Notes under the pieces: generated by a model
The model's database searches: none
Told to the model about the DNA's origin: nothing
The model's input: only the letters and a program-made list of their open reading frames with translations
Origin: an uncultured Candidatus Melainabacteria bacterium
GTDB lineage: Bacteria > Cyanobacteriota > Vampirovibrionia > Gastranaerophilales > Gastranaerophilaceae
Reading direction: 5' to 3'
DNA: 64,000 nucleotides
NCBI GenBank assembly: GCA_947364235.1
Contig: CANARY010000008.1
Coordinates: 1 to 64,000, forward strand
Made by a program: the position numbers and the translations under genes
In this document: in pieces, positions 1 through 64,000 of the stretch
Position numbering within the stretch: position 1 is the first letter of the stretch
Layout: each line of letters opens with the position of its first letter

Positions 1-3000
1 GCCATCATTCGTTAAGTCGCGAAACTCTGATTCGTTTTTTATTATTATGGTGCCGTCGTTATCAACATCTTTGGCAGTTACTTTGCCGTCAGAGGTTATA
101 CTGCCGGTGTTAGTGATATTTTCGCTTAATGTAAGCGTGCCACCTATTGTTGTAACAGCACTATTAGTTAGACTTGTACCGGAAACTTTACCGGAAACAT
201 CAAGTTGTCCCGCTGCGTTAATTGCCCCTTTTGAAATCAGGTCTTTACCAATAGCGGCAACACCTTCTGAACGGAAGCTGTTACCTGTAACATTTCCGCT
301 GACATTCATATTATTAGTTGTAACAATATTGCCGGAAGCTGTTAAGTTTTCTTTGATTATTGCAGCACCGTTATTTGTAAAGTCTTTACCTGATACGGAA
401 CCTTCTGTTTCAAGCCTGTTTGTTGTAAGAATATTACCGGTAGAAGTTAAATTACCGCCAATTACAGCATTACCTCTATTAGTAACTCCTGCTGCTGAGA
501 CATCTCCTGCAGCATTAAGAGCTCCTGTGGACTCAATTGTTCCTGAAGCCGCAAGATTTCCGCCGACAGTTGTTTTGCCGGTATTAGTTAAATTATGGAG
601 ATTTGCGTTATTATCAATTAACAAGCTGCCGGCATTAACTTTTACGTCACCGTTGCCGGTTAAAGTACCAATTGCATAGTTGCTGTTGGAATCACCGTTC
701 GCATTCAATACAGAGTTATCTGCAAGATTTAAGATATTAGTAATATCTGCTCCATTTGTGAATGTAAGAGAAGATGCAACATAAGTTGTTCCGTTGCCGG
801 ATACAGTTTTTCCAATTGTGCCTGAAAGGTTTAAAGTATTTTCATTCAAAATTGTTCCAGTTAAGTATTCGCCTTTTGAGGTTAATATACCGTAGTTGGT
901 AACACTTCCAATATTATTATTGTTGGTTAAATTTCCGCTGGCTTTAACAATAACTTTTTGAGAAATAACATTATTGTTAATAACATTACCAGCAATACCT
1001 AAAGAACCTTCACCGGTTACAACTTGAGACAAAGTTCCGCCGGTTAAAGTCAATATACCGTTATTTGTAACAGGTCCGCCGACATTAGAAGCATGAATCG
1101 TTAAATCTCCGACACCAGTAATCAAAATCTGCTGACCGATAGTTGCGTTTGCAATAACGTCGCCTACAATACTTGTTTTTCCAGTACCAGTAACAGTCTT
1201 GCTTAGAGTGCCTGCAGATAAAATCAAGTCTCCTGCATTATTAACCACTCCGCCAATATTGGAAGCATTTGTTGTAAAATCGCCGGAAGCTGCAATATCA
1301 ATAGCTTGAGAAATCAAAGCATTACCCTGTACATCACCCGTAATCGTTGTTTTACCAGCACCCGTAACAGTCTTAGATAAAGTTCCGCCGGTTAAAGTTA
1401 ATGTACCAGCGTTAGAAACATTACCGCCGATATAATTTGCATTTGAAGTTAACGCTCCTGATGTTTGAGCAATACTAATATTCTGAGCAATCGTTGCATT
1501 TGAAGTAACAGCTCCTGTTACATTTGTTGTACCGCCGCCTGTTACTGTCTTAGACAAAGTTCCGCCGGTTAAAGTTAAGTTATTATTATTAGTAACTGTA
1601 CCTTTAATATTTGATGCATTAGTATTAATTGTACCAGCATTTGTTATTACACCGGTATTAGAGCCAAGAGTTGAATTATTGGTTAATGTAACACCATTAT
1701 TTATAGTTACCGCCTGATTTATTCCTGCACTATTTGTTGTGCTGCCAGAAATTGTAGTTGAGCCTGTTCCGCTGACAACCTTGTTCAAAGCTCCGCCGGT
1801 TAATGTTAAACGTCCTTCATTTGAAACATTTCCGCCGACAAGATTAGAAGCTATTGTTAAAGCCCCGGTACTCTTTGCAATATTAATCGCCTGGTTTATA
1901 GCAGCATTTGAAGATACTGTACCAGTTACATTTGTAGACCCGCCTCCAGAAACTGTTTTTCCAAGAGTTCCGCCGGTTAATGTCAAATTATTGTTATTTG
2001 TTACTGTGCCTTTAATATAAGAAGCATTTGTATTAATTATTCCAGCATTTGTAATAATACCGTTATCTGAACCTATATTCGCATTGTTTGTCAAAGTCAC
2101 ATTTGAATTGACATTTAACTTCTGGTTAATGCCAGCACTATTTGTTGTATTGCCAGTAATTGTAGTCGTACCACTTCCGCTTACAGCTTTTGACAAAGTT
2201 CCGCCGCTCAAAGAAAGGGCATTGTTGTTTGTAACAGTACCTTTGATATTCGAAGCACTTGTATTAATTGTACCAGCGTTTGTTATAACACCGGTGTTTG
2301 AACCTAATGCAGCATTGTTGGTTAAAGTTACTCCGCTGTTTACTGTCACAGCTTGATTAATCCCGCCGGTATTTGTTAAGCTTCCTGTAATTGTCGTTGA
2401 ACCGGCACCGCTTACAGTTTTATTCAATGTACCGCCTGTAAGTTTTAGTTTGCCGGCATTTGATACTGCACCGCCGACATTACCGGCTGCAATTGTCAAA
2501 TCACCTGTATTGGCTGCAATATTAATAGCTTGAGAAATTGCTGAATTTGATGTTACTGTTCCGGTTACATTTGTTGTACCTGTTCCTGAAACAGCTTTTG
2601 CTAAAGTTCCGCCGGTTAATGTCAAATTATTATTGTTTGTTACAGTGCCTTTGATATTTGATGCACTTGTATTTATTATACCTGAGTTTGTAATTGCACC
2701 GGTGTTTGAACCTAATGCAGCGTTGTTTGTTAATGTTACTCCGCTGTTTATTGTCACAGCTTGATTAATACCGCCTGTATTTGTCAAGTTTCCAGTAATT
2801 GTTGTTGAACCTGCGCCGCTTACAGCTTTGTTTAATGTGCCTCCAGTAAGTTTTAGCTTGCCGGCATTTGATACTGCACCGCCGACATTACCGGCACCAA
2901 TAGTTAAATCTCCAGCTGCTGCTATTGAAATAGCCTGAGAAATTGCAGAATTTGATATTACTGCACCAGTTACATTTGTTGTACCTGTTCCCGAAACAGC

Positions 3001-6000
3001 TTTGCTTAATGTACCGCCTGTCAAGGTCAAATTATTGTTGTTTGTAACAGTACCTTTAATATTTGATGCATTAGTATTAATTGTACCTGCGTTTGTTATT
3101 ACACCAGTACTTGAACCAAGAGCTGCATTGTTGGTTAAAGTTACTCCGCTGTTTACTGTCACAGCTTGGTTAATTCCGCCTGTATTTGTTAAGTTTCCGG
3201 TAATTGTTGTTGAACCGGCTCCATTTACAGCTTTGTTTAACGTACCGCCGCTTAAATTCAACTTACCGGCATTTGAAACATTTCCGCCGACATAAGCTGC
3301 ATTAGTAGTTAAAGTACCAGCTGTAGTTATTAAAATAGCTTGATTTATAGCAGCATTCGAAGTAACTCCGCCTGTTATATTTGTCGTACCTGCTCCGCTG
3401 ATAGTCTTACCTAACGTACCGCCGGTTAAATAAATGTTACCAGCATTGGCTACATTACCGCCTACATTGCCGGCATTGATGGTCAAACCGCCGGCATTAG
3501 TAATATTAATGCCTTGATTTATCGCTGAATTTGATGTTACAGAACCAGTTACGTTTGTTGTTCCTGCCCCGCTGATAGTCTTACCTAAAGTACCGCCGGT
3601 TAAATAAATGTTACCAGCATTGGTTACATTGCCGCCTACATTGCCGGCATTGATAGTCAAACCGCCGGCTGTTGTAATCGAAATTGCCTGAGATATCGCA
3701 GAATTAGATGTCACAGCTCCAGTTATACTTGTTGAACCTGCGCCGCTTACTACTTTATTTAAAGTACCGCCGTTTAAAGTCAATGTGCCAGCGTTAGATA
3801 CATTACCGCCAATATTAGATGCGCTGGAAGTTAAACCGCTGTTTACAGCAATATTAATTGCCTGATTGATTGCAGAATTTGATGTTACACTGCCAGAAAT
3901 ATTTGTTGTACCACTGCCGCTTATTGCTTTGCCCAATGTACCGCCGTTTAAATTCAATGTACCTGTGTTTGTAACAGTACCTTTGATATTCGAAGCACTT
4001 GTATTAATTGTACCAGCGTTTGTTATAACACCGGTGTTTGAACCTAATGCAGCATTGTTGGTTAAAGTTACTCCGCTGTTTACTGTCACAGCTTGATTAA
4101 TCCCGCCGGTATTTGTTAAGCTTCCTGTAATTGTCGTTGAACCGGCACCGCTTACAGTTTTATTCAATGTACCGCCTGTAAGTTTTAGTTTGCCGGCATT
4201 TGATACTGCACCGCCGACATTACCGGCTGCAATTGTCAAATCACCTGTATTGGCTGCAATATTAATAGCTTGAGAAATTGCTGAATTTGATGTTACTGTT
4301 CCGGTAATTTTGGTAGTACCAGCCCCTGTAACAGTCTTAGATAAAGTGCCTCCGTTTAAAGTTAATGTACCAGCATTAGATACATTACCACCAATGTTTC
4401 CAGCCCCGATTGTCAAATTACCAGCAGAAGTTATAGCAATTGCTTGTGAAATTGCAGAGTTTGATGTCACAGCTCCAGTTACATTTGTTGTTCCTGCTCC
4501 AGTAATTGTTTTGGCTAAAGTTCCGCCATTTAAGTAAATATTACCAGCATTGGTTACATTACCGCCTACATTGCCGGCATTGATGGTCAAACCTGCTCCG
4601 GTAATAATAGAAATTGCTTGTGAAATTGCAGAATTTGATGTTACTGAACCAGAAATTTTAGTTGTACCGCTGCCGCTTACAGCTTTTGCTAAAGTACCGC
4701 CGGTTAAATTTAAAGTACTATTATTTGTAACTGTACCTTTAATATTTGATGCACTTGTATTAATTGTACCGGAGTTTGTTATTACACCAGTATCTGAACC
4801 TAACGCAGCGTTGTTAGTCAGCGTTACACCGCTGTTAATAGTTACTTTCTGATTAATTCCGCCAGAGTTGGTTAAATTACTTGTTATTGTTGTAGTACCG
4901 CTGCCAGTTACTGATTTTGACAAAGTTCCGCCGTTCAAGTTCAAAGCATTGGTATTTGTTACATTACCTTTGATATTCGTTGCACTTGTATTAATTGTAC
5001 CAGCGTTTGTTATAACTCCTGTATTTGAACCTAATGCAGCGTTGTTTGTTAATGTCACTCCGCTGTTTACTGTTACAGCTTGATTTATGCCGGCACTATT
5101 TGTTGTATTGCCTTTTAATGTTGTTTTACCGGTTCCTGAAATAACTTTGCTTACCGTTCCGCCGGAAAGATTTAAATTACCAGCATTTGTCACATTACTT
5201 GTAATACCATTTGCTGACATGTTAGCTGTTCCTGACGCGCCAAGTGTCAATGTGCCGTTAACTTTTGCTGTATCAGAAAGGTTCAAAGTACCATTGTTAA
5301 CATTAACAGTGCCCTGAGTAATTGACTTATTGTTGTTCATTGTCAGAGTTGAACCGCCGTTAATATTCATTGTACCAGTACCGGAAATTGCAGTGCCGAT
5401 GGTGTTTGTTCCCCCGGTTACGTTCAAAGTGCCCGCATTTTTTATTGCTGCATTTGAGTTTGTTGAGTTTAAGTTAATATTATTAATATTTGCTACACCG
5501 CCGGATGCGTTGTTTACAACAGAACCTTCACTGTTCACTGCATTAGTAATGTTAACATTATTCAATGTCAATGTCTTCCCTGAAGATACTTCAAAACCGG
5601 TCTTGCCGTTCATGTTCAATGTTGACTTATTATTTCCGTTTGCTACACCGGATACTGTTGAATTACCTTTGGTTGCGCCTAGATTGTCTGTCAATGTATA
5701 AGTATTTGATGCGTCTGCGAACTTGAATGTCTTTGCGTCTGTTGTGTCAAGCTGGTTCCAAAGCTTCAACGTATCGCCTTGAATGCTGTAACCGTTGCCA
5801 GATATTTCAGAAGTGGTTGTGTATTTGATACTGTCATTAGTTGTATTCGTTGTTGCAAGACTTAACTGACCATACACTTTTACTATCTGGTCTAATTGTG
5901 AATAAACAGTATCCCAATTTGTCAGAGCTTTGATTTCATCTTTTTCAGCAGTTTCTGTTTCTTTTAAAAGCTGCCTGTACATCAAAGAAGAGTTAACATC

Positions 6001-9000
6001 CAAACGAACACTGCTTCCAGAAGCATTTTTAATAACCTGTACAGTTATAGAACCATCTTCTAAAGGAATACCTGTTACATCAACTTTATCGATATAAACA
6101 GTACCTGAACCGCTGTTAATTGTAAGCGTATCAGCTTTTTTATTAGCAAGGTCAACATCAAGCTTCCAGTTTGTACCATAAGATGAGGAATAAAGAGAAT
6201 TAATATTGTAATTATTAATCTTTTCATCCTGTAAATTAACAGTACCACCCTGAGCATTAAAGCTTGAAGTTTTAAATGTATCAGTCCCAAAAGTTAAATT
6301 ACCGCTATTCAAAATTGTTCCAGCAGTTTTAACCTGACCGTTTAAGAAAATGTTACCGGTACTATCACCTTGCAAATACAAACGATATGAAGATGATGCA
6401 GCATTAATATTATCATCAAACTTGATTGAACCATTATTCTGAGCTGTCAAAGTAACACTACCGTCATTTATATAAATAGCCTCAGCTTCTTTAGCTCCGC
6501 TTCCTGACTGAACATAGTTACCTGAAAATTCTGTTGCAGCATTGTCAGCAATGATATTCAAATTATCATAAGAAGTATAAATCGCGCCGCCGTGAGCCGT
6601 TCCGGAAGCAGATTTTGCGTAATTATTTTTAAAACTGGTATTTTTAATTGTAAGAGGTCTATTAATAATATAAATTGCACCACCTAGTGCGTCGGTATGG
6701 GCATCAGCATAATTACCTGTAAATATAGAGTTTTGAATACCATTAGTAATTGTACTCGTATTGTAAATAGCACCGCCATTAGCAACTGCAGATGTTGATT
6801 TTACATAATTACCGGAGAAAGTACTATTGTTAATACCATTTATGTTAGCCATATTATAAATACTACCGCCATAAACTGAACTCTCTGCTGTAGCATAATT
6901 ATTTTTAAAAGTACCAGATATTGTACCTATAGTATTATAATTATAAATCGCGCCGCCATATGCACCAGTCTTACCAGAAGCATAGTTATCAGTAAAGTTT
7001 CCGGTAATATTACCAATATTTGAATAACTGCCGCTATTATTGAATATAGCTCCGCCATTTGCAGCATAATTAGTTGACTCAACATGGTTGCGATTAAAAT
7101 TACCCGTAATTGTACCAATTTTATTTTGGTTATAAATTGCACCGCCGCTTGATTCAGAAGATCCTTTTACATAGTTGCCGGAAAAATTACCTGAAATATT
7201 TCCTATACCATAAGAACTATTACCGTAACTATAATAACTGTTATAAATTGCACCGCCGTTAGCACTATTACTTCCAGATACAGCATAGTTGCCTATAAAA
7301 TCTGCCCCAATGTCACCAATACTACCATTACTGCTGTAAACAACATTATAAATTGCACCGCCATAGGCACCTCCCGAAGAAGCTGTTACATGGTTATTAT
7401 TGAATTCTGAGCCTGTAATACTATCAATATATGATTGATAATTGTATATAGCTCCACCTGCAGCTATATGACTACTACTACTTGTAGAAGTAGTTACAGC
7501 ATAGTTATCCTTAAACTTGCCGGATATAGAAGTAATTCTTGCACTATTATTGTTAAAAATAGCGCCGCCATGAACTTGTTGTACAGAGTTTGCATAGTTG
7601 CCGGTAAAATCACCTTTAATAGCACCAATCTGTGCATAGTTGCCCTTATTATATATCGCACCGCCAAGAGCTGTACCGAGCTTTGTATCAGTATAGTTAC
7701 TTGTAAAATTACCGGTAATATCACCAATCTTAGACCCGTTAAAAATAGCGCCGCCAAAAGCCAAGCTATAAGAGTCTTCACCATCACCATCTCTGGTAGT
7801 TACATAGTTGCTGTTAAAATCTCCAATAATATTACCGATTCGTTTTTCATAACTGGTGCTTGATGAACTTTGATTTCCATTGTAGATTGCACCGCCCATC
7901 GCTTCACAGCCTGCTTTTGCCCAGTTACCGGTAAAACTGCCCGTTATATCACCAATTCTGGAATACCAGTTGTTAGAATTTCTATAATGATTGTACAACG
8001 CACCGCCATAAGCATAAGTTTTTGCGTAATTAGAGGTACCTGCACTTCCCCCCTGAGCTGTAGCTAAAGCATAGTTACCGGTAAAATTACCGGTAATATT
8101 TCCCATCTCTTTATCAGCACCTTCATACATTATAGCTCCGCCATAAGCGTAAGCTGTTGCATTTGCATATTCACTGTAATCGTAACTAGTAGATTCACTA
8201 GTAGATGTTGAACTATCAGCTGTGGCTGATATACTGCTTATATAAGTAGATGAACCATCTTTCCAACGATGATAATAACCACCATCACTATTACTATCAT
8301 AAGAACCACTTGTAGATGCAGAAGCTGAAAGATTCACCTCGAAAGTTTCTTCTTCAGTTACATATTCGCGTTTATCATTATCCCAATACGTACTTGTGTG
8401 TGTAAGAGTATACGATTTTGACGCACTTGCACTAGCTGAACCAGCTGTAACAGTTGCATTACCACTATACTCGTTACTTGTACCATGGATTGACGTACCG
8501 CCTTTTGCATCAGCATGAGCATAGTTTCCAGTAAAATCACCCGTTATATTTCCCATAGAAGTCGATGCATAAATAGCACCTCCTCCAGCCTTTGCAGTTG
8601 CACTGGTATCTGCATAAGTACTACAACTTGCGTCTGCAGAAGCTGATGCTCTTGCTGTAGCAGATGCTGAACCATCGTCATTTGTATCAGAAGCTGTACC
8701 CGCAGTTGCGTGAGCATCACCTGCATGAGCTTCTGCATAACCACCTTTTGCATAACCGCCGCGAGCATTAGATTCTACATAATTGTTTACAAAATTACCT
8801 TTTATATTCCCGCCGCTTGTAGAACTATTAGCAACAGCTCCACCATAAGCATTTGACTCAGCAGTTGCATTTGCATTAGCACTTGCATACGCATCCGCAT
8901 TTGCAGACGCACTGCCGGTACTTGATTCATCGAAATCATCAGAAGCATAAGTATAATCAGAACCTGCTTTTGCAGTTCCGCCGCTAATAGTCTGAGTTAA

Positions 9001-9747
9001 ATGTGAACCAACAAAATCTGATTGAATATCCGCACTTGAATTACTAACCGCACCGCCGTAATTTGTAACACTCATACTTGCAGAAGCACTGCCATAATTT
9101 GTGCCTGAATAATCTGTTGTTCCGCCATTTTGATTGATAGTCGTATTTACTCTGAACACTTTATTTGTGACAGCTTCTTGTGTAGCAGAAGTAGCCCGTG
9201 TAGTCACATTTGTATAGCCAGACGGAGCTGTATAAGTATATTTCATATACTTTGTCTGACCATTTGGAAGGTTCAATTTAACAGTATCAGTACCTGCAGA
9301 AGCAACTTCACTCCATTTTATACTAGAAGCAGTTCCTGCATTTGCAGTATTTAAATTGATTTTCCAGTACTGAGTGGTTATAGTTCCATCAGCATTAACC
9401 TTACTTGTCTTATAATGATAATCCTGAGCTGTACCCTCAACAACAGTATACAAACTGCCGGCAAAACCCGTAGCAGTACCTTTTACCTCCTTATTTGCCC
9501 TGCCGGTTCTTATATTTACCCCAGTTTGTTTTTTAGCCTTATTAATATGAGTATTTATGACTTCATTAATTCCGCCTTCATTGTCCGAAGTACGGCTTGT
9601 TGCAGCAAATTCAACAGCAGCTGATTCCTGCCCGTCCCCGATAAAACAGAGACCGGCTAGTGCTGCTATTACGATTTTTCTTGCTGCGCAATCCTTCGCT
9701 TGAGGTTTTTCCTCTTTTGCTGCAACATTGACTTTATCTTTACCCAT
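1..9747 (-). CDS. Giant repeat-rich exported adhesin with Pmp-like repeats (partial)
   Basis: One open frame runs from an ATG at 9747 to the left edge (3,249 codons, no stop in the stretches I read), so the C-terminus is missing. The N-terminus has a long charged n-region and then a hydrophobic stretch (IVIAALAGLCFIG), like an autotransporter signal. Residues about 300-1090 carry many GGAIYN...F(T/N/S)GNY units, matching the GGA[ILV] and FxxN signature of chlamydial polymorphic membrane proteins. From about residue 1500 onward there are tandem Asn/Thr/Gly-rich units ending in LTGGTL-x-K, the haemagglutinin style of beta-helix passenger. A surface adhesin or autotransporter passenger is inferred; whether a beta-barrel follows cannot be seen. 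All plus-strand open frames across this stretch are shadows. Confidence 0.85.
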   Translation of the reverse strand, partial: MGKDKVNVAAKEEKPQAKDCAARKIVIAALAGLCFIGDGQESAAVEFAATSRTSDNEGGINEVINTHINKAKKQTGVNIRTGRANKEVKGTATGFAGSLYTVVEGTAQDYHYKTSKVNADGTITTQYWKINLNTANAGTASSIKWSEVASAGTDTVKLNLPNGQTKYMKYTYTAPSGYTNVTTRATSATQEAVTNKVFRVNTTINQNGGTTDYSGTNYGSASASMSVTNYGGAVSNSSADIQSDFVGSHLTQTISGGTAKAGSDYTYASDDFDESSTGSASANADAYASANANATAESNAYGGAVANSSTSGGNIKGNFVNNYVESNARGGYAKGGYAEAHAGDAHATAGTASDTNDDGSASATARASASADASCSTYADTSATAKAGGGAIYASTSMGNITGDFTGNYAHADAKGGTSIHGTSNEYSGNATVTAGSASASASKSYTLTHTSTYWDNDKREYVTEEETFEVNLSASASTSGSYDSNSDGGYYHRWKDGSSTYISSISATADSSTSTSESTSYDYSEYANATAYAYGGAIMYEGADKEMGNITGNFTGNYALATAQGGSAGTSNYAKTYAYGGALYNHYRNSNNWYSRIGDITGSFTGNWAKAGCEAMGGAIYNGNQSSSSTSYEKRIGNIIGDFNSNYVTTRDGDGEDSYSLAFGGAIFNGSKIGDITGNFTSNYTDTKLGTALGGAIYNKGNYAQIGAIKGDFTGNYANSVQQVHGGAIFNNNSARITSISGKFKDNYAVTTSTSSSSHIAAGGAIYNYQSYIDSITGSEFNNNHVTASSGGAYGGAIYNVVYSSNGSIGDIGADFIGNYAVSGSNSANGGAIYNSYYSYGNSSYGIGNISGNFSGNYVKGSSESSGGAIYNQNKIGTITGNFNRNHVESTNYAANGGAIFNNSGSYSNIGNITGNFTDNYASGKTGAYGGAIYNYNTIGTISGTFKNNYATAESSVYGGSIYNMANINGINNSTFSGNYVKSTSAVANGGAIYNTSTITNGIQNSIFTGNYADAHTDALGGAIYIINRPLTIKNTSFKNNYAKSASGTAHGGAIYTSYDNLNIIADNAATEFSGNYVQSGSGAKEAEAIYINDGSVTLTAQNNGSIKFDDNINAASSSYRLYLQGDSTGNIFLNGQVKTAGTILNSGNLTFGTDTFKTSSFNAQGGTVNLQDEKINNYNINSLYSSSYGTNWKLDVDLANKKADTLTINSGSGTVYIDKVDVTGIPLEDGSITVQVIKNASGSSVRLDVNSSLMYRQLLKETETAEKDEIKALTNWDTVYSQLDQIVKVYGQLSLATTNTTNDSIKYTTTSEISGNGYSIQGDTLKLWNQLDTTDAKTFKFADASNTYTLTDNLGATKGNSTVSGVANGNNKSTLNMNGKTGFEVSSGKTLTLNNVNITNAVNSEGSVVNNASGGVANINNINLNSTNSNAAIKNAGTLNVTGGTNTIGTAISGTGTMNINGGSTLTMNNNKSITQGTVNVNNGTLNLSDTAKVNGTLTLGASGTANMSANGITSNVTNAGNLNLSGGTVSKVISGTGKTTLKGNTTNSAGINQAVTVNSGVTLTNNAALGSNTGVITNAGTINTSATNIKGNVTNTNALNLNGGTLSKSVTGSGTTTITSNLTNSGGINQKVTINSGVTLTNNAALGSDTGVITNSGTINTSASNIKGTVTNNSTLNLTGGTLAKAVSGSGTTKISGSVTSNSAISQAISIITGAGLTINAGNVGGNVTNAGNIYLNGGTLAKTITGAGTTNVTGAVTSNSAISQAIAITSAGNLTIGAGNIGGNVSNAGTLTLNGGTLSKTVTGAGTTKITGTVTSNSAISQAINIAANTGDLTIAAGNVGGAVSNAGKLKLTGGTLNKTVSGAGSTTITGSLTNTGGINQAVTVNSGVTLTNNAALGSNTGVITNAGTINTSASNIKGTVTNTGTLNLNGGTLGKAISGSGTTNISGSVTSNSAINQAINIAVNSGLTSSASNIGGNVSNAGTLTLNGGTLNKVVSGAGSTSITGAVTSNSAISQAISITTAGGLTINAGNVGGNVTNAGNIYLTGGTLGKTISGAGTTNVTGSVTSNSAINQGINITNAGGLTINAGNVGGNVANAGNIYLTGGTLGKTISGAGTTNITGGVTSNAAINQAILITTAGTLTTNAAYVGGNVSNAGKLNLSGGTLNKAVNGAGSTTITGNLTNTGGINQAVTVNSGVTLTNNAALGSSTGVITNAGTINTNASNIKGTVTNNNNLTLTGGTLSKAVSGTGTTNVTGAVISNSAISQAISIAAAGDLTIGAGNVGGAVSNAGKLKLTGGTLNKAVSGAGSTTITGNLTNTGGINQAVTINSGVTLTNNAALGSNTGAITNSGIINTSASNIKGTVTNNNNLTLTGGTLAKAVSGTGTTNVTGTVTSNSAISQAINIAANTGDLTIAAGNVGGAVSNAGKLKLTGGTLNKTVSGAGSTTITGSLTNTGGINQAVTVNSGVTLTNNAALGSNTGVITNAGTINTSASNIKGTVTNNNALSLSGGTLSKAVSGSGTTTITGNTTNSAGINQKLNVNSNVTLTNNANIGSDNGIITNAGIINTNASYIKGTVTNNNNLTLTGGTLGKTVSGGGSTNVTGTVSSNAAINQAINIAKSTGALTIASNLVGGNVSNEGRLTLTGGALNKVVSGTGSTTISGSTTNSAGINQAVTINNGVTLTNNSTLGSNTGVITNAGTINTNASNIKGTVTNNNNLTLTGGTLSKTVTGGGTTNVTGAVTSNATIAQNISIAQTSGALTSNANYIGGNVSNAGTLTLTGGTLSKTVTGAGKTTITGDVQGNALISQAIDIAASGDFTTNASNIGGVVNNAGDLILSAGTLSKTVTGTGKTSIVGDVIANATIGQQILITGVGDLTIHASNVGGPVTNNGILTLTGGTLSQVVTGEGSLGIAGNVINNNVISQKVIVKASGNLTNNNNIGSVTNYGILTSKGEYLTGTILNENTLNLSGTIGKTVSGNGTTYVASSLTFTNGADITNILNLADNSVLNANGDSNSNYAIGTLTGNGDVKVNAGSLLIDNNANLHNLTNTGKTTVGGNLAASGTIESTGALNAAGDVSAAGVTNRGNAVIGGNLTSTGNILTTNRLETEGSVSGKDFTNNGAAIIKENLTASGNIVTTNNMNVSGNVTGNSFRSEGVAAIGKDLISKGAINAAGQLDVSGKVSGTSLTNSAVTTIGGTLTLSENITNTGSITSDGKVTAKDVDNDGTIIIKNESEFRDLTNDG
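2226..2565 (-). repeat. 340-bp exact direct repeat, copy 1
   Basis: Read base by base, this segment is identical to 3966-4305. The match ends at the mismatched bases 2225/3965 and 2566/4306. The offset is 1,740 bp (580 codons), so recombination between copies would delete or duplicate 580 residues in frame. Confidence 0.95.
3966..4305 (-). repeat. 340-bp exact direct repeat, copy 2
   Basis: Second copy of the exact 340-bp repeat (see 2226-2565). Neighbouring units have drifted, so this identity points to a recent duplication or gene conversion within the adhesin gene. Confidence 0.95.
6470..8830 (-). repeat. Pmp-like GGAIYN / FxxNY repeat region
   Basis: Within the adhesin, roughly fifteen or more units follow the pattern GGAIYN - variable - I(G/T)xI(T/S)GxF(T/S/N)xNY(A/V). 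In chlamydial Pmp proteins this pairing forms the rungs of a beta-helix. Two Ala/Ser-rich low-complexity insertions (around 8130-8540 and 8580-8760) interrupt the repeats. Confidence 0.7.
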
Positions 9748-9954
9748 ATTACACCTTGATAACTTCAATTTTTGCAAACATCACATAAACATTCATGCGT
9801 TACGAATGTTTACATGGGGTATTTACCTTGTTCATACTCTATATTTATATTATATCTTATTGTATATATTTTTCAAGTCATCCTTTTGTATGAAATCTTT
9901 TGATAATCTACATTTGAGCCTAATATAATTTACAAAAATTTCGTTTAAAATCCG

Positions 9955-9982
9955 ATATAACATTTTGTATAAAATGTTATAT
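9955..9982. promoter_or_regulatory. Perfect palindrome (12-bp arms), candidate operator 1
   Basis: Arms ATATAACATTTT and AAAATGTTATAT flank a GTAT spacer. The site lies about 210 bp upstream of the adhesin start. The same arms recur at 10133-10156 with the complementary spacer, so this may be one of a pair of sites for a dimeric regulator. There is no T-run, so it is unlikely to be a terminator. Confidence 0.55.
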
Positions 9983-10132
9983 TAAATCAGAAAACAAAAA
10001 TCGCTGTAACGCCCTATTTTTAAGGTATTCTAGCAAAAAGACAAATTTGTGATTTTTTGTAAAATTACAAAAAATCTGTTTAATATATTGGAAATACTAT
10101 AGAAAAATTAAGCATTTTACAAAGATGATGAT

Positions 10133-10156
10133 ATAACATTTTATACAAAATGTTAT
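10133..10156. promoter_or_regulatory. Perfect palindrome (10-bp arms), candidate operator 2
   Basis: Arms ATAACATTTT and AAAATGTTAT flank ATAC, making this the exact reverse complement of the core of the 9955-9982 site. It lies about 85 bp upstream of the HNH-like gene. The paired placement suggests shared control of the divergent genes. Confidence 0.55.
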
Positions 10157-10241
10157 GAAGTCAAGCCGCAAGCGGGTTTGAGGGCAATTAGGCTTGTAAA
10201 AATTTCTTAAATCTAGTATCATGAAAATAAAAAGGCTTATC

Positions 10242-11291
10242 ATGCCGAAAAAAAAGTTAAAAAAAATCACCCCGCAAAACTATCTTAAATATTATTATGA
10301 TATCCCTTATGAAGGCAAAACTTCTGCTGGAAAACCATTAAGAAAGCTTAAAAACATTACCTGTCCTTATAGAGGCGTTAAAATAATACCTAGTGAAACA
10401 ATAAAAAGTTTTGAAAAAGGTCTGGCTAGATGCAGAACTGCAATTGATGCAGTTGAATTGCTTGCTCCATATCAAGAGAATATGCTTTCTGTGGAAAAAT
10501 CTATTTATGCAATTTTCAAAGATTTCGCTCTTTTAAACCCCGAAGACAATCTTCAAAATTGTCTTCAAATGATTAAAACAAATTGCCTTACAAAGCTAAA
10601 GCTTGAAGAAATGGAAGTACTTGACGACGTAGACATATTAACCCGCAAGCTTTCTCCGCAAACTGCATTAAAGATAAGAGCAAAAACAACAAAATGCAGG
10701 CAAATTATTTTAAGCAGCTCCACACACGATACTTTCAAACGTAAAACATTTTTAAACTCGCTGGAAGAAATTATTCCAAAAGAAAATGAGAGAGAAATAT
10801 TCAACGACATAAAGAACAAAGCGCTTTTCCTTCCAACTTCGGAGAGCAGCAGAAACGCGTTTATCGTAAAATACTCTAAACGAACCCAAATGGAAATTAT
10901 CCGCCGTATTTTTATCGCTTCCACAGGTTCTATCGAACACGTTACCCCAGCTTCAAATGGAGGACTCAACACAATTGGAAACTTTCTTCTAACAACTGCA
11001 AGCGGAAACCGCTACCGCGAGAATATGCCGTTATGTGAGTACATAAAAAGGCATCCGCAAATCCCTCTATACATGCAGATGTACATTGATGACATCATAA
11101 AAGAGATTCATGCCGGAAACTTACAAGGAAACGAAACTTACCCATATAAAATAAAGAAAAAACTTTTTGAAGAATCTAAAGGAAGGATTATGATAAGCCT
11201 TTCAGCTTATAAATATTCTGAAGAAGAAGCAGCATTAGCCGTTGAAGCTTACGAACATAGATGGGAATTTAATAAATCAAGCGCACGATAA
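10242..11291 (+). CDS. HNH-endonuclease-like protein (degenerate)
   Basis: A 349-residue protein of unproven function. A stretch near residues 228-262 (IEHVTPASNGG, then GNFLL and NRYRENM) resembles the core of HNH nucleases (E/D-H, Asn, then N..R). Residues 41-45 read CPYRG, like a zinc knuckle CPYCG that has lost its second Cys, and no second Cys pair is present. The ATG at 10242 is preferred over that at 10221 because AAAGG lies 6 bases upstream. The 3' end overlaps the end of lrgB on the other strand by 23 bp. Nuclease activity is an inference only. Confidence 0.5.
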   Translation: MPKKKLKKITPQNYLKYYYDIPYEGKTSAGKPLRKLKNITCPYRGVKIIPSETIKSFEKGLARCRTAIDAVELLAPYQENMLSVEKSIYAIFKDFALLNPEDNLQNCLQMIKTNCLTKLKLEEMEVLDDVDILTRKLSPQTALKIRAKTTKCRQIILSSSTHDTFKRKTFLNSLEEIIPKENEREIFNDIKNKALFLPTSESSRNAFIVKYSKRTQMEIIRRIFIASTGSIEHVTPASNGGLNTIGNFLLTTASGNRYRENMPLCEYIKRHPQIPLYMQMYIDDIIKEIHAGNLQGNETYPYKIKKKLFEESKGRIMISLSAYKYSEEEAALAVEAYEHRWEFNKSSAR

Positions 11292-11937
11292 CAGGTGCAA
11301 TAATTACAGTCAAAATACCAACCACCACAAGCGCAAGAGTACTCATCACAACTTGTTTCGGTTTTCCTGTCTCGATACATTTACTTGTACCCAGCACATG
11401 GCTTGCTGCGCCAATAGCAAGTCCTATTGCAGCATCATCTTTAACCCCTATCAAATTCAAAATTTTATGACCAAAAACTGCTCCAAAAATTCCTGTCAAA
11501 ACAACAGTACAAGCTGTAAGCTCAGGAATTCCATGCAAGCTCTTTGAAACTTCAATGGCAATAGGAGCAGTAACTGACTTTGGCAGCATTGAAACAACAA
11601 GAGAATGTTCAGCATGACATACATTTCCAATAAAGTTAGTACTCAAAATTGCAATCACAACAGCAAATACAAAAGCTGTATAGATTATCCGTTTATTTCG
11701 TACCAGCAGGTTTAAGTTTTTATAAAGAGGATACCCGAGCGAAATTGTAGCCGGAGCAAGTAAAAACGTCAAAAATGAAACAGACTGTTTATACTCGATA
11801 TAATTAATATGAAATAGCTTTAAAAGCAGAATAATAGCAGCTCCTGCAATCAGAATAGGAGAAAGCAAGCTTATTTTCAGCTTTTGTGAAAATTTAAATA
11901 AAGCAACAGTTACAGCAATTCCCAGAGGATTAATCAT
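11269..11937 (-). CDS. lrgB: LrgB/CidB-family membrane protein
   Basis: A 222-residue multi-pass inner-membrane protein with the family hallmark LPKSVTAPIA and a long run of hydrophobic helices, matching LrgB/YohK/CidB in length and sequence. Family members work with LrgA/CidA; they are linked to control of murein hydrolase activity, cell lysis and, in some bacteria, small-acid or pyruvate transport. It overlaps lrgA by 8 bp and is the last gene of an M48 protease-lrgA-lrgB operon. The substrate is not evident from sequence. Confidence 0.85.
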   Translation of the reverse strand: MINPLGIAVTVALFKFSQKLKISLLSPILIAGAAIILLLKLFHINYIEYKQSVSFLTFLLAPATISLGYPLYKNLNLLVRNKRIIYTAFVFAVVIAILSTNFIGNVCHAEHSLVVSMLPKSVTAPIAIEVSKSLHGIPELTACTVVLTGIFGAVFGHKILNLIGVKDDAAIGLAIGAASHVLGTSKCIETGKPKQVVMSTLALVVVGILTVIIAPVIVRLIY

Positions 11938-12304
11938 TTTTCTGCTCCTTATTCAAGAACTTCAGTCCGTGCTCAACAAAAAGCCCAATACTCACAATAA
12001 TTACAGTAGTTGTAACAAAAATAACGAGCAAAATCGAAAGCCAGTTTTTAATAAGAATATCTTTATAAACAATGAGCCCCACAACAAATGGAACAAACAG
12101 AACAGCCATATTCTTAAGCAAAAAATTTGAAGCAGATTCAACCCACTCTTCTTTGATTATTCCTGTAAATAAAGCCATCGTAAAAAGAATTAACCCTAAA
12201 ATTGCAGGTGGAAAAGAAATACCGGTAAGTTTTACTAAATAAAAACTTACATAATAAATAAAAAATAATATTCCAAACCCTGCTAGAAACTTAAGCTTTT
12301 GCAT
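11930..12304 (-). CDS. lrgA: LrgA/CidA-family holin-like protein
   Basis: A 124-residue protein with four hydrophobic segments and the family pattern around FPPAILGLILFTMAL, the usual size for LrgA/CidA. It probably forms the membrane partner of LrgB encoded just downstream (8-bp overlap). Its ATG overlaps the stop of the M48 protease gene by one base (TAATG), so translational coupling is likely. Confidence 0.85.
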   Translation of the reverse strand: MQKLKFLAGFGILFFIYYVSFYLVKLTGISFPPAILGLILFTMALFTGIIKEEWVESASNFLLKNMAVLFVPFVVGLIVYKDILIKNWLSILLVIFVTTTVIIVSIGLFVEHGLKFLNKEQKND

Positions 12305-13542
12305 TACAAAGCATCAACCTGTTCTTGAATATGTTTATCTGAAGGTGCAAGTTTCTGTGCATAGTTTACGAATGTCTTTGCATTATCCAAATATTTCTTT
12401 TTCCCAGTTTTCTTGTACAAGCATTCTTCTGTATAAGAAAAATAAAGATAAGCAACAGGGTTCTTTCTATCAAGTTCCAGCAATTTGCTAAAATATTCTT
12501 CTGCTTTTTCAAATTCTCCGTTCAAATAAGATTTGTAAGCATATCTTGTATACAAATCAACAGGAGTTTCTGTGCGATAAGCTTCTGCTTGCGTTTTAGC
12601 AGTATTTTTTTCAATAACAAGAGACTTTCTGTCAGAAGACAATCTTGGCTTAAGAACTTCTGATTTATAAATATTGTAAACACCTTGTTTTTTCATTTCA
12701 TCTTCCATAAAATATTTTCTGGATTCTGCGTAATTTTCTAAACGGTGTTTTCCTGTTGGATGAGTATAAGAAAACTCTGAATCATTACTCATAGTATAAA
12801 TAAAAGACAAAGTTTCTTTTGCTTTTGACAAATCATAACCAGCTTTTACTGCTAATCTTGCCCCCTCAGTATCTGCAGCATATTCCATTTTTTTAGAGTC
12901 AGAAACATAAGCTTTTATAGCAATTGCTCTAAGAGCGCTGTCTTCAGGGAAAGAATCAATTTTATGCATATACTTTGCCGCTCTCACTTGATGTCCCAGT
13001 ATTGAATGCGCCATTTCATGACCAATCAAAAGCGCAATAGCATCATCGTTAGCAGAAAGAGAGTCAAAAGCCCCGGCATGAATTGTTATACAATTTGTTT
13101 CACTGGAATAAGCATTAAACGAATTGTCTTTAGAAAAAACTATTCTCCAGTTCATAAAATCCAAATTATTTGCACGGATTATTTTTTCTGCTATTCTATA
13201 TACTTTATAAAAATCTGCTCCATAAGCCTGAACATTGTAATCATCGGCTTTTTTACCGCATAAAGCTGATTTTATCTTTGAATAAATAAGGTTATCAGCT
13301 GCATTTTTTGCATTTAACTTACTTTGCTCAATAGTACTATATCCGCCAAGATGAATAAGTTTCGGGTCTTTTATATTTTTATTAAAAACATTGTCTTCTG
13401 TATAATCCGCATAATACCTATCAGTGGTACTATACTTTTGAGCTTTTTCCATTTCGCGAATTTGAATTTTAGCATAATCTTTTGCATAAACTGAATTATT
13501 AAACACAAAACACAATACAATAGACCAAATAACTTTTTTCAT
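12304..13542 (-). CDS. Exported M48-family zinc metalloprotease with C-terminal TPR-like region
   Basis: About 412 residues. The start is set at 13542 (MKKVIWSIVLCF, a signal peptide with AGGAG just upstream) rather than the longer frame from 13593. The zinc motif HEMAH lies near residues 175-179 with the third-ligand region EYAADTEGARLAVKAGYD about 40 residues later, as in BepA/YggG-type M48 peptidases. The C-terminal part (LNGEFEKAEEYFSKLLELD) looks like TPR helices. In BepA, TPRs dock outer-membrane assembly clients, so an envelope quality-control role is plausible. It is the first gene of an operon with lrgA and lrgB. Confidence 0.85.
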   Translation of the reverse strand: MKKVIWSIVLCFVFNNSVYAKDYAKIQIREMEKAQKYSTTDRYYADYTEDNVFNKNIKDPKLIHLGGYSTIEQSKLNAKNAADNLIYSKIKSALCGKKADDYNVQAYGADFYKVYRIAEKIIRANNLDFMNWRIVFSKDNSFNAYSSETNCITIHAGAFDSLSANDDAIALLIGHEMAHSILGHQVRAAKYMHKIDSFPEDSALRAIAIKAYVSDSKKMEYAADTEGARLAVKAGYDLSKAKETLSFIYTMSNDSEFSYTHPTGKHRLENYAESRKYFMEDEMKKQGVYNIYKSEVLKPRLSSDRKSLVIEKNTAKTQAEAYRTETPVDLYTRYAYKSYLNGEFEKAEEYFSKLLELDRKNPVAYLYFSYTEECLYKKTGKKKYLDNAKTFVNYAQKLAPSDKHIQEQVDAL

Positions 13543-13674
13543 ACATTCTCCTTTTACTAAAAATAAGATAACATCTTTGTAAGAAAATTTCAATATATGG
13601 AAATTTCAATTACTTTATTTGGTATATTTAATTCAAAATAAAAAATGAACGCGGAATGGACATAACAAAAATAA

Positions 13675-13701
13675 AAAAGAGGCTAAAGTCAAGCCTCTTT
13701 T
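13675..13701 (-). terminator. Bidirectional rho-independent terminator after tRNA cluster
   Basis: A 10-bp stem AAAAGAGGCT/AGCCTCTTTT with a 7-base loop sits just downstream of the tRNA-Tyr gene (minus strand) and upstream of the M48 gene. Its flanking A and T runs allow termination in either direction. Confidence 0.8.
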
Positions 13702-13714
13702 ATGTTTTAAGTAT

Positions 13715-13797
13715 TGGGCAGGGGTGGATTCGAACCACCGTACACTCTCGTGAACAGATTTACAGTCTGTCGCCTTTAGCCACTCGGCCACCTACCC
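13715..13797 (-). tRNA. tRNA-Tyr (GTA)
   Basis: A type II tRNA of 83 nt. The acceptor GGGTAGG pairs with CCTGCCC, the anticodon loop reads GTA, and a long variable arm and TTCGAATC T-loop are present. The CCA end is not encoded. It is the third of three co-directional tRNA genes. Confidence 0.95.
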
Positions 13798-13815
13798 TTA
13801 TTAAATTTTAAAAAA

Positions 13816-13887
13816 TGCCTTTGACGAGATTTGAACTCGTGGCCTCTCCCTTACCAAGGGAGTGCGCTACCCCTGCGCCACAAAGGC
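13816..13887 (-). tRNA. tRNA-Thr (GGT)
   Basis: 72 nt. Acceptor GCCTTTG/CAAAGGC; the anticodon stem CTCCC/GGGAG encloses loop TTGGTAA, giving anticodon GGT; T-loop TTCAAATC. Middle gene of the tRNA cluster; CCA not encoded. Confidence 0.95.
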
Positions 13888-13925
13888 TTACATGCAACTA
13901 CGAGTATTCTCTTGTCAAAAATAAA

Positions 13926-13997
13926 AGCCGGTAATAGGAATCGAACCTACAACCTACGGTTTACAAAACCGTTGCTCTACCGTTGAGCTATACCGGC
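13926..13997 (-). tRNA. tRNA-Thr (TGT)
   Basis: 72 nt. Acceptor GCCGGTA/TACCGGC; the anticodon stem ACGGT/ACCGT encloses loop TTTGTAA, giving anticodon TGT; T-loop TTCGATTC. First gene of the cluster, next to a second Thr isoacceptor. CCA not encoded. Confidence 0.95.
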
Positions 13998-14159
13998 GTC
14001 AAGTTCTATAATATTAGAAAAAAAATTTATTGTCAACTCAATTTTTTGACTTTTTTTAAAAATTCATTATATCTACATTAAATGGATGATTTTAAGCTTT
14101 TCTTCTAAAGAAAAAATACTAAATATCCGATAAATCATGATAGTAAATGAGGTACAACT

Positions 14160-14858
14160 ATGCAAATCAATGGCGGTGTAAGATTTTGTGAACCGGGTAT
14201 GAAAGCTTCTATTAGAGCTATGCACGTCCAAAGCGAAATCCTAGGAATGATTAATGAAAACGTAGCAGGGTTCGACAAAGTCGGATATCAGAGAAAAGAA
14301 CCGGTAGTTTCTGCTTTTACAGAATACATCGGCATCCACGGGCTTTCAAACACTGTAGACGATCAAGTCGGTCGTATTATGGTCTCAAAAAACCCGCTTG
14401 ATATTTCTATGGCAAATAAAGGTTATTTCCAAATCCAAACTCCGCAAGGCGTACAGCTTACACGTGACGGAAGATTTAAACTGGATAGAGAAGGCAACCT
14501 TTTAAACCTTGAAGATTGCAAAGTTTTATCTGATGCAGGCATGCCGATAAAACTTCCTGTAGTACCTGATAATCCTGCTCAAGTAATAGTTAATTCAAAA
14601 GGAAAAATAAGTGTCTTTGATAAAAATTCTAATCAGCTGGTTGATGCAGGATACTTAGGAATAGTTGACGCAAACGGAATGGCTGTTTTAAGTCCTGACG
14701 TTAAACAAGGATACAACGAATATTCAAATGTAACACTTCAGAATGAATTTCTTGCAGTAAAACCTGTTGTAAGAAACTTTGAAGCAAACAGGCAAATATT
14801 CTTAATCGAAAGCACTAACTTACAAAAAGTTATAAGCCAATTAGGAAGCGCGAACTAG
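14160..14858 (+). CDS. Flagellar basal-body rod/hook-family protein (FlgF/FlgG-like)
   Basis: A 232-residue protein of the FlgF/FlgG family. The N-terminal helix ends in a variant of the rod motif (ENVAGFDKVGYQRKEPVV), the middle has NPLDISMANKGYFQIQTPQG and LTRDGRFKLDREGNLL (the beta domain of distal-rod proteins), and a C-terminal helix completes the fold. It probably forms part of the flagellar rod. GAGG lies upstream of the start. It heads a run of four rod genes and is followed 13 bp later by a paralogue; FlgF and FlgG cannot be separated with certainty. Confidence 0.8.
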   Translation: MQINGGVRFCEPGMKASIRAMHVQSEILGMINENVAGFDKVGYQRKEPVVSAFTEYIGIHGLSNTVDDQVGRIMVSKNPLDISMANKGYFQIQTPQGVQLTRDGRFKLDREGNLLNLEDCKVLSDAGMPIKLPVVPDNPAQVIVNSKGKISVFDKNSNQLVDAGYLGIVDANGMAVLSPDVKQGYNEYSNVTLQNEFLAVKPVVRNFEANRQIFLIESTNLQKVISQLGSAN

Positions 14859-14871
14859 GAGGGTATGAACA

Positions 14872-15585
14872 ATGTATAACATGCAAGCAGTAGTAAGAAA
14901 AAGTATAAACAATGCAACGATGCAGTTTGAAAAACTTGGTTACGTTGCTAATAACCTCGCAAACTACAATACAGCAGCGTACAAAACAAACCGCTTTGAA
15001 CAAATCCTAAGAGAAGACGGATATATTGACGGTGCAATAAGAACAAATGCCCTAAAAGGTTCAATTCGCGTAAGCAAAAATCCTTACGATATCGCAATTG
15101 ATGGAGAAGGATACATTCCAGTTGTTTCAGAAGACGGAGAAGTTCAATACACAAGAGACGGCTCTTTTAAAAGAGGTGTAAACGGGTACTTGATGACAGT
15201 TGATGACTGGATGGTCGGAGACGGAATCAAAATCCCGGCAAACTCTTATAAATTTGAAATCAAGCCCAACGGTGATGTCATAAACTATGACAATGCAGGC
15301 TCGCTTCCTGAAAAAATAGGCACTATTCCAATTGTTCAATTTGACTGCCCGGAAGCTCTAGAACAAGGACACAATAATAAAATGGTTTACAATGATGAAT
15401 CCGGAGTGCCTAAAATTATTAAAGGTTTAGAAAGCGTAAAACAGTACGCTACAGAAGTTTCAAACACAAACATTTATGACGAGCTTAATGATTTGATGAG
15501 ACTAAATACTTCTATGATTGCCAGCATGAACCTTATGAAAGTTGCTGATGATATGTACAACAAAGCCATCAATATCCGCGAATAG
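14872..15585 (+). CDS. flgG: Flagellar distal-rod protein (FlgG-like)
   Basis: A 237-residue paralogue of the preceding gene with a more canonical N-terminal motif (VANNLANYNTAAYKTNRF), then NPYDIAIDGEGYIPV and YTRDGSFKRGVNGYL, and a C-terminal amphipathic helix. FlgG polymerises as the distal rod linking the proximal rod to the hook. GGAGGG sits upstream of the start. The exact FlgF/FlgG assignment is uncertain, because two similar paralogues are present and the family is usually longer (about 260 residues). Confidence 0.75.
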   Translation: MYNMQAVVRKSINNATMQFEKLGYVANNLANYNTAAYKTNRFEQILREDGYIDGAIRTNALKGSIRVSKNPYDIAIDGEGYIPVVSEDGEVQYTRDGSFKRGVNGYLMTVDDWMVGDGIKIPANSYKFEIKPNGDVINYDNAGSLPEKIGTIPIVQFDCPEALEQGHNNKMVYNDESGVPKIIKGLESVKQYATEVSNTNIYDELNDLMRLNTSMIASMNLMKVADDMYNKAINIRE

Positions 15586-15713
15586 TACTACGTACGCAGG
15601 AAAATGGCCGGGTGATATAAGCAAAATTACAAAATAAAATAATAATTCCAAATCACCCTCAGCACAAGACTATAAGACTTCTGTAAGAACAGCAAAACTC
15701 CAAGGAGAATAAA

Positions 15714-16061
15714 ATGTATACAAGTTTAGATTCAATAGGCAAAACAAATTTAATGCTTGACTTAATCTCTCAAAAACAGAGAGCTTTAGGTTCAAATATC
15801 GCAAACGTAGACACTCCGGGATATGTAAGACGAGATATTGATTTTTCAGCTTATTTAGGCTCTATGAACAGCCCTTTAGAAACTAAACTCTCAACAGAAC
15901 TCGGACCTTCCGGAATTCTCGAAGAAAGACAAAAACAAGAAATCGATATCGCAGAAGAACTTACAGAAATGCAAAAGAACTCGCTTCTTTATTCAATGGC
16001 AACAAGAAGAATGTCTAATATAATTACAGAGATGAAAACAGTTATAAATGTAGGTAAGTAG
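15714..16061 (+). CDS. flgB: Flagellar proximal-rod protein FlgB
   Basis: A 115-residue protein with the rod signature SNIANVDTPGYVRRDIDF near residue 30 and a C-terminal helix MQKNSLLYSMATRRMSN, as in FlgB. It forms the proximal rod just above the MS ring. A strong AAGGAG lies 7 bases upstream of the ATG. It pairs with flgC 58 bp downstream. A 128-bp gap separates it from the flgG-like gene, so it may have its own promoter. Confidence 0.9.
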   Translation: MYTSLDSIGKTNLMLDLISQKQRALGSNIANVDTPGYVRRDIDFSAYLGSMNSPLETKLSTELGPSGILEERQKQEIDIAEELTEMQKNSLLYSMATRRMSNIITEMKTVINVGK

Positions 16062-16119
16062 AAACATAAATGATATTGGCTTACATTAAGAGTGCAAGAA
16101 TGTAAAACGAGGTAAAAAC

Positions 16120-16563
16120 ATGAGTATAATAGAATCAATGAATATCGGCTCAAATGCCTTAAAGACACACGGTTTAAGATTGGATATCCATGCAAAAAAC
16201 ATTGCGAACGTGGATACACCAAATTATGTAAGACGCATTCCTGTTCTTAATGCTTCTGAGGACATATCTTTTCACGGCTTAATGAATGTCATGAAAAACG
16301 ATGTTTTCGGAGTCGGCACACTTCCTTACCTTCAAGGCGGAGTTGTTTTTAACGGCTGTGTAGAAGACCCAACCGTAGGCGATAGAATTTATTCTCCAGG
16401 CCACCCTGATGCGGATGCTAATGGATATATTAGAGCTTCAAATGTCAACGCTATGGTAGATATGGCAGATGCTATTATGGCACAAAGAGCTTATGAAGCT
16501 AACCTTGCGCTTGTGAATATCTCAAAATCAATGGCTGCTAAAGCGGTTGAAATCGGCCGCTAG
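16120..16563 (+). CDS. flgC: Flagellar proximal-rod protein FlgC
   Basis: A 147-residue protein with the N-terminal rod motif AKNIANVDTPNYVRR, the FlgC-type middle stretch YSPGHPDADANGYIRASNVN and the C-terminal MVDMADAIMAQRAYEANL that defines the family. It joins FlgB in the proximal rod. The usual neighbour fliE and the rest of the flagellar operon are not next to it; the next genes are unrelated. Confidence 0.93.
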   Translation: MSIIESMNIGSNALKTHGLRLDIHAKNIANVDTPNYVRRIPVLNASEDISFHGLMNVMKNDVFGVGTLPYLQGGVVFNGCVEDPTVGDRIYSPGHPDADANGYIRASNVNAMVDMADAIMAQRAYEANLALVNISKSMAAKAVEIGR

Positions 16564-16600
16564 AGAGGGGGTAAATGATTGAGTGGGGAGGTTAGAGGCT

Positions 16601-16876
16601 CTACTTTTTTTGTGCAGCCTTTATGTGCTTTGCCCGCTCAACAATTTTATCGTATTCAGGCTTAATAAGTTTCATTGCGTCAATATATTTTTTTGCAATA
16701 TTTAACCCCATACAAGTCAAAGCTCCAAATACAAACATAAACGGCACGTCTTTTCTATGCGCATCTAATGCTGCAAGAGTAAAGCTGGCACCTGCTGTAA
16801 AAAGAGTTTCATTTCTTTTAGCTTTTGCAACTCTATATAATCTATTTATTGAGTTTCCTTGTAATACAACTTTCAT
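16601..16876 (-). CDS. Small hypothetical protein with two hydrophobic segments
   Basis: A 91-residue protein I do not recognise. Residues about 25-60 include two weakly hydrophobic stretches (TLFTAGASFTLAAL and VPFMFVFGALTCMGLNI), with basic ends. A clear AGGAGG lies 7-8 bases upstream of the ATG, which favours this frame over the overlapping plus-strand one. It converges on flgC. Confidence 0.6.
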   Translation of the reverse strand: MKVVLQGNSINRLYRVAKAKRNETLFTAGASFTLAALDAHRKDVPFMFVFGALTCMGLNIAKKYIDAMKLIKPEYDKIVERAKHIKAAQKK

Positions 16877-16959
16877 TTGATTGCCTCCTAATTTAATAAA
16901 ATTAAAACATAAAAATTTTTGCTAGTATGCTATAATTGTAAAAAAGCACGGAGTTTATT

Positions 16960-17805
16960 ATGTTTGAAGATTTTAATGAAGTTATATGCCTCGGCATGGG
17001 CGGTTCATACTCAGAAATTGCAAAAGATGAGCTTTTCAAAGCTTATGACTTATATTTATATCAGCGCTCTTTAAATTCTATTAAAGAATGCATTGACTAT
17101 GTAGACGAAAACAGCAACGCAATCGCTGTACTGCCAGTAGAAACAACTTATAAGGGCATCATAAGAGAAACTATTGATAATCTTATTCAAACAAAAAACC
17201 AAAACATACAAATTTTAGCAGAAACGATTATTCCAGTTAATGATTGTATTCTTTCTAAAACGACAGAGTTTTACAGTATATCAGGTTTAATTGCTAACCC
17301 CAACGCATTAGCAAAAAGCAAAAATTTTGTACGCGACGAAATGCCGAGACAGCTCAGTATAGTAGTTGCAGAAAGCATGGACGACTCAGCCAGACTTTTG
17401 AACGGCTACAACCTGACATACTCTATAATCGGAACACACAAAACTGCAGAAATATACAATCTTAACGTTCTAAAAGAACATATCGAAGATGATAAAAACA
17501 ACAAGCGAAGATTTATTGTAATAGGAGATGCTTCAACACATCCGACTGGAAAAGATAAGACAAGTATCGTTCTTTTCTTAAATGACAGACAAGGAGCACT
17601 TTTAGATATCGTTCAAGTTTTTGTAAAATACAATATAAACATAACACAGATTAATTCTAAAATGATGAATAACAATGCAGAAGAACAAGCCGTATTTATC
17701 GACTTTGATGGTCATAAAGAAGACGAAATAATCAAACAGCTTCTGAATGATTTAGAACCATACGCCCACAGCGTGAGAGTAATAGGCTCTTACACAAGAT
17801 ATTAA
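16960..17805 (+). CDS. pheA: Prephenate dehydratase (phenylalanine biosynthesis)
   Basis: A 281-residue monofunctional prephenate dehydratase, which turns prephenate into phenylpyruvate. The N-terminal half has the family's G..GSYSE.A start, the VLPVETTYKGIIRETIDNL segment and RRF in place of the catalytic TRF. Residues about 200-280 form an ACT domain (LFLNDRQGALLDIVQVF) that normally binds phenylalanine for feedback control. GGAG precedes the ATG. It stands alone, with an MFS transporter 77 bp downstream. Confidence 0.88.
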   Translation: MFEDFNEVICLGMGGSYSEIAKDELFKAYDLYLYQRSLNSIKECIDYVDENSNAIAVLPVETTYKGIIRETIDNLIQTKNQNIQILAETIIPVNDCILSKTTEFYSISGLIANPNALAKSKNFVRDEMPRQLSIVVAESMDDSARLLNGYNLTYSIIGTHKTAEIYNLNVLKEHIEDDKNNKRRFIVIGDASTHPTGKDKTSIVLFLNDRQGALLDIVQVFVKYNINITQINSKMMNNNAEEQAVFIDFDGHKEDEIIKQLLNDLEPYAHSVRVIGSYTRY

Positions 17806-17882
17806 TGTTGCCATAACAACATGTTGCTTTTGCAACACTTGTATGATACGATTTTGAGGTAAATATATAGGAATTTTGTGTT

Positions 17883-19433
17883 ATGGCTGAAACTATAGAA
17901 GAGAAACCGATTAATCCGTGGCTTGCCTGCCTTCCTACAATGGCATCTGCGTTTATGTTTGTACTGGATGAAACAATAGCTAACGTTGCACTTCCGCACA
18001 TGGCTGGCAGTTTTTCTGTAAGCAGGGAAGAGTCTATGTGGATTTTAACTTTCTATTTGATTGCAAGCGGTATTGTAATCCCGATGGTAGGCTGGTTTAG
18101 TAAAGTTATGGGTCGTAAAAACTTTTTTATGTTTAGTATCGTACTTTTTACTATAGCATCGGCTCTCTGCGGTCTTTCTAAGAATCTTGAAACGATGGTT
18201 TTTGCGAGAATTTTACAAGGTATTGGTGGCGGAGGCTTGCTTCCAATTTCTCAGGCAATATTATTAGAGAACTTCAAGCCTGCAGAGCGAGGAAAAGCAA
18301 TGGCTATGTTTGGCTTAGTAATCGTTATTGCTCCTATTATCGGTCCTGTTCTTGGAGGCTGGATTACTGAGAACTGGTCTTGGCCGTTTATTTATTTTAT
18401 AAACCTGCCAATCGGTGTAATAGCTTTGGCTTTATCAAAAGTGTTTATATATGACCCGCCTTATGCACAGAAGCAAAAAGGCGTCAAGACTGATGTATTT
18501 GGATTTTTTACTCTTTCTGTCTGGCTTTTAACTTTACAAATAGTTTTAGACAAAGGAAACAATGCAGACTGGTTTAACGCTCCTTGGATTTGCTGGCTTT
18601 CTGCGCTTTCGTGTATTACAGGCTTAGCGTTCTTAATATCTCAGTTAAAAAACAAAGAAGCGCTAGTTGATTTAAGCGTATTCAAAGACAAAAACTTCCT
18701 GATTGGTACACTTGTTCAAGTTGTTATGCAAGCAGTGCTTCTTGCATCTTTAGCTGTTTTACCGCAATTTTTACAATCATTAATGGGTTATGACGCTTAC
18801 AAAAGCGGACTTTCGATGATGCCTCGCGGTTTAGGTGCTCTTCTTGCAATGGTTCTCTGCGCGACATTAGCTAATTTAATTGATAACCGAATTCTTGTAA
18901 TGATAGGTTTAGGCTGTATTGCTGGAGGAAGCTGGATGCTTGGAGGCTTGAACTTAGAATTTTCTACAATGAATATTGCTGTTCCAAACTTCCTATTTGG
19001 TATTGGCTTAGGACTGGCAATGATTCCAATTATTACGCTTTCTGTTGCTACAATTAGAAACGATCAGATGACTAACGCCAGCGGACTTCAAAACCTTATG
19101 AAAAATATAGGAGGCGCTTTTGGAACTTCAATAGTTGCAACGCTGTTATCACGAGGAGCACAGAAGCATCAGTTTATGTTAATTCAGCATTTAACTGATA
19201 CAACGCAGACATACACTGAACGCGTTCAAGCTTACGCAAGTGCATTTATGACCTCTACAGACCCGCAAACAGCTCTTTATATGGGTCAGCACACAGCTTA
19301 TCAGCTTTTAATGCAGCAGGCAAATTTAGCAGCATTCATTGATGCTTTCAGAATTTTTGCAATCGCAGGGATTGTAATTATACCTCTGATTCTTCTATTA
19401 AAAAACTTGAAGAAAGAAGAAACAAATGAATAA
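17883..19433 (+). CDS. MFS drug exporter, DHA2 (EmrB/QacA) family
   Basis: A 516-residue protein with about 14 hydrophobic helices. Motif A-like GWFSKVMGRKNFF follows TM2, FARILQGIGGGGLLPIS lies in the TM4 region, and motif C (GLVIVIAPIIGPVLGGWI) lies in TM5, all typical of proton-driven DHA2 drug exporters. No membrane-fusion partner is adjacent. Its 3' end overlaps the next gene by 8 bp, so it leads a three-gene operon with two exported proteins. The substrate is unknown. Confidence 0.88.
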   Translation: MAETIEEKPINPWLACLPTMASAFMFVLDETIANVALPHMAGSFSVSREESMWILTFYLIASGIVIPMVGWFSKVMGRKNFFMFSIVLFTIASALCGLSKNLETMVFARILQGIGGGGLLPISQAILLENFKPAERGKAMAMFGLVIVIAPIIGPVLGGWITENWSWPFIYFINLPIGVIALALSKVFIYDPPYAQKQKGVKTDVFGFFTLSVWLLTLQIVLDKGNNADWFNAPWICWLSALSCITGLAFLISQLKNKEALVDLSVFKDKNFLIGTLVQVVMQAVLLASLAVLPQFLQSLMGYDAYKSGLSMMPRGLGALLAMVLCATLANLIDNRILVMIGLGCIAGGSWMLGGLNLEFSTMNIAVPNFLFGIGLGLAMIPIITLSVATIRNDQMTNASGLQNLMKNIGGAFGTSIVATLLSRGAQKHQFMLIQHLTDTTQTYTERVQAYASAFMTSTDPQTALYMGQHTAYQLLMQQANLAAFIDAFRIFAIAGIVIIPLILLLKNLKKEETNE

Positions 19434-20085
19434 AATTATAATAACATTAGCTTTACTATTAATTTCATCTCCTGTTTTTGCAGGGTTAATGCAGCATCGT
19501 ATTGACATGATTGGATTTGGAATTCTTAATGCAAATAAAATCAACAAAAGAATGTTTTTTACATATTCAGAGCAAGAGAAAAAACATATAATTCCTAAAG
19601 AAGTAACTAAACGCGAAATAATAATTTACGGTGACACTATTCAATACGCAGAAACCGATGACGAAATTGCAGCAATGCTTTCTCAAAAAATTTCTAACGC
19701 TGAAAAATCTTATGATGGTCAAGGAAAAGGCACAATCGGCACGCTGCAAGTATTAATATCACCAAAAAAATACGAAATAATAGGTGACAAAAGAGCTGTA
19801 GATTACATGGTTAGAGCCGGTTATAACCCGCTTGGGCTAATTACTTTCATTAATAAAAGCTGTCCGCAAAAGAAATACGATATTATATCTAAACACTATT
19901 TAACTTCCAAAAGACTTGCAGAAGTTTATGAATACATTCTGATAAAATATCCGTATTTTCTGCAAAACAACACATATCTTACTAACATTTACTACCAAAA
20001 CTTTTTACTTAACTCAATAGAAAACAGAAAAAAACTTGAAGCAAAACTAAAAAGTAACAGCTTAGAAAAGGTAAAGTATGAATAA
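19426..20085 (+). CDS. Exported M48-like protein lacking the zinc motif
   Basis: A 219-residue protein with a clear signal peptide (IIITLALLLISSPVFA). The stretch ETDDEIAAMLSQKISNAEKS aligns by eye with the protease at 12304-13542 (NDDAIALLIGHEMAHSILG): HEMAH is replaced by QKISN. The downstream KYEIIGDKRAVDYMVRAGYN matches its KMEYAADTEGARLAVKAGYD, keeping the Glu. It therefore looks like an M48-fold pseudo-protease, perhaps a binding or regulatory protein in the periplasm. It overlaps the genes on both sides by 8 bp. Confidence 0.65.
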   Translation: MNKIIITLALLLISSPVFAGLMQHRIDMIGFGILNANKINKRMFFTYSEQEKKHIIPKEVTKREIIIYGDTIQYAETDDEIAAMLSQKISNAEKSYDGQGKGTIGTLQVLISPKKYEIIGDKRAVDYMVRAGYNPLGLITFINKSCPQKKYDIISKHYLTSKRLAEVYEYILIKYPYFLQNNTYLTNIYYQNFLLNSIENRKKLEAKLKSNSLEKVKYE

Positions 20086-20653
20086 ATTCTTACTCAGTCT
20101 GATTTTTTGTTTAATTAGCACAGCAGCAATTAATGCTCAAGAATTTATCACAGATTTTCTTGCAGATGAATACACTGCCGGAAAAATATATGAAAAACCG
20201 GATGTCTTAAGCGAATACGATTTTACAAGCACAGATTCTGTAGCAATAAAGTTAAGTACACTAGAAACGCTGTCTACCAGAAATAAAACTCTTCATGATG
20301 CACAAGAAATACAATTAATTTCAAAGTCTAATATTTATTATAAAAACCAGCTTATTGTAAAAAAAGGAGAAATCGTTTCTGCCAAAATAGAAACAATTAT
20401 CCCAAGCGGAATGAATGGCATACCTTACTACATTTATATTGGAGATTTTAAATTCCAAAACATTGACTCATCTAAATTGCTTTATAATTACAGCAAAGGC
20501 GGTGTTAACCGAATGTACTGGGTGCTCCCTTTAAAATGGAGCTTAACATTTTTACCTCCAACAGGTTCACTTACAAACTTTATTAAAGGCGGACACGCAA
20601 AAATTACACCAAAAGACACAATCACTGTACATTATTTCCCAAATTGGAAATAA
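20078..20653 (+). CDS. Hypothetical exported protein
   Basis: A 191-residue protein with an N-terminal signal peptide (LLSLIFCLISTAAINAQ). The rest is predicted beta-rich with several aromatic residues and no motif I recognise. It overlaps the pseudo-protease gene by 8 bp and ends immediately before the convergent minE gene with no spacer. Co-transcription with the exporter and pseudo-protease suggests an envelope role. Confidence 0.65.
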   Translation: MNKFLLSLIFCLISTAAINAQEFITDFLADEYTAGKIYEKPDVLSEYDFTSTDSVAIKLSTLETLSTRNKTLHDAQEIQLISKSNIYYKNQLIVKKGEIVSAKIETIIPSGMNGIPYYIYIGDFKFQNIDSSKLLYNYSKGGVNRMYWVLPLKWSLTFLPPTGSLTNFIKGGHAKITPKDTITVHYFPNWK

Positions 20654-21118
20654 CTACGCTTCAGATTGACATTCTTCTTTAATTTCGTCATCTTTTTTTG
20701 AAGCAGTCATTTCTTCCGGTGTAGTTACAGTTTGAACTTCCGCATCAGCTTCACAAGCTTCTTCTGCTGTTCCTTCTGCTTCAGCCTCTTCATTTATACC
20801 TTCTGCTGCCAGAGTTGCTTCGATTTCTTCTTCATCTTTTGCTCTGATTACAGGAATTGAAAGCATCAAAGCAACTTGCTCGCCTTCTTGCTGAAAATCA
20901 AGTTCAAGAAGTTCTTTATCAAGCTCAACATAGCGTGAAAGCAAGTCAATCAGCTCACCGCGCATCTGTTCCAGAATTTTTGGAGTCAAGTTCGTTCTAT
21001 CTTGCATCAAAACAAGCTTCAATCTGCTTGCAGCAACTGATTTTGAAGCATCTCCTTGTTCTTCTTGAGGGCGGAAGAACTTAGCCACTGTATTGTATAT
21101 ATCGGAGAAAAGCCCCAT
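20654..21118 (-). CDS. minE: Cell-division topological factor MinE with long acidic tail
   Basis: A 154-residue protein. Residues about 25-85 match MinE: SRLKLVLMQDRTNLTPKILEQM is the MinD-activating region and the following beta strands form the topology domain. An N-terminal amphipathic helix (MGLFSDIYNTVAKFF) fits membrane binding. Unusually, about 60 Glu/Ala-rich residues follow the normal end near residue 90. MinE stimulates MinD ATPase to keep MinC away from midcell. It is the last gene of minC-minD-minE. Confidence 0.9.
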   Translation of the reverse strand: MGLFSDIYNTVAKFFRPQEEQGDASKSVAASRLKLVLMQDRTNLTPKILEQMRGELIDLLSRYVELDKELLELDFQQEGEQVALMLSIPVIRAKDEEEIEATLAAEGINEEAEAEGTAEEACEADAEVQTVTTPEEMTASKKDDEIKEECQSEA

Positions 21119-21120
21119 TT

Positions 21121-21933
21121 CTACACCTTCGCTTTCAATTTTGCAAACGCATTTTTAATTTTTGCCATAAACCCTTTTGGCTCATCTAAATCAAGAAAAG
21201 GAACTTCTTCACCAAGTATTCTCTGAGCAACATTTCTATAAGCTTTACCAGCAAGAGCTGCCTCATCATTAACAATCGGCTCGCCTTTGTTTGTAGAAGT
21301 AATAATGCCTGTGTCTTCAGGAATTATACCAACAAGAGGGCAGGAAAGAATTTCTACAACATCGTCAACACTCATCATTTCGTTTGATTTAATCAAGCTA
21401 GGTCTAACTCTATTCAAAAGAAGTTTATAACTTGTAATTTCTTCTTTTGCTTCCAAAAGTCCAATAATTCTATCCGCGTCTCTAATTGCAGACATTTCCG
21501 GAGTTGTAACAACAATTGCTTCAGAAGCACCTGCCACAGCGTTCTGGAATCCTTGCTCAATACCAGCCGGGCAGTCAACAAGCACAAAATCATTTTCTTC
21601 TTTTAAGGTGTCACAGATGCTCTTAAGCTGTTCTGCGTTAACTGCTGTCTTATCGCGTGTTTGAGCTGCAGCAAGAAGAGAAAGGTTTGGATTTTTCTTA
21701 TCTTTAACTAATGCCTGTTTCAGCTTGCAGCGTTCTTCAATAACATCAACAATTGTATAAACAATTCTATTTTCAAGTCCTAAAAGCAAATCAAGGTTTC
21801 TCAATCCTAAATCTGTATCAATAAGGACTACTTTATAACCTGCTTTAGCAAGCGCTGTGCCGATGTTCGCACTTGTAGTTGTTTTTCCTACTCCGCCTTT
21901 TCCAGACGTGATTACTATTACTCGACCAGTCAT
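21121..21933 (-). CDS. minD: Septum-site ATPase MinD
   Basis: A 270-residue deviant Walker-A ATPase (GKGGVGKTTTSANIG at the N-terminus, DTDLGLRNLDLLLGLENR next, VLVDCPAGIEQGFQNA as the switch II region). The C-terminus (FMAKIKNAFAKLKAKV) is an amphipathic membrane-targeting helix. ATP-bound MinD sits on the membrane and recruits MinC; MinE releases it. It overlaps minC by one base and precedes minE by 2 bp. Confidence 0.95.
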   Translation of the reverse strand: MTGRVIVITSGKGGVGKTTTSANIGTALAKAGYKVVLIDTDLGLRNLDLLLGLENRIVYTIVDVIEERCKLKQALVKDKKNPNLSLLAAAQTRDKTAVNAEQLKSICDTLKEENDFVLVDCPAGIEQGFQNAVAGASEAIVVTTPEMSAIRDADRIIGLLEAKEEITSYKLLLNRVRPSLIKSNEMMSVDDVVEILSCPLVGIIPEDTGIITSTNKGEPIVNDEAALAGKAYRNVAQRILGEEVPFLDLDEPKGFMAKIKNAFAKLKAKV

Positions 21934-22925
21934 TAATCTCTCCTTAACTTTTTATAAATTACTATCTTTCCATCTTCAATTTGAGCTTCCTCAGGAGTAA
22001 ACTCATTTGTTTTCTGTACATAAGGCACATTCAAAGTATCGTTACGCCTTGCGTACAAACCTGCTATTCTTAACTGTATTGCATTCAGCTTTAACGCTCT
22101 GACTTTCGAAGTCACATTACCAAGAGAACCTGCATGTGCTATTCCACCTAAAATTCCCCAAACAGTAATATCTCCTCCTGCTACAATTTCACTGCCTGGA
22201 TGAGCATCGCCTATTATTAAAATATTCCCTTCATAGCTTACTGTCTGACCTGAACGTAAAGTTTGATTAATATACAAAGTCGGAAGAGTTTCTGTATTTG
22301 TATCATTCTCTTCTGCACCTTCAGGAAGAACATCACCGGTATCAAGAAGTATATATTTACTTGCTTCTTCCGCTTTGATTAATCCTTCACTTTCAGCCAG
22401 AGCCTCAAAGTTCGCTTCAAAATGTTCCGCAGGGATAATTTCTGAAAGCTCCTGTGTTGACTGCTCGTCATAAATATCTTCTATACCTTCTGCTGTTTCA
22501 ATAGGATTGGCGTTAGAATTCAAATCTGCATGAACTTCTACAGTCTTGTCCTCTTCTACAACTTCACATTCTGTTTTTATAACAACTTCTTCATCTTTAA
22601 CTTCTTCTGCTGCTGAGCAGACAATTGAAGGTTCAAGATTATCAGAGATTTCTGAAACTATAATACCAAGGCTTACTGCAGAAGCTTCTGTTTGTTCAGA
22701 ATCTGTATCAATAAATGCAAGATTTGCATCCATTGATTCAATCAAAGCCTTAATACTCAAAAGCTGGGACTGTTTTAAATCTAAAGCGCCCAGTTTCAAG
22801 CAGACATTTTTTCTTTTAACTTCAGGATGCTCCATAACAGAACTAAGCTCAAAAACAAGCTGTGTAGTATTTTTAGCATCGCTTAAATCAATAATAAACC
22901 CGTTCTCTACAAAACCTTTTTCCAT
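21933..22925 (-). CDS. minC: Septum-site inhibitor MinC with long acidic linker
   Basis: A 330-residue protein, longer than the usual 220-270. Residues about 1-95 resemble the MinC N-domain that blocks FtsZ. Residues about 225-330 are the C-terminal beta-helix (LRSGQTVSYEGNILIIGDAH, GGDITVWGILGGIAHAG, LRIAG) that binds MinD. Between them lie about 110 Glu/Asp-rich residues of low complexity, much longer than a normal linker. It is the first gene of the min operon. Confidence 0.9.
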   Translation of the reverse strand: MEKGFVENGFIIDLSDAKNTTQLVFELSSVMEHPEVKRKNVCLKLGALDLKQSQLLSIKALIESMDANLAFIDTDSEQTEASAVSLGIIVSEISDNLEPSIVCSAAEEVKDEEVVIKTECEVVEEDKTVEVHADLNSNANPIETAEGIEDIYDEQSTQELSEIIPAEHFEANFEALAESEGLIKAEEASKYILLDTGDVLPEGAEENDTNTETLPTLYINQTLRSGQTVSYEGNILIIGDAHPGSEIVAGGDITVWGILGGIAHAGSLGNVTSKVRALKLNAIQLRIAGLYARRNDTLNVPYVQKTNEFTPEEAQIEDGKIVIYKKLRRD

Positions 22926-23015
22926 TTATAATACCCAAATAATCTACCACTGATTAAAAGAATATCTTAAATGTTTTTTCAATTCAATAAAGTGTGACGC
23001 ATTGTAAAGCCGAAT

Positions 23016-23519
23016 TTATTTGGTAAGAGATTCCGCTGCTTCCAAAAAAGCTTTATAAGTATCCGGAGCAACAATTGACTTACATCTTTCAAGTTCTTTT
23101 TGCGAGTCCAGTTTATTATCTCTAACACTGTCTTTAAAAAATTTCTTTTCACAATCATAAACTCTTTCAGGAGTTATCATTGTAATAACATCATATTCGT
23201 TTGCGTCATAATCATAGTTACGAAACGCACAATTATAAGCCACATACAAAGGAGTAAACGTTGTACTCGGAGAATAACGGCGTTTCGGCAGGCAAGGATT
23301 ATCACCTGTAAGCGACAATGTAATACCTGCAGTACGGTGCAAATAATTTTCGCAGCTGATAACAGTATTTTTATCACCGTATTGTTCAATTTCTTTAACA
23401 CGTTTTGCAAGAAAGCTTTTTTGCATTTCGTTTTTTGCAAATTGCTCAGCTCTTTGCAAAAGCTTAGAATTTATTTTTGCCTTAAAGGTTGATTGTTTAT
23501 TTATATTGTCAATACGCAT
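23016..23519 (-). CDS. Small hypothetical protein with N-terminal TFKA motif
   Basis: A 167-residue soluble protein of unknown function. It begins MRIDNINKQSTFKAKIN, a short pattern (hydrophobic start, then xFK/R-A/G) that I associate with many small proteins of the Gastranaerophilales. The rest is helical at the ends with a beta-rich middle and several Cys residues. No Shine-Dalgarno is seen; it starts three bases after the mlaD-like stop, so translation may be coupled. Confidence 0.55.
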   Translation of the reverse strand: MRIDNINKQSTFKAKINSKLLQRAEQFAKNEMQKSFLAKRVKEIEQYGDKNTVISCENYLHRTAGITLSLTGDNPCLPKRRYSPSTTFTPLYVAYNCAFRNYDYDANEYDVITMITPERVYDCEKKFFKDSVRDNKLDSQKELERCKSIVAPDTYKAFLEAAESLTK

Positions 23520-23522
23520 AAT

Positions 23523-24437
23523 TTAATTTTTACACGAACATTCTTTTTTGCAAGAATCATCTTCTATTGCTTTTCCAAGAAATACGCGCATTCCTCCAAA
23601 ACGTTTGCTTAAAGTATGTTTAAAACCTTTGACTATATCATTTACATTTAAGACAACATTATTGACATTCTTAAGAACGCAGTTTGTCAATCTGATTGTT
23701 TCACGATTTGCATTGCCGGTTAAATCATTGATGTTTAAGCTTGCAGTTTGGAAGTTCCTTGTAGCAGCTTCGAAGTTTCTTGTCATCAGCTCTATATTTG
23801 CAAAACTGTTATCGAGTCTGTTATCACGTCTTACTGAATTATTAAGTTCAGTAGAAACATCCGCAAGATTTCTGCTTGTAATAACCAGATTTTCTCCTGT
23901 TTCTTTTAAAGAAGGTCTTAAATCTTTTAGAATATCATCAGCAGTTTTAAATAAATCCGTTAAAGCGTTCAAAGTTTCTCCTGCAGATTCTACAGTGCCG
24001 CTTAAATTGTCTTTCAAATCATCGAGCCCGCCGTTATCTGCTTGAGAATCGATATAACTGGAAATATTAAAGCTGGTTGAACCTTTTATCACAGAATGAT
24101 TTTTCAAATACGTAATCGAAGGAGCTGTAGGATACTCGAGCTCCACATAGTCTTTTTTATCCTTACGTTTCACTTTAGCAGTAGTATTATCAGGAAGTTT
24201 CAAATTCTTAGCATTTAAAACAATATCCACGCTTGTAGTTGTAAAATCATTAGTAGGGTGAACTCTAACAGTACGCCCTATTCGAAAACCTTTGTAATAC
24301 ACATTTAACTTATGCGGCATTGGTTCTAATTTATCAAACACCGCAACAATATGGATATTATGAAATCCGTGGATTAAATACAAAAATCCAGCAACACCCA
24401 TAACCGCCCCAATCAATAATACTAAAATTTTATTCAT
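23523..24437 (-). CDS. MCE/MlaD-family lipid-transport protein
   Basis: A 304-residue protein with one N-terminal membrane helix (ILVLLIGAVMGVAGFLYLIHGF), a MlaD/MCE beta-barrel domain at about residues 30-125 (YYKGFRIGRTVRV, then TAKVKRKDKKDYVELEYP) and a long helical C-terminal part rich in Asn/Leu. MCE proteins form hexameric periplasmic rings that carry phospholipids between membranes with an ABC transporter. No MlaE/F permease or ATPase genes are adjacent. A Cys-rich end (CKKECSCKN) is unusual. Confidence 0.82.
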   Translation of the reverse strand: MNKILVLLIGAVMGVAGFLYLIHGFHNIHIVAVFDKLEPMPHKLNVYYKGFRIGRTVRVHPTNDFTTTSVDIVLNAKNLKLPDNTTAKVKRKDKKDYVELEYPTAPSITYLKNHSVIKGSTSFNISSYIDSQADNGGLDDLKDNLSGTVESAGETLNALTDLFKTADDILKDLRPSLKETGENLVITSRNLADVSTELNNSVRRDNRLDNSFANIELMTRNFEAATRNFQTASLNINDLTGNANRETIRLTNCVLKNVNNVVLNVNDIVKGFKHTLSKRFGGMRVFLGKAIEDDSCKKECSCKN

Positions 24438-24489
24438 ATAATAATTATTTTTTAAATAAGAAATTTGAAAATCGGACAGTTTGGCAATA

Positions 24490-24526
24490 AAATAGGGCGG
24501 GTTTGCTTCGCAAACCCGCCCTATTT
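24490..24526 (-). terminator. Strong terminator after pgi
   Basis: A perfect 17-bp GC-rich stem (AAATAGGGCGGGTTTGC and its complement) with a TTC loop lies just downstream of pgi on the minus strand and ends in T-rich sequence. The A-run on the other side makes it usable in both directions. Confidence 0.85.
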
Positions 24527-24535
24527 AAAAATAAA

Positions 24536-25834
24536 CTAAGATATACGTCCTGGAACAACTACTCCGCCTTTTAAATTCTTTTTGTAGAATTCTACATGCG
24601 GCTGCAGTACGCTGTCAAGAACTTCCGGAAGCGTTTTATTCTGCATAACAGCTTCAACAATTTCCTGATAGCAGGTTGCAAAAGCACGAAGCTGAGTTAC
24701 AGCACCTGCTGCTTCAGGAGTTAAGCCCAATTTTGAAGTTTCAACATATTCTTTAAAGAATGCTCCTGAAACTTCATAAGACTTAGTCAAAGCGCCGATA
24801 TATGCTTCTGCATTTTCTGAACATATTCCTTTATCTGCAGGAACAGTAAGCGCAAAAACAAGTTTGTTTGCAGGGTTAAAATGAGCTTCTGCTGAGTGAT
24901 GCATTGCATCAGGCACTTTTGCAACTTGTTTAAGAGTATCTTTAACAGACTCATTCTGCATTTGTGCATGCCAGTAAACAGTGTTTTCAAACATTGAACC
25001 CATGTACTGATGAACAGAAGCTTCTATTCCGTTAAGCTTTGCATCAGCCCAGAAAATACCTTCCTTCAACGCATCATTTAATTCTAAATCAGAAGAAAGT
25101 GAAAGTGATGAAATTTCTTGAGCTGACATTAACATTGATTTCATATCTTCTTTGCTCATGCCGGCAAACGCCAAAGTAAACAAAGCGTGGTCGTCAAAAG
25201 CTGAAAATCTTCCGCCGACATCATCATGAATAAACAAATCACCGAGCCAGCCGTTTTCGTTAGAAGTTCTTCTAAGTTCGCTTTTTTCAGCATTACCGTC
25301 TGTTACAGCAATAAAATGCTTAGCTGCAGATTTTTTAGCTTCTTCCAAAGATTGTCCTTTTGAAACATAAGCATCTTCAAGCATTTTTTGAATTCTTAAA
25401 AAACCGTCCTTTGTTTCAAAAGTTGAGCCTGATTTTGAAGCAATAAGATAGTTAGATGCTAATACATCTCCGCCTAATTTTTCCAAAAATCTTGCAAAGC
25501 TGATTGAATCAACATCTGAATAAAAATAAATAACATCAGAGTTGATATTCAAACCATTAATGCTCAACATGTGTTCAACAGTGTGTTTAGAACCGCCAAT
25601 ACCCATAACGCTGAGTTTATTTACGCCTGTTTGAGATTTTAAGTTTGATGCTAAAGAATAAATATCATCCAATCTTTTAGCTTGTTCCTGAGGTAAGTTT
25701 ACCCAGTTTAAGAATTTCCCCGGCTGATTAGCACGAGAAGAAAATTCACTGACAAATTCTGATACTTTTGAAGCGTATTTTGAAAAATCAACGCCTGAAA
25801 AAGTTGTTTTTAATGATGAATTTTTTGTTAACAT
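24536..25834 (-). CDS. pgi: Glucose-6-phosphate isomerase
   Basis: A 432-residue enzyme interconverting glucose-6-phosphate and fructose-6-phosphate. The SIS-type sugar-phosphate site appears as VMGIGGSKHTVEHML and ASKSGSTFETKDGFL. The family signature region is DDVGGRFSAFDDHALFTLA, and a C-terminal KNLKGGVVVPGR follows. Its length fits the short bacterial PGI type. GGAG lies upstream of the ATG. It is a single gene with its own terminator, divergent from dedA. Confidence 0.9.
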   Translation of the reverse strand: MLTKNSSLKTTFSGVDFSKYASKVSEFVSEFSSRANQPGKFLNWVNLPQEQAKRLDDIYSLASNLKSQTGVNKLSVMGIGGSKHTVEHMLSINGLNINSDVIYFYSDVDSISFARFLEKLGGDVLASNYLIASKSGSTFETKDGFLRIQKMLEDAYVSKGQSLEEAKKSAAKHFIAVTDGNAEKSELRRTSNENGWLGDLFIHDDVGGRFSAFDDHALFTLAFAGMSKEDMKSMLMSAQEISSLSLSSDLELNDALKEGIFWADAKLNGIEASVHQYMGSMFENTVYWHAQMQNESVKDTLKQVAKVPDAMHHSAEAHFNPANKLVFALTVPADKGICSENAEAYIGALTKSYEVSGAFFKEYVETSKLGLTPEAAGAVTQLRAFATCYQEIVEAVMQNKTLPEVLDSVLQPHVEFYKKNLKGGVVVPGRIS

Positions 25835-25911
25835 AGTAACTCTCCTTTTTTTTATATAATAGCATAAGCATGTTTTTGTAGTATTATAAAAGAAAAAGTT
25901 GGGAGAGAATT

Positions 25912-26538
25912 ATGGAATTTATTAATACAATACTGTCTGTTCTAATAAAATTTATAGAACACGTAATTACAGTAATGGGTCCTTGGGGAATAAGCCTCCT
26001 TATGGCAATAGAATCTTGTAATATTCCTCTTCCAAGTGAAGCGATTCTGCCTTTTGCCGGCTATATCGTAAGTAAAGGAGAAATGAATTTTCACATAGCA
26101 GCTCTTGCCGGAGCATTTGGGTGTGTCATAGGTTCAATTCCTTCTTACTACCTTGGATACTTTGGCGGTCGTAAATTTATAGAAAAATACGGCAAGTATT
26201 TCTTAATCTCACACAAAGACCTCGATGATGCTGACAGGTGGGTCGAAAAATATGGAGACTGGGCATTCTTTATCTGCAGAATGCTGCCGGTTGTACGTAC
26301 GTTCATCTCGCTTCCTGCCGGAATTCTAAGAGCTAAGAAAAGAATTTTCTTCACACTGACTTTCTTAGGTTCACTTGTATGGAGCTATTTGTTAGTATAT
26401 GCAGGTGTAAAATTCGGGCAGAACATGGAAGCATTCAAACACATCTGGCATAAATTCGATATCTTAATCGTTACCGTGATTGGAATTCTTGGACTATTGT
26501 ATTTATATAAACACTTCAAACATTTAAAAGAATCTTAA
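25912..26538 (+). CDS. DedA/SNARE-associated family membrane protein
   Basis: A 208-residue inner-membrane protein of the DedA (VTT) family. It has the characteristic IPLPSEAILPFAGY, YYLGYFGGRKFIEKYGKYF and RMLPVVRTFISLPAG segments, the last carrying the conserved R-x3-P-x2-R. Members act as undecaprenyl-phosphate or phospholipid scramblases that need proton-motive force. GGGAG precedes the ATG, and a bidirectional terminator follows. Confidence 0.9.
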   Translation: MEFINTILSVLIKFIEHVITVMGPWGISLLMAIESCNIPLPSEAILPFAGYIVSKGEMNFHIAALAGAFGCVIGSIPSYYLGYFGGRKFIEKYGKYFLISHKDLDDADRWVEKYGDWAFFICRMLPVVRTFISLPAGILRAKKRIFFTLTFLGSLVWSYLLVYAGVKFGQNMEAFKHIWHKFDILIVTVIGILGLLYLYKHFKHLKES

Positions 26539-26540
26539 CA

Positions 26541-26569
26541 AATAAAAGCGCCTTAAAGGCGCTTTTATT
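26541..26569. terminator. Bidirectional terminator between dedA and ferritin-like gene
   Basis: A 13-bp stem (AATAAAAGCGCCT/AGGCGCTTTTATT) with a 3-base loop lies between two convergent genes. It is followed by T residues on the plus strand and mirrored on the minus strand. Confidence 0.85.
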
Positions 26570-26575
26570 TTTAAA

Positions 26576-27895
26576 CTATATAAGTTCTTCTTTTTCCTCT
26601 TTTCTTTCTTCGTGAAGCTGAATCATATCTTCAAGTTCATCCGGCATTACTGTATTATCAGCAACTCCTTCTTTCTGCAGACCTTTTTCTAAGATTTTAA
26701 CTTCTTTCTCTTCAAACTTATCACCTGTTTCAACAATATCTCTATCGTGATAAATCTGGATAAGTCTTATTGAGTTTTCTGTTGGCGAGCTTATTTCGTT
26801 TGCACGTTCCTGAATCTCATAGCTTGGCCAGTCTTCCGGCAGCTCAGCAATTGTAGTATATCCCATTTCTGTATCCAATCGTTTATCTACTTCGTTTACA
26901 AGCACTTTACGCACATAATCTTTCTGGCTTTGGAACCTGCAAGGAATAACAACTTTCGAACCAACCACTTCTTCAGGATCACGTCCTTCATATTTTTTAA
27001 ACAACTCTGCTGCAATCTGTAAATGGCCTAGCTCAATATCAAGACAAACTTCCCAAAGAGCCTTAACTCTATCATCAACTTCATCTTCAACACAAGTGTA
27101 GTAGTTACAAACTTCAGTAAATTCGTGAAGCAGGAACTTTTCCCACAAGCTTTCTGACGGGTCAATCAAAGATTCATACATTGTTACGTGCTCTTCCTCA
27201 ACGTCTTTAATCTCTGCATAAGTTTCTCTTAAAACGTGATCAGCATACATAAAACCATGTTCAGCATAATAATTATGAGTCTGCTGTTCGCCTGCAACAA
27301 GAGTTAAAATATTAACTTTAGTTTGAGGATCAGCTGTTGATTTGTCATAATGATTTCTAAGTCTCATTGCGTTACAGTTATGGTGATGCTGAGTAGGGCG
27401 TCCTACTATAATATCTGTCTGCCCTTGAACAATTTCGTTTGGCTTAATACCTTCAACCATGTAAGCAAACTGGCTGTATCTGTATAAATGGTCAAAGTCT
27501 TCTAAAAGTCCAAAATCAAAAGTTTCTTTAACATATTCATCCGGTTCATTCTGAGCCATCCAAGCAGTTAAATCAACAGCAACCTGTTCATACCCAAGAG
27601 TCGTTTCAAGGACAGACTGATCAGCCGGAGCCATCCAGTTCATTGTTGTTTGCTGAGAATCTTCAATTCTGCTTATTTTTGCAATAACATCTTTATCTGT
27701 ATCATCAATTACGTACCTGTTAAGCTGGTGTTTAAAGCCCCAAGCCTCAACTTCTATACCATTCATCAAAATTTGCCTAGTTCTTGTATAGCAGTCTACT
27801 GCTGATTTATTATAAGGCTTTCCTACAATTTGATGCCAATTTCTTAATTGTTTCTCAATAGGAAGTCCTTTTTCTTTTAATGGATTAAAACTCAT
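26576..27895 (-). CDS. Ferritin-like di-iron protein, probable double domain
   Basis: A 439-residue helical protein. Several helices carry the Glu and ExxH pairs of ferritin-like di-iron sites: LLEDFDHLYRYSQF, LVAGEQQTHNYYAEHG, EIKDVEEEHVTMYESL and LDIELGHLQIAAEL. The number of such pairs suggests two four-helix domains in tandem. The C-terminal 60 residues are charged and probably disordered. The reaction is unknown; peroxide or oxygen protection in an anaerobe is a guess. It is a single gene, convergent with dedA. Confidence 0.6.
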   Translation of the reverse strand: MSFNPLKEKGLPIEKQLRNWHQIVGKPYNKSAVDCYTRTRQILMNGIEVEAWGFKHQLNRYVIDDTDKDVIAKISRIEDSQQTTMNWMAPADQSVLETTLGYEQVAVDLTAWMAQNEPDEYVKETFDFGLLEDFDHLYRYSQFAYMVEGIKPNEIVQGQTDIIVGRPTQHHHNCNAMRLRNHYDKSTADPQTKVNILTLVAGEQQTHNYYAEHGFMYADHVLRETYAEIKDVEEEHVTMYESLIDPSESLWEKFLLHEFTEVCNYYTCVEDEVDDRVKALWEVCLDIELGHLQIAAELFKKYEGRDPEEVVGSKVVIPCRFQSQKDYVRKVLVNEVDKRLDTEMGYTTIAELPEDWPSYEIQERANEISSPTENSIRLIQIYHDRDIVETGDKFEEKEVKILEKGLQKEGVADNTVMPDELEDMIQLHEERKEEKEELI

Positions 27896-28031
27896 TATAT
27901 CCGCCTTTCTGCAGAATAGCTCTGCACAAAAAGATTAAAAAAAACGAACATAATTTTTATCCCGCAAGAAGATATTAGTCAACTAGCTAGATTATGGTAT
28001 AATAACAATATAATTATCAGGAGTATGAAAA

Positions 28032-28604
28032 TTGTTTGAAATAATAAAAAAGTGTAACATAAAATCAAAAGCTATTTTAGAAGACAACAGATTTAAAATT
28101 GATTTAGATTTTTTTCAAAATTTAACAAAAACAAGTGTAATTTTAGATTATGAAATAAAAAATATAAAACTCAAAGATATTAAAAGATCTTGGAAAAATA
28201 AAACAATTAGATTAAATAAAACTCACCCTTACTTATATCTCCAAGGTCACGTAAAACAATATGAAAAATATTGTATTGAAAATAAAAAGCTTAGCAATTT
28301 CGAAATGAGCAAAGCCAGGTTTGATAACTTAATCAAAGATATCACTGAAAATTCATTCAATGAGCTTTATATGCCTATAATTAATTCACAAACTAATGTA
28401 ATTCTTGATGGCCAGCATAGATGTTGCGTTTTGTATCATTTATATGGTGAAAATTACACAATACAATGCTTATCCATAACAATTGTTCCTAAAAAGTATA
28501 AATATACTCTTTGGCAGCAAATTTTCTCTATAAGAAACGCTCATGGAAAACAACACAAAATTTTAACAATCCTTGGATTTAAATTAAAATTCAGACGTAA
28601 ATAA
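28032..28604 (+). CDS. ParB/Srx-fold-like protein, TTG start
   Basis: A 190-residue protein read from a TTG at 28032, with AGGAG about 8 bases upstream; an upstream ATG at 28025 gives only a four-codon frame. Near residue 120 is MPIINSQTNVILDGQHRCCV, matching the DGxHR core of ParB-like nuclease/ATPase folds that occur as stand-alone enzymes in surface-sugar and mobile loci. The C-terminus is very basic. It lies at the start of the accessory region. The function is not known. Confidence 0.5.
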   Translation: MFEIIKKCNIKSKAILEDNRFKIDLDFFQNLTKTSVILDYEIKNIKLKDIKRSWKNKTIRLNKTHPYLYLQGHVKQYEKYCIENKKLSNFEMSKARFDNLIKDITENSFNELYMPIINSQTNVILDGQHRCCVLYHLYGENYTIQCLSITIVPKKYKYTLWQQIFSIRNAHGKQHKILTILGFKLKFRRK

Positions 28605-28646
28605 AGAACTATCAGCTGCTTACAGATTGGATGTTTTTATACAAAA

Positions 28647-28682
28647 AAATTACAGAGGATGGGGTTCCATCCTCTGTAATTT
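28647..28682. terminator. Perfect 16-bp hairpin after ParB-like gene
   Basis: Arms AAATTACAGAGGATGG and its exact complement flank a GGTT loop. It lies 43 bp after the ParB-like stop, so it may be that gene's terminator, although only a short T-run follows. It also lies where the mobile element could begin. Confidence 0.6.
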
Positions 28683-28821
28683 ACCACAGAATTGACGAGT
28701 TCAGAACTTGGTTGCTTGAGAATGTTGCATAATTTTCATTTTTTACAATACTCAATATATTTTATTATCTTTTAAAAATATTGTATAATAAGAAAATAAA
28801 ATTTTATTCAAGGAGGGAATT

Positions 28822-29076
28822 ATGGGTGCAATGTATTTTTTACCGCAAAATGATATTACAACACAAGAATTAGCAACAATAATGGGGTTTGTTACTGTTG
28901 GTTTAATTAATAATATTGAACAACGCAAAGAAGAACTTTTGCAAAGGAAACAAGAATGTTATCCTTGCATAAGGATAGCAGACAGAAGTTTAAATCCAAA
29001 TAAAACATTTATATTATCAGAAGATATTTATAATACTATGCCTATTGCATTAAAAAGGCATTTTTCTGCATTTTAA
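28822..29076 (+). CDS. Small hypothetical protein
   Basis: An 84-residue protein I do not recognise. A strong AAGGAGGG lies upstream of the ATG, which supports real translation. It contains one short hydrophobic stretch (LATIMGFVTVGLINNI) and a CYPCIR pair. It precedes a co-directional membrane-anchored protein by 43 bp. Confidence 0.5.
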   Translation: MGAMYFLPQNDITTQELATIMGFVTVGLINNIEQRKEELLQRKQECYPCIRIADRSLNPNKTFILSEDIYNTMPIALKRHFSAF

Positions 29077-29119
29077 ATTTGTTTGTTATTATTCTGTAAT
29101 TCACATTAAAGAGGTATTA

Positions 29120-29614
29120 ATGATAAATTGGGATGCTGTAAGTGGAATTGGAAGTGTATGTGCAAGTATTGCAACATTCTGTGCTGTAATTGTGTCATTG
29201 TGGCAAACTCGTCTAAAAACTAGAAAAAGTTTACAATTTGAATTTTCACCATCTGTTATTGGAGTTGGTGATATTGGAGTAAAGGATGAACCATATGTAT
29301 CACTATCTGTTACAAACATATGTCAAAGAAAAATTAAAATTGTAAGTTGGGGAATTATTTTAAAATATGGACATAAAGCTTGTTGTTGTACTAGCACTAT
29401 GGGTTGTTTAGGGGATAATTTACCAACATTGCTAGAACCAGATGTAACAGCTAATTTATTTACTATTAGAAAACCATTTTATCAAACTATACAAAAATAT
29501 AATTCTGAAAAATTTCTTGATAAAAATTCAAAACTTAAAATGTATGTTACAGATGCTTCAGGTTCATTATATGTATACACTACTAAATGTAAAATAAAAG
29601 ATTTTCTAAAATAA
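29120..29614 (+). CDS. Hypothetical membrane-anchored protein
   Basis: A 164-residue protein with one N-terminal membrane helix (GIGSVCASIATFCAVIVSLW) and a beta-rich remainder beginning LQFEFSPSVIGVGDIG. This layout, one TM helix then a small beta domain, is common among accessory proteins near defence genes. It contains a Cys cluster (ACCCTST and later CLG). GAGG lies upstream of the ATG. It ends 12 bp before the convergent HEPN gene. Confidence 0.5.
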   Translation: MINWDAVSGIGSVCASIATFCAVIVSLWQTRLKTRKSLQFEFSPSVIGVGDIGVKDEPYVSLSVTNICQRKIKIVSWGIILKYGHKACCCTSTMGCLGDNLPTLLEPDVTANLFTIRKPFYQTIQKYNSEKFLDKNSKLKMYVTDASGSLYVYTTKCKIKDFLK

Positions 29615-29625
29615 AGCTCTAAGTA

Positions 29626-30747
29626 TTATACATTATCCTCATAACCTCTGCCTTGGCAAAATTCACACCCTTCTAGGTAACTATTTCTCAAATCACCTCC
29701 CAGTTGTAGTTCATTGCACCAACTGCAACTTCGTACCGACACAGAACCTGCTCCGCAATTTGTACATGTAAACACACCATTGATGTATGCAACAGAATTT
29801 CTAGTTCCACAATATGCACAATTTATAATATCTTCTTGCTTATCAGAAAAATCCAAAGTATCTAAAATATTTCTAGAATTATCATTATATTTTTGTTTAA
29901 CACATGCCAAAAAGTCATTGAAATTTATTTTATGACCACAATTAAGATTTATATCACAAGAATATTTTAAATCGTATACGTTTAACTTTGAAATTTTGTT
30001 ACAATTAGGGCATTCAATTTCTATCATACGTTCTTTAAATACTTGTCCACAAACAACGCAATTAGCATAAAATATATCTTTTATATGTGAATTAGTTATT
30101 CTTAATGACTCTTTTTTACAATTATTGCAAGTTCTATATTCAACATTATTTTTGCTTTTGTCTTTTTGTATGTCGTTTTTTATTGCCTCATACCTGATAT
30201 TATAATAATTTTTAAGTTGTACGATTTTAGCTTCAAACCTAATTATAGAATTAATAACTCTATCATTATCTTTGTATATATTATCCCAAAAGGAAAGCAA
30301 GCTACGTAATCTATACCAAGCTTTTAGAATTTGAATTGCAAGTTTTGTCTTTATTTCTTTCAAATCTTCTTTTTTACACTTGTTAATATCATGATAGAAA
30401 TGAATTAAACGATTTCGTTCTTTTCTTATTTCATCAAAAGCCTTAATATCATCCTCATGTATTTGAGGTTCATCAAACGCATTTTTTAGAACATATATTA
30501 GTTCATCAAATTGTAATGTTGAAGATGTGCCATCTTTAAAGTTACTTAGATTTGGTTTTTTGCCAACTATTAAACTCCAGTGTTCAGCAATTAAGCGTGC
30601 TTTTAAAAAGAGTTCAATAGCACAAAAGAAATTTATAATAGAATATTTTGTATTATTTTCAAATTCATCTGCACTTTTATTTAAAAAATCAATAGCATTT
30701 ATAAGAACACTATTTAATATTTCATTTGTATTTTTTGTTGCTACCAC
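29626..30747 (-). CDS. HEPN-like domain protein with tandem zinc ribbons
   Basis: A 373-residue protein. Residues about 1-150 are helical and contain NFFCAIELFLKARLIAEHW followed by RKERNRLIHFYHD, fitting the R-x4-H signature of HEPN ribonucleases. The C-terminal half has eight C-x2-C-type knuckles (CNNC, CVVC, CPNC, NCGH, CAYC, CTNC, CSWC, CEFC), enough for about four zinc ribbons. It starts with GTG inside the end of the AlbA_2 gene (26-bp overlap), so the two are coupled. A role as an RNase effector is inferred, not shown. Confidence 0.6.
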   Translation of the reverse strand: MVATKNTNEILNSVLINAIDFLNKSADEFENNTKYSIINFFCAIELFLKARLIAEHWSLIVGKKPNLSNFKDGTSSTLQFDELIYVLKNAFDEPQIHEDDIKAFDEIRKERNRLIHFYHDINKCKKEDLKEIKTKLAIQILKAWYRLRSLLSFWDNIYKDNDRVINSIIRFEAKIVQLKNYYNIRYEAIKNDIQKDKSKNNVEYRTCNNCKKESLRITNSHIKDIFYANCVVCGQVFKERMIEIECPNCNKISKLNVYDLKYSCDINLNCGHKINFNDFLACVKQKYNDNSRNILDTLDFSDKQEDIINCAYCGTRNSVAYINGVFTCTNCGAGSVSVRSCSWCNELQLGGDLRNSYLEGCEFCQGRGYEDNV

Positions 30748-31912
30748 TTAATCTTTTCCTTTTATTTTTTTGTAAACTTAAAAATTCATTTCTTAATCTC
30801 TGTGCAATATTTTCATTTTGTTCTAATAAGTATATCTTATTAGGACAAGTTATATCTTTATTTTCTTCGCTATTTCCACAGCCATCGTAGAAGAAAAAAT
30901 AATCCTTATAAATATCATATTGTGAATTTTTATTTATAATTTTTTGAACTAAATATTCAAAAGAATTTTTTATATTATAGAAGAAAGTTACTTGTCTATG
31001 ACAACCACCATCACTATAATTAAAGTCTATTTCATCAATAGTTTTTCCTTTATTTGATAAACTGGCATTATTAACAAAAACATGAATATCTTCATAGTTG
31101 TCAGGGTTATAGTATAACCAGTCAGTTTTAGGGTGTAATATATAATATCTACCTTTATCACAAATATATAAACTTTCTGTTTTTAGTATAGTAGTGTGAT
31201 ATTTATATCTAATTGATGTTTCATAAGAATTTCCTATAGAATGAGCAAAAACAGCATCTGCATGTTCATCGGGACTATAATCAGTCATATGATTAGGTAA
31301 TGTGTATTCGATTGTAAATTCAGGGAATGGAATATAATGCCATATACATGTTAATTCCAGTTCATTATAATTAAATCCCCAGTTATTATAATCTTTTACA
31401 TATATCTCTAATCGCTCTCTAGGTGATAATAATAGACCAAAACGCTCTCGCCACATATCCGCTATTTGACTTTCTGGTGTTGATTGGTCAACAGGAGTGT
31501 TTACAGAGCCATTCCTTGTATATACAACGCCAGCTATTATAGTTTTATTCTTTGTATTTATTCGTTTATCCTTCAATAAATAGTAGGGTCTATTAGAACT
31601 TTTTTTAATTATAATAATATCAATTTCATTATTTGAAATATTTAAAGTTTCAATTTTTACTGTTGGAATTCTATTAAAATTAGCAGTACTTAATAAATTA
31701 CATAGATTATCTTGCTTTAGACGATTTTCAGAAATATTACAAAATTTTTTATCTTCTTCATTATATCCAATGACTATATATCTATCAGATTTAGCATCTG
31801 AATTTGCCATACAAAGAATATCTAAAATTAGACAAGCTGTATCTTTGTACCATTCCTGCTTAAAATCCAAATAATCGCTTTCATTCTGTTGCACTAAATT
31901 TTCTAAATTCAT
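30722..31912 (-). CDS. AlbA_2 (Schlafen-type) domain protein
   Basis: A 396-residue protein. Residues about 8-130 fit the AlbA_2/divergent-AAA_4 putative nucleic-acid-binding domain: NESDYLDFKQEWY, a small helix, YIVIGYNEEDKKF and a conserved NRPYYLLKDK...VVYTRNGS stretch. The remaining 260 residues are aromatic-rich and unfamiliar. A TATAAT lies exactly six bases before the ATG with no Shine-Dalgarno, suggesting a leaderless mRNA. It follows hicB by 33 bp and overlaps the HEPN/zinc-ribbon gene; a sensor-effector pair is plausible. Confidence 0.65.
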   Translation of the reverse strand: MNLENLVQQNESDYLDFKQEWYKDTACLILDILCMANSDAKSDRYIVIGYNEEDKKFCNISENRLKQDNLCNLLSTANFNRIPTVKIETLNISNNEIDIIIIKKSSNRPYYLLKDKRINTKNKTIIAGVVYTRNGSVNTPVDQSTPESQIADMWRERFGLLLSPRERLEIYVKDYNNWGFNYNELELTCIWHYIPFPEFTIEYTLPNHMTDYSPDEHADAVFAHSIGNSYETSIRYKYHTTILKTESLYICDKGRYYILHPKTDWLYYNPDNYEDIHVFVNNASLSNKGKTIDEIDFNYSDGGCHRQVTFFYNIKNSFEYLVQKIINKNSQYDIYKDYFFFYDGCGNSEENKDITCPNKIYLLEQNENIAQRLRNEFLSLQKNKRKRLSGSNKKYK

Positions 31913-31918
31913 ACTGTA

Positions 31919-31924
31919 ATTATA
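31919..31924 (-). promoter_or_regulatory. -10 box of AlbA_2 gene, leaderless spacing
   Basis: TATAAT on the minus strand ends six bases before the ATG at 31912. No clear -35 is seen at 16-18 bp. With the usual 6-7 base distance to the start site, transcription would begin at the start codon. Confidence 0.45.
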
Positions 31925-31945
31925 ACTTAAATAATGTAATTCTAT

Positions 31946-32353
31946 TTATGCATTCGAAAATTTAGTATATAATTTTTTATTCTTTTTGTTTTTAGAATTA
32001 TTTTCTTCAACAAAATCGGTAAAAATATTAATTATTAATTTATTTAAACTTATATTTTCTATTTCGGCAATTTCTGCTAATGCTTGATGTATTGTAGCAC
32101 CTGTTCTCACATTAAAACTACCGCTATATGCTTTTTGTGGATTTTTGCCCAATTCTTTACAGGTTTCTAAATACTCATCAACCATTTCTTTAAAAGAATT
32201 TTCTAATTCTTCAATTGTATTACCCTCAAACATTATTAAATCATCAATAAACAAAATTTTTCCATAAAGAAATTTTTCGGTTAAATTATATTCAACAGAA
32301 CCAACATAATTTTTATATTTTAATACATTATTAGTTTTATCTTTCATAATCAT
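31946..32353 (-). CDS. hicB: HicB-family antitoxin
   Basis: About 135 residues. The N-terminal half is the degenerate RNase-H-like HicB fold (YVGSVEYNLTEKFLYGKILFIDD, MFEGNTIEELENSFKEMVDEYL). The C-terminal half has a ribbon-helix-helix-like stretch (GSFNVRTGATIHQALAEIAE) for DNA binding, followed by a Lys-rich tail. HicB binds and silences HicA and represses the operon. Either of two in-frame ATGs (32353 or 32347) could start it. It lies 2 bp after hicA. Confidence 0.85.
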   Translation of the reverse strand: MIMKDKTNNVLKYKNYVGSVEYNLTEKFLYGKILFIDDLIMFEGNTIEELENSFKEMVDEYLETCKELGKNPQKAYSGSFNVRTGATIHQALAEIAEIENISLNKLIINIFTDFVEENNSKNKKNKKLYTKFSNA

Positions 32354-32355
32354 AA

Positions 32356-32610
32356 TTATATTAACCCATTCCTTTCTAATTTTTCTATTATCTCATCGAT
32401 TATATAACTTTTGATAATATTTTTAGGATGAGGTTTATGGAACATTATTATATCATTATCTTTATTTTTAAACTTTTTTCTTGACCCACTTGTTTTACCT
32501 GTTGCAATTTCAACATAGCCATAAAACTTCATAATTTGTATAAGTTCTTCATACGTTAAATCTTTAGGTTTATTCAAAAATTTGTTTATTAATTTATCTA
32601 TTTTAGTCAT
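32356..32610 (-). CDS. hicA: HicA-family mRNA interferase toxin
   Basis: An 84-residue protein with the double-stranded-RNA-binding-like HicA fold. It has the GSRKKFKNKDNDIIMFHKPH segment, in which HKPHP is the family's usual motif, and a C-terminal helix. Its order (hicA before hicB) is the common one. There is no Shine-Dalgarno; TATTAT ends six bases before the ATG and TTGCAA lies 17 bp further upstream. The toxin cleaves mRNA when HicB is lost; here the module may stabilise the element or join its defence cargo. Confidence 0.85.
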   Translation of the reverse strand: MTKIDKLINKFLNKPKDLTYEELIQIMKFYGYVEIATGKTSGSRKKFKNKDNDIIMFHKPHPKNIIKSYIIDEIIEKLERNGLI

Positions 32611-32616
32611 ACTAAT

Positions 32617-32645
32617 ATAATAACATAAAACTTATAATTTTGCAA
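32617..32645 (-). promoter_or_regulatory. hicA promoter (leaderless)
   Basis: On the minus strand TTGCAA (32640-32645) and TATTAT (32617-32622) are 17 bp apart, and the -10 box ends six bases before the hicA ATG. The -35 box lies inside the left arm of the 32633-32669 palindrome. Confidence 0.5.
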
Positions 32646-32669
32646 CTAAAAATCAGTTGCAAAATTATA
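32633..32669. promoter_or_regulatory. Perfect 15-bp-arm palindrome, candidate HicB operator
   Basis: TATAATTTTGCAACT and its exact complement flank a 7-base spacer between hicA (minus) and the 32708 gene (plus). It covers the hicA -35 box, the right place for autorepression by the ribbon-helix-helix end of HicB. It could also control the divergent gene. Confidence 0.6.
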
Positions 32670-32673
32670 TTTT

Positions 32674-32701
32674 TTAACAATGTTTAATTTTGTTTTATAA
32701 T
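32674..32701 (+). promoter_or_regulatory. Promoter of the 32708 gene (leaderless)
   Basis: TTAACA (32674-32679) and TATAAT (32696-32701) are 16 bp apart, and the -10 box ends six bases before the ATG at 32708. No Shine-Dalgarno lies between them. Confidence 0.5.
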
Positions 32702-32707
32702 TAGATT

Positions 32708-33499
32708 ATGTTTACAAGCAAAGAAGCCAAACTTTTTATGGAGAACTTTAATGATATTAAATTGGAGGAAATTCCTTTTCCAGAATATCAATTGTCCTCA
32801 TGGTTTCCAGAAAATCTACAAAATAAAATTAAAGAACAAGAAGAATTAATTAAATCGCTCAACAAAGAAGAATTAAGAAAGTTTTTTGATGTATATGCTA
32901 TGATGGTTGAATATTTTAACTTGGTTATACCAATATTCATTGATGCTGAGATGAAAGAGATATGGTTAAAGTTAAATAAAATATCTAACTCCAAAACTGA
33001 AAAATTTATAAGTTATATTTTTCATATAGCTAATGATTTTGAGGGTGCAATCAGTTTATATAATAAACATCTTAATGAAAAAGAATGTTTTAATAATATC
33101 TTACAAAAAATAAACGAACTTGAAGAATTATTAGAAGAATATGAATGTCATTTTTATGGCCATATGTTAACAGAAGAATTTGAGCCATTAAAAGAAAAGC
33201 TTCAAATATTTAAAGAAAAAGGAATTCCTTTATTTGAAAATTTTAAAGAAATGACCAATAATATTTCATACCTTAGTTCAGATTGGAGACCAATAACCAG
33301 AGAATATAAATCTGAAACTGCACTTCCTATATTTTTTGCAAGAAAAATATCTTTATTTTTTAAACAAGAATTTAAGAAACCGTATAATCGCTATGTCGCA
33401 GAAATTATAAGCCTTTTATTTGATAAACACTATTCAGAAAACGATATTATTAAAATTACAAAACCTATCAATAAATTTGTAAAAGGTGAAAACTCATAA
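32708..33499 (+). CDS. Hypothetical helical protein
   Basis: A 263-residue soluble protein, charged and mostly helical with Glu/Lys-rich coiled-coil-like stretches (LQKINELEELLEEYECHFYG). I recognise no domain. It reads divergently from hicA across the palindrome and shares the six-base -10-to-ATG spacing. It may be the first gene of the plus-strand replication module or an independent cargo gene. Confidence 0.5.
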   Translation: MFTSKEAKLFMENFNDIKLEEIPFPEYQLSSWFPENLQNKIKEQEELIKSLNKEELRKFFDVYAMMVEYFNLVIPIFIDAEMKEIWLKLNKISNSKTEKFISYIFHIANDFEGAISLYNKHLNEKECFNNILQKINELEELLEEYECHFYGHMLTEEFEPLKEKLQIFKEKGIPLFENFKEMTNNISYLSSDWRPITREYKSETALPIFFARKISLFFKQEFKKPYNRYVAEIISLLFDKHYSENDIIKITKPINKFVKGENS

Positions 33500-33571
33500 A
33501 TTTTAAATTTTGCTTAGTTTTCACTGTATTTTATTTGAATTAGTCCTATAAAATATGTAGGACGATTTAAA

Positions 33572-33766
33572 ATGAGAAATTTTAAAAAGCAAAATTTTAT
33601 AGAAATAACACAGTTAGAATTTCAAAAATATTCAAATTCTAAAATAACAGACTTTGAGGCTTTTGAAATTCAAAAGAATTTATTCGGTGTAATTGAATTG
33701 CTTGTAAATTGGTCAAATCGTTCTATGAGTGAAAATAGTAATAAAAACAAAGAAAGCGAGGATTAA
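33572..33766 (+). CDS. Small hypothetical protein upstream of replication genes
   Basis: A 64-residue acidic/helical protein of unknown function, ending two bases before the next start codon, which suggests co-translation. An inverted repeat (GTCCTA...TAGGAC, 33543-33563) just upstream includes AGGAC near the ribosome-binding position and could be a control site. Confidence 0.4.
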   Translation: MRNFKKQNFIEITQLEFQKYSNSKITDFEAFEIQKNLFGVIELLVNWSNRSMSENSNKNKESED

Positions 33767-33767
33767 C

Positions 33768-35252
33768 ATGGAAAATGTTATTGAAAATTGTACGAATTTA
33801 AAAGATGTAGCAGATTTAAAAATGCCTAAAATACTTGAGGATATTACTTTTAATTTTGCAAGAACTATATATCCTGATATGGCAACTTCATGCCTGTTAG
33901 GTGCAGTTTTAACTCTTGTGGGTTTTGCTATTTCGCACAAAAGAATTAAATTTGATGAACATGATGACGGTAGAAATATAAGAAATTTTAATATCTTCAC
34001 AATAAATTTTGCTCCCTCCGGTGTAGGAAAAGACAAATTATACAAAGATATTTGTAACAAGATTTTGAAATATATTTTTGATTTTATGAAAGAGAAAGTA
34101 GAAAAACATATAGAAGATTTAAAACAAAAAATTATTGCAGACGCAGAAAAAATAAATAGTCCGGTAGAAAAAAGACGCTATATTAAAGAAGAAACTGCAA
34201 AAATTAGAAATATTGAACATATCGTATCAAACGGAACTCCAGAGGGTATATATCAAGACGCAAAAGCAATTACAGGCATGAGTATCGGAGGAATGCTTGT
34301 TTCAATAAATGAATTAGGTGCATATATAAGTGAAAATGATGATACCAAAAATCAACTGTTGAATATATTATATGAGGCTTTTGATGGTGATATAAAATCA
34401 AAATCAATTAAGACATCAAATCGTGATGAAAATTTATCTAATATTGTAGTAAATGCATTATTATATGGCGACCCTAATTATTTTAAAGAAAAAAGAGTTA
34501 GTCAATTAATTGAATTGATGATGAATAACGGGCTTGCACGCAGGTCATTCGTTACTTTTCAAGAACATGAAGTTTTAAGTTTAAAAGAAAATTTTATAAT
34601 GGCATATAACCAAGATAAAAATGCATACTATTTAGCGGATAAGTTGTCAAAAGAATTATTTGAAATCTTTAATAAAATTCCGAACGGTGCTACTTATAAA
34701 TTGCCTGAAACAATTTCAACAAGTATATTTTTACCTTATGTAAATGAAATAAAGACTAAATACAATTCAACAGAAAATCACATGTTGCGTAAAGTAATAA
34801 AATCTAAAGAGTTAAAAGCCTTATTATTATCTACATTGTGTGCCTCTCTTAATCACCCTGACAAACTTATTATAGAAAAAGAAGATTTTGAGCAGGGTAT
34901 AAGCATTACAGAGTTTTTAAGTAAGGATTTTATCAAATTTTATAACTACATGTATGATAGAAATGATAGTTATGGTAAATTCTTTGAATTTTTAACAAAA
35001 AATTTGGGCAAAACATTTACAAAAACCGAATTAGTAAACAATCACTATAAAGATTTTGGAATGAAAAGAGAGGAATTTCGTAAAAAACATATTTGGAATA
35101 ATGCTATTGCAATATTGCAAGAAATAGCTGGAATGAAAGGATATGAACTATTAACAGATATTAACAATGGTTATAAAATCAAATTACTAGCTACTTTAAA
35201 AGCTGAAAAACTATCAGATGATTTTAAACCTATTGATGAAATTATAAAATGA
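33768..35252 (+). CDS. DUF3987-type P-loop protein (element replication)
   Basis: A 494-residue protein started at the ATG at 33768 (GCGAGGA upstream), 13 codons inside the longest frame. It has an early hydrophobic stretch (ATSCLLGAVLTLVGFAIS), a Walker-A-like NFAPSGVGKDKL near residue 86, a predicted coiled coil, and a Walker-B-like GGMLVSINELGAY. This order matches DUF3987 helicase-like proteins found beside primases in phages and satellites. It probably unwinds or loads at the element's origin. The iteron-like region and primase follow. Confidence 0.65.
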   Translation: MENVIENCTNLKDVADLKMPKILEDITFNFARTIYPDMATSCLLGAVLTLVGFAISHKRIKFDEHDDGRNIRNFNIFTINFAPSGVGKDKLYKDICNKILKYIFDFMKEKVEKHIEDLKQKIIADAEKINSPVEKRRYIKEETAKIRNIEHIVSNGTPEGIYQDAKAITGMSIGGMLVSINELGAYISENDDTKNQLLNILYEAFDGDIKSKSIKTSNRDENLSNIVVNALLYGDPNYFKEKRVSQLIELMMNNGLARRSFVTFQEHEVLSLKENFIMAYNQDKNAYYLADKLSKELFEIFNKIPNGATYKLPETISTSIFLPYVNEIKTKYNSTENHMLRKVIKSKELKALLLSTLCASLNHPDKLIIEKEDFEQGISITEFLSKDFIKFYNYMYDRNDSYGKFFEFLTKNLGKTFTKTELVNNHYKDFGMKREEFRKKHIWNNAIAILQEIAGMKGYELLTDINNGYKIKLLATLKAEKLSDDFKPIDEIIK

Positions 35253-35422
35253 TGTATTTGGCAAAACTGGTAAAACATTGTAAAACTGGCAATATAAAAG
35301 GATTTTGAATTTACATAATTTTGTAAATCCTGTAAAACTGGTTTTACAAGTTTTACATAGTCTGTAAATCGTAAAGATTAGTTATAGCAATAGTTTTACC
35401 AAGAATTACAGGAATTACATAT
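35253..35422 (+). repeat. Iteron-like repeats, candidate replication origin
   Basis: A 170-bp gap between the DUF3987 and primase genes contains repeated TGTAAAACTGG-type motifs: GCAAAACTGG at 35261, TGTAAAACTGG at 35279 and 35331, with GGTAAAAC and inverted GTTTTAC copies between and after. One is a perfect palindrome, GTAAAACTGGTTTTAC (35332-35347). The clustering between helicase-like and primase genes suggests an origin, in an otherwise AT-rich gap. Confidence 0.5.
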
Positions 35423-36577
35423 ATGAGTATAGAACTTGAAAAAATTATAAATTATTTGGGGCAACCACATAAACAAAGTGGGAATAATTTAATATGGAAA
35501 TGTCCGTATTGTATTGATAAAAGCCAAAATAATCTTATATATAGTAAGGATAAAGGTATTTTATGGTGTTTTGCAAGTGGAGGTGAACATTCCGGCATGA
35601 TATTGAGTGAGATTTATAAAAATTCACCTGATGAAACTTTTACAATGCCTCCTGTTATAAAACCAGAAAAGAAAGTATTAAGCCCAGATAAAATAAAATA
35701 TTTTACCGATAACATGCATAAATACAATAATGATTTATTAAAAAATCCTAAAATGCTTGATTTTATCAAAACAAAAAGAGGCATAGAAATTAAAACCATT
35801 GAAAAATGTTTTATTGGTATTGATGTAGAAAAAAATAAATTTGCTTTTCCTACTATCGAATTTATGACAAATAATGTTATAGGGTTTGAATACAGACCAC
35901 TTGATTTAAGCAAAAGTATAAAGCGTGAAATTGGCGGTTTAACAGGACTTGCACAAATAAATACATTTACAGATAAAACTCAAGCATTAGTTATTTTAGG
36001 AGGATATTTAGACTGCTATGTATTTTATCAGTATTTAGAAGAAATAGGACAGTCCGAGTATTACCATATTACAACATCTTCAAATGGTGAGGGGTCAACA
36101 TTAAAGTATTTGGAAAATGTTAAAGAGCATTTTAATAAGTATTGCAAGATTTATTTGTATTTAGATACTGATACTACAGGAATTGCACAAATGGAAAAAA
36201 TCAAAACAAAATTCCCCTTTGTTGAAATAAAAACAATGTCTTGCGGTTGCAAGGATTTTAACGAACATTATCTAAAATGTATAAAAACAAAAAAATCCAT
36301 GCCAGAATTGCCTCCAAAAGAACTTTTAAATGTTCCTTGTATAAATCCTCATAGAAATATCACAGAACTTCATATAGAGCATTCTAACAGCTTATTAGAA
36401 TATAAAATTAACGCTGACACACGCAAACTTATTACAGGAAATAAAATATATAATATTCCTAAATTCTTTAATATAAAAAATGCTTTAAATGGTGATTATA
36501 AAACGCTTGATTATATCTTTAATTATTGCAATTTAGATATAAAACAATTTAATATAAACATTAGGAGGTTACAATAA
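35423..36577 (+). CDS. DnaG-type primase with CHC2 zinc finger and Toprim domain
   Basis: A 384-residue phage/plasmid-type primase. Residues about 24-60 hold a zinc finger (WKCPYC, then LWCFASGGEHSG). The Toprim core follows with ALVILGGYLDCYVFY and KIYLYLDTDTTG; the D-x-D metal site is intact but the expected Glu of the first Toprim motif (usually VEG) reads LGG. No helicase domain is fused; the upstream DUF3987 protein may supply that. The downstream small gene overlaps its stop by one base. Confidence 0.75.
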   Translation: MSIELEKIINYLGQPHKQSGNNLIWKCPYCIDKSQNNLIYSKDKGILWCFASGGEHSGMILSEIYKNSPDETFTMPPVIKPEKKVLSPDKIKYFTDNMHKYNNDLLKNPKMLDFIKTKRGIEIKTIEKCFIGIDVEKNKFAFPTIEFMTNNVIGFEYRPLDLSKSIKREIGGLTGLAQINTFTDKTQALVILGGYLDCYVFYQYLEEIGQSEYYHITTSSNGEGSTLKYLENVKEHFNKYCKIYLYLDTDTTGIAQMEKIKTKFPFVEIKTMSCGCKDFNEHYLKCIKTKKSMPELPPKELLNVPCINPHRNITELHIEHSNSLLEYKINADTRKLITGNKIYNIPKFFNIKNALNGDYKTLDYIFNYCNLDIKQFNINIRRLQ

Positions 36578-36978
36578 TGCCAAAATCAGACGGCTATAAA
36601 AATCTAATTCCGGCAAATAAACGAAGCAAGGACGAAGCTAGGAAGTTAGGACAAAAAGGTGGAATAAAATCAGGGGAGGTGCGTAGAATGCGTAAGACTT
36701 TAAAAGAACATTTGCTACTATTGCTTTCAGAAAAAAGTGTACAGGAAGAAATTTGTTTAGCGATTATTGATAAGGCTTTAGAGGGTGATACAAAAGCATT
36801 TCAAATAATAAGAGATACAATCGGCGAAAAACCAACGGAAAATTTATGCGTATCAAGTGTCAATATGAATTTACAAAAATCTTATGACGAAGTAAAAGCA
36901 CTAATAGAAGCAGAAAGACAAAAACTGATTGAAGAGAACAGGCATGAGATACCTCTAATTGAATATGATGAGGATTAA
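36577..36978 (+). CDS. Small phage-type protein, possibly terminase small subunit-like
   Basis: A 133-residue basic-then-acidic protein. It begins with KRSKDEARKLGQKGGIKSGE, a KGG-type segment common in phage proteins next to packaging genes, and later has AFQIIRDTIGEKPTE, typical of small terminase or DUF5681-like proteins. AGGAGG precedes the ATG, which overlaps the primase stop. If it is a TerS, it would fit a satellite that redirects helper-phage packaging; the assignment is tentative. Confidence 0.45.
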   Translation: MPKSDGYKNLIPANKRSKDEARKLGQKGGIKSGEVRRMRKTLKEHLLLLLSEKSVQEEICLAIIDKALEGDTKAFQIIRDTIGEKPTENLCVSSVNMNLQKSYDEVKALIEAERQKLIEENRHEIPLIEYDED

Positions 36979-37034
36979 CCCCTCCCCCTACCCCCTAAAA
37001 AATAGAGAAATAAAGCCTCCATATACGGATAGTA

Positions 37035-37063
37035 CCCCTAGAAAAATTTTTGTATTTTTAGGG
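37035..37063. terminator. Hairpin between convergent genes
   Basis: CCCTA...AAAA and TTTTTAGGG arms form an imperfect hairpin between the small phage-type gene and the convergent XRE gene. A C-rich run (36979-36995) lies just before it. Confidence 0.5.
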
Positions 37064-37387
37064 CTTTAAATATCTTAATGCTGAAATCACTTTATATAAA
37101 TACATCAATTCACTATCTGAAGCATTGTTGATTGATGAGGTTAATAGTTCTACAAGTTCTTTTCTATTTTTGATATGTCCAAAATCAAATAAGTCTTTTT
37201 CTTCAACTTCAAGAGCATTAGCAAGTTTTTCAAGAGTTTCAGCAGTCATAAATCTTTTACCACATTCAATATTGCTCAAATTTGGTTTATCCATATCAAT
37301 TTTTTCAGCAAGAACTTCTTGTGTTAAATTCTTACTTTTTCTTATCTCTTGTATTCTTGCTCCAAGTTTTTGCTTTAACGATTTCAT
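37058..37387 (-). CDS. XRE-family repressor
   Basis: A 109-residue protein. Residues about 8-62 form a Cro/C1-type helix-turn-helix (IQEIRKSKNLTQEVLAEKID, LSNIECGKRFMTAETLEKLA). The short C-terminal tail is helical and may dimerise. AGGAGG precedes the ATG. It is the only gene of its strand within the right half of the element, placed like a phage or satellite repressor between the replication and recombinase modules. Confidence 0.75.
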   Translation of the reverse strand: MKSLKQKLGARIQEIRKSKNLTQEVLAEKIDMDKPNLSNIECGKRFMTAETLEKLANALEVEEKDLFDFGHIKNRKELVELLTSSINNASDSELMYLYKVISALRYLKP

Positions 37388-37562
37388 TACAAACCCTCCT
37401 AGTCATGATATAAAGAGAATTTGTAAAAAAGAACTCGCTATATTACTATCAAAACTTGCATTTGGTAGTAATTTATACTACTATAAATTTGTAAAAATAA
37501 GCTATTTTGCTATTTTTATCTAAAAAAGTTAGTAAAAAGTAATTATAGGAGTAGTCTTGATA

Positions 37563-37751
37563 ATGAAAAAGAAACAAACATTTTATTTAATTATTGTTAT
37601 TTTACTTTTAATTGCAAGCGTTTGTACATTTATAGTTAATTATACAGAGTACAAATATCAACAAGAACAGAAACAAATCATTAAAAATGCACAAAAAACA
37701 ACACAAGAACTACCAAAATTACTAATGGATTTAGATAAATATAAACAATAG
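37563..37751 (+). CDS. Small single-pass membrane protein
   Basis: About 62 residues with an N-terminal membrane helix (LIIVILLLIASVCTFIV) and a Gln/Lys-rich tail. AGGAG at 37547-37551 serves either the ATG at 37563 or an in-frame TTG at 37557. Function unknown; it is followed 9 bp later by an exported protein. Confidence 0.5.
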   Translation: MKKKQTFYLIIVILLLIASVCTFIVNYTEYKYQQEQKQIIKNAQKTTQELPKLLMDLDKYKQ

Positions 37752-37760
37752 GAGTTTTTT

Positions 37761-38234
37761 ATGAAAAAGATTTTTATCGCAATTTTTGTATTAACTTTAT
37801 CAACTGCTAATTGCTATGCCGACAGTTTAGATAATGCTTTAAATGCCCAATCAAGAGCATTGAATGCAGGAACAGTATATGGAGGTGTTAATACTGCTGC
37901 CGGAGTTGCAAATACTGTATCAAATATTCAAACAAATGCCAGCATTAGACGAAGATTTGACACAGAAACCGCGTTAATTAAATATCAAGCTGCACAAGAG
38001 GGTATTGATTTAAGAGATCGCACTGATATTATGCGAGAACATAATGCACTTATTCTTAAATCCAGATACTACCTAATACATGCTAAAAGACAGGCAAAGT
38101 ATGAAAATGATAAAGAGGTTTTAGCACTAATTAAGAAGTGTTGGAAATGGCATAGTGTTGAAAGTGCAATATATGCAGCAGAAAAAGTTATGGAATTAAA
38201 AGAAAAGCGACTTAAAGAGAATTCCAAACTTTAA
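37761..38234 (+). CDS. Hypothetical exported protein of the element
   Basis: A 157-residue protein with a signal peptide (IFIAIFVLTLSTANCYA). The mature part starts with an Ala/Asn-rich stretch (LNAGTVYGGVNTAAGVANTV) and continues as a charged helical region. No family recognised. It lies just upstream of the recombinase and probably forms one unit with the preceding small membrane protein. Confidence 0.5.
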   Translation: MKKIFIAIFVLTLSTANCYADSLDNALNAQSRALNAGTVYGGVNTAAGVANTVSNIQTNASIRRRFDTETALIKYQAAQEGIDLRDRTDIMREHNALILKSRYYLIHAKRQAKYENDKEVLALIKKCWKWHSVESAIYAAEKVMELKEKRLKENSKL

Positions 38235-38268
38235 TCAAAAAGAGTGCAAAATCTCCTGAAAAATATGC

Positions 38269-38274
38269 TATAAT
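38269..38274 (+). promoter_or_regulatory. Extended -10 promoter for recombinase
   Basis: TGC-TATAAT forms an extended -10 element about 100 bp upstream of the recombinase start. No good -35 is visible, as is common for extended -10 promoters. Confidence 0.35.
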
Positions 38275-38374
38275 AGTTTTATAGACTTAAGTTTATACCA
38301 AATTATAGTATTAGATTATATTTCAGGTATTTTTGTATAAAAAAGCCCTGATTTGGAAAGGACTTAAGTAAACT

Positions 38375-39876
38375 ATGAAAAATAATGAAGTTTTAAAAGT
38401 TGTATTATATGCAAGAGTATCTTCTGAAGAACAAAAAAGAGAAGGATTTTCAATTCCTGCTCAGCTTGATTTATTAAGAGATTTTGCTTTAAAAAATAAA
38501 TTTCAAATTGTGAAAGAATTTACAGAGTCAGAGTCTGCAAAACAATCAGGGCGTAAAAAATTTGAAGAAATGATACAATTTCTGAAAAATAGCAAAGATA
38601 TTAAAACAATTTTAGTAGAAAAAACAGACCGTTTATATAGAAATTTTTGCGACTATGTAAATTTAGATGTTGATAAAACAGGATATTCTGTATATCTAGT
38701 TAAAGAAGTGTGGTTTTAACTCCAAATTCAAGTTCTCATGAAAAATTAGTACATGGATTAAAAGTATTACTTGCAAAAAACTTCATTGATAATCTTAGAG
38801 AAGAAACACAAAAGGGAAGATTAAAGAAAGCAAGTCAAGGTTATTTTATCGGACAAGTGCCCTACGGTTATAAAAAACTTAATCCAAGAAAAACTATTAT
38901 TGATGAACAAAAAGCCCCATTTGTTATTAGGGCATTTGAATTATATGGTAGTGGATTATCTTTAGAACATGTTCGAAATCAGCTTTATGACGAAGGTTTT
39001 ATATATCAACCTGCACATAATAAAATCTCAAAAGGACAGTTAGGGAAATTACTACAAAATATTAACTATGTAGGTGTACTTAAGTTTAAAAATGTTATAT
39101 ATGAAGGACAACATCCACCTATTGTTTCTCAAGAAATATTTGATAAAGCTCAATCATCGTTCAGAAAAGATAATAAACCATTATACAGAGATAATCATAA
39201 TTTTGTTTTTGCTGGCATGATGACTTGTGCTGAATGTGGTTGTGCTATTATTGCTGAAATTAAAAAGGGCAAGTATATATACTATCATTGTACAGGTGGC
39301 AAAGGTAAATGCAGTCAAAAAAGTAAATATATTTCAGAAGAAAAACTAGAAAAACAGTTTGATGAAGCAGTAAAGACAGTTAATTTGGCACAAGTACATA
39401 TTGAATACATAAAACAAGGTTTAAAAGAATGCTTAAAGGATAAAAAGGAATTTTCTGAAGAATTAAGAGAAAATTTGCAAGCCGAATATAAAAGAATTGA
39501 AAACAGACTTGATAAATTATTAGTTGGATATTGCGATGGCACAATTTCTACACAATTGTATAATGAAAAAAGTATTGCATGGAATAAAACTTTAGAAGAA
39601 ATAAATATAAAATTAGATGCTTTAAGAGTTGCAAACCAAAAATATTATGATGAAGGAGTTAAAATTATCGAAACTCTGAAAAATGCGTACTGGCTATATA
39701 AACAACAACCGAATGAAGAAAAAAGGAAATTTTTGAATTATCTACTATCGAACTGCACCTTAAATGGCGAAAAGGTAGGCTATGACTATAACTTACCTTT
39801 CTCATATTTCGTAAATTTTGACTCTTGTCGCAAAAAATACGCCTGCCGCGATTCGAACGCGGGACCCTCTGCTTAG
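38375..39876 (+). pseudogene. Large serine recombinase, broken by a -1 frameshift
   Basis: The first frame (38375-38719) has the resolvase domain with the catalytic YARVSSEEQ and RLYRN. Near 38707-38709 the frame shifts, and from 38710 the second frame continues with VLTPNSSSHEKLVHGLKVLL, the recombinase domain (PYGYKK), a zinc ribbon (CAECGC...CTGGKGKC) and a coiled coil. One missing base (GAA-GT instead of GAA-GGT) would restore LVKEGVVLTP, the usual family sequence. As written it gives two partial proteins. The end reads 39 bases into tRNA-Arg on the opposite strand. Confidence 0.85.
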
Positions 39877-39911
39877 AAGGCAGATGCTCTATCCAGCTGA
39901 GCTACAGACGC
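39838..39911 (-). tRNA. tRNA-Arg (TCT)
   Basis: About 74 nt including the discriminator. Acceptor GCGTCTG pairs with CAGGCGT (G-U pairs at the end and at position 4), the anticodon stem TCTGC/GCAGA encloses CTTCTAA giving TCT, and the T-loop is TTCGAATC. The 3' end faces the recombinase, whose reading frame ends inside the tRNA. The element may therefore be integrated at this 3' end. Confidence 0.93.
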
Positions 39912-40074
39912 ATGACATCTTTGCCGTAATTCAAGAATATCACATCAATCTTTTTTTGCAAGTAGTTAATTATCTATTAATAAATCAGGCACTAGGGTAA
40001 TAGATTTTACATCAAAATTTTTGTTTAATATAAGTATTAAATCTTTTTCATACTTCCAGCTATTCTTAATTCCA

Positions 40075-40091
40075 AGAGCCTAACGGCTCTT
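40075..40091 (+). terminator. Terminator between tRNA-Arg region and signalling genes
   Basis: An AGAGCC/GGCTCT stem with a TAAC loop is followed on the plus strand by a T-rich run. It lies just past the 3' end of the minus-strand gene at 40102, so it may serve that gene too, although its T-run is better on the plus strand. Confidence 0.6.
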
Positions 40092-40101
40092 TTTCTTTTG
40101 C

Positions 40102-41379
40102 CTAGTTACCTTTGAGAAAATGCTCCACCCACCTTATTAAATCCGAAATCTCATAAGGCTTTGGAAGATATAAATCTGCCCCGGAATCCAAAACCGCATA
40201 CTTATCATGAACAGAAGACGTTACAATAAACTTTGTGTTAACAAATTGCTGTCTTAGCTTCATATCACGCAAAATTTCAAGCGCAGAAAGCTCATCTCCG
40301 CTATCCATAATTACTATTGACGGCTGGCATGCTGACTCAAATTTAAAAGAATCCAAAACTTCATACCCTTGAAGTTCTAATGCGGTTCTTATCAAATAAT
40401 TTAACGATTCATCCGATTCTTGTACAAAGATAGAGCGATTACCTCCTTCGCATAAGACTGAATTAGAAGCAGATAATTTTGTCCTCTCTATAGCATAATT
40501 TGAACCTGAAGGTATTTTTGCAAGCTTCTTGACTCCAAAAAGTTTGTCTAAAAGAATATCAACAGAACTTATTAAATTGAAGCCTTCTACAATACCGCCA
40601 ATCAAAACAGATACAAAATTAACCCTCATGCCTGCATATCGCTCGCCTTTAAGTAAAGTATACCCGCGTTTTGAATCAGATTCTGAATAAAATTTAGGCA
40701 TTACAGTCTCAAAAGCAAACACTAAAAAAGCTGCAAGCTTCTCTGCGGTAAATCGATTTGTTACTATAATAAAATTATTTTCATCATACCTGCCAAAAAA
40801 GTCTGTTTCATCAAGAGCAGATTTAGCAATTGCTGCAAAAGTCTGAATAAGCTTATCAGCAGCAACTTCTGTATATATTTCCGCATAATTCTTCAAGTTT
40901 TCAACACCCGCAAGCAATACTGCCTGATTATCTGTATTCAATACACGTTTAAGCGTTTTTCTAACAATTTTCTGGTTAGGAAGCAAAGTTGCAATATCCA
41001 GATTTGATTCAATATCACGCCTTAAGTGAGCACCAATACGCGTTTTAAACTCTTCTATATTAACAGGCTCGCTCAAAAAATCATCCGCACCGCTTTTTAA
41101 AACAGCAATCCTGTCTTCTGAATCTGCAGATTTGGATAGCGCAATAATAACCGGCCTGGTATCATAAGTAAGCACCCTAATCTTTTCACAAAAGTTTGTA
41201 AGCTTTTCTTCAATACTATCTGAAACAATTATCATATCCGGTTCCAGCTTTTGTATCGCAGAAATTGCATCATTAAGCGCACGTGCAACAACTACATTAA
41301 CATCTGCACTTTCAAGACTTTTTTTATATTTTACAGAAAGCTCAACACGCTTATCAATAATCAGGATTGTTGAGAGCAT
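40102..41379 (-). CDS. Degenerate REC-GGDEF-REC signalling protein
   Basis: A 425-residue protein. Residues about 1-120 are a receiver-like domain (PDMIIVSDS at the acceptor loop, LSEPVNIEEF at the conserved Lys position, which reads E). Residues about 130-290 resemble a GGDEF domain whose signature reads GRYDENNF, so cyclase activity is unlikely. Residues about 310-425 are a second receiver-like domain (SIVIMDSGD, YLPKPYEISDL). It overlaps the histidine kinase gene by 19 bp and probably acts as its output or scaffold. Confidence 0.7.
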   Translation of the reverse strand: MLSTILIIDKRVELSVKYKKSLESADVNVVVARALNDAISAIQKLEPDMIIVSDSIEEKLTNFCEKIRVLTYDTRPVIIALSKSADSEDRIAVLKSGADDFLSEPVNIEEFKTRIGAHLRRDIESNLDIATLLPNQKIVRKTLKRVLNTDNQAVLLAGVENLKNYAEIYTEVAADKLIQTFAAIAKSALDETDFFGRYDENNFIIVTNRFTAEKLAAFLVFAFETVMPKFYSESDSKRGYTLLKGERYAGMRVNFVSVLIGGIVEGFNLISSVDILLDKLFGVKKLAKIPSGSNYAIERTKLSASNSVLCEGGNRSIFVQESDESLNYLIRTALELQGYEVLDSFKFESACQPSIVIMDSGDELSALEILRDMKLRQQFVNTKFIVTSSVHDKYAVLDSGADLYLPKPYEISDLIRWVEHFLKGN

Positions 41380-42080
41380 TTCAAAACCTCCTCCTGATTA
41401 TAAACAGGAAATTCAAGATTAAAAATTGTACCTTTGTCCAATACACTTTGAATCCAAATTTTTCCAGACATAGACTCAACCAGATTTTTTGTAATATAAA
41501 GCCCCAGCCCATTTCCTTGAGCCTTACTTGTCAGATGATTCTCAAGCCTTACGAATTTATCAAAAACTTTACCCGCATCCTCTTCTTTTATTCCAATACC
41601 TTCATCTTTTACACTTATTAAAATATTATCAGAATTCGCAAAAGCTGTTGTAATTTCGACAGTTTTACCCGGTTCTGAATATTTACAGGCATTGTCTATA
41701 AGGTTTGTCATAATCTGCTGAAACTTGTCTTCATCAAGCCTTGCAGGAGGCAGATGGCTGTTGAAATGTGTAATTATCCGCTTATCTTTATACTTTATAG
41801 AAAGCATTTGAACGACTTTTTGTATAGAAATATTTACTCCAACTTCTCTCAATATCGGCTTATCCGCATTCATTTTTGAAACCGTCAGAATATTTTCTAC
41901 AAGGTTAATCAATCGATTAGACTGCTCTTCAATAATTTTAACGAATTTTTTTTTGCTTTCTTCATCAAGCTTATCCCAAGAAGCAAGCAAGGTTTGAGAG
42001 AACCCCCTGATACTAGTCAGCGGGGTTCTCATTTCATGCGAAACTGTTGATATAAATTCGTCTTGTATTGAATTTTCCAT
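41361..42080 (-). CDS. Sensor-less histidine kinase
   Basis: A 239-residue kinase made only of HisKA (EFISTVSHEMRTPLTSIRGF, phospho-His within SHEMRTP near residue 15) and HATPase_c (N box NLIDNACKY, G1 DEGIGI, G2 GNGLGL). No sensor or membrane part is present, so input must come from a partner, perhaps the small protein encoded upstream (one-base overlap). The REC-containing gene downstream overlaps it. Confidence 0.88.
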   Translation of the reverse strand: MENSIQDEFISTVSHEMRTPLTSIRGFSQTLLASWDKLDEESKKKFVKIIEEQSNRLINLVENILTVSKMNADKPILREVGVNISIQKVVQMLSIKYKDKRIITHFNSHLPPARLDEDKFQQIMTNLIDNACKYSEPGKTVEITTAFANSDNILISVKDEGIGIKEEDAGKVFDKFVRLENHLTSKAQGNGLGLYITKNLVESMSGKIWIQSVLDKGTIFNLEFPVYNQEEVLKCSQQS

Positions 42081-42316
42081 TATTCTTCTTCTGTCATAAA
42101 TAATTGTTTTGCTTCTTCAATAGCTTCTGATAAAACATCAAGCTGGTCAGGCGCAAAAGTAACTCCTTTTTTTGTCGGAAGCCAAGTTGCTCCATCATCT
42201 GTTGTATAAAAAATTCTTAAATTAAAGTAACTTTTTCCTCTGTATTCTGAAACTGAAATTTGTAACTGCTCAGTATCTGATCTTTGAATGCTTGCTAATA
42301 ATTTTGCTTCTGCCAT
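42080..42316 (-). CDS. Small hypothetical protein upstream of histidine kinase
   Basis: A 78-residue protein with a beta-rich core (LQISVSEYRGKSYFNLRIFY, then WLPTKKGVTF) of the PC4-like small-protein type I have seen annotated only as hypothetical. AAGGAGAG precedes the ATG. The stop overlaps the kinase ATG by one base, so the products are probably made together. Confidence 0.6.
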   Translation of the reverse strand: MAEAKLLASIQRSDTEQLQISVSEYRGKSYFNLRIFYTTDDGATWLPTKKGVTFAPDQLDVLSEAIEEAKQLFMTEEE

Positions 42317-42497
42317 AATGTCTCTCCTTTTTTTGTATAAGGTGATTATAGCATATTATAGACTCAAAGCAACTTAATAATTTAATAATTATGCAGCACA
42401 CATCCGACTTTTGAGTAATTCTCGATTCACTTTTAATTTGTGAATTCATACATCTTAATAATTTGTCTATTCACATTCTTTGGGTTATTATAAAAGT

Positions 42498-44045
42498 ATG
42501 AATACAGGGATGATAGTAGTAGTCGATGACGAAAGAATAGTTACTTCTGCTTTTAAAACTTTATTAAAAGTTGAAGGTTTTAGTAATGCGCACTTTTTTA
42601 ACAATCCAAAAGAAGCGCTTGAATTTTTAAAAAATAATACACCAGATTTAATAATATCAGATTTTCTCATGCCGGAAATGAACGGGTTAGAATTCTTGAG
42701 CGAAGTAAAAAATCTTTATCCGGAAGTTAGTAAAATTTTACTTACCGGATATGCAGATAAAGAAAACGCAATCAAAGCCATCAATGAAATTGGCTTGTAC
42801 CGTTATATTGAAAAGCCTTGGAACAATGATGATTTAATTATAAACATTAAAAACGGCATTGAAAGAAGTTATCTTTTAAGCGAGCTTCAAAAAAAGATTT
42901 CAGAACTTGAAAATGCAAAACAAGAGCTGGAGAAATATTCACACAATCTTGAGCAGCTTGTTGAAGAGCGAACAGCTGATTTAAAGCAGTCTAACTCCAA
43001 GTTAGAAGGAATTTTCAGCCACTGCGCAGACGGAATAATAATTATTAACGAAGACGGTATCATTGAGCAGGTAAACCCTGCTTGCGAAAGCTTAATCGGC
43101 TTAGTTGGAAGCAAAATTATCATGACTTCTATTGATGATTACCTTCTCGGAAAGAAAACTTTTATTTCTAAAGAGCTGCACAAACTTGATGAACGCGAGC
43201 TTCTTTTAAGAGATTTTTACATAAAAAATCCTTTAAGCAGCATTGAAACTCCAGTTGAAATCAGCTTTGCAAGAATAACTTCTGATGACGAATATAAACG
43301 TTTTGTAGGCGTTATAAGAGATGTAACAGAACAGAAGAAATCTGATAAGCTTCGTGATGATTTTATAGCAACTCTTACTCACGATTTAAGAACTCCGCTT
43401 CTTGCAGCAATCCAAACTTTAACTTTCTTCTTAGAAGGCGCGCTTGGGGAGCTGGATGAAAAACAAAAACTTCTGTTATCAACAATGCAAAAAAGCAATG
43501 AAGATTTATTAGGACTTGTAAATGCGCTTTTAGAAGTTTATAAATACGACGCTGAAAAGCTTACACTTACTAAAACAAATTTCAACATTTACAACCTTGT
43601 TGAGCAGGTTTACAATGAGCTTTTGCCTCTTGCTAAATCAAAGAATATAGAATTTAAGATTGATTGTACTGACAAAGCTCTTGAAATTTGCGCTGATAGA
43701 AGCGAGCTTAGACGTGTTGTTTGCAACCTTTGCGGAAACGCAATTAATTACACTCAAGAAGACGGCAGTGTTACAATTACGTTAAAAAGCGAAGATAACG
43801 ATTTAATCTTTTCTGTAACTGACAATGGATGCGGTATTCCTCCTGAAGATATTCCAAATATGTTCCAGCGTTTTTCTCAAGGAACAAGCAAAAAACGTTC
43901 AACAGGAACTGGTTTAGGCTTATATCTCTCCCGTCAGATTATTGAATCTCATGGCGGAAAAATTTGGCTTGAAAGCAAAGTAAACAAAGGAAGCGAATTC
44001 TCATTTTTGCTTACTGATACTGTAAAAGAAAGAAGTTTGATATGA
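42498..44045 (+). CDS. Hybrid REC-PAS-histidine kinase
   Basis: About 515 residues. A receiver domain opens the protein (VVDDE, LIISDFLMPEMNGLEF with the phospho-acceptor D, LLTGYAD, EKPW), followed by a coiled coil, a PAS domain at about 170-280 (FSHCADGIIIINEDG) and HisKA/HATPase_c (FIATLTHDLRTPLLAA, LCGNAINY, DNGCGI, GTGLGLYL). The ATG at 42498 is preferred to a TTG at 42480, without a clear Shine-Dalgarno. It overlaps the NarL-type regulator by 4 bp, its likely partner. Confidence 0.88.
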   Translation: MNTGMIVVVDDERIVTSAFKTLLKVEGFSNAHFFNNPKEALEFLKNNTPDLIISDFLMPEMNGLEFLSEVKNLYPEVSKILLTGYADKENAIKAINEIGLYRYIEKPWNNDDLIINIKNGIERSYLLSELQKKISELENAKQELEKYSHNLEQLVEERTADLKQSNSKLEGIFSHCADGIIIINEDGIIEQVNPACESLIGLVGSKIIMTSIDDYLLGKKTFISKELHKLDERELLLRDFYIKNPLSSIETPVEISFARITSDDEYKRFVGVIRDVTEQKKSDKLRDDFIATLTHDLRTPLLAAIQTLTFFLEGALGELDEKQKLLLSTMQKSNEDLLGLVNALLEVYKYDAEKLTLTKTNFNIYNLVEQVYNELLPLAKSKNIEFKIDCTDKALEICADRSELRRVVCNLCGNAINYTQEDGSVTITLKSEDNDLIFSVTDNGCGIPPEDIPNMFQRFSQGTSKKRSTGTGLGLYLSRQIIESHGGKIWLESKVNKGSEFSFLLTDTVKERSLI

Positions 44046-44701
44046 TAAACGTACTGCTTGTTGAAGACCACGAATTGTATAGAATGGGGCTTTCAATGCT
44101 TCTTGATAAAACAGAGGGAATTACTCTTTGTGCTCAAGCAGCAGATGGAGCTGATGGAATAAAAGCAGCAAGAAACCTTAACCCCGATGTAATCCTTATG
44201 GATATCGGACTTCCAAACATTGATGGAATTGAAGCAACTCAAAGAATTAAAGATTTCAATCCTGACGTAAAGATTTTGATTTTCACATCACGTGACAGCG
44301 AAAATGATGTATTCGAAGCATTCAGAGCCGGAGCAGACGGTTATATTATGAAAGGAGCTACTCCTGAACAGACCATTTCTGCAATAAAAGCTGTAAACGA
44401 AGGCATCGGATGGATTGATCCTAATATTGCAAAAATGGTTTTCTCTAATCTGCAAAAACCTTCTACACAAATTGTAAGTACGCCAGAAATTAAAAAATCT
44501 CAAAATTCATACGGACTTACCGAGCGCGAACTGGATGTTCTTGAGCTGATGGTAGAAGGACTTTCTAACCCTCAAATAGCAGATAAGCTTGTAATTACAA
44601 GAGCAACTGCAAAAGCTCACGTTCACAGCATTTTACAAAAGCTCTGTGTATCATCTAGAACGCAAGCTACAGTTACAGCAATGAAAGAAGGACTTGTTTA
44701 A
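44042..44701 (+). CDS. NarL/FixJ-type response regulator
   Basis: A 219-residue regulator. The receiver domain (LLVEDHELYRMGL, VILMDIGLPNIDGIEAT with the phospho-acceptor D, FTSRDS) is followed by a LuxR-type helix-turn-helix (YGLTERELDVLELMVEGLSN, NPQIADKLVITRATAKAHVH). It overlaps the hybrid kinase gene by 4 bp and the next gene by one base, so it is probably phosphorylated by that kinase. Target genes are unknown. Confidence 0.92.
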   Translation: MINVLLVEDHELYRMGLSMLLDKTEGITLCAQAADGADGIKAARNLNPDVILMDIGLPNIDGIEATQRIKDFNPDVKILIFTSRDSENDVFEAFRAGADGYIMKGATPEQTISAIKAVNEGIGWIDPNIAKMVFSNLQKPSTQIVSTPEIKKSQNSYGLTERELDVLELMVEGLSNPQIADKLVITRATAKAHVHSILQKLCVSSRTQATVTAMKEGLV

Positions 44702-45936
44702 TGTTTGAAGCTCTTGCCGGTGCTTATATGGCAATGAAAATGCATTTCAATCAGATGAAATATCCGATGATGAAACGTCAGGATAGAATTGTTGCTGAAA
44801 CCATTTACAGAAACGAAGTTGACAAAGTCGGCGAAACTGAAAAATACGAAAAAAGCCGCATGCCTGAATCCGGTTATATGACTGTTGCTGAATATGAAGA
44901 AAAATCGCGCGGAAAATCAAGAAGAGAAATCAGTGAACAAATTTTAGACAAAGCAGAAATGCCAAAAGATGTAAACATGGTTTACGTTCCTCAAAAAAGA
45001 TTTAAACTTGTAAAATACAATGATCCGGTTGGAAGCCCTGAACTTACACTTCCAAGAAAATTGAATTTTGACCGCCAAATTAATGCGCAGGGAATTATTT
45101 CCGGCGATTATAACAGGCTTGTTTATCCTGCTGTTTATTATTACGCACAAAATGACTGCACAAGCTGCGATTTATTTTTAATTAATTTAGATCCTAAATT
45201 GAATAAAATTGAAAAAGTAAAAAAAGCAAACATTGTTAATCGCGAGCCTGACCCTTTGATTTCAACTTCAAAAGATATTACAACAAAGTTCATATTCAGA
45301 ACGCTTACTCCAATTGACTTTTCTGTAGACAATACAAAGCTTGTAGTCAAAGAAAAAGTTGGACACAGGCATGACGGAATTTGGAAAACTGATTTGTGGG
45401 TATATGATTTTGAAAAAAAAGAAAGCAGAAAACTTCCTCAAATAAGAGACGCAATAGTTAATTACTGGGCGATGTCCGGCGGAGTTGATTTTGATGAAAA
45501 ACGCTGGGATATATATCCAATGGGATTTGATGCTAACGACGAAAATCGAATAGTGCTCTGCGCATACGCTTATACAGGCGAAGTTCCGAAATTCTTAGGA
45601 ACATGGAGCATTGATATTTACGGCGAAAACTCAAGGCTGGAATCTTTAAAGGGAGATGCATTCCCTGTTGCTGCAGTGGGTTACAGACTTGTTCCGGAAG
45701 CAGATGTTATACCTGTTTCAGAAGTTGAGTTTGAAGCACGGCATGCAAAAGAGCTTGAAAAAGCAAAAGCTAAAGAAATCAAACAAGAAGAAAAATTTGA
45801 TAACCAGATAAAAAAACTTGAATATCAAAGAAAAATCCAGCAGATGGATATGGATACAATGCTCAAAATCAAAGAGCGCCGTGATTTTATGCAGCAAAAT
45901 TATAAAAAGAGCAAAGATGGATTAACAGGAAGCTAG
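44701..45936 (+). CDS. Hypothetical protein of two-component operon
   Basis: A 411-residue protein of unknown function. It starts with a short helical stretch, has a beta-rich central region (residues about 120-340, with repeated NTKLVVKEKVGHRHDGIWKT-like strands recalling beta-propeller proteins) and ends in a charged coiled coil (KELEKAKAKEIKQEEKFDNQ). No signal peptide is evident. Its ATG overlaps the response-regulator stop by one base, so it belongs to the same operon. Confidence 0.6.
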   Translation: MFEALAGAYMAMKMHFNQMKYPMMKRQDRIVAETIYRNEVDKVGETEKYEKSRMPESGYMTVAEYEEKSRGKSRREISEQILDKAEMPKDVNMVYVPQKRFKLVKYNDPVGSPELTLPRKLNFDRQINAQGIISGDYNRLVYPAVYYYAQNDCTSCDLFLINLDPKLNKIEKVKKANIVNREPDPLISTSKDITTKFIFRTLTPIDFSVDNTKLVVKEKVGHRHDGIWKTDLWVYDFEKKESRKLPQIRDAIVNYWAMSGGVDFDEKRWDIYPMGFDANDENRIVLCAYAYTGEVPKFLGTWSIDIYGENSRLESLKGDAFPVAAVGYRLVPEADVIPVSEVEFEARHAKELEKAKAKEIKQEEKFDNQIKKLEYQRKIQQMDMDTMLKIKERRDFMQQNYKKSKDGLTGS

Positions 45937-45970
45937 TTTTTATGTATAACGGCAATACAATTTTCTAAAC

Positions 45971-47032
45971 CTAAGTTTTTAAATACGTTTCTACAAAACT
46001 GTCCAAATCACCGTCCATTACAGCGTCTACATTACCCATTTCAAACCCTGTCCTATGATCTTTTACCATTTTATACGGATGGAAAACATAAGAGCGGATT
46101 TGCGAACCAAAATTGATATCAAAGTTTTCACCTTTAAGCTCAGCTAATTTCTTTTCGTGTTCTCTTTGGCGAAGCTCAAGAAGCTTAGAAGCTAACATTT
46201 GCATTGCATTTTCTTTATTTTGGAGCTGTGAGCGTTCCTGCTGGCACTTAATAACAATCCCTGTCGGCTTGTGAAGAATTCTCACAGCAGTTTCAACTTT
46301 ATTAACATTTTGCCCGCCGGCTCCTCCTGAGCGCATAGTATCGACTTCAATATCTTCAGGAGGTATATTAATCGTCTTTTCATAATCAGGAATAATTGGA
46401 GAAACTTCGCAGGATGCAAAACTCGTCTGCCTTTTACCATTCGCATTAAAAGGGGAAATTCTTACGAGTCTGTGCACGCCTTTTTCAGCTTTCGCATATC
46501 CATAAGCATATTTTCCGCTTATCTTGATAGTCGCGGACTTAATCCCGGCTTCTTCGCCTTCAGATTTATCAATAAGTTCAGTTTTCCAGCCTCTGGATTC
46601 AGCCCACCTTGTATACATTCTTAGAAGCATACTTGCCCAATCCTGAGCATCAGTTCCGCCTGCTCCCGCATTAATGGAAAGAAACGCATCAGCTTCATCA
46701 TATTCTCCTGAAAGCATTTTTTGGATATCGTATTTATCAAGCTCTTTTTGAAGCTCTGCAAGCTGAGCTTCACTTTCAGCAATAAGTTCCGTATCTCCGA
46801 TTTCTTGAGCAGCTTTTGCATCTTCTAAAATATTTTCCCAGCGGGAAAACATTTCAATAGTATCTTTAATCTCTCTTGATTTCTGACCGAGCTCAGAAGC
46901 AAGATTTTGGTTAGACCACACTTCAGGGCTTTGCAGCTTTGCTTCAAGCTCAGCAAGCTCTTTTTTAAGCGCTTCAAAATCAATACTTTGTCTATTCTTT
47001 TTAACTGCCAGAAATATATCTTCGATACTCAT
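45971..47032 (-). CDS. prfB: Peptide chain release factor 2
   Basis: A 353-residue release factor that reads UAA and UGA. The anticodon-like SPF tripeptide is present (RISPFNANG), and the catalytic GGQ lies in [15 protein letters not shown]. The N-terminus aligns directly with RF2 ([17 protein letters not shown]) from an ATG, with no in-frame stop or shift site, so the autoregulatory frameshift of many prfB genes is absent here. The ATG overlaps the tmk stop by 4 bp. Confidence 0.95.
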
Positions 47033-47637
47033 AAGGCTTCAATAAGCTCCACAACTTGTTTATGTATATTTTCTATTGTATCAGAAGAGTTTATAACTTT
47101 CACTCTATCAGGTTCTTGTTTTGCAATCTCAAGGTAACCGTTTCTTACACGATTAAAAAATTCCATCCCTGCAGATTCCATTCTGTCTTTTTCTTTGCCG
47201 ACTCTTTGCATTGAAGTTTCAACATCGATATCAAAAACGACTGTCAAATCAGGCTTTAAGCCGCCTGTTGCAATTTCGTTCAAAGAATTTATACGGTTCA
47301 AATCCAAACCACGCCCGTATCCTTGATAAGCAAGAGTTGAATCGGTATGTCTATCGCAAAGAACAATTGCACCTTCTTTTACAGCCGGTTTAATAATGCA
47401 ATCTATATGCTGAGCTCTATCTGCAAGAAAAAGAAACGATTCTGCTTGAGGAGAAACTTCACCATCATAATTCAAAAGAATTTCACGTAGCTTAACTCCT
47501 AAACCTTTGCTTCCCGGCTCTCTTGTCAAAAGAGTATTAAATCCTTTTTCTTTCAAATATTTATCCAAAAGCTGAATCTGGGTAGTTTTTCCGCACCCGT
47601 CAGCTCCTTCAAAAGTTATAAATAATCCGTTTTTCAT
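47029..47637 (-). CDS. tmk: Thymidylate kinase
   Basis: A 202-residue dTMP kinase of the bacterial type. It has a P-loop ([16 protein letters not shown]), the DR(H/Y) motif region ([20 protein letters not shown]) and the LTREPG substrate loop. It makes dTDP for DNA synthesis. It lies directly upstream of prfB with a 4-bp overlap. Confidence 0.95.
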
Positions 47638-47740
47638 ATTTTTATTTTACAAAATAAAAGTAAGTTTACAAGCTTTCATATTATTCCTTGAGATACCAGT
47701 CTTGTAGTTCCAATCCAAGCCAAATACATTTACCCCGCCC

Positions 47741-48715
47741 CTATAAACCAATCTTTTGTTCCAGTTTGAAATGGTCGATAAGTTGAATTATAGAAAGAAT
47801 TTCTTCAAACATTGTAAAATATTGTTTGTCATCATCAACAGGAACTGCCAAATCACCGATTGAGAATACATCATCATGTGTATGCAAAGCTATAAATAAA
47901 TATTTATCATAAAAAGCGCAAGACACTTTATCAGCCTTAAAGGCAATCTGCATACTTTTCAATCTTTCCATAAATGAAGGAGTTATCAAATATCTTGCTT
48001 CAACTTCATCATTAGTATATACATCAAAATGTTTCTCAAACTCAACATCTTCTAATGTTGTATGTTTTAGTGATGATGATGGAGAAGAATGCATTATTGA
48101 ATTAGGTTGAATAATGGTATTTCCCGTAAAATTTTTATTCATAGCCAATTTTACAATTAAACCGTTAAAAACTTTAAATTTACTTTTGGGAGGATTCAAG
48201 TATGTAGATATTAAATTGCATACCATCTTACTAGACAATAAACTCATTTCTTGTTTCGTGCTGCAAAAAGTAGCTTCTATAATTTCAAAGTTTACATCTT
48301 TATGTTTACCATAAAAAATATCATCATAAAAACTTAAATCAAATTGCGGTATTATATAGGCGTTAACAAAAAGGTCACTAAATCCGGAATAATTGTTATT
48401 ATTCCATCTTAAATTCCCGAAGCATTTACACACTTTTGGCATTATAGTATCTTTTAAGACTTTTTCAAACTTCTTTTTGAGAAATCTTTTCCCCGCTGCC
48501 GCAAAAATACAGATTGCTATAATTACACCTATATCAACAACTTTTGAGAAAACATAATATCCAATTGCAATAAGAATAGCAATAAAAGTAATTATCTTTG
48601 TTATAAATAAGTACTTTTTGCGTTCGTTCTCATTAAAAGTAATCAATGGCACAATTTTGTTAAAATACTGCTGTTGAAACTCTTTGCGCATTTGTTGATA
48701 TGATTTTTCTTCCAT
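47741..48715 (-). CDS. DUF3137 membrane protein
   Basis: A 324-residue protein with two close membrane helices near residues 30-75 (FITKIITFIAILIAIGYYVF, VIIAICIFAAA) and a soluble C-terminal domain (residues about 100-320), including the family stretch YLITPSFMERLKSM. This matches DUF3137, whose role is unknown. It often stands next to lemA, as here (59 bp upstream on the same strand), suggesting a shared envelope function. AGAGG precedes the ATG. Confidence 0.75.
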   Translation of the reverse strand: MEEKSYQQMRKEFQQQYFNKIVPLITFNENERKKYLFITKIITFIAILIAIGYYVFSKVVDIGVIIAICIFAAAGKRFLKKKFEKVLKDTIMPKVCKCFGNLRWNNNNYSGFSDLFVNAYIIPQFDLSFYDDIFYGKHKDVNFEIIEATFCSTKQEMSLLSSKMVCNLISTYLNPPKSKFKVFNGLIVKLAMNKNFTGNTIIQPNSIMHSSPSSSLKHTTLEDVEFEKHFDVYTNDEVEARYLITPSFMERLKSMQIAFKADKVSCAFYDKYLFIALHTHDDVFSIGDLAVPVDDDKQYFTMFEEILSIIQLIDHFKLEQKIGL

Positions 48716-48732
48716 ATTACCTCTTTATAAAC

Positions 48733-48763
48733 CAAAGGTGCGGAGCAAAGCTCCGCACCTTTG
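48733..48763. other. 14-bp hairpin between lemA and DUF3137 gene
   Basis: CAAAGGTGCGGAGC and its exact complement flank an AAA loop. There is no T-run, so it is probably not a simple terminator. It may protect an mRNA end or tune expression of the second gene. Confidence 0.55.
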
Positions 48764-48773
48764 CCAAATACTG

Positions 48774-49346
48774 TTACTTCAAAAAGTTAGATGCATTGAC
48801 AGCTTGTCTTTCAATTTCTGCTGCTTTGAAAAAATCAACTGATTTGATATTCATCATTCTTGCAAAGAAAGAAGACGGAAAAATTTCTACCGCATTTTTG
48901 AGTTCATTAGCTGCAGAATTATAAAAACGTCTTGCAGCCGCAATATGTTCTTCAACTTCGTTATAAGTTTGCATTGCAGTAAGCATTGATTGATCAGCCT
49001 TAAGCTCAGGATAATTTTCTATAGCGACATTAAGCTGTCCCATTTTTTGCGTAAGCTGTTTATCAAGAGCAATCTTTCTGTCAATATTTTCATAGCTTGA
49101 AGAAAGTGCCATAACTTCTGTTCTCAACCTAGTAACTTCTTCAAGCAAATTACGTTCGTGATCCATATATTTTTGTGCAATAGTCAAAATATTTGGGATT
49201 AAATCATATCTTTTCTTCAACTGAATATCAATTGCAGAAAAAGCTTCTTGAGTTTTATTCCTTTTAGTGATTAAACCGACATAAATACTGTAAGCCCAAA
49301 AAATGACAACTACTGCAGCAACTACTAAAATTATTATTTCTGACAT
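48774..49346 (-). CDS. lemA: LemA-family protein
   Basis: A 190-residue protein with an N-terminal membrane helix (IIILVVAAVVVIFWAYSIYV) and the LemA helical bundle: AIDIQLKKRYDLIPNIL, ENYPELKADQSM, EEHIAAARRFYNSAANELKN and a C-terminal FFKAAEIERQAV. LemA proteins are exported, membrane-anchored helical bundles of unclear function. GGAG lies 9 bases upstream of the ATG. It is probably co-transcribed with the DUF3137 gene. Confidence 0.9.
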   Translation of the reverse strand: MSEIIILVVAAVVVIFWAYSIYVGLITKRNKTQEAFSAIDIQLKKRYDLIPNILTIAQKYMDHERNLLEEVTRLRTEVMALSSSYENIDRKIALDKQLTQKMGQLNVAIENYPELKADQSMLTAMQTYNEVEEHIAAARRFYNSAANELKNAVEIFPSSFFARMMNIKSVDFFKAAEIERQAVNASNFLK

Positions 49347-49410
49347 TTTTCATTCTCCGTTCGCATAATATACTCTCACATTATAACTTATGATACCTGC
49401 AATATATCCA

Positions 49411-49803
49411 CTAAAAAGATGAGCTGCAATACAAATTCCCCATTTCGTAAAGATACCTGTATTCTTTGTCTTTAACTTCCATAAACTGTTTATCTCGATA
49501 TCGTGCACTGCGTTCTATTGCTCTATTTCTCTGTACTTTCGCAAATTCCTGATACACTCCTTCGGGAAAATTACATTCGGCAATTGTCCATTTAACAGAA
49601 CAGGCTCTGTTATTTTTTCCCCAAATCTCATATATTCCTGCCGGCTCTGCATGATATTTATAAGGCGTGCAGGAATGTAACTTATCCAAAAACTGAAGCT
49701 GTTCTTCTAAATTTTTATCAGTAGTCAGGAAAATATCCCAAACTCCAACTGAAAAGACCGGCAAACATATTAACAAAAAAATACTTATTACTTTAATAAA
49801 CAT
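49411..49803 (-). CDS. Small hypothetical exported protein
   Basis: About 130 residues from an ATG at 49803 (MFIKVISIFLLICLPVFSVG, a signal peptide). The mature part has five Cys residues and is otherwise unfamiliar. The longer frame from 49893 would place 30 extra residues inside the end of the transglycosylase gene and hide the signal, so it was not chosen. It overlaps the transglycosylase stop by 11 bp. Confidence 0.6.
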   Translation of the reverse strand: MFIKVISIFLLICLPVFSVGVWDIFLTTDKNLEEQLQFLDKLHSCTPYKYHAEPAGIYEIWGKNNRACSVKWTIAECNFPEGVYQEFAKVQRNRAIERSARYRDKQFMEVKDKEYRYLYEMGNLYCSSSF

Positions 49804-51754
49804 TTCCGTACACCCAGTATGTTCTGAGTACCTTTTTAACATAATTCTTAGTCTCAGGATATGGAATTTGTTCAACAAACTCATCTGTATCATTATAAAT
49901 CAAGTTTGAAAACCAATTTGTTACAGAACCGATTCCGCCGTTATATGCAGAAATTGCGTACAAATCCTTATTTCCAAGAACTTTCTTTAATCCGCTGTAA
50001 TAACAGCTTCCAGCTGTTATATTTACAGCTTCAGCGTTCAAATCTGCAGGCAGATTATGTTTTTTTACAACTTCATTATAAGTTGCCGGCATAAGCTGCA
50101 TCAACCCGGAAGCACCGACAGAACTCTTTGCAAGCGGATTAAAATGGCTTTCTTCTTTAATAATAGATTCAAGAATAATAGGATTATTCGCACCTTTTAC
50201 CCTATCAACAATATCGTAATAATGAGTAGGATACACAAGCCTCCATCTTAAATCTTCAAACGAAGGCTTTGTTTGAAGCTCATCCATCGCATTTCTCGCC
50301 AGCACAGCAGATATCGTATAATTCTTTTTCTGATAAGCTATCCAGCTCTGAATAAATTTATCATGCTTACACAATTCTTCCACAAGGTCATAATCTTTCA
50401 AATAAGCAAGTTTCACAACAAGATTATTATCAAGCGATTTTTTGTAAGGGAAAACAACAGGCTTATCATTAATTTCCCCAAACGGTAAAAATCCATCTTC
50501 TTTGTATAAATTATAGTTTGCCCTAAAAGCATAATAAGTGTCAGGATATTTTGATATAACCTGTTTATAATAACTATTAGCATTTTCATAATGTTTCAGC
50601 TTGAATGCAATTTTCCCCATATAATAAGTAACAGCAGGGCTTGAGTTTACGCCAGGGAATTTTTTAAGGTGCAAGAAGCCTAGCCGCTGTGCATCAAGAT
50701 ATTTTTTCTGTAAATATTTAGAAATAAAAATGTTATAAAGAGAGTCTGCAGAAAATTGACCATTCGGATATTTTTCATACAAAGTTCTATAGCAAGCTTC
50801 TTTTAAATTAGAAGCCACCACTTCATTACAATTCAAATACGCAGCATAATCAGCGCCTGTTGAGTTTATTCCTAAAGAATTAAGCTTAATGATACCTTCT
50901 TTTCTAGAAGGAGCAGCAAGAATATAATTATCAATTACTTCATAAACATCTTGAGTTGAAGAAGCAGCTGCATGCTTTTTCAGCCCCATCTCAGTATAAT
51001 AATTTCCTTTCTCTTTATCACCAAGTTTATAATAATTTAAAGCAAAATCTGACCAGCTTTCAGCAAGTGTGGTTTTATTTAAAACATCTTTAGCTTTCAA
51101 ATACTCACCGTTTGCATAATAAGATTTTGCAATCAGTAAATTATCATAATTAGTAAGCTTAACGCCAAGTTTTTTTATCTCATTTATTGAATTCAAAGAA
51201 AATCTTCCGCCCGGAGCATCTTCCAAGTAATTTTTAAAATAAATAAACGCTTTGTATTTAGACTTCATAGCAAATCTTTTATACTTAGGCGGATTTGCAA
51301 CTTCTATTAATCCTAAATAATAATTCGAAGCAATAGCATAATCACTTGTCGGGTGCATTTTTATGATTTTTTTAAAATGTTTTTTGGCATTTTTATCCTC
51401 AAGCTCATACATTAAAACAGCCATATTATATCTGCTGATTGGAGCAATTGAAGACTTAGAGCGCGAATGAACAATACGATTATATTTCTTTACAGCAAGC
51501 TCTTTTTTATCCATATTTGTTGCACACCTTGCCTGCCTGAAAAGAGCCGGAGGTTTTAAAGTTGAACTGGAAGGAACTTTCGCAAAAACTTCATAAGCTT
51601 TTTCGTAATCACTATCCTTATAAAATTCCAGCGCTTCAGAATAATTATTTATCCCTCTTGATTCTGCTGAAGCATGGTTGTAAAAAAAATACCCCGCAGT
51701 AAAAATCGCCAGAAAGATTACCAAATAAATATCATATTTCCTTCTTCTTCTCAT
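49793..51754 (-). CDS. Soluble lytic transglycosylase (Slt-type) with TPR-like array
   Basis: A 653-residue protein with an Arg-rich start and one membrane helix (IYLVIFLAIFTAGYFFYNHA), then about 500 residues of TPR/superhelical repeats (SDYEKAYEVFAKVPSS, HYENANSYYKQVISKYPDTY). The C-terminal goose-lysozyme-like domain has EESHFNPLAKSSVGASGLMQ (catalytic Glu first), SAYNGGIGSV and ETKNYVKKVLRTYWVY. It cleaves peptidoglycan between MurNAc and GlcNAc, leaving an anhydro end, in growth or turnover. Confidence 0.9.
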   Translation of the reverse strand: MRRRRKYDIYLVIFLAIFTAGYFFYNHASAESRGINNYSEALEFYKDSDYEKAYEVFAKVPSSSTLKPPALFRQARCATNMDKKELAVKKYNRIVHSRSKSSIAPISRYNMAVLMYELEDKNAKKHFKKIIKMHPTSDYAIASNYYLGLIEVANPPKYKRFAMKSKYKAFIYFKNYLEDAPGGRFSLNSINEIKKLGVKLTNYDNLLIAKSYYANGEYLKAKDVLNKTTLAESWSDFALNYYKLGDKEKGNYYTEMGLKKHAAASSTQDVYEVIDNYILAAPSRKEGIIKLNSLGINSTGADYAAYLNCNEVVASNLKEACYRTLYEKYPNGQFSADSLYNIFISKYLQKKYLDAQRLGFLHLKKFPGVNSSPAVTYYMGKIAFKLKHYENANSYYKQVISKYPDTYYAFRANYNLYKEDGFLPFGEINDKPVVFPYKKSLDNNLVVKLAYLKDYDLVEELCKHDKFIQSWIAYQKKNYTISAVLARNAMDELQTKPSFEDLRWRLVYPTHYYDIVDRVKGANNPIILESIIKEESHFNPLAKSSVGASGLMQLMPATYNEVVKKHNLPADLNAEAVNITAGSCYYSGLKKVLGNKDLYAISAYNGGIGSVTNWFSNLIYNDTDEFVEQIPYPETKNYVKKVLRTYWVYGNVY

Positions 51755-51924
51755 TCAAATTTATCCCAACTGTTTATTAAACTTTTCATACTCTCCATAG
51801 ACCAAGGTCTTAACAATAATACTATTTTAATATAGAAAAATGCAAAAGGAAAATCCTGTAATAAAAAATTACATTTTTTCGTCTGAAAAACGCGTTTTAC
51901 GGAATGATGCAGAAAGAAATAAAA

Positions 51925-51957
51925 AACCGGATTGTCATCATTGCAACAAATCCGGTT
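51925..51957 (-). terminator. Terminator after serpin-like gene
   Basis: AACCGGATT/AATCCGGTT arms with a 15-base loop end in a T-rich run on the minus strand, just after the exported-protein gene. The remaining 170 bp up to the transglycosylase gene show no supported gene. Confidence 0.7.
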
Positions 51958-51966
51958 CATTTTCCT

Positions 51967-52974
51967 CTATTGATACTTGCTTATATCATAAACTCTTAGA
52001 GCAAAATAAGGCTTGTCCTTACCTTTCTCCTTCAAGAATAAGACAAATGTATCATCAAAATAAAAATATCTAGGATCAGCTGAAGGCAAAATTGCTGTCA
52101 TTTTTGCAATTATTGCAGCTTCACTCTTAAGCTTGACTCCTGTATTATCCATTTCAAACTTAACAGTCTCCATTGCTTTCTCAATTACAATATTCGTACC
52201 TTTAACTCTGTGTCCGCCAATCTCTTCAAAAACTTTTTCTTCAAAGAATTTTAGATTAGGAACTTTTAGCAAATCAGACTCGTCAAAGCTTCTATTTCCG
52301 CTGAAAGCATTTTTCTTTTTCAGCATGTCTGCATAAATATAGTTAAATGTTTTTGTATTCGCTGTTTTATACAAATAAACTTCATCTTTACCTTGAGTTT
52401 CAAGTCTGACAGCAAAATCAGAAGGGTTATTGTAAAATAAAACTTCAACTGCATCATCAAGTTCTTTTGGTGAATTTGGCTGAATTCCAAAATACTCAGC
52501 CTCAGTATCTCTGAACTTAGATTTGCCAAGCTTATCAAACGGAGCAGCAAATTTAAAGTTCTTCTTAAGCATCGCATAAACAAAGAACTTATCCTTACCA
52601 GGAGTTAAGTCAATCTGGTCAAGAATATCGCTTTTTTCATTAAATTTGCGCTTGATTGCTCTTGCAATTGTTTTTTTAGTACTTTTTGTTACATTTCCAA
52701 AATACTTGTAATAACATTTTTCAGACAGCTCATTCACAGTAAATGCCTGTTTATTCAACTCATTTACGCTAACTGGAGTTCCTGTTGGAAACTTAATCTG
52801 ATTGAAAGCGATTTTATCCATAAAATCATTCCAAACAATCTGGAAAGTTCCCACCCATACTCTGTCTTGAACATTTGTTTTGCTCTGCATTGTAGGCAAA
52901 ACTTCAATATTTGCGGCAAAAGCCGGTCCCGATAACAACAATGCTGTTATAATAGATAATAATGTTTTCTTCAT
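51967..52974 (-). CDS. Exported serpin-like protein
   Basis: A 335-residue protein with a signal peptide (LLSIITALLLSGPAFA). The C-terminal third resembles a serpin: VIEKAMETVKFEMDNTGVKL corresponds to the strand before the hinge, KSEAAI to the hinge, and YFYFDDTFVLFLKEKGKDKP to the closing F-x-F-x-I segment before the GRV-like ALRV. The N-terminal part is less clear (RVWVGTFQIVWNDFMDK). If correct, it would trap proteases at the cell surface. The hinge lacks the Ala-rich run typical of inhibitory serpins. Confidence 0.5.
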   Translation of the reverse strand: MKKTLLSIITALLLSGPAFAANIEVLPTMQSKTNVQDRVWVGTFQIVWNDFMDKIAFNQIKFPTGTPVSVNELNKQAFTVNELSEKCYYKYFGNVTKSTKKTIARAIKRKFNEKSDILDQIDLTPGKDKFFVYAMLKKNFKFAAPFDKLGKSKFRDTEAEYFGIQPNSPKELDDAVEVLFYNNPSDFAVRLETQGKDEVYLYKTANTKTFNYIYADMLKKKNAFSGNRSFDESDLLKVPNLKFFEEKVFEEIGGHRVKGTNIVIEKAMETVKFEMDNTGVKLKSEAAIIAKMTAILPSADPRYFYFDDTFVLFLKEKGKDKPYFALRVYDISKYQ

Positions 52975-53035
52975 AGCTCTTAAATTCTATCAAAAATTTT
53001 TCTAAAAAACAATCCATTTATGATAGGATATTTAT

Positions 53036-54115
53036 ATGAAAATAGCTGGATTTAAAATTGAAGAGTGGATGAATAAATATGAATCATCCGCATCTTACGA
53101 CCTTACAACAACCTGCATTGCACCTTTATCAATAAGCGAGCTGCCGTTTTCAAATGAAATCTTTAACTTAAAACTCGGCTATGGAGATATTACAGGCTCT
53201 GAAAGGCTAAAATCCGCAATCAGTGAATTATATGAGAAACAACATCACATAACCGTAACGCACGGCGCAATCGGAGCAAATCAGCTAGTTTTTCTGTCGC
53301 TTTTAGAAGCCGGAGATGAAGTTGTATCAATCGTTCCAACTTACCAGCAGCATTATTCTATTCCGGAATCTCTCGGATGCCGAGTTAAACTTTATTTTTT
53401 AAAAGAAGAAAATCACTGGCTTCCAGATTTAGAAGAGCTTGATAAAATGTTAAGCCCGAAAACAAAACTTCTCTGTTTAAATAACCCCAACAATCCGACC
53501 GGTTCGGTAATTCCGGACTCAATGCTTGAAGAAATTGTTAAAATTGCAGAAAGAAAAAATATCTGGATACTCTCAGACGAAGTTTACAGAGGACTTAATT
53601 TAATCGGAAATCCTTACTCTAAATCGATTGCAGATATTTACGAAAAAGGAATCTCCGTAGGCAGTATGTCAAAAACTTATTCTTTACCGGGACTTCGCGT
53701 CGGCTGGGTCACAGGAAGAGCAGATATAATAAATGAAATCAATCACCAAAGACAGTACAACACAATAAGCATTAGCGCTCTGGATGATTATTTTGCAGCA
53801 ATAGCTCTAGAAAACAAAGATTGCATCGCACAAAGAAATTTTAAAATAATGAACAACGGCATAACAATCTTAAATAACTGGCTCAACAAAACTCCAAAAG
53901 TTAGATGCATTCTTCCTAAAGGCGGAACAACGATACTCTTAAGATACAACCGAAATATTCCGTCACGCGAACTTTGTAAAAAACTTCAAAAATCAACCGG
54001 CGTTGCACTGCTTCCGGGTGAAACTTTAGAAATGGAAGGCTACGTAAGAATAGGTTATTGTGCCGAAAACCTTGAACAAGCGCTTGATATTTTCGGAACA
54101 TGGCTACTTCAATAA
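53036..54115 (+). CDS. PLP-dependent class I/II aminotransferase
   Basis: A 359-residue fold-type I PLP enzyme. It has the phosphate-binding turn (VTHGAIGANQLVF), the Asn/Pro stretch LCLNNPNNPTGSVIP, the D-x-Y of the cofactor site (LSDEVYRGL) and the Schiff-base Lys in SMSKTYSLPGLRVGW. A C-terminal VRIGYC carries the substrate-carboxylate Arg. The substrate is not clear; it resembles MalY/capreomycidine-synthase-like or amino-acid transaminases. It stands alone, with an XRE gene converging on it 2 bp after its stop. Confidence 0.85.
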   Translation: MKIAGFKIEEWMNKYESSASYDLTTTCIAPLSISELPFSNEIFNLKLGYGDITGSERLKSAISELYEKQHHITVTHGAIGANQLVFLSLLEAGDEVVSIVPTYQQHYSIPESLGCRVKLYFLKEENHWLPDLEELDKMLSPKTKLLCLNNPNNPTGSVIPDSMLEEIVKIAERKNIWILSDEVYRGLNLIGNPYSKSIADIYEKGISVGSMSKTYSLPGLRVGWVTGRADIINEINHQRQYNTISISALDDYFAAIALENKDCIAQRNFKIMNNGITILNNWLNKTPKVRCILPKGGTTILLRYNRNIPSRELCKKLQKSTGVALLPGETLEMEGYVRIGYCAENLEQALDIFGTWLLQ

Positions 54116-54117
54116 AT

Positions 54118-54354
54118 TTAGAGTTCAATATCAATAATCTGTGAAAGCTTGACCTTGAGCGCCGAAGCAATTGTATATAGGCAATAAATCGACGGACTTT
54201 TACGTCCTTGTTCAATAGCCCCTATATATGATCTGTCTGAGCTAATTAAATCCGCGAGTTCCTCCTGAGTAATATTCTTAGAAACTCTTATTCTTTGAAT
54301 ATTACATCCAAGCTTTTTTAATAATTTATTTTTTACGCGAATCCGAGTCTTCAT
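54118..54354 (-). CDS. Small XRE-family regulator
   Basis: A 78-residue protein that is almost entirely a Cro/C1-type helix-turn-helix (IQRIRVSKNITQEELADLIS, RSYIGAIEQGRKSPSIYCLY). It starts without a Shine-Dalgarno; GATAAT ends six bases before the ATG, again a leaderless-type spacing. A TACTA-N4-TAGTA repeat (54373-54386) just upstream could be its own operator. It converges on the aminotransferase gene. Confidence 0.8.
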   Translation of the reverse strand: MKTRIRVKNKLLKKLGCNIQRIRVSKNITQEELADLISSDRSYIGAIEQGRKSPSIYCLYTIASALKVKLSQIIDIEL

Positions 54355-54397
54355 GTAATCATTATCTTTATGCTACTATTTGTAGTACAGCTACCAA

Positions 54398-54918
54398 TTG
54401 GACTCGTTAATTGATAATATGAAACACTTGTTAAATTTGAATTATAGAACAAATAATCTAATAAAAAGTCAGCTTAAATTGCTTCAACTTATTGCCTCAG
54501 GCATTACACTCAAAGAAACAGCACTTATACTTGGTGTAAGCTATAACACCGCTAAAACACGTCTTAAAACCCTTTGTGCAAAACTTAAAGTTACAAATAG
54601 AGCAGAATTGATATTAAAAGCACTCAAAATTAAACTCATTGATACAAAAAGTGTAAAACCAGCATTCAGGAAAAGCTTGGCGAACTTGTCGATGTTTCTA
54701 CAAAAACTGTCGTGTTATGGGAAAATGGCAAATCTTTTATTGAATACCCTACTCTTGTCAAACTTTGCAAAGCGTTAAAAATTGAGGAAGTTCAGTTATT
54801 TGATTTCAAGCCTCAAAAAGTAGAAAGCTGCACTGACCAAATCTCTGCAATAGTTTCAAAACTTACTCCGCTAAAACAAAAACAGATTTTGGATATTATA
54901 AAAACATTTGAAACTTAA
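54398..54918 (+). pseudogene. Broken LuxR/XRE regulator gene
   Basis: The first frame (TTG 54398 or ATG 54419) encodes a LuxR-type helix-turn-helix (LLQLIASGITLKETALILGV, SYNTAKTRLKTLCAKLKVTN) and then drifts into unlikely sequence. From about 54661 another frame carries most of an XRE domain (SIQEKLGELVDVSTKTVVLW, then ENGKSF) and a helical tail ending at 54918. The XRE domain lacks its first helix. This fits a frameshift or small deletion that fused two regulators or broke one two-domain gene. It reads divergently from the intact XRE gene. Confidence 0.55.
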
Positions 54919-55395
54919 CTATTTTCTAATCGTTGAACGTTCAAGAGCACGCACAAACTTGGTTGGAAGATTTTCTGACGGATTTATAGAACCAACAAGA
55001 ATAGTCTTACATCCCAACAATTTACCTGCAAGAATATCTGTTAACGGTCTGTCGCCAATCATCACAGCGCAAGAAGGCTCAACTCCTACAGATTCCAAAT
55101 AAGAGCGCATAACATTCGGATTAGGTTTATCAGCTCTTCCGATTACCCTGCAAGGTGCTATTTTCGAAGCATTTGCAATATACTCATCATTCTTGTTATT
55201 TGAAATAATAGCAACTTCAAAATCTTTAATGAAAGTATTAAACCACTCAACTGTCTCCGGCAAAAATGTTGATGATTTAGACACCATAATCGTGCTATCT
55301 AAATCAAACATAAGACACTTAATCCCTTGTTCTTTCAGTTTTGCAAAATCAATTTCGTATACGTTTTTTAAATTATAATCCGGCTTTATAAACAT
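54919..55395 (-). CDS. HAD-superfamily phosphatase, YqeG type
   Basis: A 158-residue HAD hydrolase. Motif I is MFDLDSTI (nucleophile Asp), motif II is IISNNK and the acidic motif IV is MIGDRPLTDILAGKLLG. The size and the PxN..R..L middle (RADKPNPNVMRSYL) match the YqeG family (phosphatidylglycerophosphatase-like in yeast Gep4, otherwise unknown in bacteria). It ends next to the broken regulator and lies downstream of peptidase U32. Confidence 0.85.
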   Translation of the reverse strand: MFIKPDYNLKNVYEIDFAKLKEQGIKCLMFDLDSTIMVSKSSTFLPETVEWFNTFIKDFEVAIISNNKNDEYIANASKIAPCRVIGRADKPNPNVMRSYLESVGVEPSCAVMIGDRPLTDILAGKLLGCKTILVGSINPSENLPTKFVRALERSTIRK

Positions 55396-55483
55396 TTTTT
55401 ACACCACTCCTGCCCTATTTTTATTAACATTACTAATCCGGCACTTTTCTATGGTTTTGAAACTACAAGCTTCAATTTTCCAC

Positions 55484-56719
55484 TTACTCACCCTTAATTC
55501 CGACCGTTCTTGCCATTGCGTATTGATACTCGACCGGAGCTTTTGCAAATTTTACAAACAAATCGTCATTTGTGTTTGCAAGTTCAAGTTCTTCACCATT
55601 CATAGTCTTTATCTCAGTAACCTGAGTTATGAATTTTTCTGACGGCGAAATAATTTCAATATCTTCATTTTTATAGAATTTATTTTTAATTTTAATTCTA
55701 TACCAATCACCATCTTTTCCACTAATTTCACAAAGGAAATCTGCTCCTGCAAGTCCTTTAGAAATATCATAGCTGTAACCGTCCTTCGGATATCCTTCTC
55801 CAAGATAAAAACCGGTTGTGTAACCTCTGTTTCCAACTTTTAAAAGCTCATTATAATACTCCGACATATCTGCATCAGGATTTGCAATAACTGCGTCAAT
55901 TGCTTCTCTATAAGCTTTTGCAACAGCTGAGACATAGTACAAGCTTTTTGTTCTGCCTTCAACTTTAAATGAATCTATTCCGGCTTCAATCATCGCTTTA
56001 AGATGTTTTACCAAGCATAAATCTTTAGTCGAAAGAATATGCGTTCCCTTTTCATCTTGAACAATTTCCTGATACTGCCCAGGTCTGGTTTCTTCTACAA
56101 GCTTATAGCTCCATCTGCAAGGCTGAGAACAATTTCCTGAATTCGCTTTTCTTTCTCCATTTGTCATATAATCGCTCAAAAGGCATCTGCCTGAGAATGA
56201 AACACACTGAGCTCCGTGGATAAAGCATTCCAACTCCATATCAGGAACTTTTTGCTTTATCTCTGCAACATCTTTAATGGGAAGCTCACGAGCAAGAATA
56301 GCACGCGTTGCACCCATATCCTGCCAGAAGCGAACAGCTTCGTAGTTTAAAATATTTGCCTGAGTAGAAACATGAATATCTGTTTTAGGCATATACTTTT
56401 GCGCCAGCCTCATAATCCCAGGATCGCTTATTATAAGCGCATCAGGATTTGATTCAGATATTTTATCCATACAGCTTTCTAAAAGTTTTATATCGTTATT
56501 GAAACCAAAGATATTCAGCGTCAAATAAGCTTTTGCACCCATTTCTCTTGCAGTATCAATTGCATACTTGAGGTTATCCAGCGTAATCAGCTCTCCTTTT
56601 CTCATAGCACGAAGGCTGAAATCCACAACGCCAAGATATACAGCGTCTGCACCATATTTGATTGCATATTTAAGTTTTTCTACATTGCCGGCAGGCATTA
56701 AAAGTTCAGGTTTAATCAT
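55484..56719 (-). CDS. Peptidase U32-family (TrhP-like) protein
   Basis: A 411-residue protein of the U32 family. The N-terminal TIM-barrel part starts with PELLMPAGNVEKLKYAIKYG. The family signature is ECFIHGAQCVSFSGRCLLS, and NSGNCSQPCRW adds Cys residues that can hold a 4Fe-4S cluster, as in TrhP/RlhA. Family members help make hydroxylated uridine in tRNA or cytidine in rRNA, using prephenate, and some were named collagenases. GGTN-rich neighbours are absent; DUF4127 lies 12 bp upstream. Confidence 0.88.
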   Translation of the reverse strand: MIKPELLMPAGNVEKLKYAIKYGADAVYLGVVDFSLRAMRKGELITLDNLKYAIDTAREMGAKAYLTLNIFGFNNDIKLLESCMDKISESNPDALIISDPGIMRLAQKYMPKTDIHVSTQANILNYEAVRFWQDMGATRAILARELPIKDVAEIKQKVPDMELECFIHGAQCVSFSGRCLLSDYMTNGERKANSGNCSQPCRWSYKLVEETRPGQYQEIVQDEKGTHILSTKDLCLVKHLKAMIEAGIDSFKVEGRTKSLYYVSAVAKAYREAIDAVIANPDADMSEYYNELLKVGNRGYTTGFYLGEGYPKDGYSYDISKGLAGADFLCEISGKDGDWYRIKIKNKFYKNEDIEIISPSEKFITQVTEIKTMNGEELELANTNDDLFVKFAKAPVEYQYAMARTVGIKGE

Positions 56720-56731
56720 ACAAAAATTTTA

Positions 56732-58045
56732 TCACAAAGAAACTTCAATCTCAAAGCTTCTTTTCCACGGATAACTGTATGTTATTGAGCTGGTTAATGC
56801 ATATCCTAGAGCTTGAGAAAGTTTTTCTTCGTAAGGTCTCATCAAATCACTGATATCAGGTATCTGCCCATTAACTCTAACATTTGCTTGATAAGCCCAG
56901 TCATCTAAAAATCTTATCATTTGAAGGCGTTTAAAAGCTTCTTCGTTATACTGACCTGCATTCCATCGTACTTTTACCCCTGCAAGCAAACTTCCAAGGG
57001 TATTTGCAGAAGTATTCCAGCCTGAATAGCCGTAAAAGTTAGAATCGAGCTTTGACAAAATATCTTCGACGAAATCATTATCTGCACCGTTTGCATATCT
57101 TACATCAGCTATAGCATAAGGCTTATCCGGCGGAATAAAATTGCCTTTATATTTACTCCCTGTTTCCCAGCCCATAACATGTTCACCTTGTTTCTCAATA
57201 AAATTATTTACAATAATAACTAAGTCAGCTTCTGTTTCATCCTCAACAACTGTAAACCCTCCAAGCTCAAGCTGACCAAGAACAGACTGTTCAATTGAAA
57301 CATCTTCATAGTTTGAAACGCAATGTTTAAAATCGGGCTCTGTATACCGGATAAATACTTTAATTTCTTTTTCAACCGCACGAGCAAGTAAAGTCAAAGG
57401 AATTTCATCTGCTCCTGTTTTTGTCTTACCTCCTTGAGCTTCAAGCCTTTTGGCTTCTTCAACATTTATTCCCTTTGGAGCACAATCGTCTTTTGAAAAA
57501 ATCAAAGTATCAAACACACCTTCTTTTTGCCAATTAAGATAAGTTTCATTTATTTCATAATTTCTAAGCCTTGTTCTCAAATAATCAGCAAGAATTTCCG
57601 GAGGAATACCTTCATTTGTCTGCATGCCGGAATACGAAAACTCAAAAATCTTTTTACCGTAATCTTTCCAGTATTTTTTCTCTTCCTCATTGCAGTTATT
57701 ATTAGAAATCCGCATTATGCTTGAAAATGCATAAACTTTTTTATTCCTAAGAAACACTTTAAGCCTTCCGATTCGGGTTTTTATAGTGTTAACTTCATCA
57801 TTAGAACGCCTTGATGGAATTAAACCGCCATGAGCAACTGTATCTAAAGAAAGGATAACAGCTTCGCATTTTTGATGTTTTTCAACCCATCTAATCATTT
57901 CATTCATATCGGCATTTTTAGTTAAATCACCTAAGAATTCACGCGGAGGAATAAAAAGTTCAATATCTTCGTCAATTGCAGCTATGTCTTTTGCAAGATT
58001 ATAACAAACCGGACGGTTATCTATCGGTATAAAACAAATTTTCAT
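56732..58045 (-). CDS. DUF4127 family protein
   Basis: A 437-residue protein matching DUF4127. It begins ICFIPIDNRPVCYNLAKDIA and has EAVILSLDTVAHGGLIPSRR and FSSIMRISNNN, conserved polar stretches that look enzymatic. A later YANGADNDFVEDIL and NTLGSLLAGVKVRWNAGQYN are also typical. The reaction is unknown. It precedes peptidase U32 on the same strand by 12 bp and is divergent from clpB. Confidence 0.8.
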   Translation of the reverse strand: MKICFIPIDNRPVCYNLAKDIAAIDEDIELFIPPREFLGDLTKNADMNEMIRWVEKHQKCEAVILSLDTVAHGGLIPSRRSNDEVNTIKTRIGRLKVFLRNKKVYAFSSIMRISNNNCNEEEKKYWKDYGKKIFEFSYSGMQTNEGIPPEILADYLRTRLRNYEINETYLNWQKEGVFDTLIFSKDDCAPKGINVEEAKRLEAQGGKTKTGADEIPLTLLARAVEKEIKVFIRYTEPDFKHCVSNYEDVSIEQSVLGQLELGGFTVVEDETEADLVIIVNNFIEKQGEHVMGWETGSKYKGNFIPPDKPYAIADVRYANGADNDFVEDILSKLDSNFYGYSGWNTSANTLGSLLAGVKVRWNAGQYNEEAFKRLQMIRFLDDWAYQANVRVNGQIPDISDLMRPYEEKLSQALGYALTSSITYSYPWKRSFEIEVSL

Positions 58046-58144
58046 AAAAATATTATATCAGGGAAGGCGGAAAAATTAAATTAACATTAATTTTTCTTGA
58101 TTTTTTAAAAACAGCATTAAAATATAATTATACGGAGTAATTAT

Positions 58145-60736
58145 ATGCTTAATTTTGAAAAATTTACAAACTATTCACAAGAAATCATCTTTGCAGCGAA
58201 CGCAAAAAAAGATTTTTACAAAAATTCAGAAGTTCAGCCTGAGCACATCGTAATGGCAATGATTGAAGATAAAGGAATAGCTAAAGATTATTTAGAAGAG
58301 CTTAAACTTCTCAACCAAAATTTTATTAACGCAATCGTTTCAAAAATCAAAGAATATCCGACTTTATCAGGAGTAACGGCAGGAGGACAGGTATTCTTAT
58401 CGCGGGAAACAAATACACTGCTTGAAATAGCTTCACAGGAAGCTGAAAACTTGAAAGATGAATTTGTCGGAATCGAATGCATACTAATTGCTATGACAAA
58501 ACTCGAGAACTCTTTTATCAAAGACTTGCTTAAACGCAGCGGAGTGGATACAAACGCAGTTCTAAACGCAATGAGAAAAATAAGAGGTAATAAAAAAGTG
58601 GATACTAAAAACGCAGAAGAAAATATGAAAGCTCTTGAAAAATATTCAACAGACTTAACTGAAAGAGCAAGAAAGGGTAAATTAGATCCTGTTATAGGCA
58701 GAGATGAAGAAGTAAGACGTATTATACAAGTATTAAATAGAAGAACTAAAAACAACCCTGTTCTAATAGGCGAGCCCGGAGTCGGTAAAACGGCTATTGT
58801 AGAAGGTCTCGCTCAAAGAATTATTAGAGGAGATGTACCTGAAAGCTTAAAAGAAGTTAAACTTATTTCTCTTGACTTAGGCGCTCTTGTTGCCGGTGCA
58901 AAATTTAGAGGTGAGTTTGAAGAACGTTTAAAAGCTGTACTTAAAGAAGTTCAGGAATCAAACGGCGAAATCGTTATGTTCATTGATGAGCTTCATACTG
59001 TAGTCGGAGCCGGCGCAACAGAAGGTTCAATGGATGCAGGAAACCTTTTAAAACCAATGTTAGCAAGAGGCGAGCTGAGAACAATCGGAGCCACAACAAT
59101 TAATGAATACCGCAAGTATATTGAAAAAGACCCGGCTCTTGAACGTCGTTTTCAGCCGGTGCTTGTTGATGAACCATCTGTTGAAGACACAATCTCAATC
59201 TTAAGAGGTTTGAAAGAAAAATACGAAGTTCATCACGGAGTCAGAATTTTAGACAGCGCTCTTATTGCAGCTGCACAGCTTTCAGACAGATATATTACTG
59301 ACAGATTTTTACCGGACAAAGCAATCGACTTAATCGATGAAGCCGCATCTGCTCTTCGTATTGAAATCGATTCCATGCCGGAAGAAATCGATGTTATGCT
59401 GAGACAAAAAATCCAGCTTGAAATTGAACGCGAAGCGTTGAAGAAAGAAACTTCTCCTGAATGTATAGCAAAAATCGACAAGCTTACTTCTGAAATTGAC
59501 GAGCTTGAAGGCAAGATTTCCACTTTGAAAGCTCAGTGGGAAGTCGAAAAAAATACAATCACAGGCGAAGCCGGAATAAAAGAAGAAATTGACAAAGTTA
59601 AAACTCAAATAGCAGAAGCTGAACGCAATACAGATTTACAAACTGCAGCAGAGCTTAAATACGGCAAGTTAATGGAGCTTGAAAAGAAGCTTCAATCAAT
59701 ACAAGGCAAAGAAAAAGGTGAAAACCAGCTTCTTAAAGAAGAAATTGACGGTGACGATATTGCAGAAATTGTCAGCAAATGGACAGGAATTCCTGTAAAC
59801 AAACTTATGGAAAGCGAAATGCAGAAGCTTCTCCGCATGGAAGATGTACTTCACAAGCGCTTAATCGGTCAGGATGAAGCGGTAGAAACCGTATCTGACG
59901 CAATCAGACGCGCACGTTCAGGTTTAAAAGACCCTAAACGTCCTATTGGTACGTTCATTTTCTTAGGTCCTACAGGGGTTGGTAAAACCGAACTTGCAAA
60001 AACTTTAGCAGAGTTTTTATTTAACGACGAAGATGCAATTGTTCGTATTGATATGTCAGAATACATGGAAAAACACAATGTTGCAAGGCTTGTCGGAGCT
60101 CCTCCAGGATACGTCGGATACGAAGAAGGCGGGCAGCTTACAGAAGCCGTCAGACGTAAACCTTACTCTGTTGTACTTTTTGACGAAATTGAAAAAGCAC
60201 ATCCTGATGTGTTTAATATAATGCTTCAAATTTTTGATGACGGACGTTTAACAGACTCAAAAGGCAGAACAGTCGACTTTAAAAACACTGTCATCATTAT
60301 GACAAGCAATATCGGAAGCGAAATCATCTTAGAAGACTCGCTTAATCCAATGGGTGCAAACTTTGATGAAACAAAAGAAAAAGTTATGACAGTTATGAGA
60401 GAACGCTTTAAGCCTGAATTCTTAAACAGAGTTGACGAAACAATCTTCTTCAAAGCGCTTACAATGCAGCAGCTTTCATCAATTGTTGATATCCAGATGA
60501 ATCATTTGAGAAGCCTGCTGGCAGACAGAAACATTACGTTTGAAATCACAGAAGATGCAAAAGAATTTTTAGCAAGGCGCGGTTTCAATCCAATGTACGG
60601 CGCTCGTCCGCTTAAACGTGTTATCCGCCAGATGGTAGAAAACCCGCTTTCTAAGCTTATTCTTTCTCAGAAATTTATTGAAGGCGACAAGATTAAAATT
60701 GATGTCAAAGATGATGAGATAGTTTTTGAAAAATAA
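58145..60736 (+). CDS. clpB: Disaggregase ClpB
   Basis: An 863-residue AAA+ chaperone with a Clp N-domain, AAA-1 ([18 protein letters not shown]), a coiled-coil middle domain at about residues 400-530 (the ClpB type, preceded by [18 protein letters not shown]) and AAA-2 ([18 protein letters not shown]). The C-terminus [12 protein letters not shown] is standard. No UVR or ClpP-binding tripeptide marks it as ClpC. With DnaK it dissolves heat-aggregated proteins. GGAG precedes the ATG; no CIRCE-like repeat is seen upstream. A strong terminator follows. Confidence 0.93.
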
Positions 60737-60762
60737 AAAAAGAGCCAAAAGGCTCTTTTTTT
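60735..60762. terminator. Bidirectional terminator after clpB
   Basis: AAAAAAAGAGCC and GGCTCTTTTTTT arms with an AAAA loop lie between clpB (plus) and the convergent gene ending at 60762. T-runs occur on both strands. Confidence 0.9.
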
Positions 60763-61970
60763 TAGAAAAACATTTGCATCGCATTTGGAAGCGCAGCATG
60801 ATAGCTGGACACTCCTGGCTGCCAGAAGTTATTGTAAGTTACATGGTCATTATCTACAGAAATCCATTCACCTTTACTTACTCCATCTTGAAAACCTTCC
60901 GTTCTTTCAAGATCAGCGTTTGACTTGGTGCTTAAGCGGAAAAAGTTTTTATATCCGACAGTATCATTATATGACAGCCCCAAGCTGCTAAAATCCGGCA
61001 TATTCTGAGCAATAACACTTAAATTGTTAGTAGGTGCATCTACCGGTAGATGCTCAATATATTTATATATTGAAAAATTGTGTTCATGGTTATAATAACA
61101 AAGAGGAGCTGCGTTTCGGCTTCTGTTATATGTAAGATAAGAATCAATTTTTGCCAGTGTGCCAAGAGCAAATGGAGCATCAAGACTTCTTAAATCAGCT
61201 CTGCTCATTTTTAATACAAACTTCTTACCTTCAGGAGTAAACACGCCAAATACATTCTTATCAGATTTACCTTCTGTAAAATATTTAAAATCATATTTTC
61301 TGCCGTCAATAGTTAAGCTTTCTATCTTTTTGTTTGATTTCATTCCATATTCCATCTTTGAGCTTAAATAGTTAACCATTTCCATCAGATGATTAAATGG
61401 CAGCTCTTTTGGTACATTACCAATTGTAAGATTTTCATTTCCCCTGAGCTCTGAATGCTTCTTTAAAAGAACTTCGCCCCGCCAATCCGGTCTTATTCTT
61501 AATAAATCTTCTACCGAATGTGCTTCACGAACTTTATTTTCAATAAATTTTGTATAAGCCTGGTTATAAGGACTAATGTATGAAAACGGCATAAAAATAT
61601 TTGAGTTTTTAGGCAAAACTTTATACATTCCATCAGTAATAGCTTTTACCGATCTCGGATTATATACAATACTTGAGAAAAATTCTTTGCTTCTGTCACC
61701 TGCTTTTAATATTTCATTCAAAAATTTTTCCATAACTTCCGGAGCTTCTTTAATTTTTAAGAATGAGAAAACTGCAGGAGTCTTGTCATGACGTATATAC
61801 CAATTGTATTCGTCCCACAATTTTGGCATAGAACTTCCGCGAAAATTTATTTTGTTATAAATAGGATACTTTTTGGGTAAATCCACATTTTGAGATTGTA
61901 TTTGATCCTTTTTTAGAAATTTGTTGGGTATTATATTGATATTATAAGGTTTTATTGATGTAATATTCAT
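60762..61970 (-). CDS. Hypothetical protein with INFRG motif, possible kinase-like fold
   Basis: About 402 residues, started at the ATG at 61970 (AGGAG upstream) rather than 62003. An early KINFRG resembles the FKA/FRG N-terminal motif of other proteins here. The region from about 245 reads like a kinase-type lobe: NVFGVFTPEGKKFVLKM (possible ATP Lys), FSIYKYIEHLP (hinge), LSYNDTVGYKNFFR and WISVDNDHVTYNN (possible catalytic loop and metal Asp). The match is by eye only and key spacing is unusual. A secreted effector-like role is speculative. Confidence 0.45.
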   Translation of the reverse strand: MNITSIKPYNINIIPNKFLKKDQIQSQNVDLPKKYPIYNKINFRGSSMPKLWDEYNWYIRHDKTPAVFSFLKIKEAPEVMEKFLNEILKAGDRSKEFFSSIVYNPRSVKAITDGMYKVLPKNSNIFMPFSYISPYNQAYTKFIENKVREAHSVEDLLRIRPDWRGEVLLKKHSELRGNENLTIGNVPKELPFNHLMEMVNYLSSKMEYGMKSNKKIESLTIDGRKYDFKYFTEGKSDKNVFGVFTPEGKKFVLKMSRADLRSLDAPFALGTLAKIDSYLTYNRSRNAAPLCYYNHEHNFSIYKYIEHLPVDAPTNNLSVIAQNMPDFSSLGLSYNDTVGYKNFFRLSTKSNADLERTEGFQDGVSKGEWISVDNDHVTYNNFWQPGVSSYHAALPNAMQMFF

Positions 61971-62100
61971 TATTTTTCTCCTTTTATATTTAATGTGAAA
62001 CAAAATAAAAATTGTCTTTTGTACAATAAATCGTTACAAATGTTTACTTAGATTATATTTTCTTTTATAATATAAGAATATTAGTTAGGGAGGAGTGCGT

Positions 62101-63336
62101 ATGAATTTAGATAAAGTAAGAGCAACAGATGCAGAAGTTGCGAAGTATATAGACGAAGAGCTTGAAAGACAGCAGACAACAATTGAGCTGATTGCAAGTG
62201 AAAATTTCACCTCTCCGGCTGTAATGCAGGCTTGCGGCAGCGTTTTAACCAACAAATATGCAGAAGGCAAGCCTCACAAACGCTATTATAACGGCTGCGA
62301 AGTTATTGACAAAATTGAAGAGCTTGCTCAAAAAAGAGCTTGCGAACTTTTCAAAATGGATCACGCAAACGTACAGCCACATTCCGGAGCTCAAGCTAAC
62401 ATGGCAGTTTTTGCAGCGCTTCTTAAATGCGGAGACCCCGTTTTAGGTATGGATTTATCAAACGGCGGTCATCTAAGCCACGGTTCTCCTGTTAACTTCT
62501 CAGGCATGTACTTCAACGTAAAAAGCTACGGCGTAGACGAAAACGGAAACATTGATTACGAAGATGTCCGTAAAATGGCGCTTGAACACAAGCCAAAATT
62601 GATAATATGCGGCGCAAGCAACTATTCAAAAATAATTGATTTTAAAAAGTTTAGAGAAATTGCTGACGAAGTCGGCGCAATTCTTCTTGCTGATATAGCT
62701 CACATTGCAGGGCTCGTAGCAGGCGGAGTTCACCCGTCACCTGCGGGTTACGCACAAATCGTAACTACAACAACACACAAAACTTTACGCGGACCAAGAG
62801 GCGGAATTATTATGTGTGACGAAGAATACGCTCTTGCAATAGATAAAGCTGTTTTTCCGGGTATTCAAGGCGGGCCTTTAGAACACATTATTGCAGGAAA
62901 AGCTGTTGCTCTTAAAGAAGCTTTGCAGCCTGAGTTTAAAGCTTATGCAGAACAAATTGTTAAAAACGCAAAGGCAATGGCTCAAGGACTTCTGGATAAC
63001 GGAATGGATATTGTTGGCGGAATGACTCAAAACCACTTAATGACACTTGACTTAAGAAAAACAGGTAAAACCGGTAAAGATATGGCAAATATCTTAGAAA
63101 GAGTAGGAATTACTGCAAATAAAAACACTGTTCCAAATGACCCGCAAAGCCCGTTTGTTACAAGCGGAATAAGGCTTGGTGCAGCTGCGATGACGACAAG
63201 AGGCTTCAAAGAAAATGACATGAAGGAAGTTGCAAGAATAATTTCTGAAGCTATCAAAAATTCTGATAACGAAGAAGTTTTAAGCACACTTAGAGCAGAG
63301 TCTTTGAAGCTTTGCAAAAAATACCCTTTGTATTAA
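62101..63336 (+). CDS. glyA: Serine hydroxymethyltransferase
   Basis: A 411-residue PLP enzyme interconverting serine and glycine with tetrahydrofolate. It has [26 protein letters not shown] and the Schiff-base Lys in [15 protein letters not shown], and the length matches the family. The ATG at 62101 is chosen over a GTG at 62095 because AGGGAGGAG then sits five bases upstream. The next gene follows after 31 bp and may be co-transcribed. Confidence 0.96.
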
Positions 63337-63367
63337 TAAAGGTAAGTACAAATTAAAGGAAGAATAA

Positions 63368-64000
63368 ATGATAATCAAACTTACACAAGCACATATAATA
63401 GGCGCATGCATTTCTTATTTAATAGGGGTGTTTATTGTACCATTTGTAATAGAATTTTCACAAAAAGAAGGACTTGTTGATGTTCCTAACGAAAGAAAGA
63501 TTCACAAGAATCCGATTTCGCGTCTGGGCGGAATTGCTATCTGGACAAGTGCAATGTTAACGTTTTTATTCCTTGTTTTAATGAGCTATTACCCTTATGG
63601 CAGTTTGCTTTCTGGGATTTTATTAGGCGGTTCCTTGATGTTTCTATTAGGTTTGATTGATGATATTTATAATTTAGATGCAAAATTCAAGCTTGTTATT
63701 CAGCTTTCTATTGCTACTATAGTCTACCTTTTAGGAGTTCAAATAGATACAATTTTCAACCCGTTTGGCGGAGTAATTCATCTCGGGCTGTTTTCGTATC
63801 CTATTACAATATTATGGATAGTAGGTATTTCAAACGCTGTTAACTTTATTGACGGAGTCGATGGTCTGGCAGGTTCAGTAATATCAGTAAGCTCAATCAC
63901 GTTAGCGCTTATAGCAGTCGCAATAACGCCGGCACAGCCTATTACAGCATTAATTGCATTTATTCTTGCCGGCTCAGTTCTCGCATTTCTGACTTTCAAT
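63368..64000 (+). CDS. WecA/TagO-type undecaprenyl-phosphate sugar-1-phosphate transferase (partial)
   Basis: At least 211 residues, cut by the right edge. The multi-helix protein carries PNERKIHKNPISRLGGIAI, the first Asp motif LGLIDDIYNLDAKFKL and the catalytic loop NAVNFIDGVDGLAG, all standard for the MraY/WecA/TagO family. It starts surface-polysaccharide, wall-polymer or O-antigen synthesis by moving a sugar-phosphate onto undecaprenyl phosphate. The HKNP/IDGVDGLAG type favours WecA/TagO over MraY. AAGGAAG precedes the ATG. Confidence 0.9.
   Translation, partial: MIIKLTQAHIIGACISYLIGVFIVPFVIEFSQKEGLVDVPNERKIHKNPISRLGGIAIWTSAMLTFLFLVLMSYYPYGSLLSGILLGGSLMFLLGLIDDIYNLDAKFKLVIQLSIATIVYLLGVQIDTIFNPFGGVIHLGLFSYPITILWIVGISNAVNFIDGVDGLAGSVISVSSITLALIAVAITPAQPITALIAFILAGSVLAFLTFN

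Follow-up and report, generated by a model that had tools for sequence, protein, structure and literature searches.

Introduction

Type Va autotransporters reach the cell surface by signal-dependent export, insertion of a barrel, passage of the passenger and folding of the passenger from the membrane outward. The same secretion route has been described for the polymorphic membrane proteins (Pmps) of Chlamydia (PMC10715098), which comprise PmpA-I and are associated with the families PF02415, PF07548 and PF03797. Their beta-helical passengers are built of GGA[ILV]/FxxN rungs at least 27 residues long, with buried motifs and exposed loops (PMC10715098). In chlamydial proteins GGA is followed by FxxN after 14-18 residues and FxxN by GGA after 4-5, the latter gap being found in 57% of cases (PMC11166332). 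Pmp-like helices also occur in other bacteria, archaea and trichomonads (PMC10715098, PMC6701047).

Here we analyze a stretch of 64,000 nucleotides (the window; bases 1-64000 of contig C8) from a genome of 1.93 Mb in 12 contigs that is 99% complete. A preliminary description, made from the letters alone, rightly assigned this DNA to a probable gut member of the Vampirovibrionia. The organism belongs to the Gastranaerophilales, non-photosynthetic relatives of cyanobacteria that are frequent in animal guts and, with few exceptions, uncultured. Little is known about how these bacteria make contact with their surroundings, and a widespread family of barrel-anchored, adhesin-like proteins is a concrete candidate.

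Results and discussion

As the preliminary description had claimed, a single minus-strand frame covers the left 9.7 kb of the window; read from its ATG it runs uninterrupted for 3,249 codons (positions 1-9747), with no internal stop or frameshift (Table 1). Translation might instead begin at an in-frame TTG (9777), but AAGGTG precedes the ATG. The 3' end of the gene is absent because the frame is cut at base 1 of the contig, and a search for its continuation at all 24 contig ends of the assembly found none. Assembly failure at repeats is the simplest cause of this loss, since the nearest orthologue and other long frames of the family also run off their contigs inside repeats.

Table 1. Features of the giant Pmp-like gene, with positions given in the window.
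Feature	Residues	Position	Strand	Details
Shine-Dalgarno-like AAGGTG		9752..9757	(-)	4 bases upstream of ATG at 9747; from sequence
Giant Pmp-like protein coding frame		1..9747	(-)	3,249 codons; 3' end missing at contig end
Putative export signal	1-45	9613..9747	(-)	charged long n-region, hydrophobic core ~22-36; hydropathy and inspection
N-terminal region	46-230	9058..9612	(-)	185 residues; matched in one orthologue, G019
Pmp-type repeat region	231-1095	6463..9057	(-)	18 GGA[ILV], ~20 FxxN
Modelled beta-solenoid	534-1214	6106..8148	(-)	pLDDT 90.8, pTM 0.91
Middle module	1150-1420	5488..6300	(-)	in 14/79 barrel-bearing relatives, often several copies
T/N/G-rich tandem repeats	1524-2958	874..5178	(-)	units of 58-60 and 76-78 residues in alternation
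Divergent 3'-most repeats	3080-3249	1..510	(-)	unmatched

The protein begins with a lysine-rich stretch and, by inspection, a hydrophobic core of the kind found in export signals. The N-terminal region is 49% identical in the G019 orthologue (query residues 19-299), and residues 46-230 gave no significant match in barrel-bearing relatives. No relative was retrieved when public genome contigs were scanned with the N-terminus, and a Pfam search of the first 500 residues gave no hit with E values up to 10. A candidate N-terminal domain common to the barrel-bearing relatives was rejected: the giant protein did not score above shuffled controls and the orthologue reached only 11 bits.

Scans of the whole protein against Pfam and NCBIfam returned nothing, and it had to be searched in pieces. 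Residues 500-1149 matched the Chlam_PMP profile (PF02415) in ten stretches with 37.2 bits (cut-off 20.6, E 1.9e-9). This score depends on the piece, with 11 bits for residues 200-1149 and no match for the whole protein, presumably through the biased-composition correction of HMMER. The motifs themselves are far above expectation: in residues 201-1200, 2,000 shuffles gave a mean of 0.25 GGA[ILV] (maximum 3) and 3.4 FxxN (maximum 10), against 18 and 21 in the protein, and the extended forms GGAI[YF] and FxxNY occur 14 and 15 times (shuffle means 0.02 and 0.27). The NCBIfam model POMP_repeat did not match the Pmp piece, and PMP_M (PF07548) was found neither in the giant frame, where its expected site is off the contig, nor in the complete same-genome paralogue. 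Rungs are commonly 30-37 residues long, with long S/A/T-rich loops among the first ones. The distance from GGA to FxxN is mostly 12-17 residues and that from FxxN to GGA mostly 9-10. The preliminary description, which would have fallen had no PMP profile matched, was therefore right to recognize Pmp-type repeats and a very large protein, but it overstated the chlamydial link: the repeats are not specific to chlamydiae, which supply less than one third of PF02415 proteins (443 of 1,448; PMC11166332), and PF02415 exceeds its cut-off in 97 of 289 genomes sampled from the class Vampirovibrionia.

From an alignment that included six relatives, residues 534-1214 were predicted with high confidence to form an all-beta solenoid. 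In VIA-align the model reached Z scores of 14-19 to right-handed beta-helix proteins (pertactin 14.8, EtpA 17.2, Fap2 14.1). Foldseek found nothing in the PDB below E 0.001, nor any match to viral models; the likeness to beta-helices comes from VIA-align. The model predicts for this segment the beta-helical passenger of a type Va protein. Such a likeness with no close Foldseek match is in line with the observation that chlamydial Pmp rungs differ in detail from solved ones (PMC10715098).

The second half of the protein had been taken for a haemagglutinin-style passenger. Pfam and NCBIfam searches of this half gave no family above cut-off, whether TPS/haemagglutination or another repeat family, and it consists instead of 58- and 77-residue T/N/G repeats with DNA periods of 174, 231 and 405 bp. 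A search of 65 genomes of the genus retrieved no relative of the last 250 residues, and residues 3080-3249 (the last 170) had no match in those genomes or in 79 barrel-bearing relatives.

The genome encodes three other barrels, all part of other, intact genes. One paralogue (C2:56424-60269, 1,281 aa) joins a Pmp region, 37% identical to that of the giant protein over 653 columns, to a barrel that matches the autotransporter model TIGR01414 with 48 bits (cut-off 16). A second (C2, ~104.5-112 kb, 2,526 aa) carries a barrel of this type and T/N/G repeats that are 30% identical to those of the giant protein over 1,542 columns. The third (C4, ~16.3-19.7 kb, 1,117 aa) has some Pmp motifs and a barrel. 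The barrel of the first paralogue was modelled with 12 strands (pLDDT 74), and Foldseek placed autotransporters on top, led by the AIDA-I translocator (4mee, E 2.6e-14). It resembles the AIDA-I, EspP and BrkA barrels in these respects, but identity in the top structural matches is just 11-17%; the barrel sequence profile found no relative in the PDB. TIGR01414 matched 6 of 9 barrels aligned. PF03797, which misses most members of the family, had no match over the window's own genome, though TIGR01414 and a lineage profile find barrels there.

Barrel relatives were found in 325 stretches of public genomes, of which 79 barrel-bearing loci were kept for comparison. The named lineages are mostly Gastranaerophilales, Melainabacteria or Cyanobacteria, with several gut or rumen sources; two stretches filed as Muribaculaceae are probably mislabelled bins. 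Within the window's genus the barrel occurs in 44 of 65 genomes, and a single genome has as many as five matches. Of the 79 loci, 62 have four or more GGA motifs in the frame of the barrel. The gap from GGA to FxxN is 12-18 in 611 of 727 cases in the relatives, whereas that from FxxN to GGA is 9-10 in 356 of 700 and chlamydial-like (4-5) in 114. POMP_repeat, which was not matched by the giant protein, is present in two relatives (L118, 68.6 bits; L115, 34.1 bits).

The nearest orthologue, from another species (L053, G019:C40), is 45% identical over the first 956 columns, joins the same two halves and also runs off its contig inside repeats of the same kind. A complete relative of 1,686 aa with a barrel at its end (L141) is colinear with the giant protein from the Pmp region through the middle module (37% over 925 columns for residues 581-1444, E 3e-90). 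At three loci (L115, L118 and L120) a single frame encodes a Pmp region, the middle module, T/N/G repeats and a barrel. In L056, which belongs to a different genus of this order, Pmp motifs are combined with T/N/S repeats and a barrel within 2,778 residues. Because the same join recurs in L141, L115, L118, L120 and L056, a barrel is the expected end of the giant protein and its layout is no assembly chimera.

Two further loci contain Pmp-like frames that are very long for bacteria, at least 10,596 residues (L183-L184, G315:C13:21333-53120) and at least 8,459 residues (L187-L188, G202:C7:323690-349066); neither has masked bases and both leave their contigs in T/N/G repeats. A frame of 26,690 codons in G315:C11 was discarded as an artefact of 72,000 masked bases. 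One MAG (CALVEH010) has seven autotransporter loci (L136, L138, L143, L144, L149, L150 and L162) with nearly identical barrels. When L144 is compared with the other six, the ends show 88-97% identity over ~340 residues and the passengers diverge more, which suggests recombination or gene conversion among the copies.

We consider it probable that the giant frame represents most of a type Va-like autotransporter with a Pmp-type beta-helix tip, a T/N/G stalk and a likely binding role. The giant gene itself shows no barrel, as the contig ends first; its barrel is predicted from the paralogues and from the relatives that share its passenger modules, and export of the protein is likewise a prediction. 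The preliminary description had missed both the loss of the gene's end at the contig break and the barrel-bearing relatives. The surface role that it proposed is likely.

A different export route would be two-partner secretion, with the giant frame as a TpsA-like exoprotein that needs no barrel of its own. Such secretion is possible in this organism, as contig C6 encodes a TpsB-type transporter (L177:7862-9628, G000:C6; ShlB 97 bits, POTRA_2 62 bits, and POTRA). This orphan gene, flanked by a purA-like gene and respiratory-complex genes, has no large exoprotein partner nearby, and the giant frame's own barrel is unseen. TPS exoproteins such as FhaB and EtpA are also long beta-helical surface proteins, and EtpA is among the structural matches. 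An N-terminal TPS domain is nevertheless the defining feature of TpsA, and this domain (haemagglutination activity, PF05860) was not found in the first 500 residues with Pfam at E up to 10. Since all informative relatives of the passenger modules have their own barrel, we regard two-partner secretion of the giant protein as improbable. Natural truncation or decay of the gene, with no anchored product, would fit an assembly that is 99% complete and holds no continuation, but the 9.7 kb frame is intact behind a good start site. The orthologue with the same layout also stops at a contig edge inside repeats, and long homologous frames elsewhere leave their contigs inside such repeats, which points to assembly failure; we regard decay as improbable. 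It is very improbable that misassembly fused a Pmp-type gene to a T/N/G-repeat gene at about positions 5,200-6,300 of the window: the genome does have one paralogue of each kind, and repeats misjoin easily, yet L053 (in another species), L115, L118 and L120 contain the same join, and the paralogue identities of 30-37% are too low for a chimera.

The function of the rod is a separate matter. It might serve as a protective coat, in cell-cell spacing or in Ag43-like self-aggregation instead of host adhesion; self-associating Ag43, of the same fold class, appears in the structure lists, and the stalk has no predicted ligand site. Pmp-type loops and the variability of the family suit binding, but nothing is decisive against these other jobs, to which we assign a minor, though appreciable, chance. 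The likeliest job is probably that of a putative adhesin for host mucus or epithelium, a food particle or another microbe.

For the type Va-like autotransporter that we favour, the N-terminal signal would take the protein across the inner membrane, and a C-terminal 12-strand barrel, encoded beyond the contig end, would insert in the outer membrane and allow the passenger to pass to the surface. The passenger would then fold from the membrane outward into a long rod, with the T/N/G stalk nearest the membrane, followed by the middle module and with the Pmp beta-helix at the far end. The Pmp rungs would carry exposed variable loops, of which the S/A/T-rich insertions of the first rungs would be the most distal.

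Compared with chlamydial Pmps, the giant protein shares the GGA[ILV]/FxxN rungs, the PF02415 match and the beta-solenoid passenger, and its paralogues and relatives share the barrel; it is far longer, however, and has the extra T/N/G repeat stalk. The non-chlamydial Pmp-like beta-helices of Phycisphaerae, Methanobrevibacter and Trichomonas have the same motif pair and predicted beta-helical rungs of varying overall shape (PMC10715098, PMC6701047), but here the rungs are linked to an autotransporter barrel family expanded in one gut lineage. Pmp repeats outside Chlamydia were already known, and NCBI models name some members (POMP_repeat). Two features seem not to have been described before: the extent and modular build of the family in this lineage, and its usual gap of 9-10 residues from FxxN to GGA. 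In a literature search whose scope left out most subscription journals and preprints, no report was found that joined Gastranaerophilales with autotransporter or Melainabacteria with polymorphic membrane protein. On balance we favour the view that gut Gastranaerophilales possess an undescribed, lineage-wide family of modular Pmp-like autotransporters in multiple copies. In this view the family includes frames of more than 10,000 residues, has longer rungs than those of Chlamydia, exchanges entire passenger modules and diversified in parallel to the chlamydial Pmps. Such an independent set of Pmp-type beta-helices would help separate the structural features of chlamydial Pmps (the motifs) from those tuned for binding (the loops).

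Several other features of the window and genome were observed. Homologues of LrgB, LrgA and an M48 peptidase (11269-13593) share the strand of the giant gene, from which they are separated by an opposite-strand gene without a Pfam match (10221-11291). Two contigs of the assembly (G000:C7 and C12) start within flagellin-like genes (L072 and L077) whose N-terminal sequences are nearly the same, and multiple flagellin copies probably broke the assembly there. Near-identical coding sequence (EVGGEKGIDNVEAPNKTPIVLMPDINEENEK) is likewise found at the start of G000:C2 (L067) and the end of G000:C10 (L087), where a duplicated gene is the probable cause of the break. Finally, the window contains a low-GC island at positions 28000-40000, where GC is 24-30% compared with 32-40% elsewhere in the window. 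The island encodes a serine recombinase (38710-39876) and a Schlafen/AlbA protein (30722-31912), matches DUF3987 weakly and is probably an integrated mobile element.
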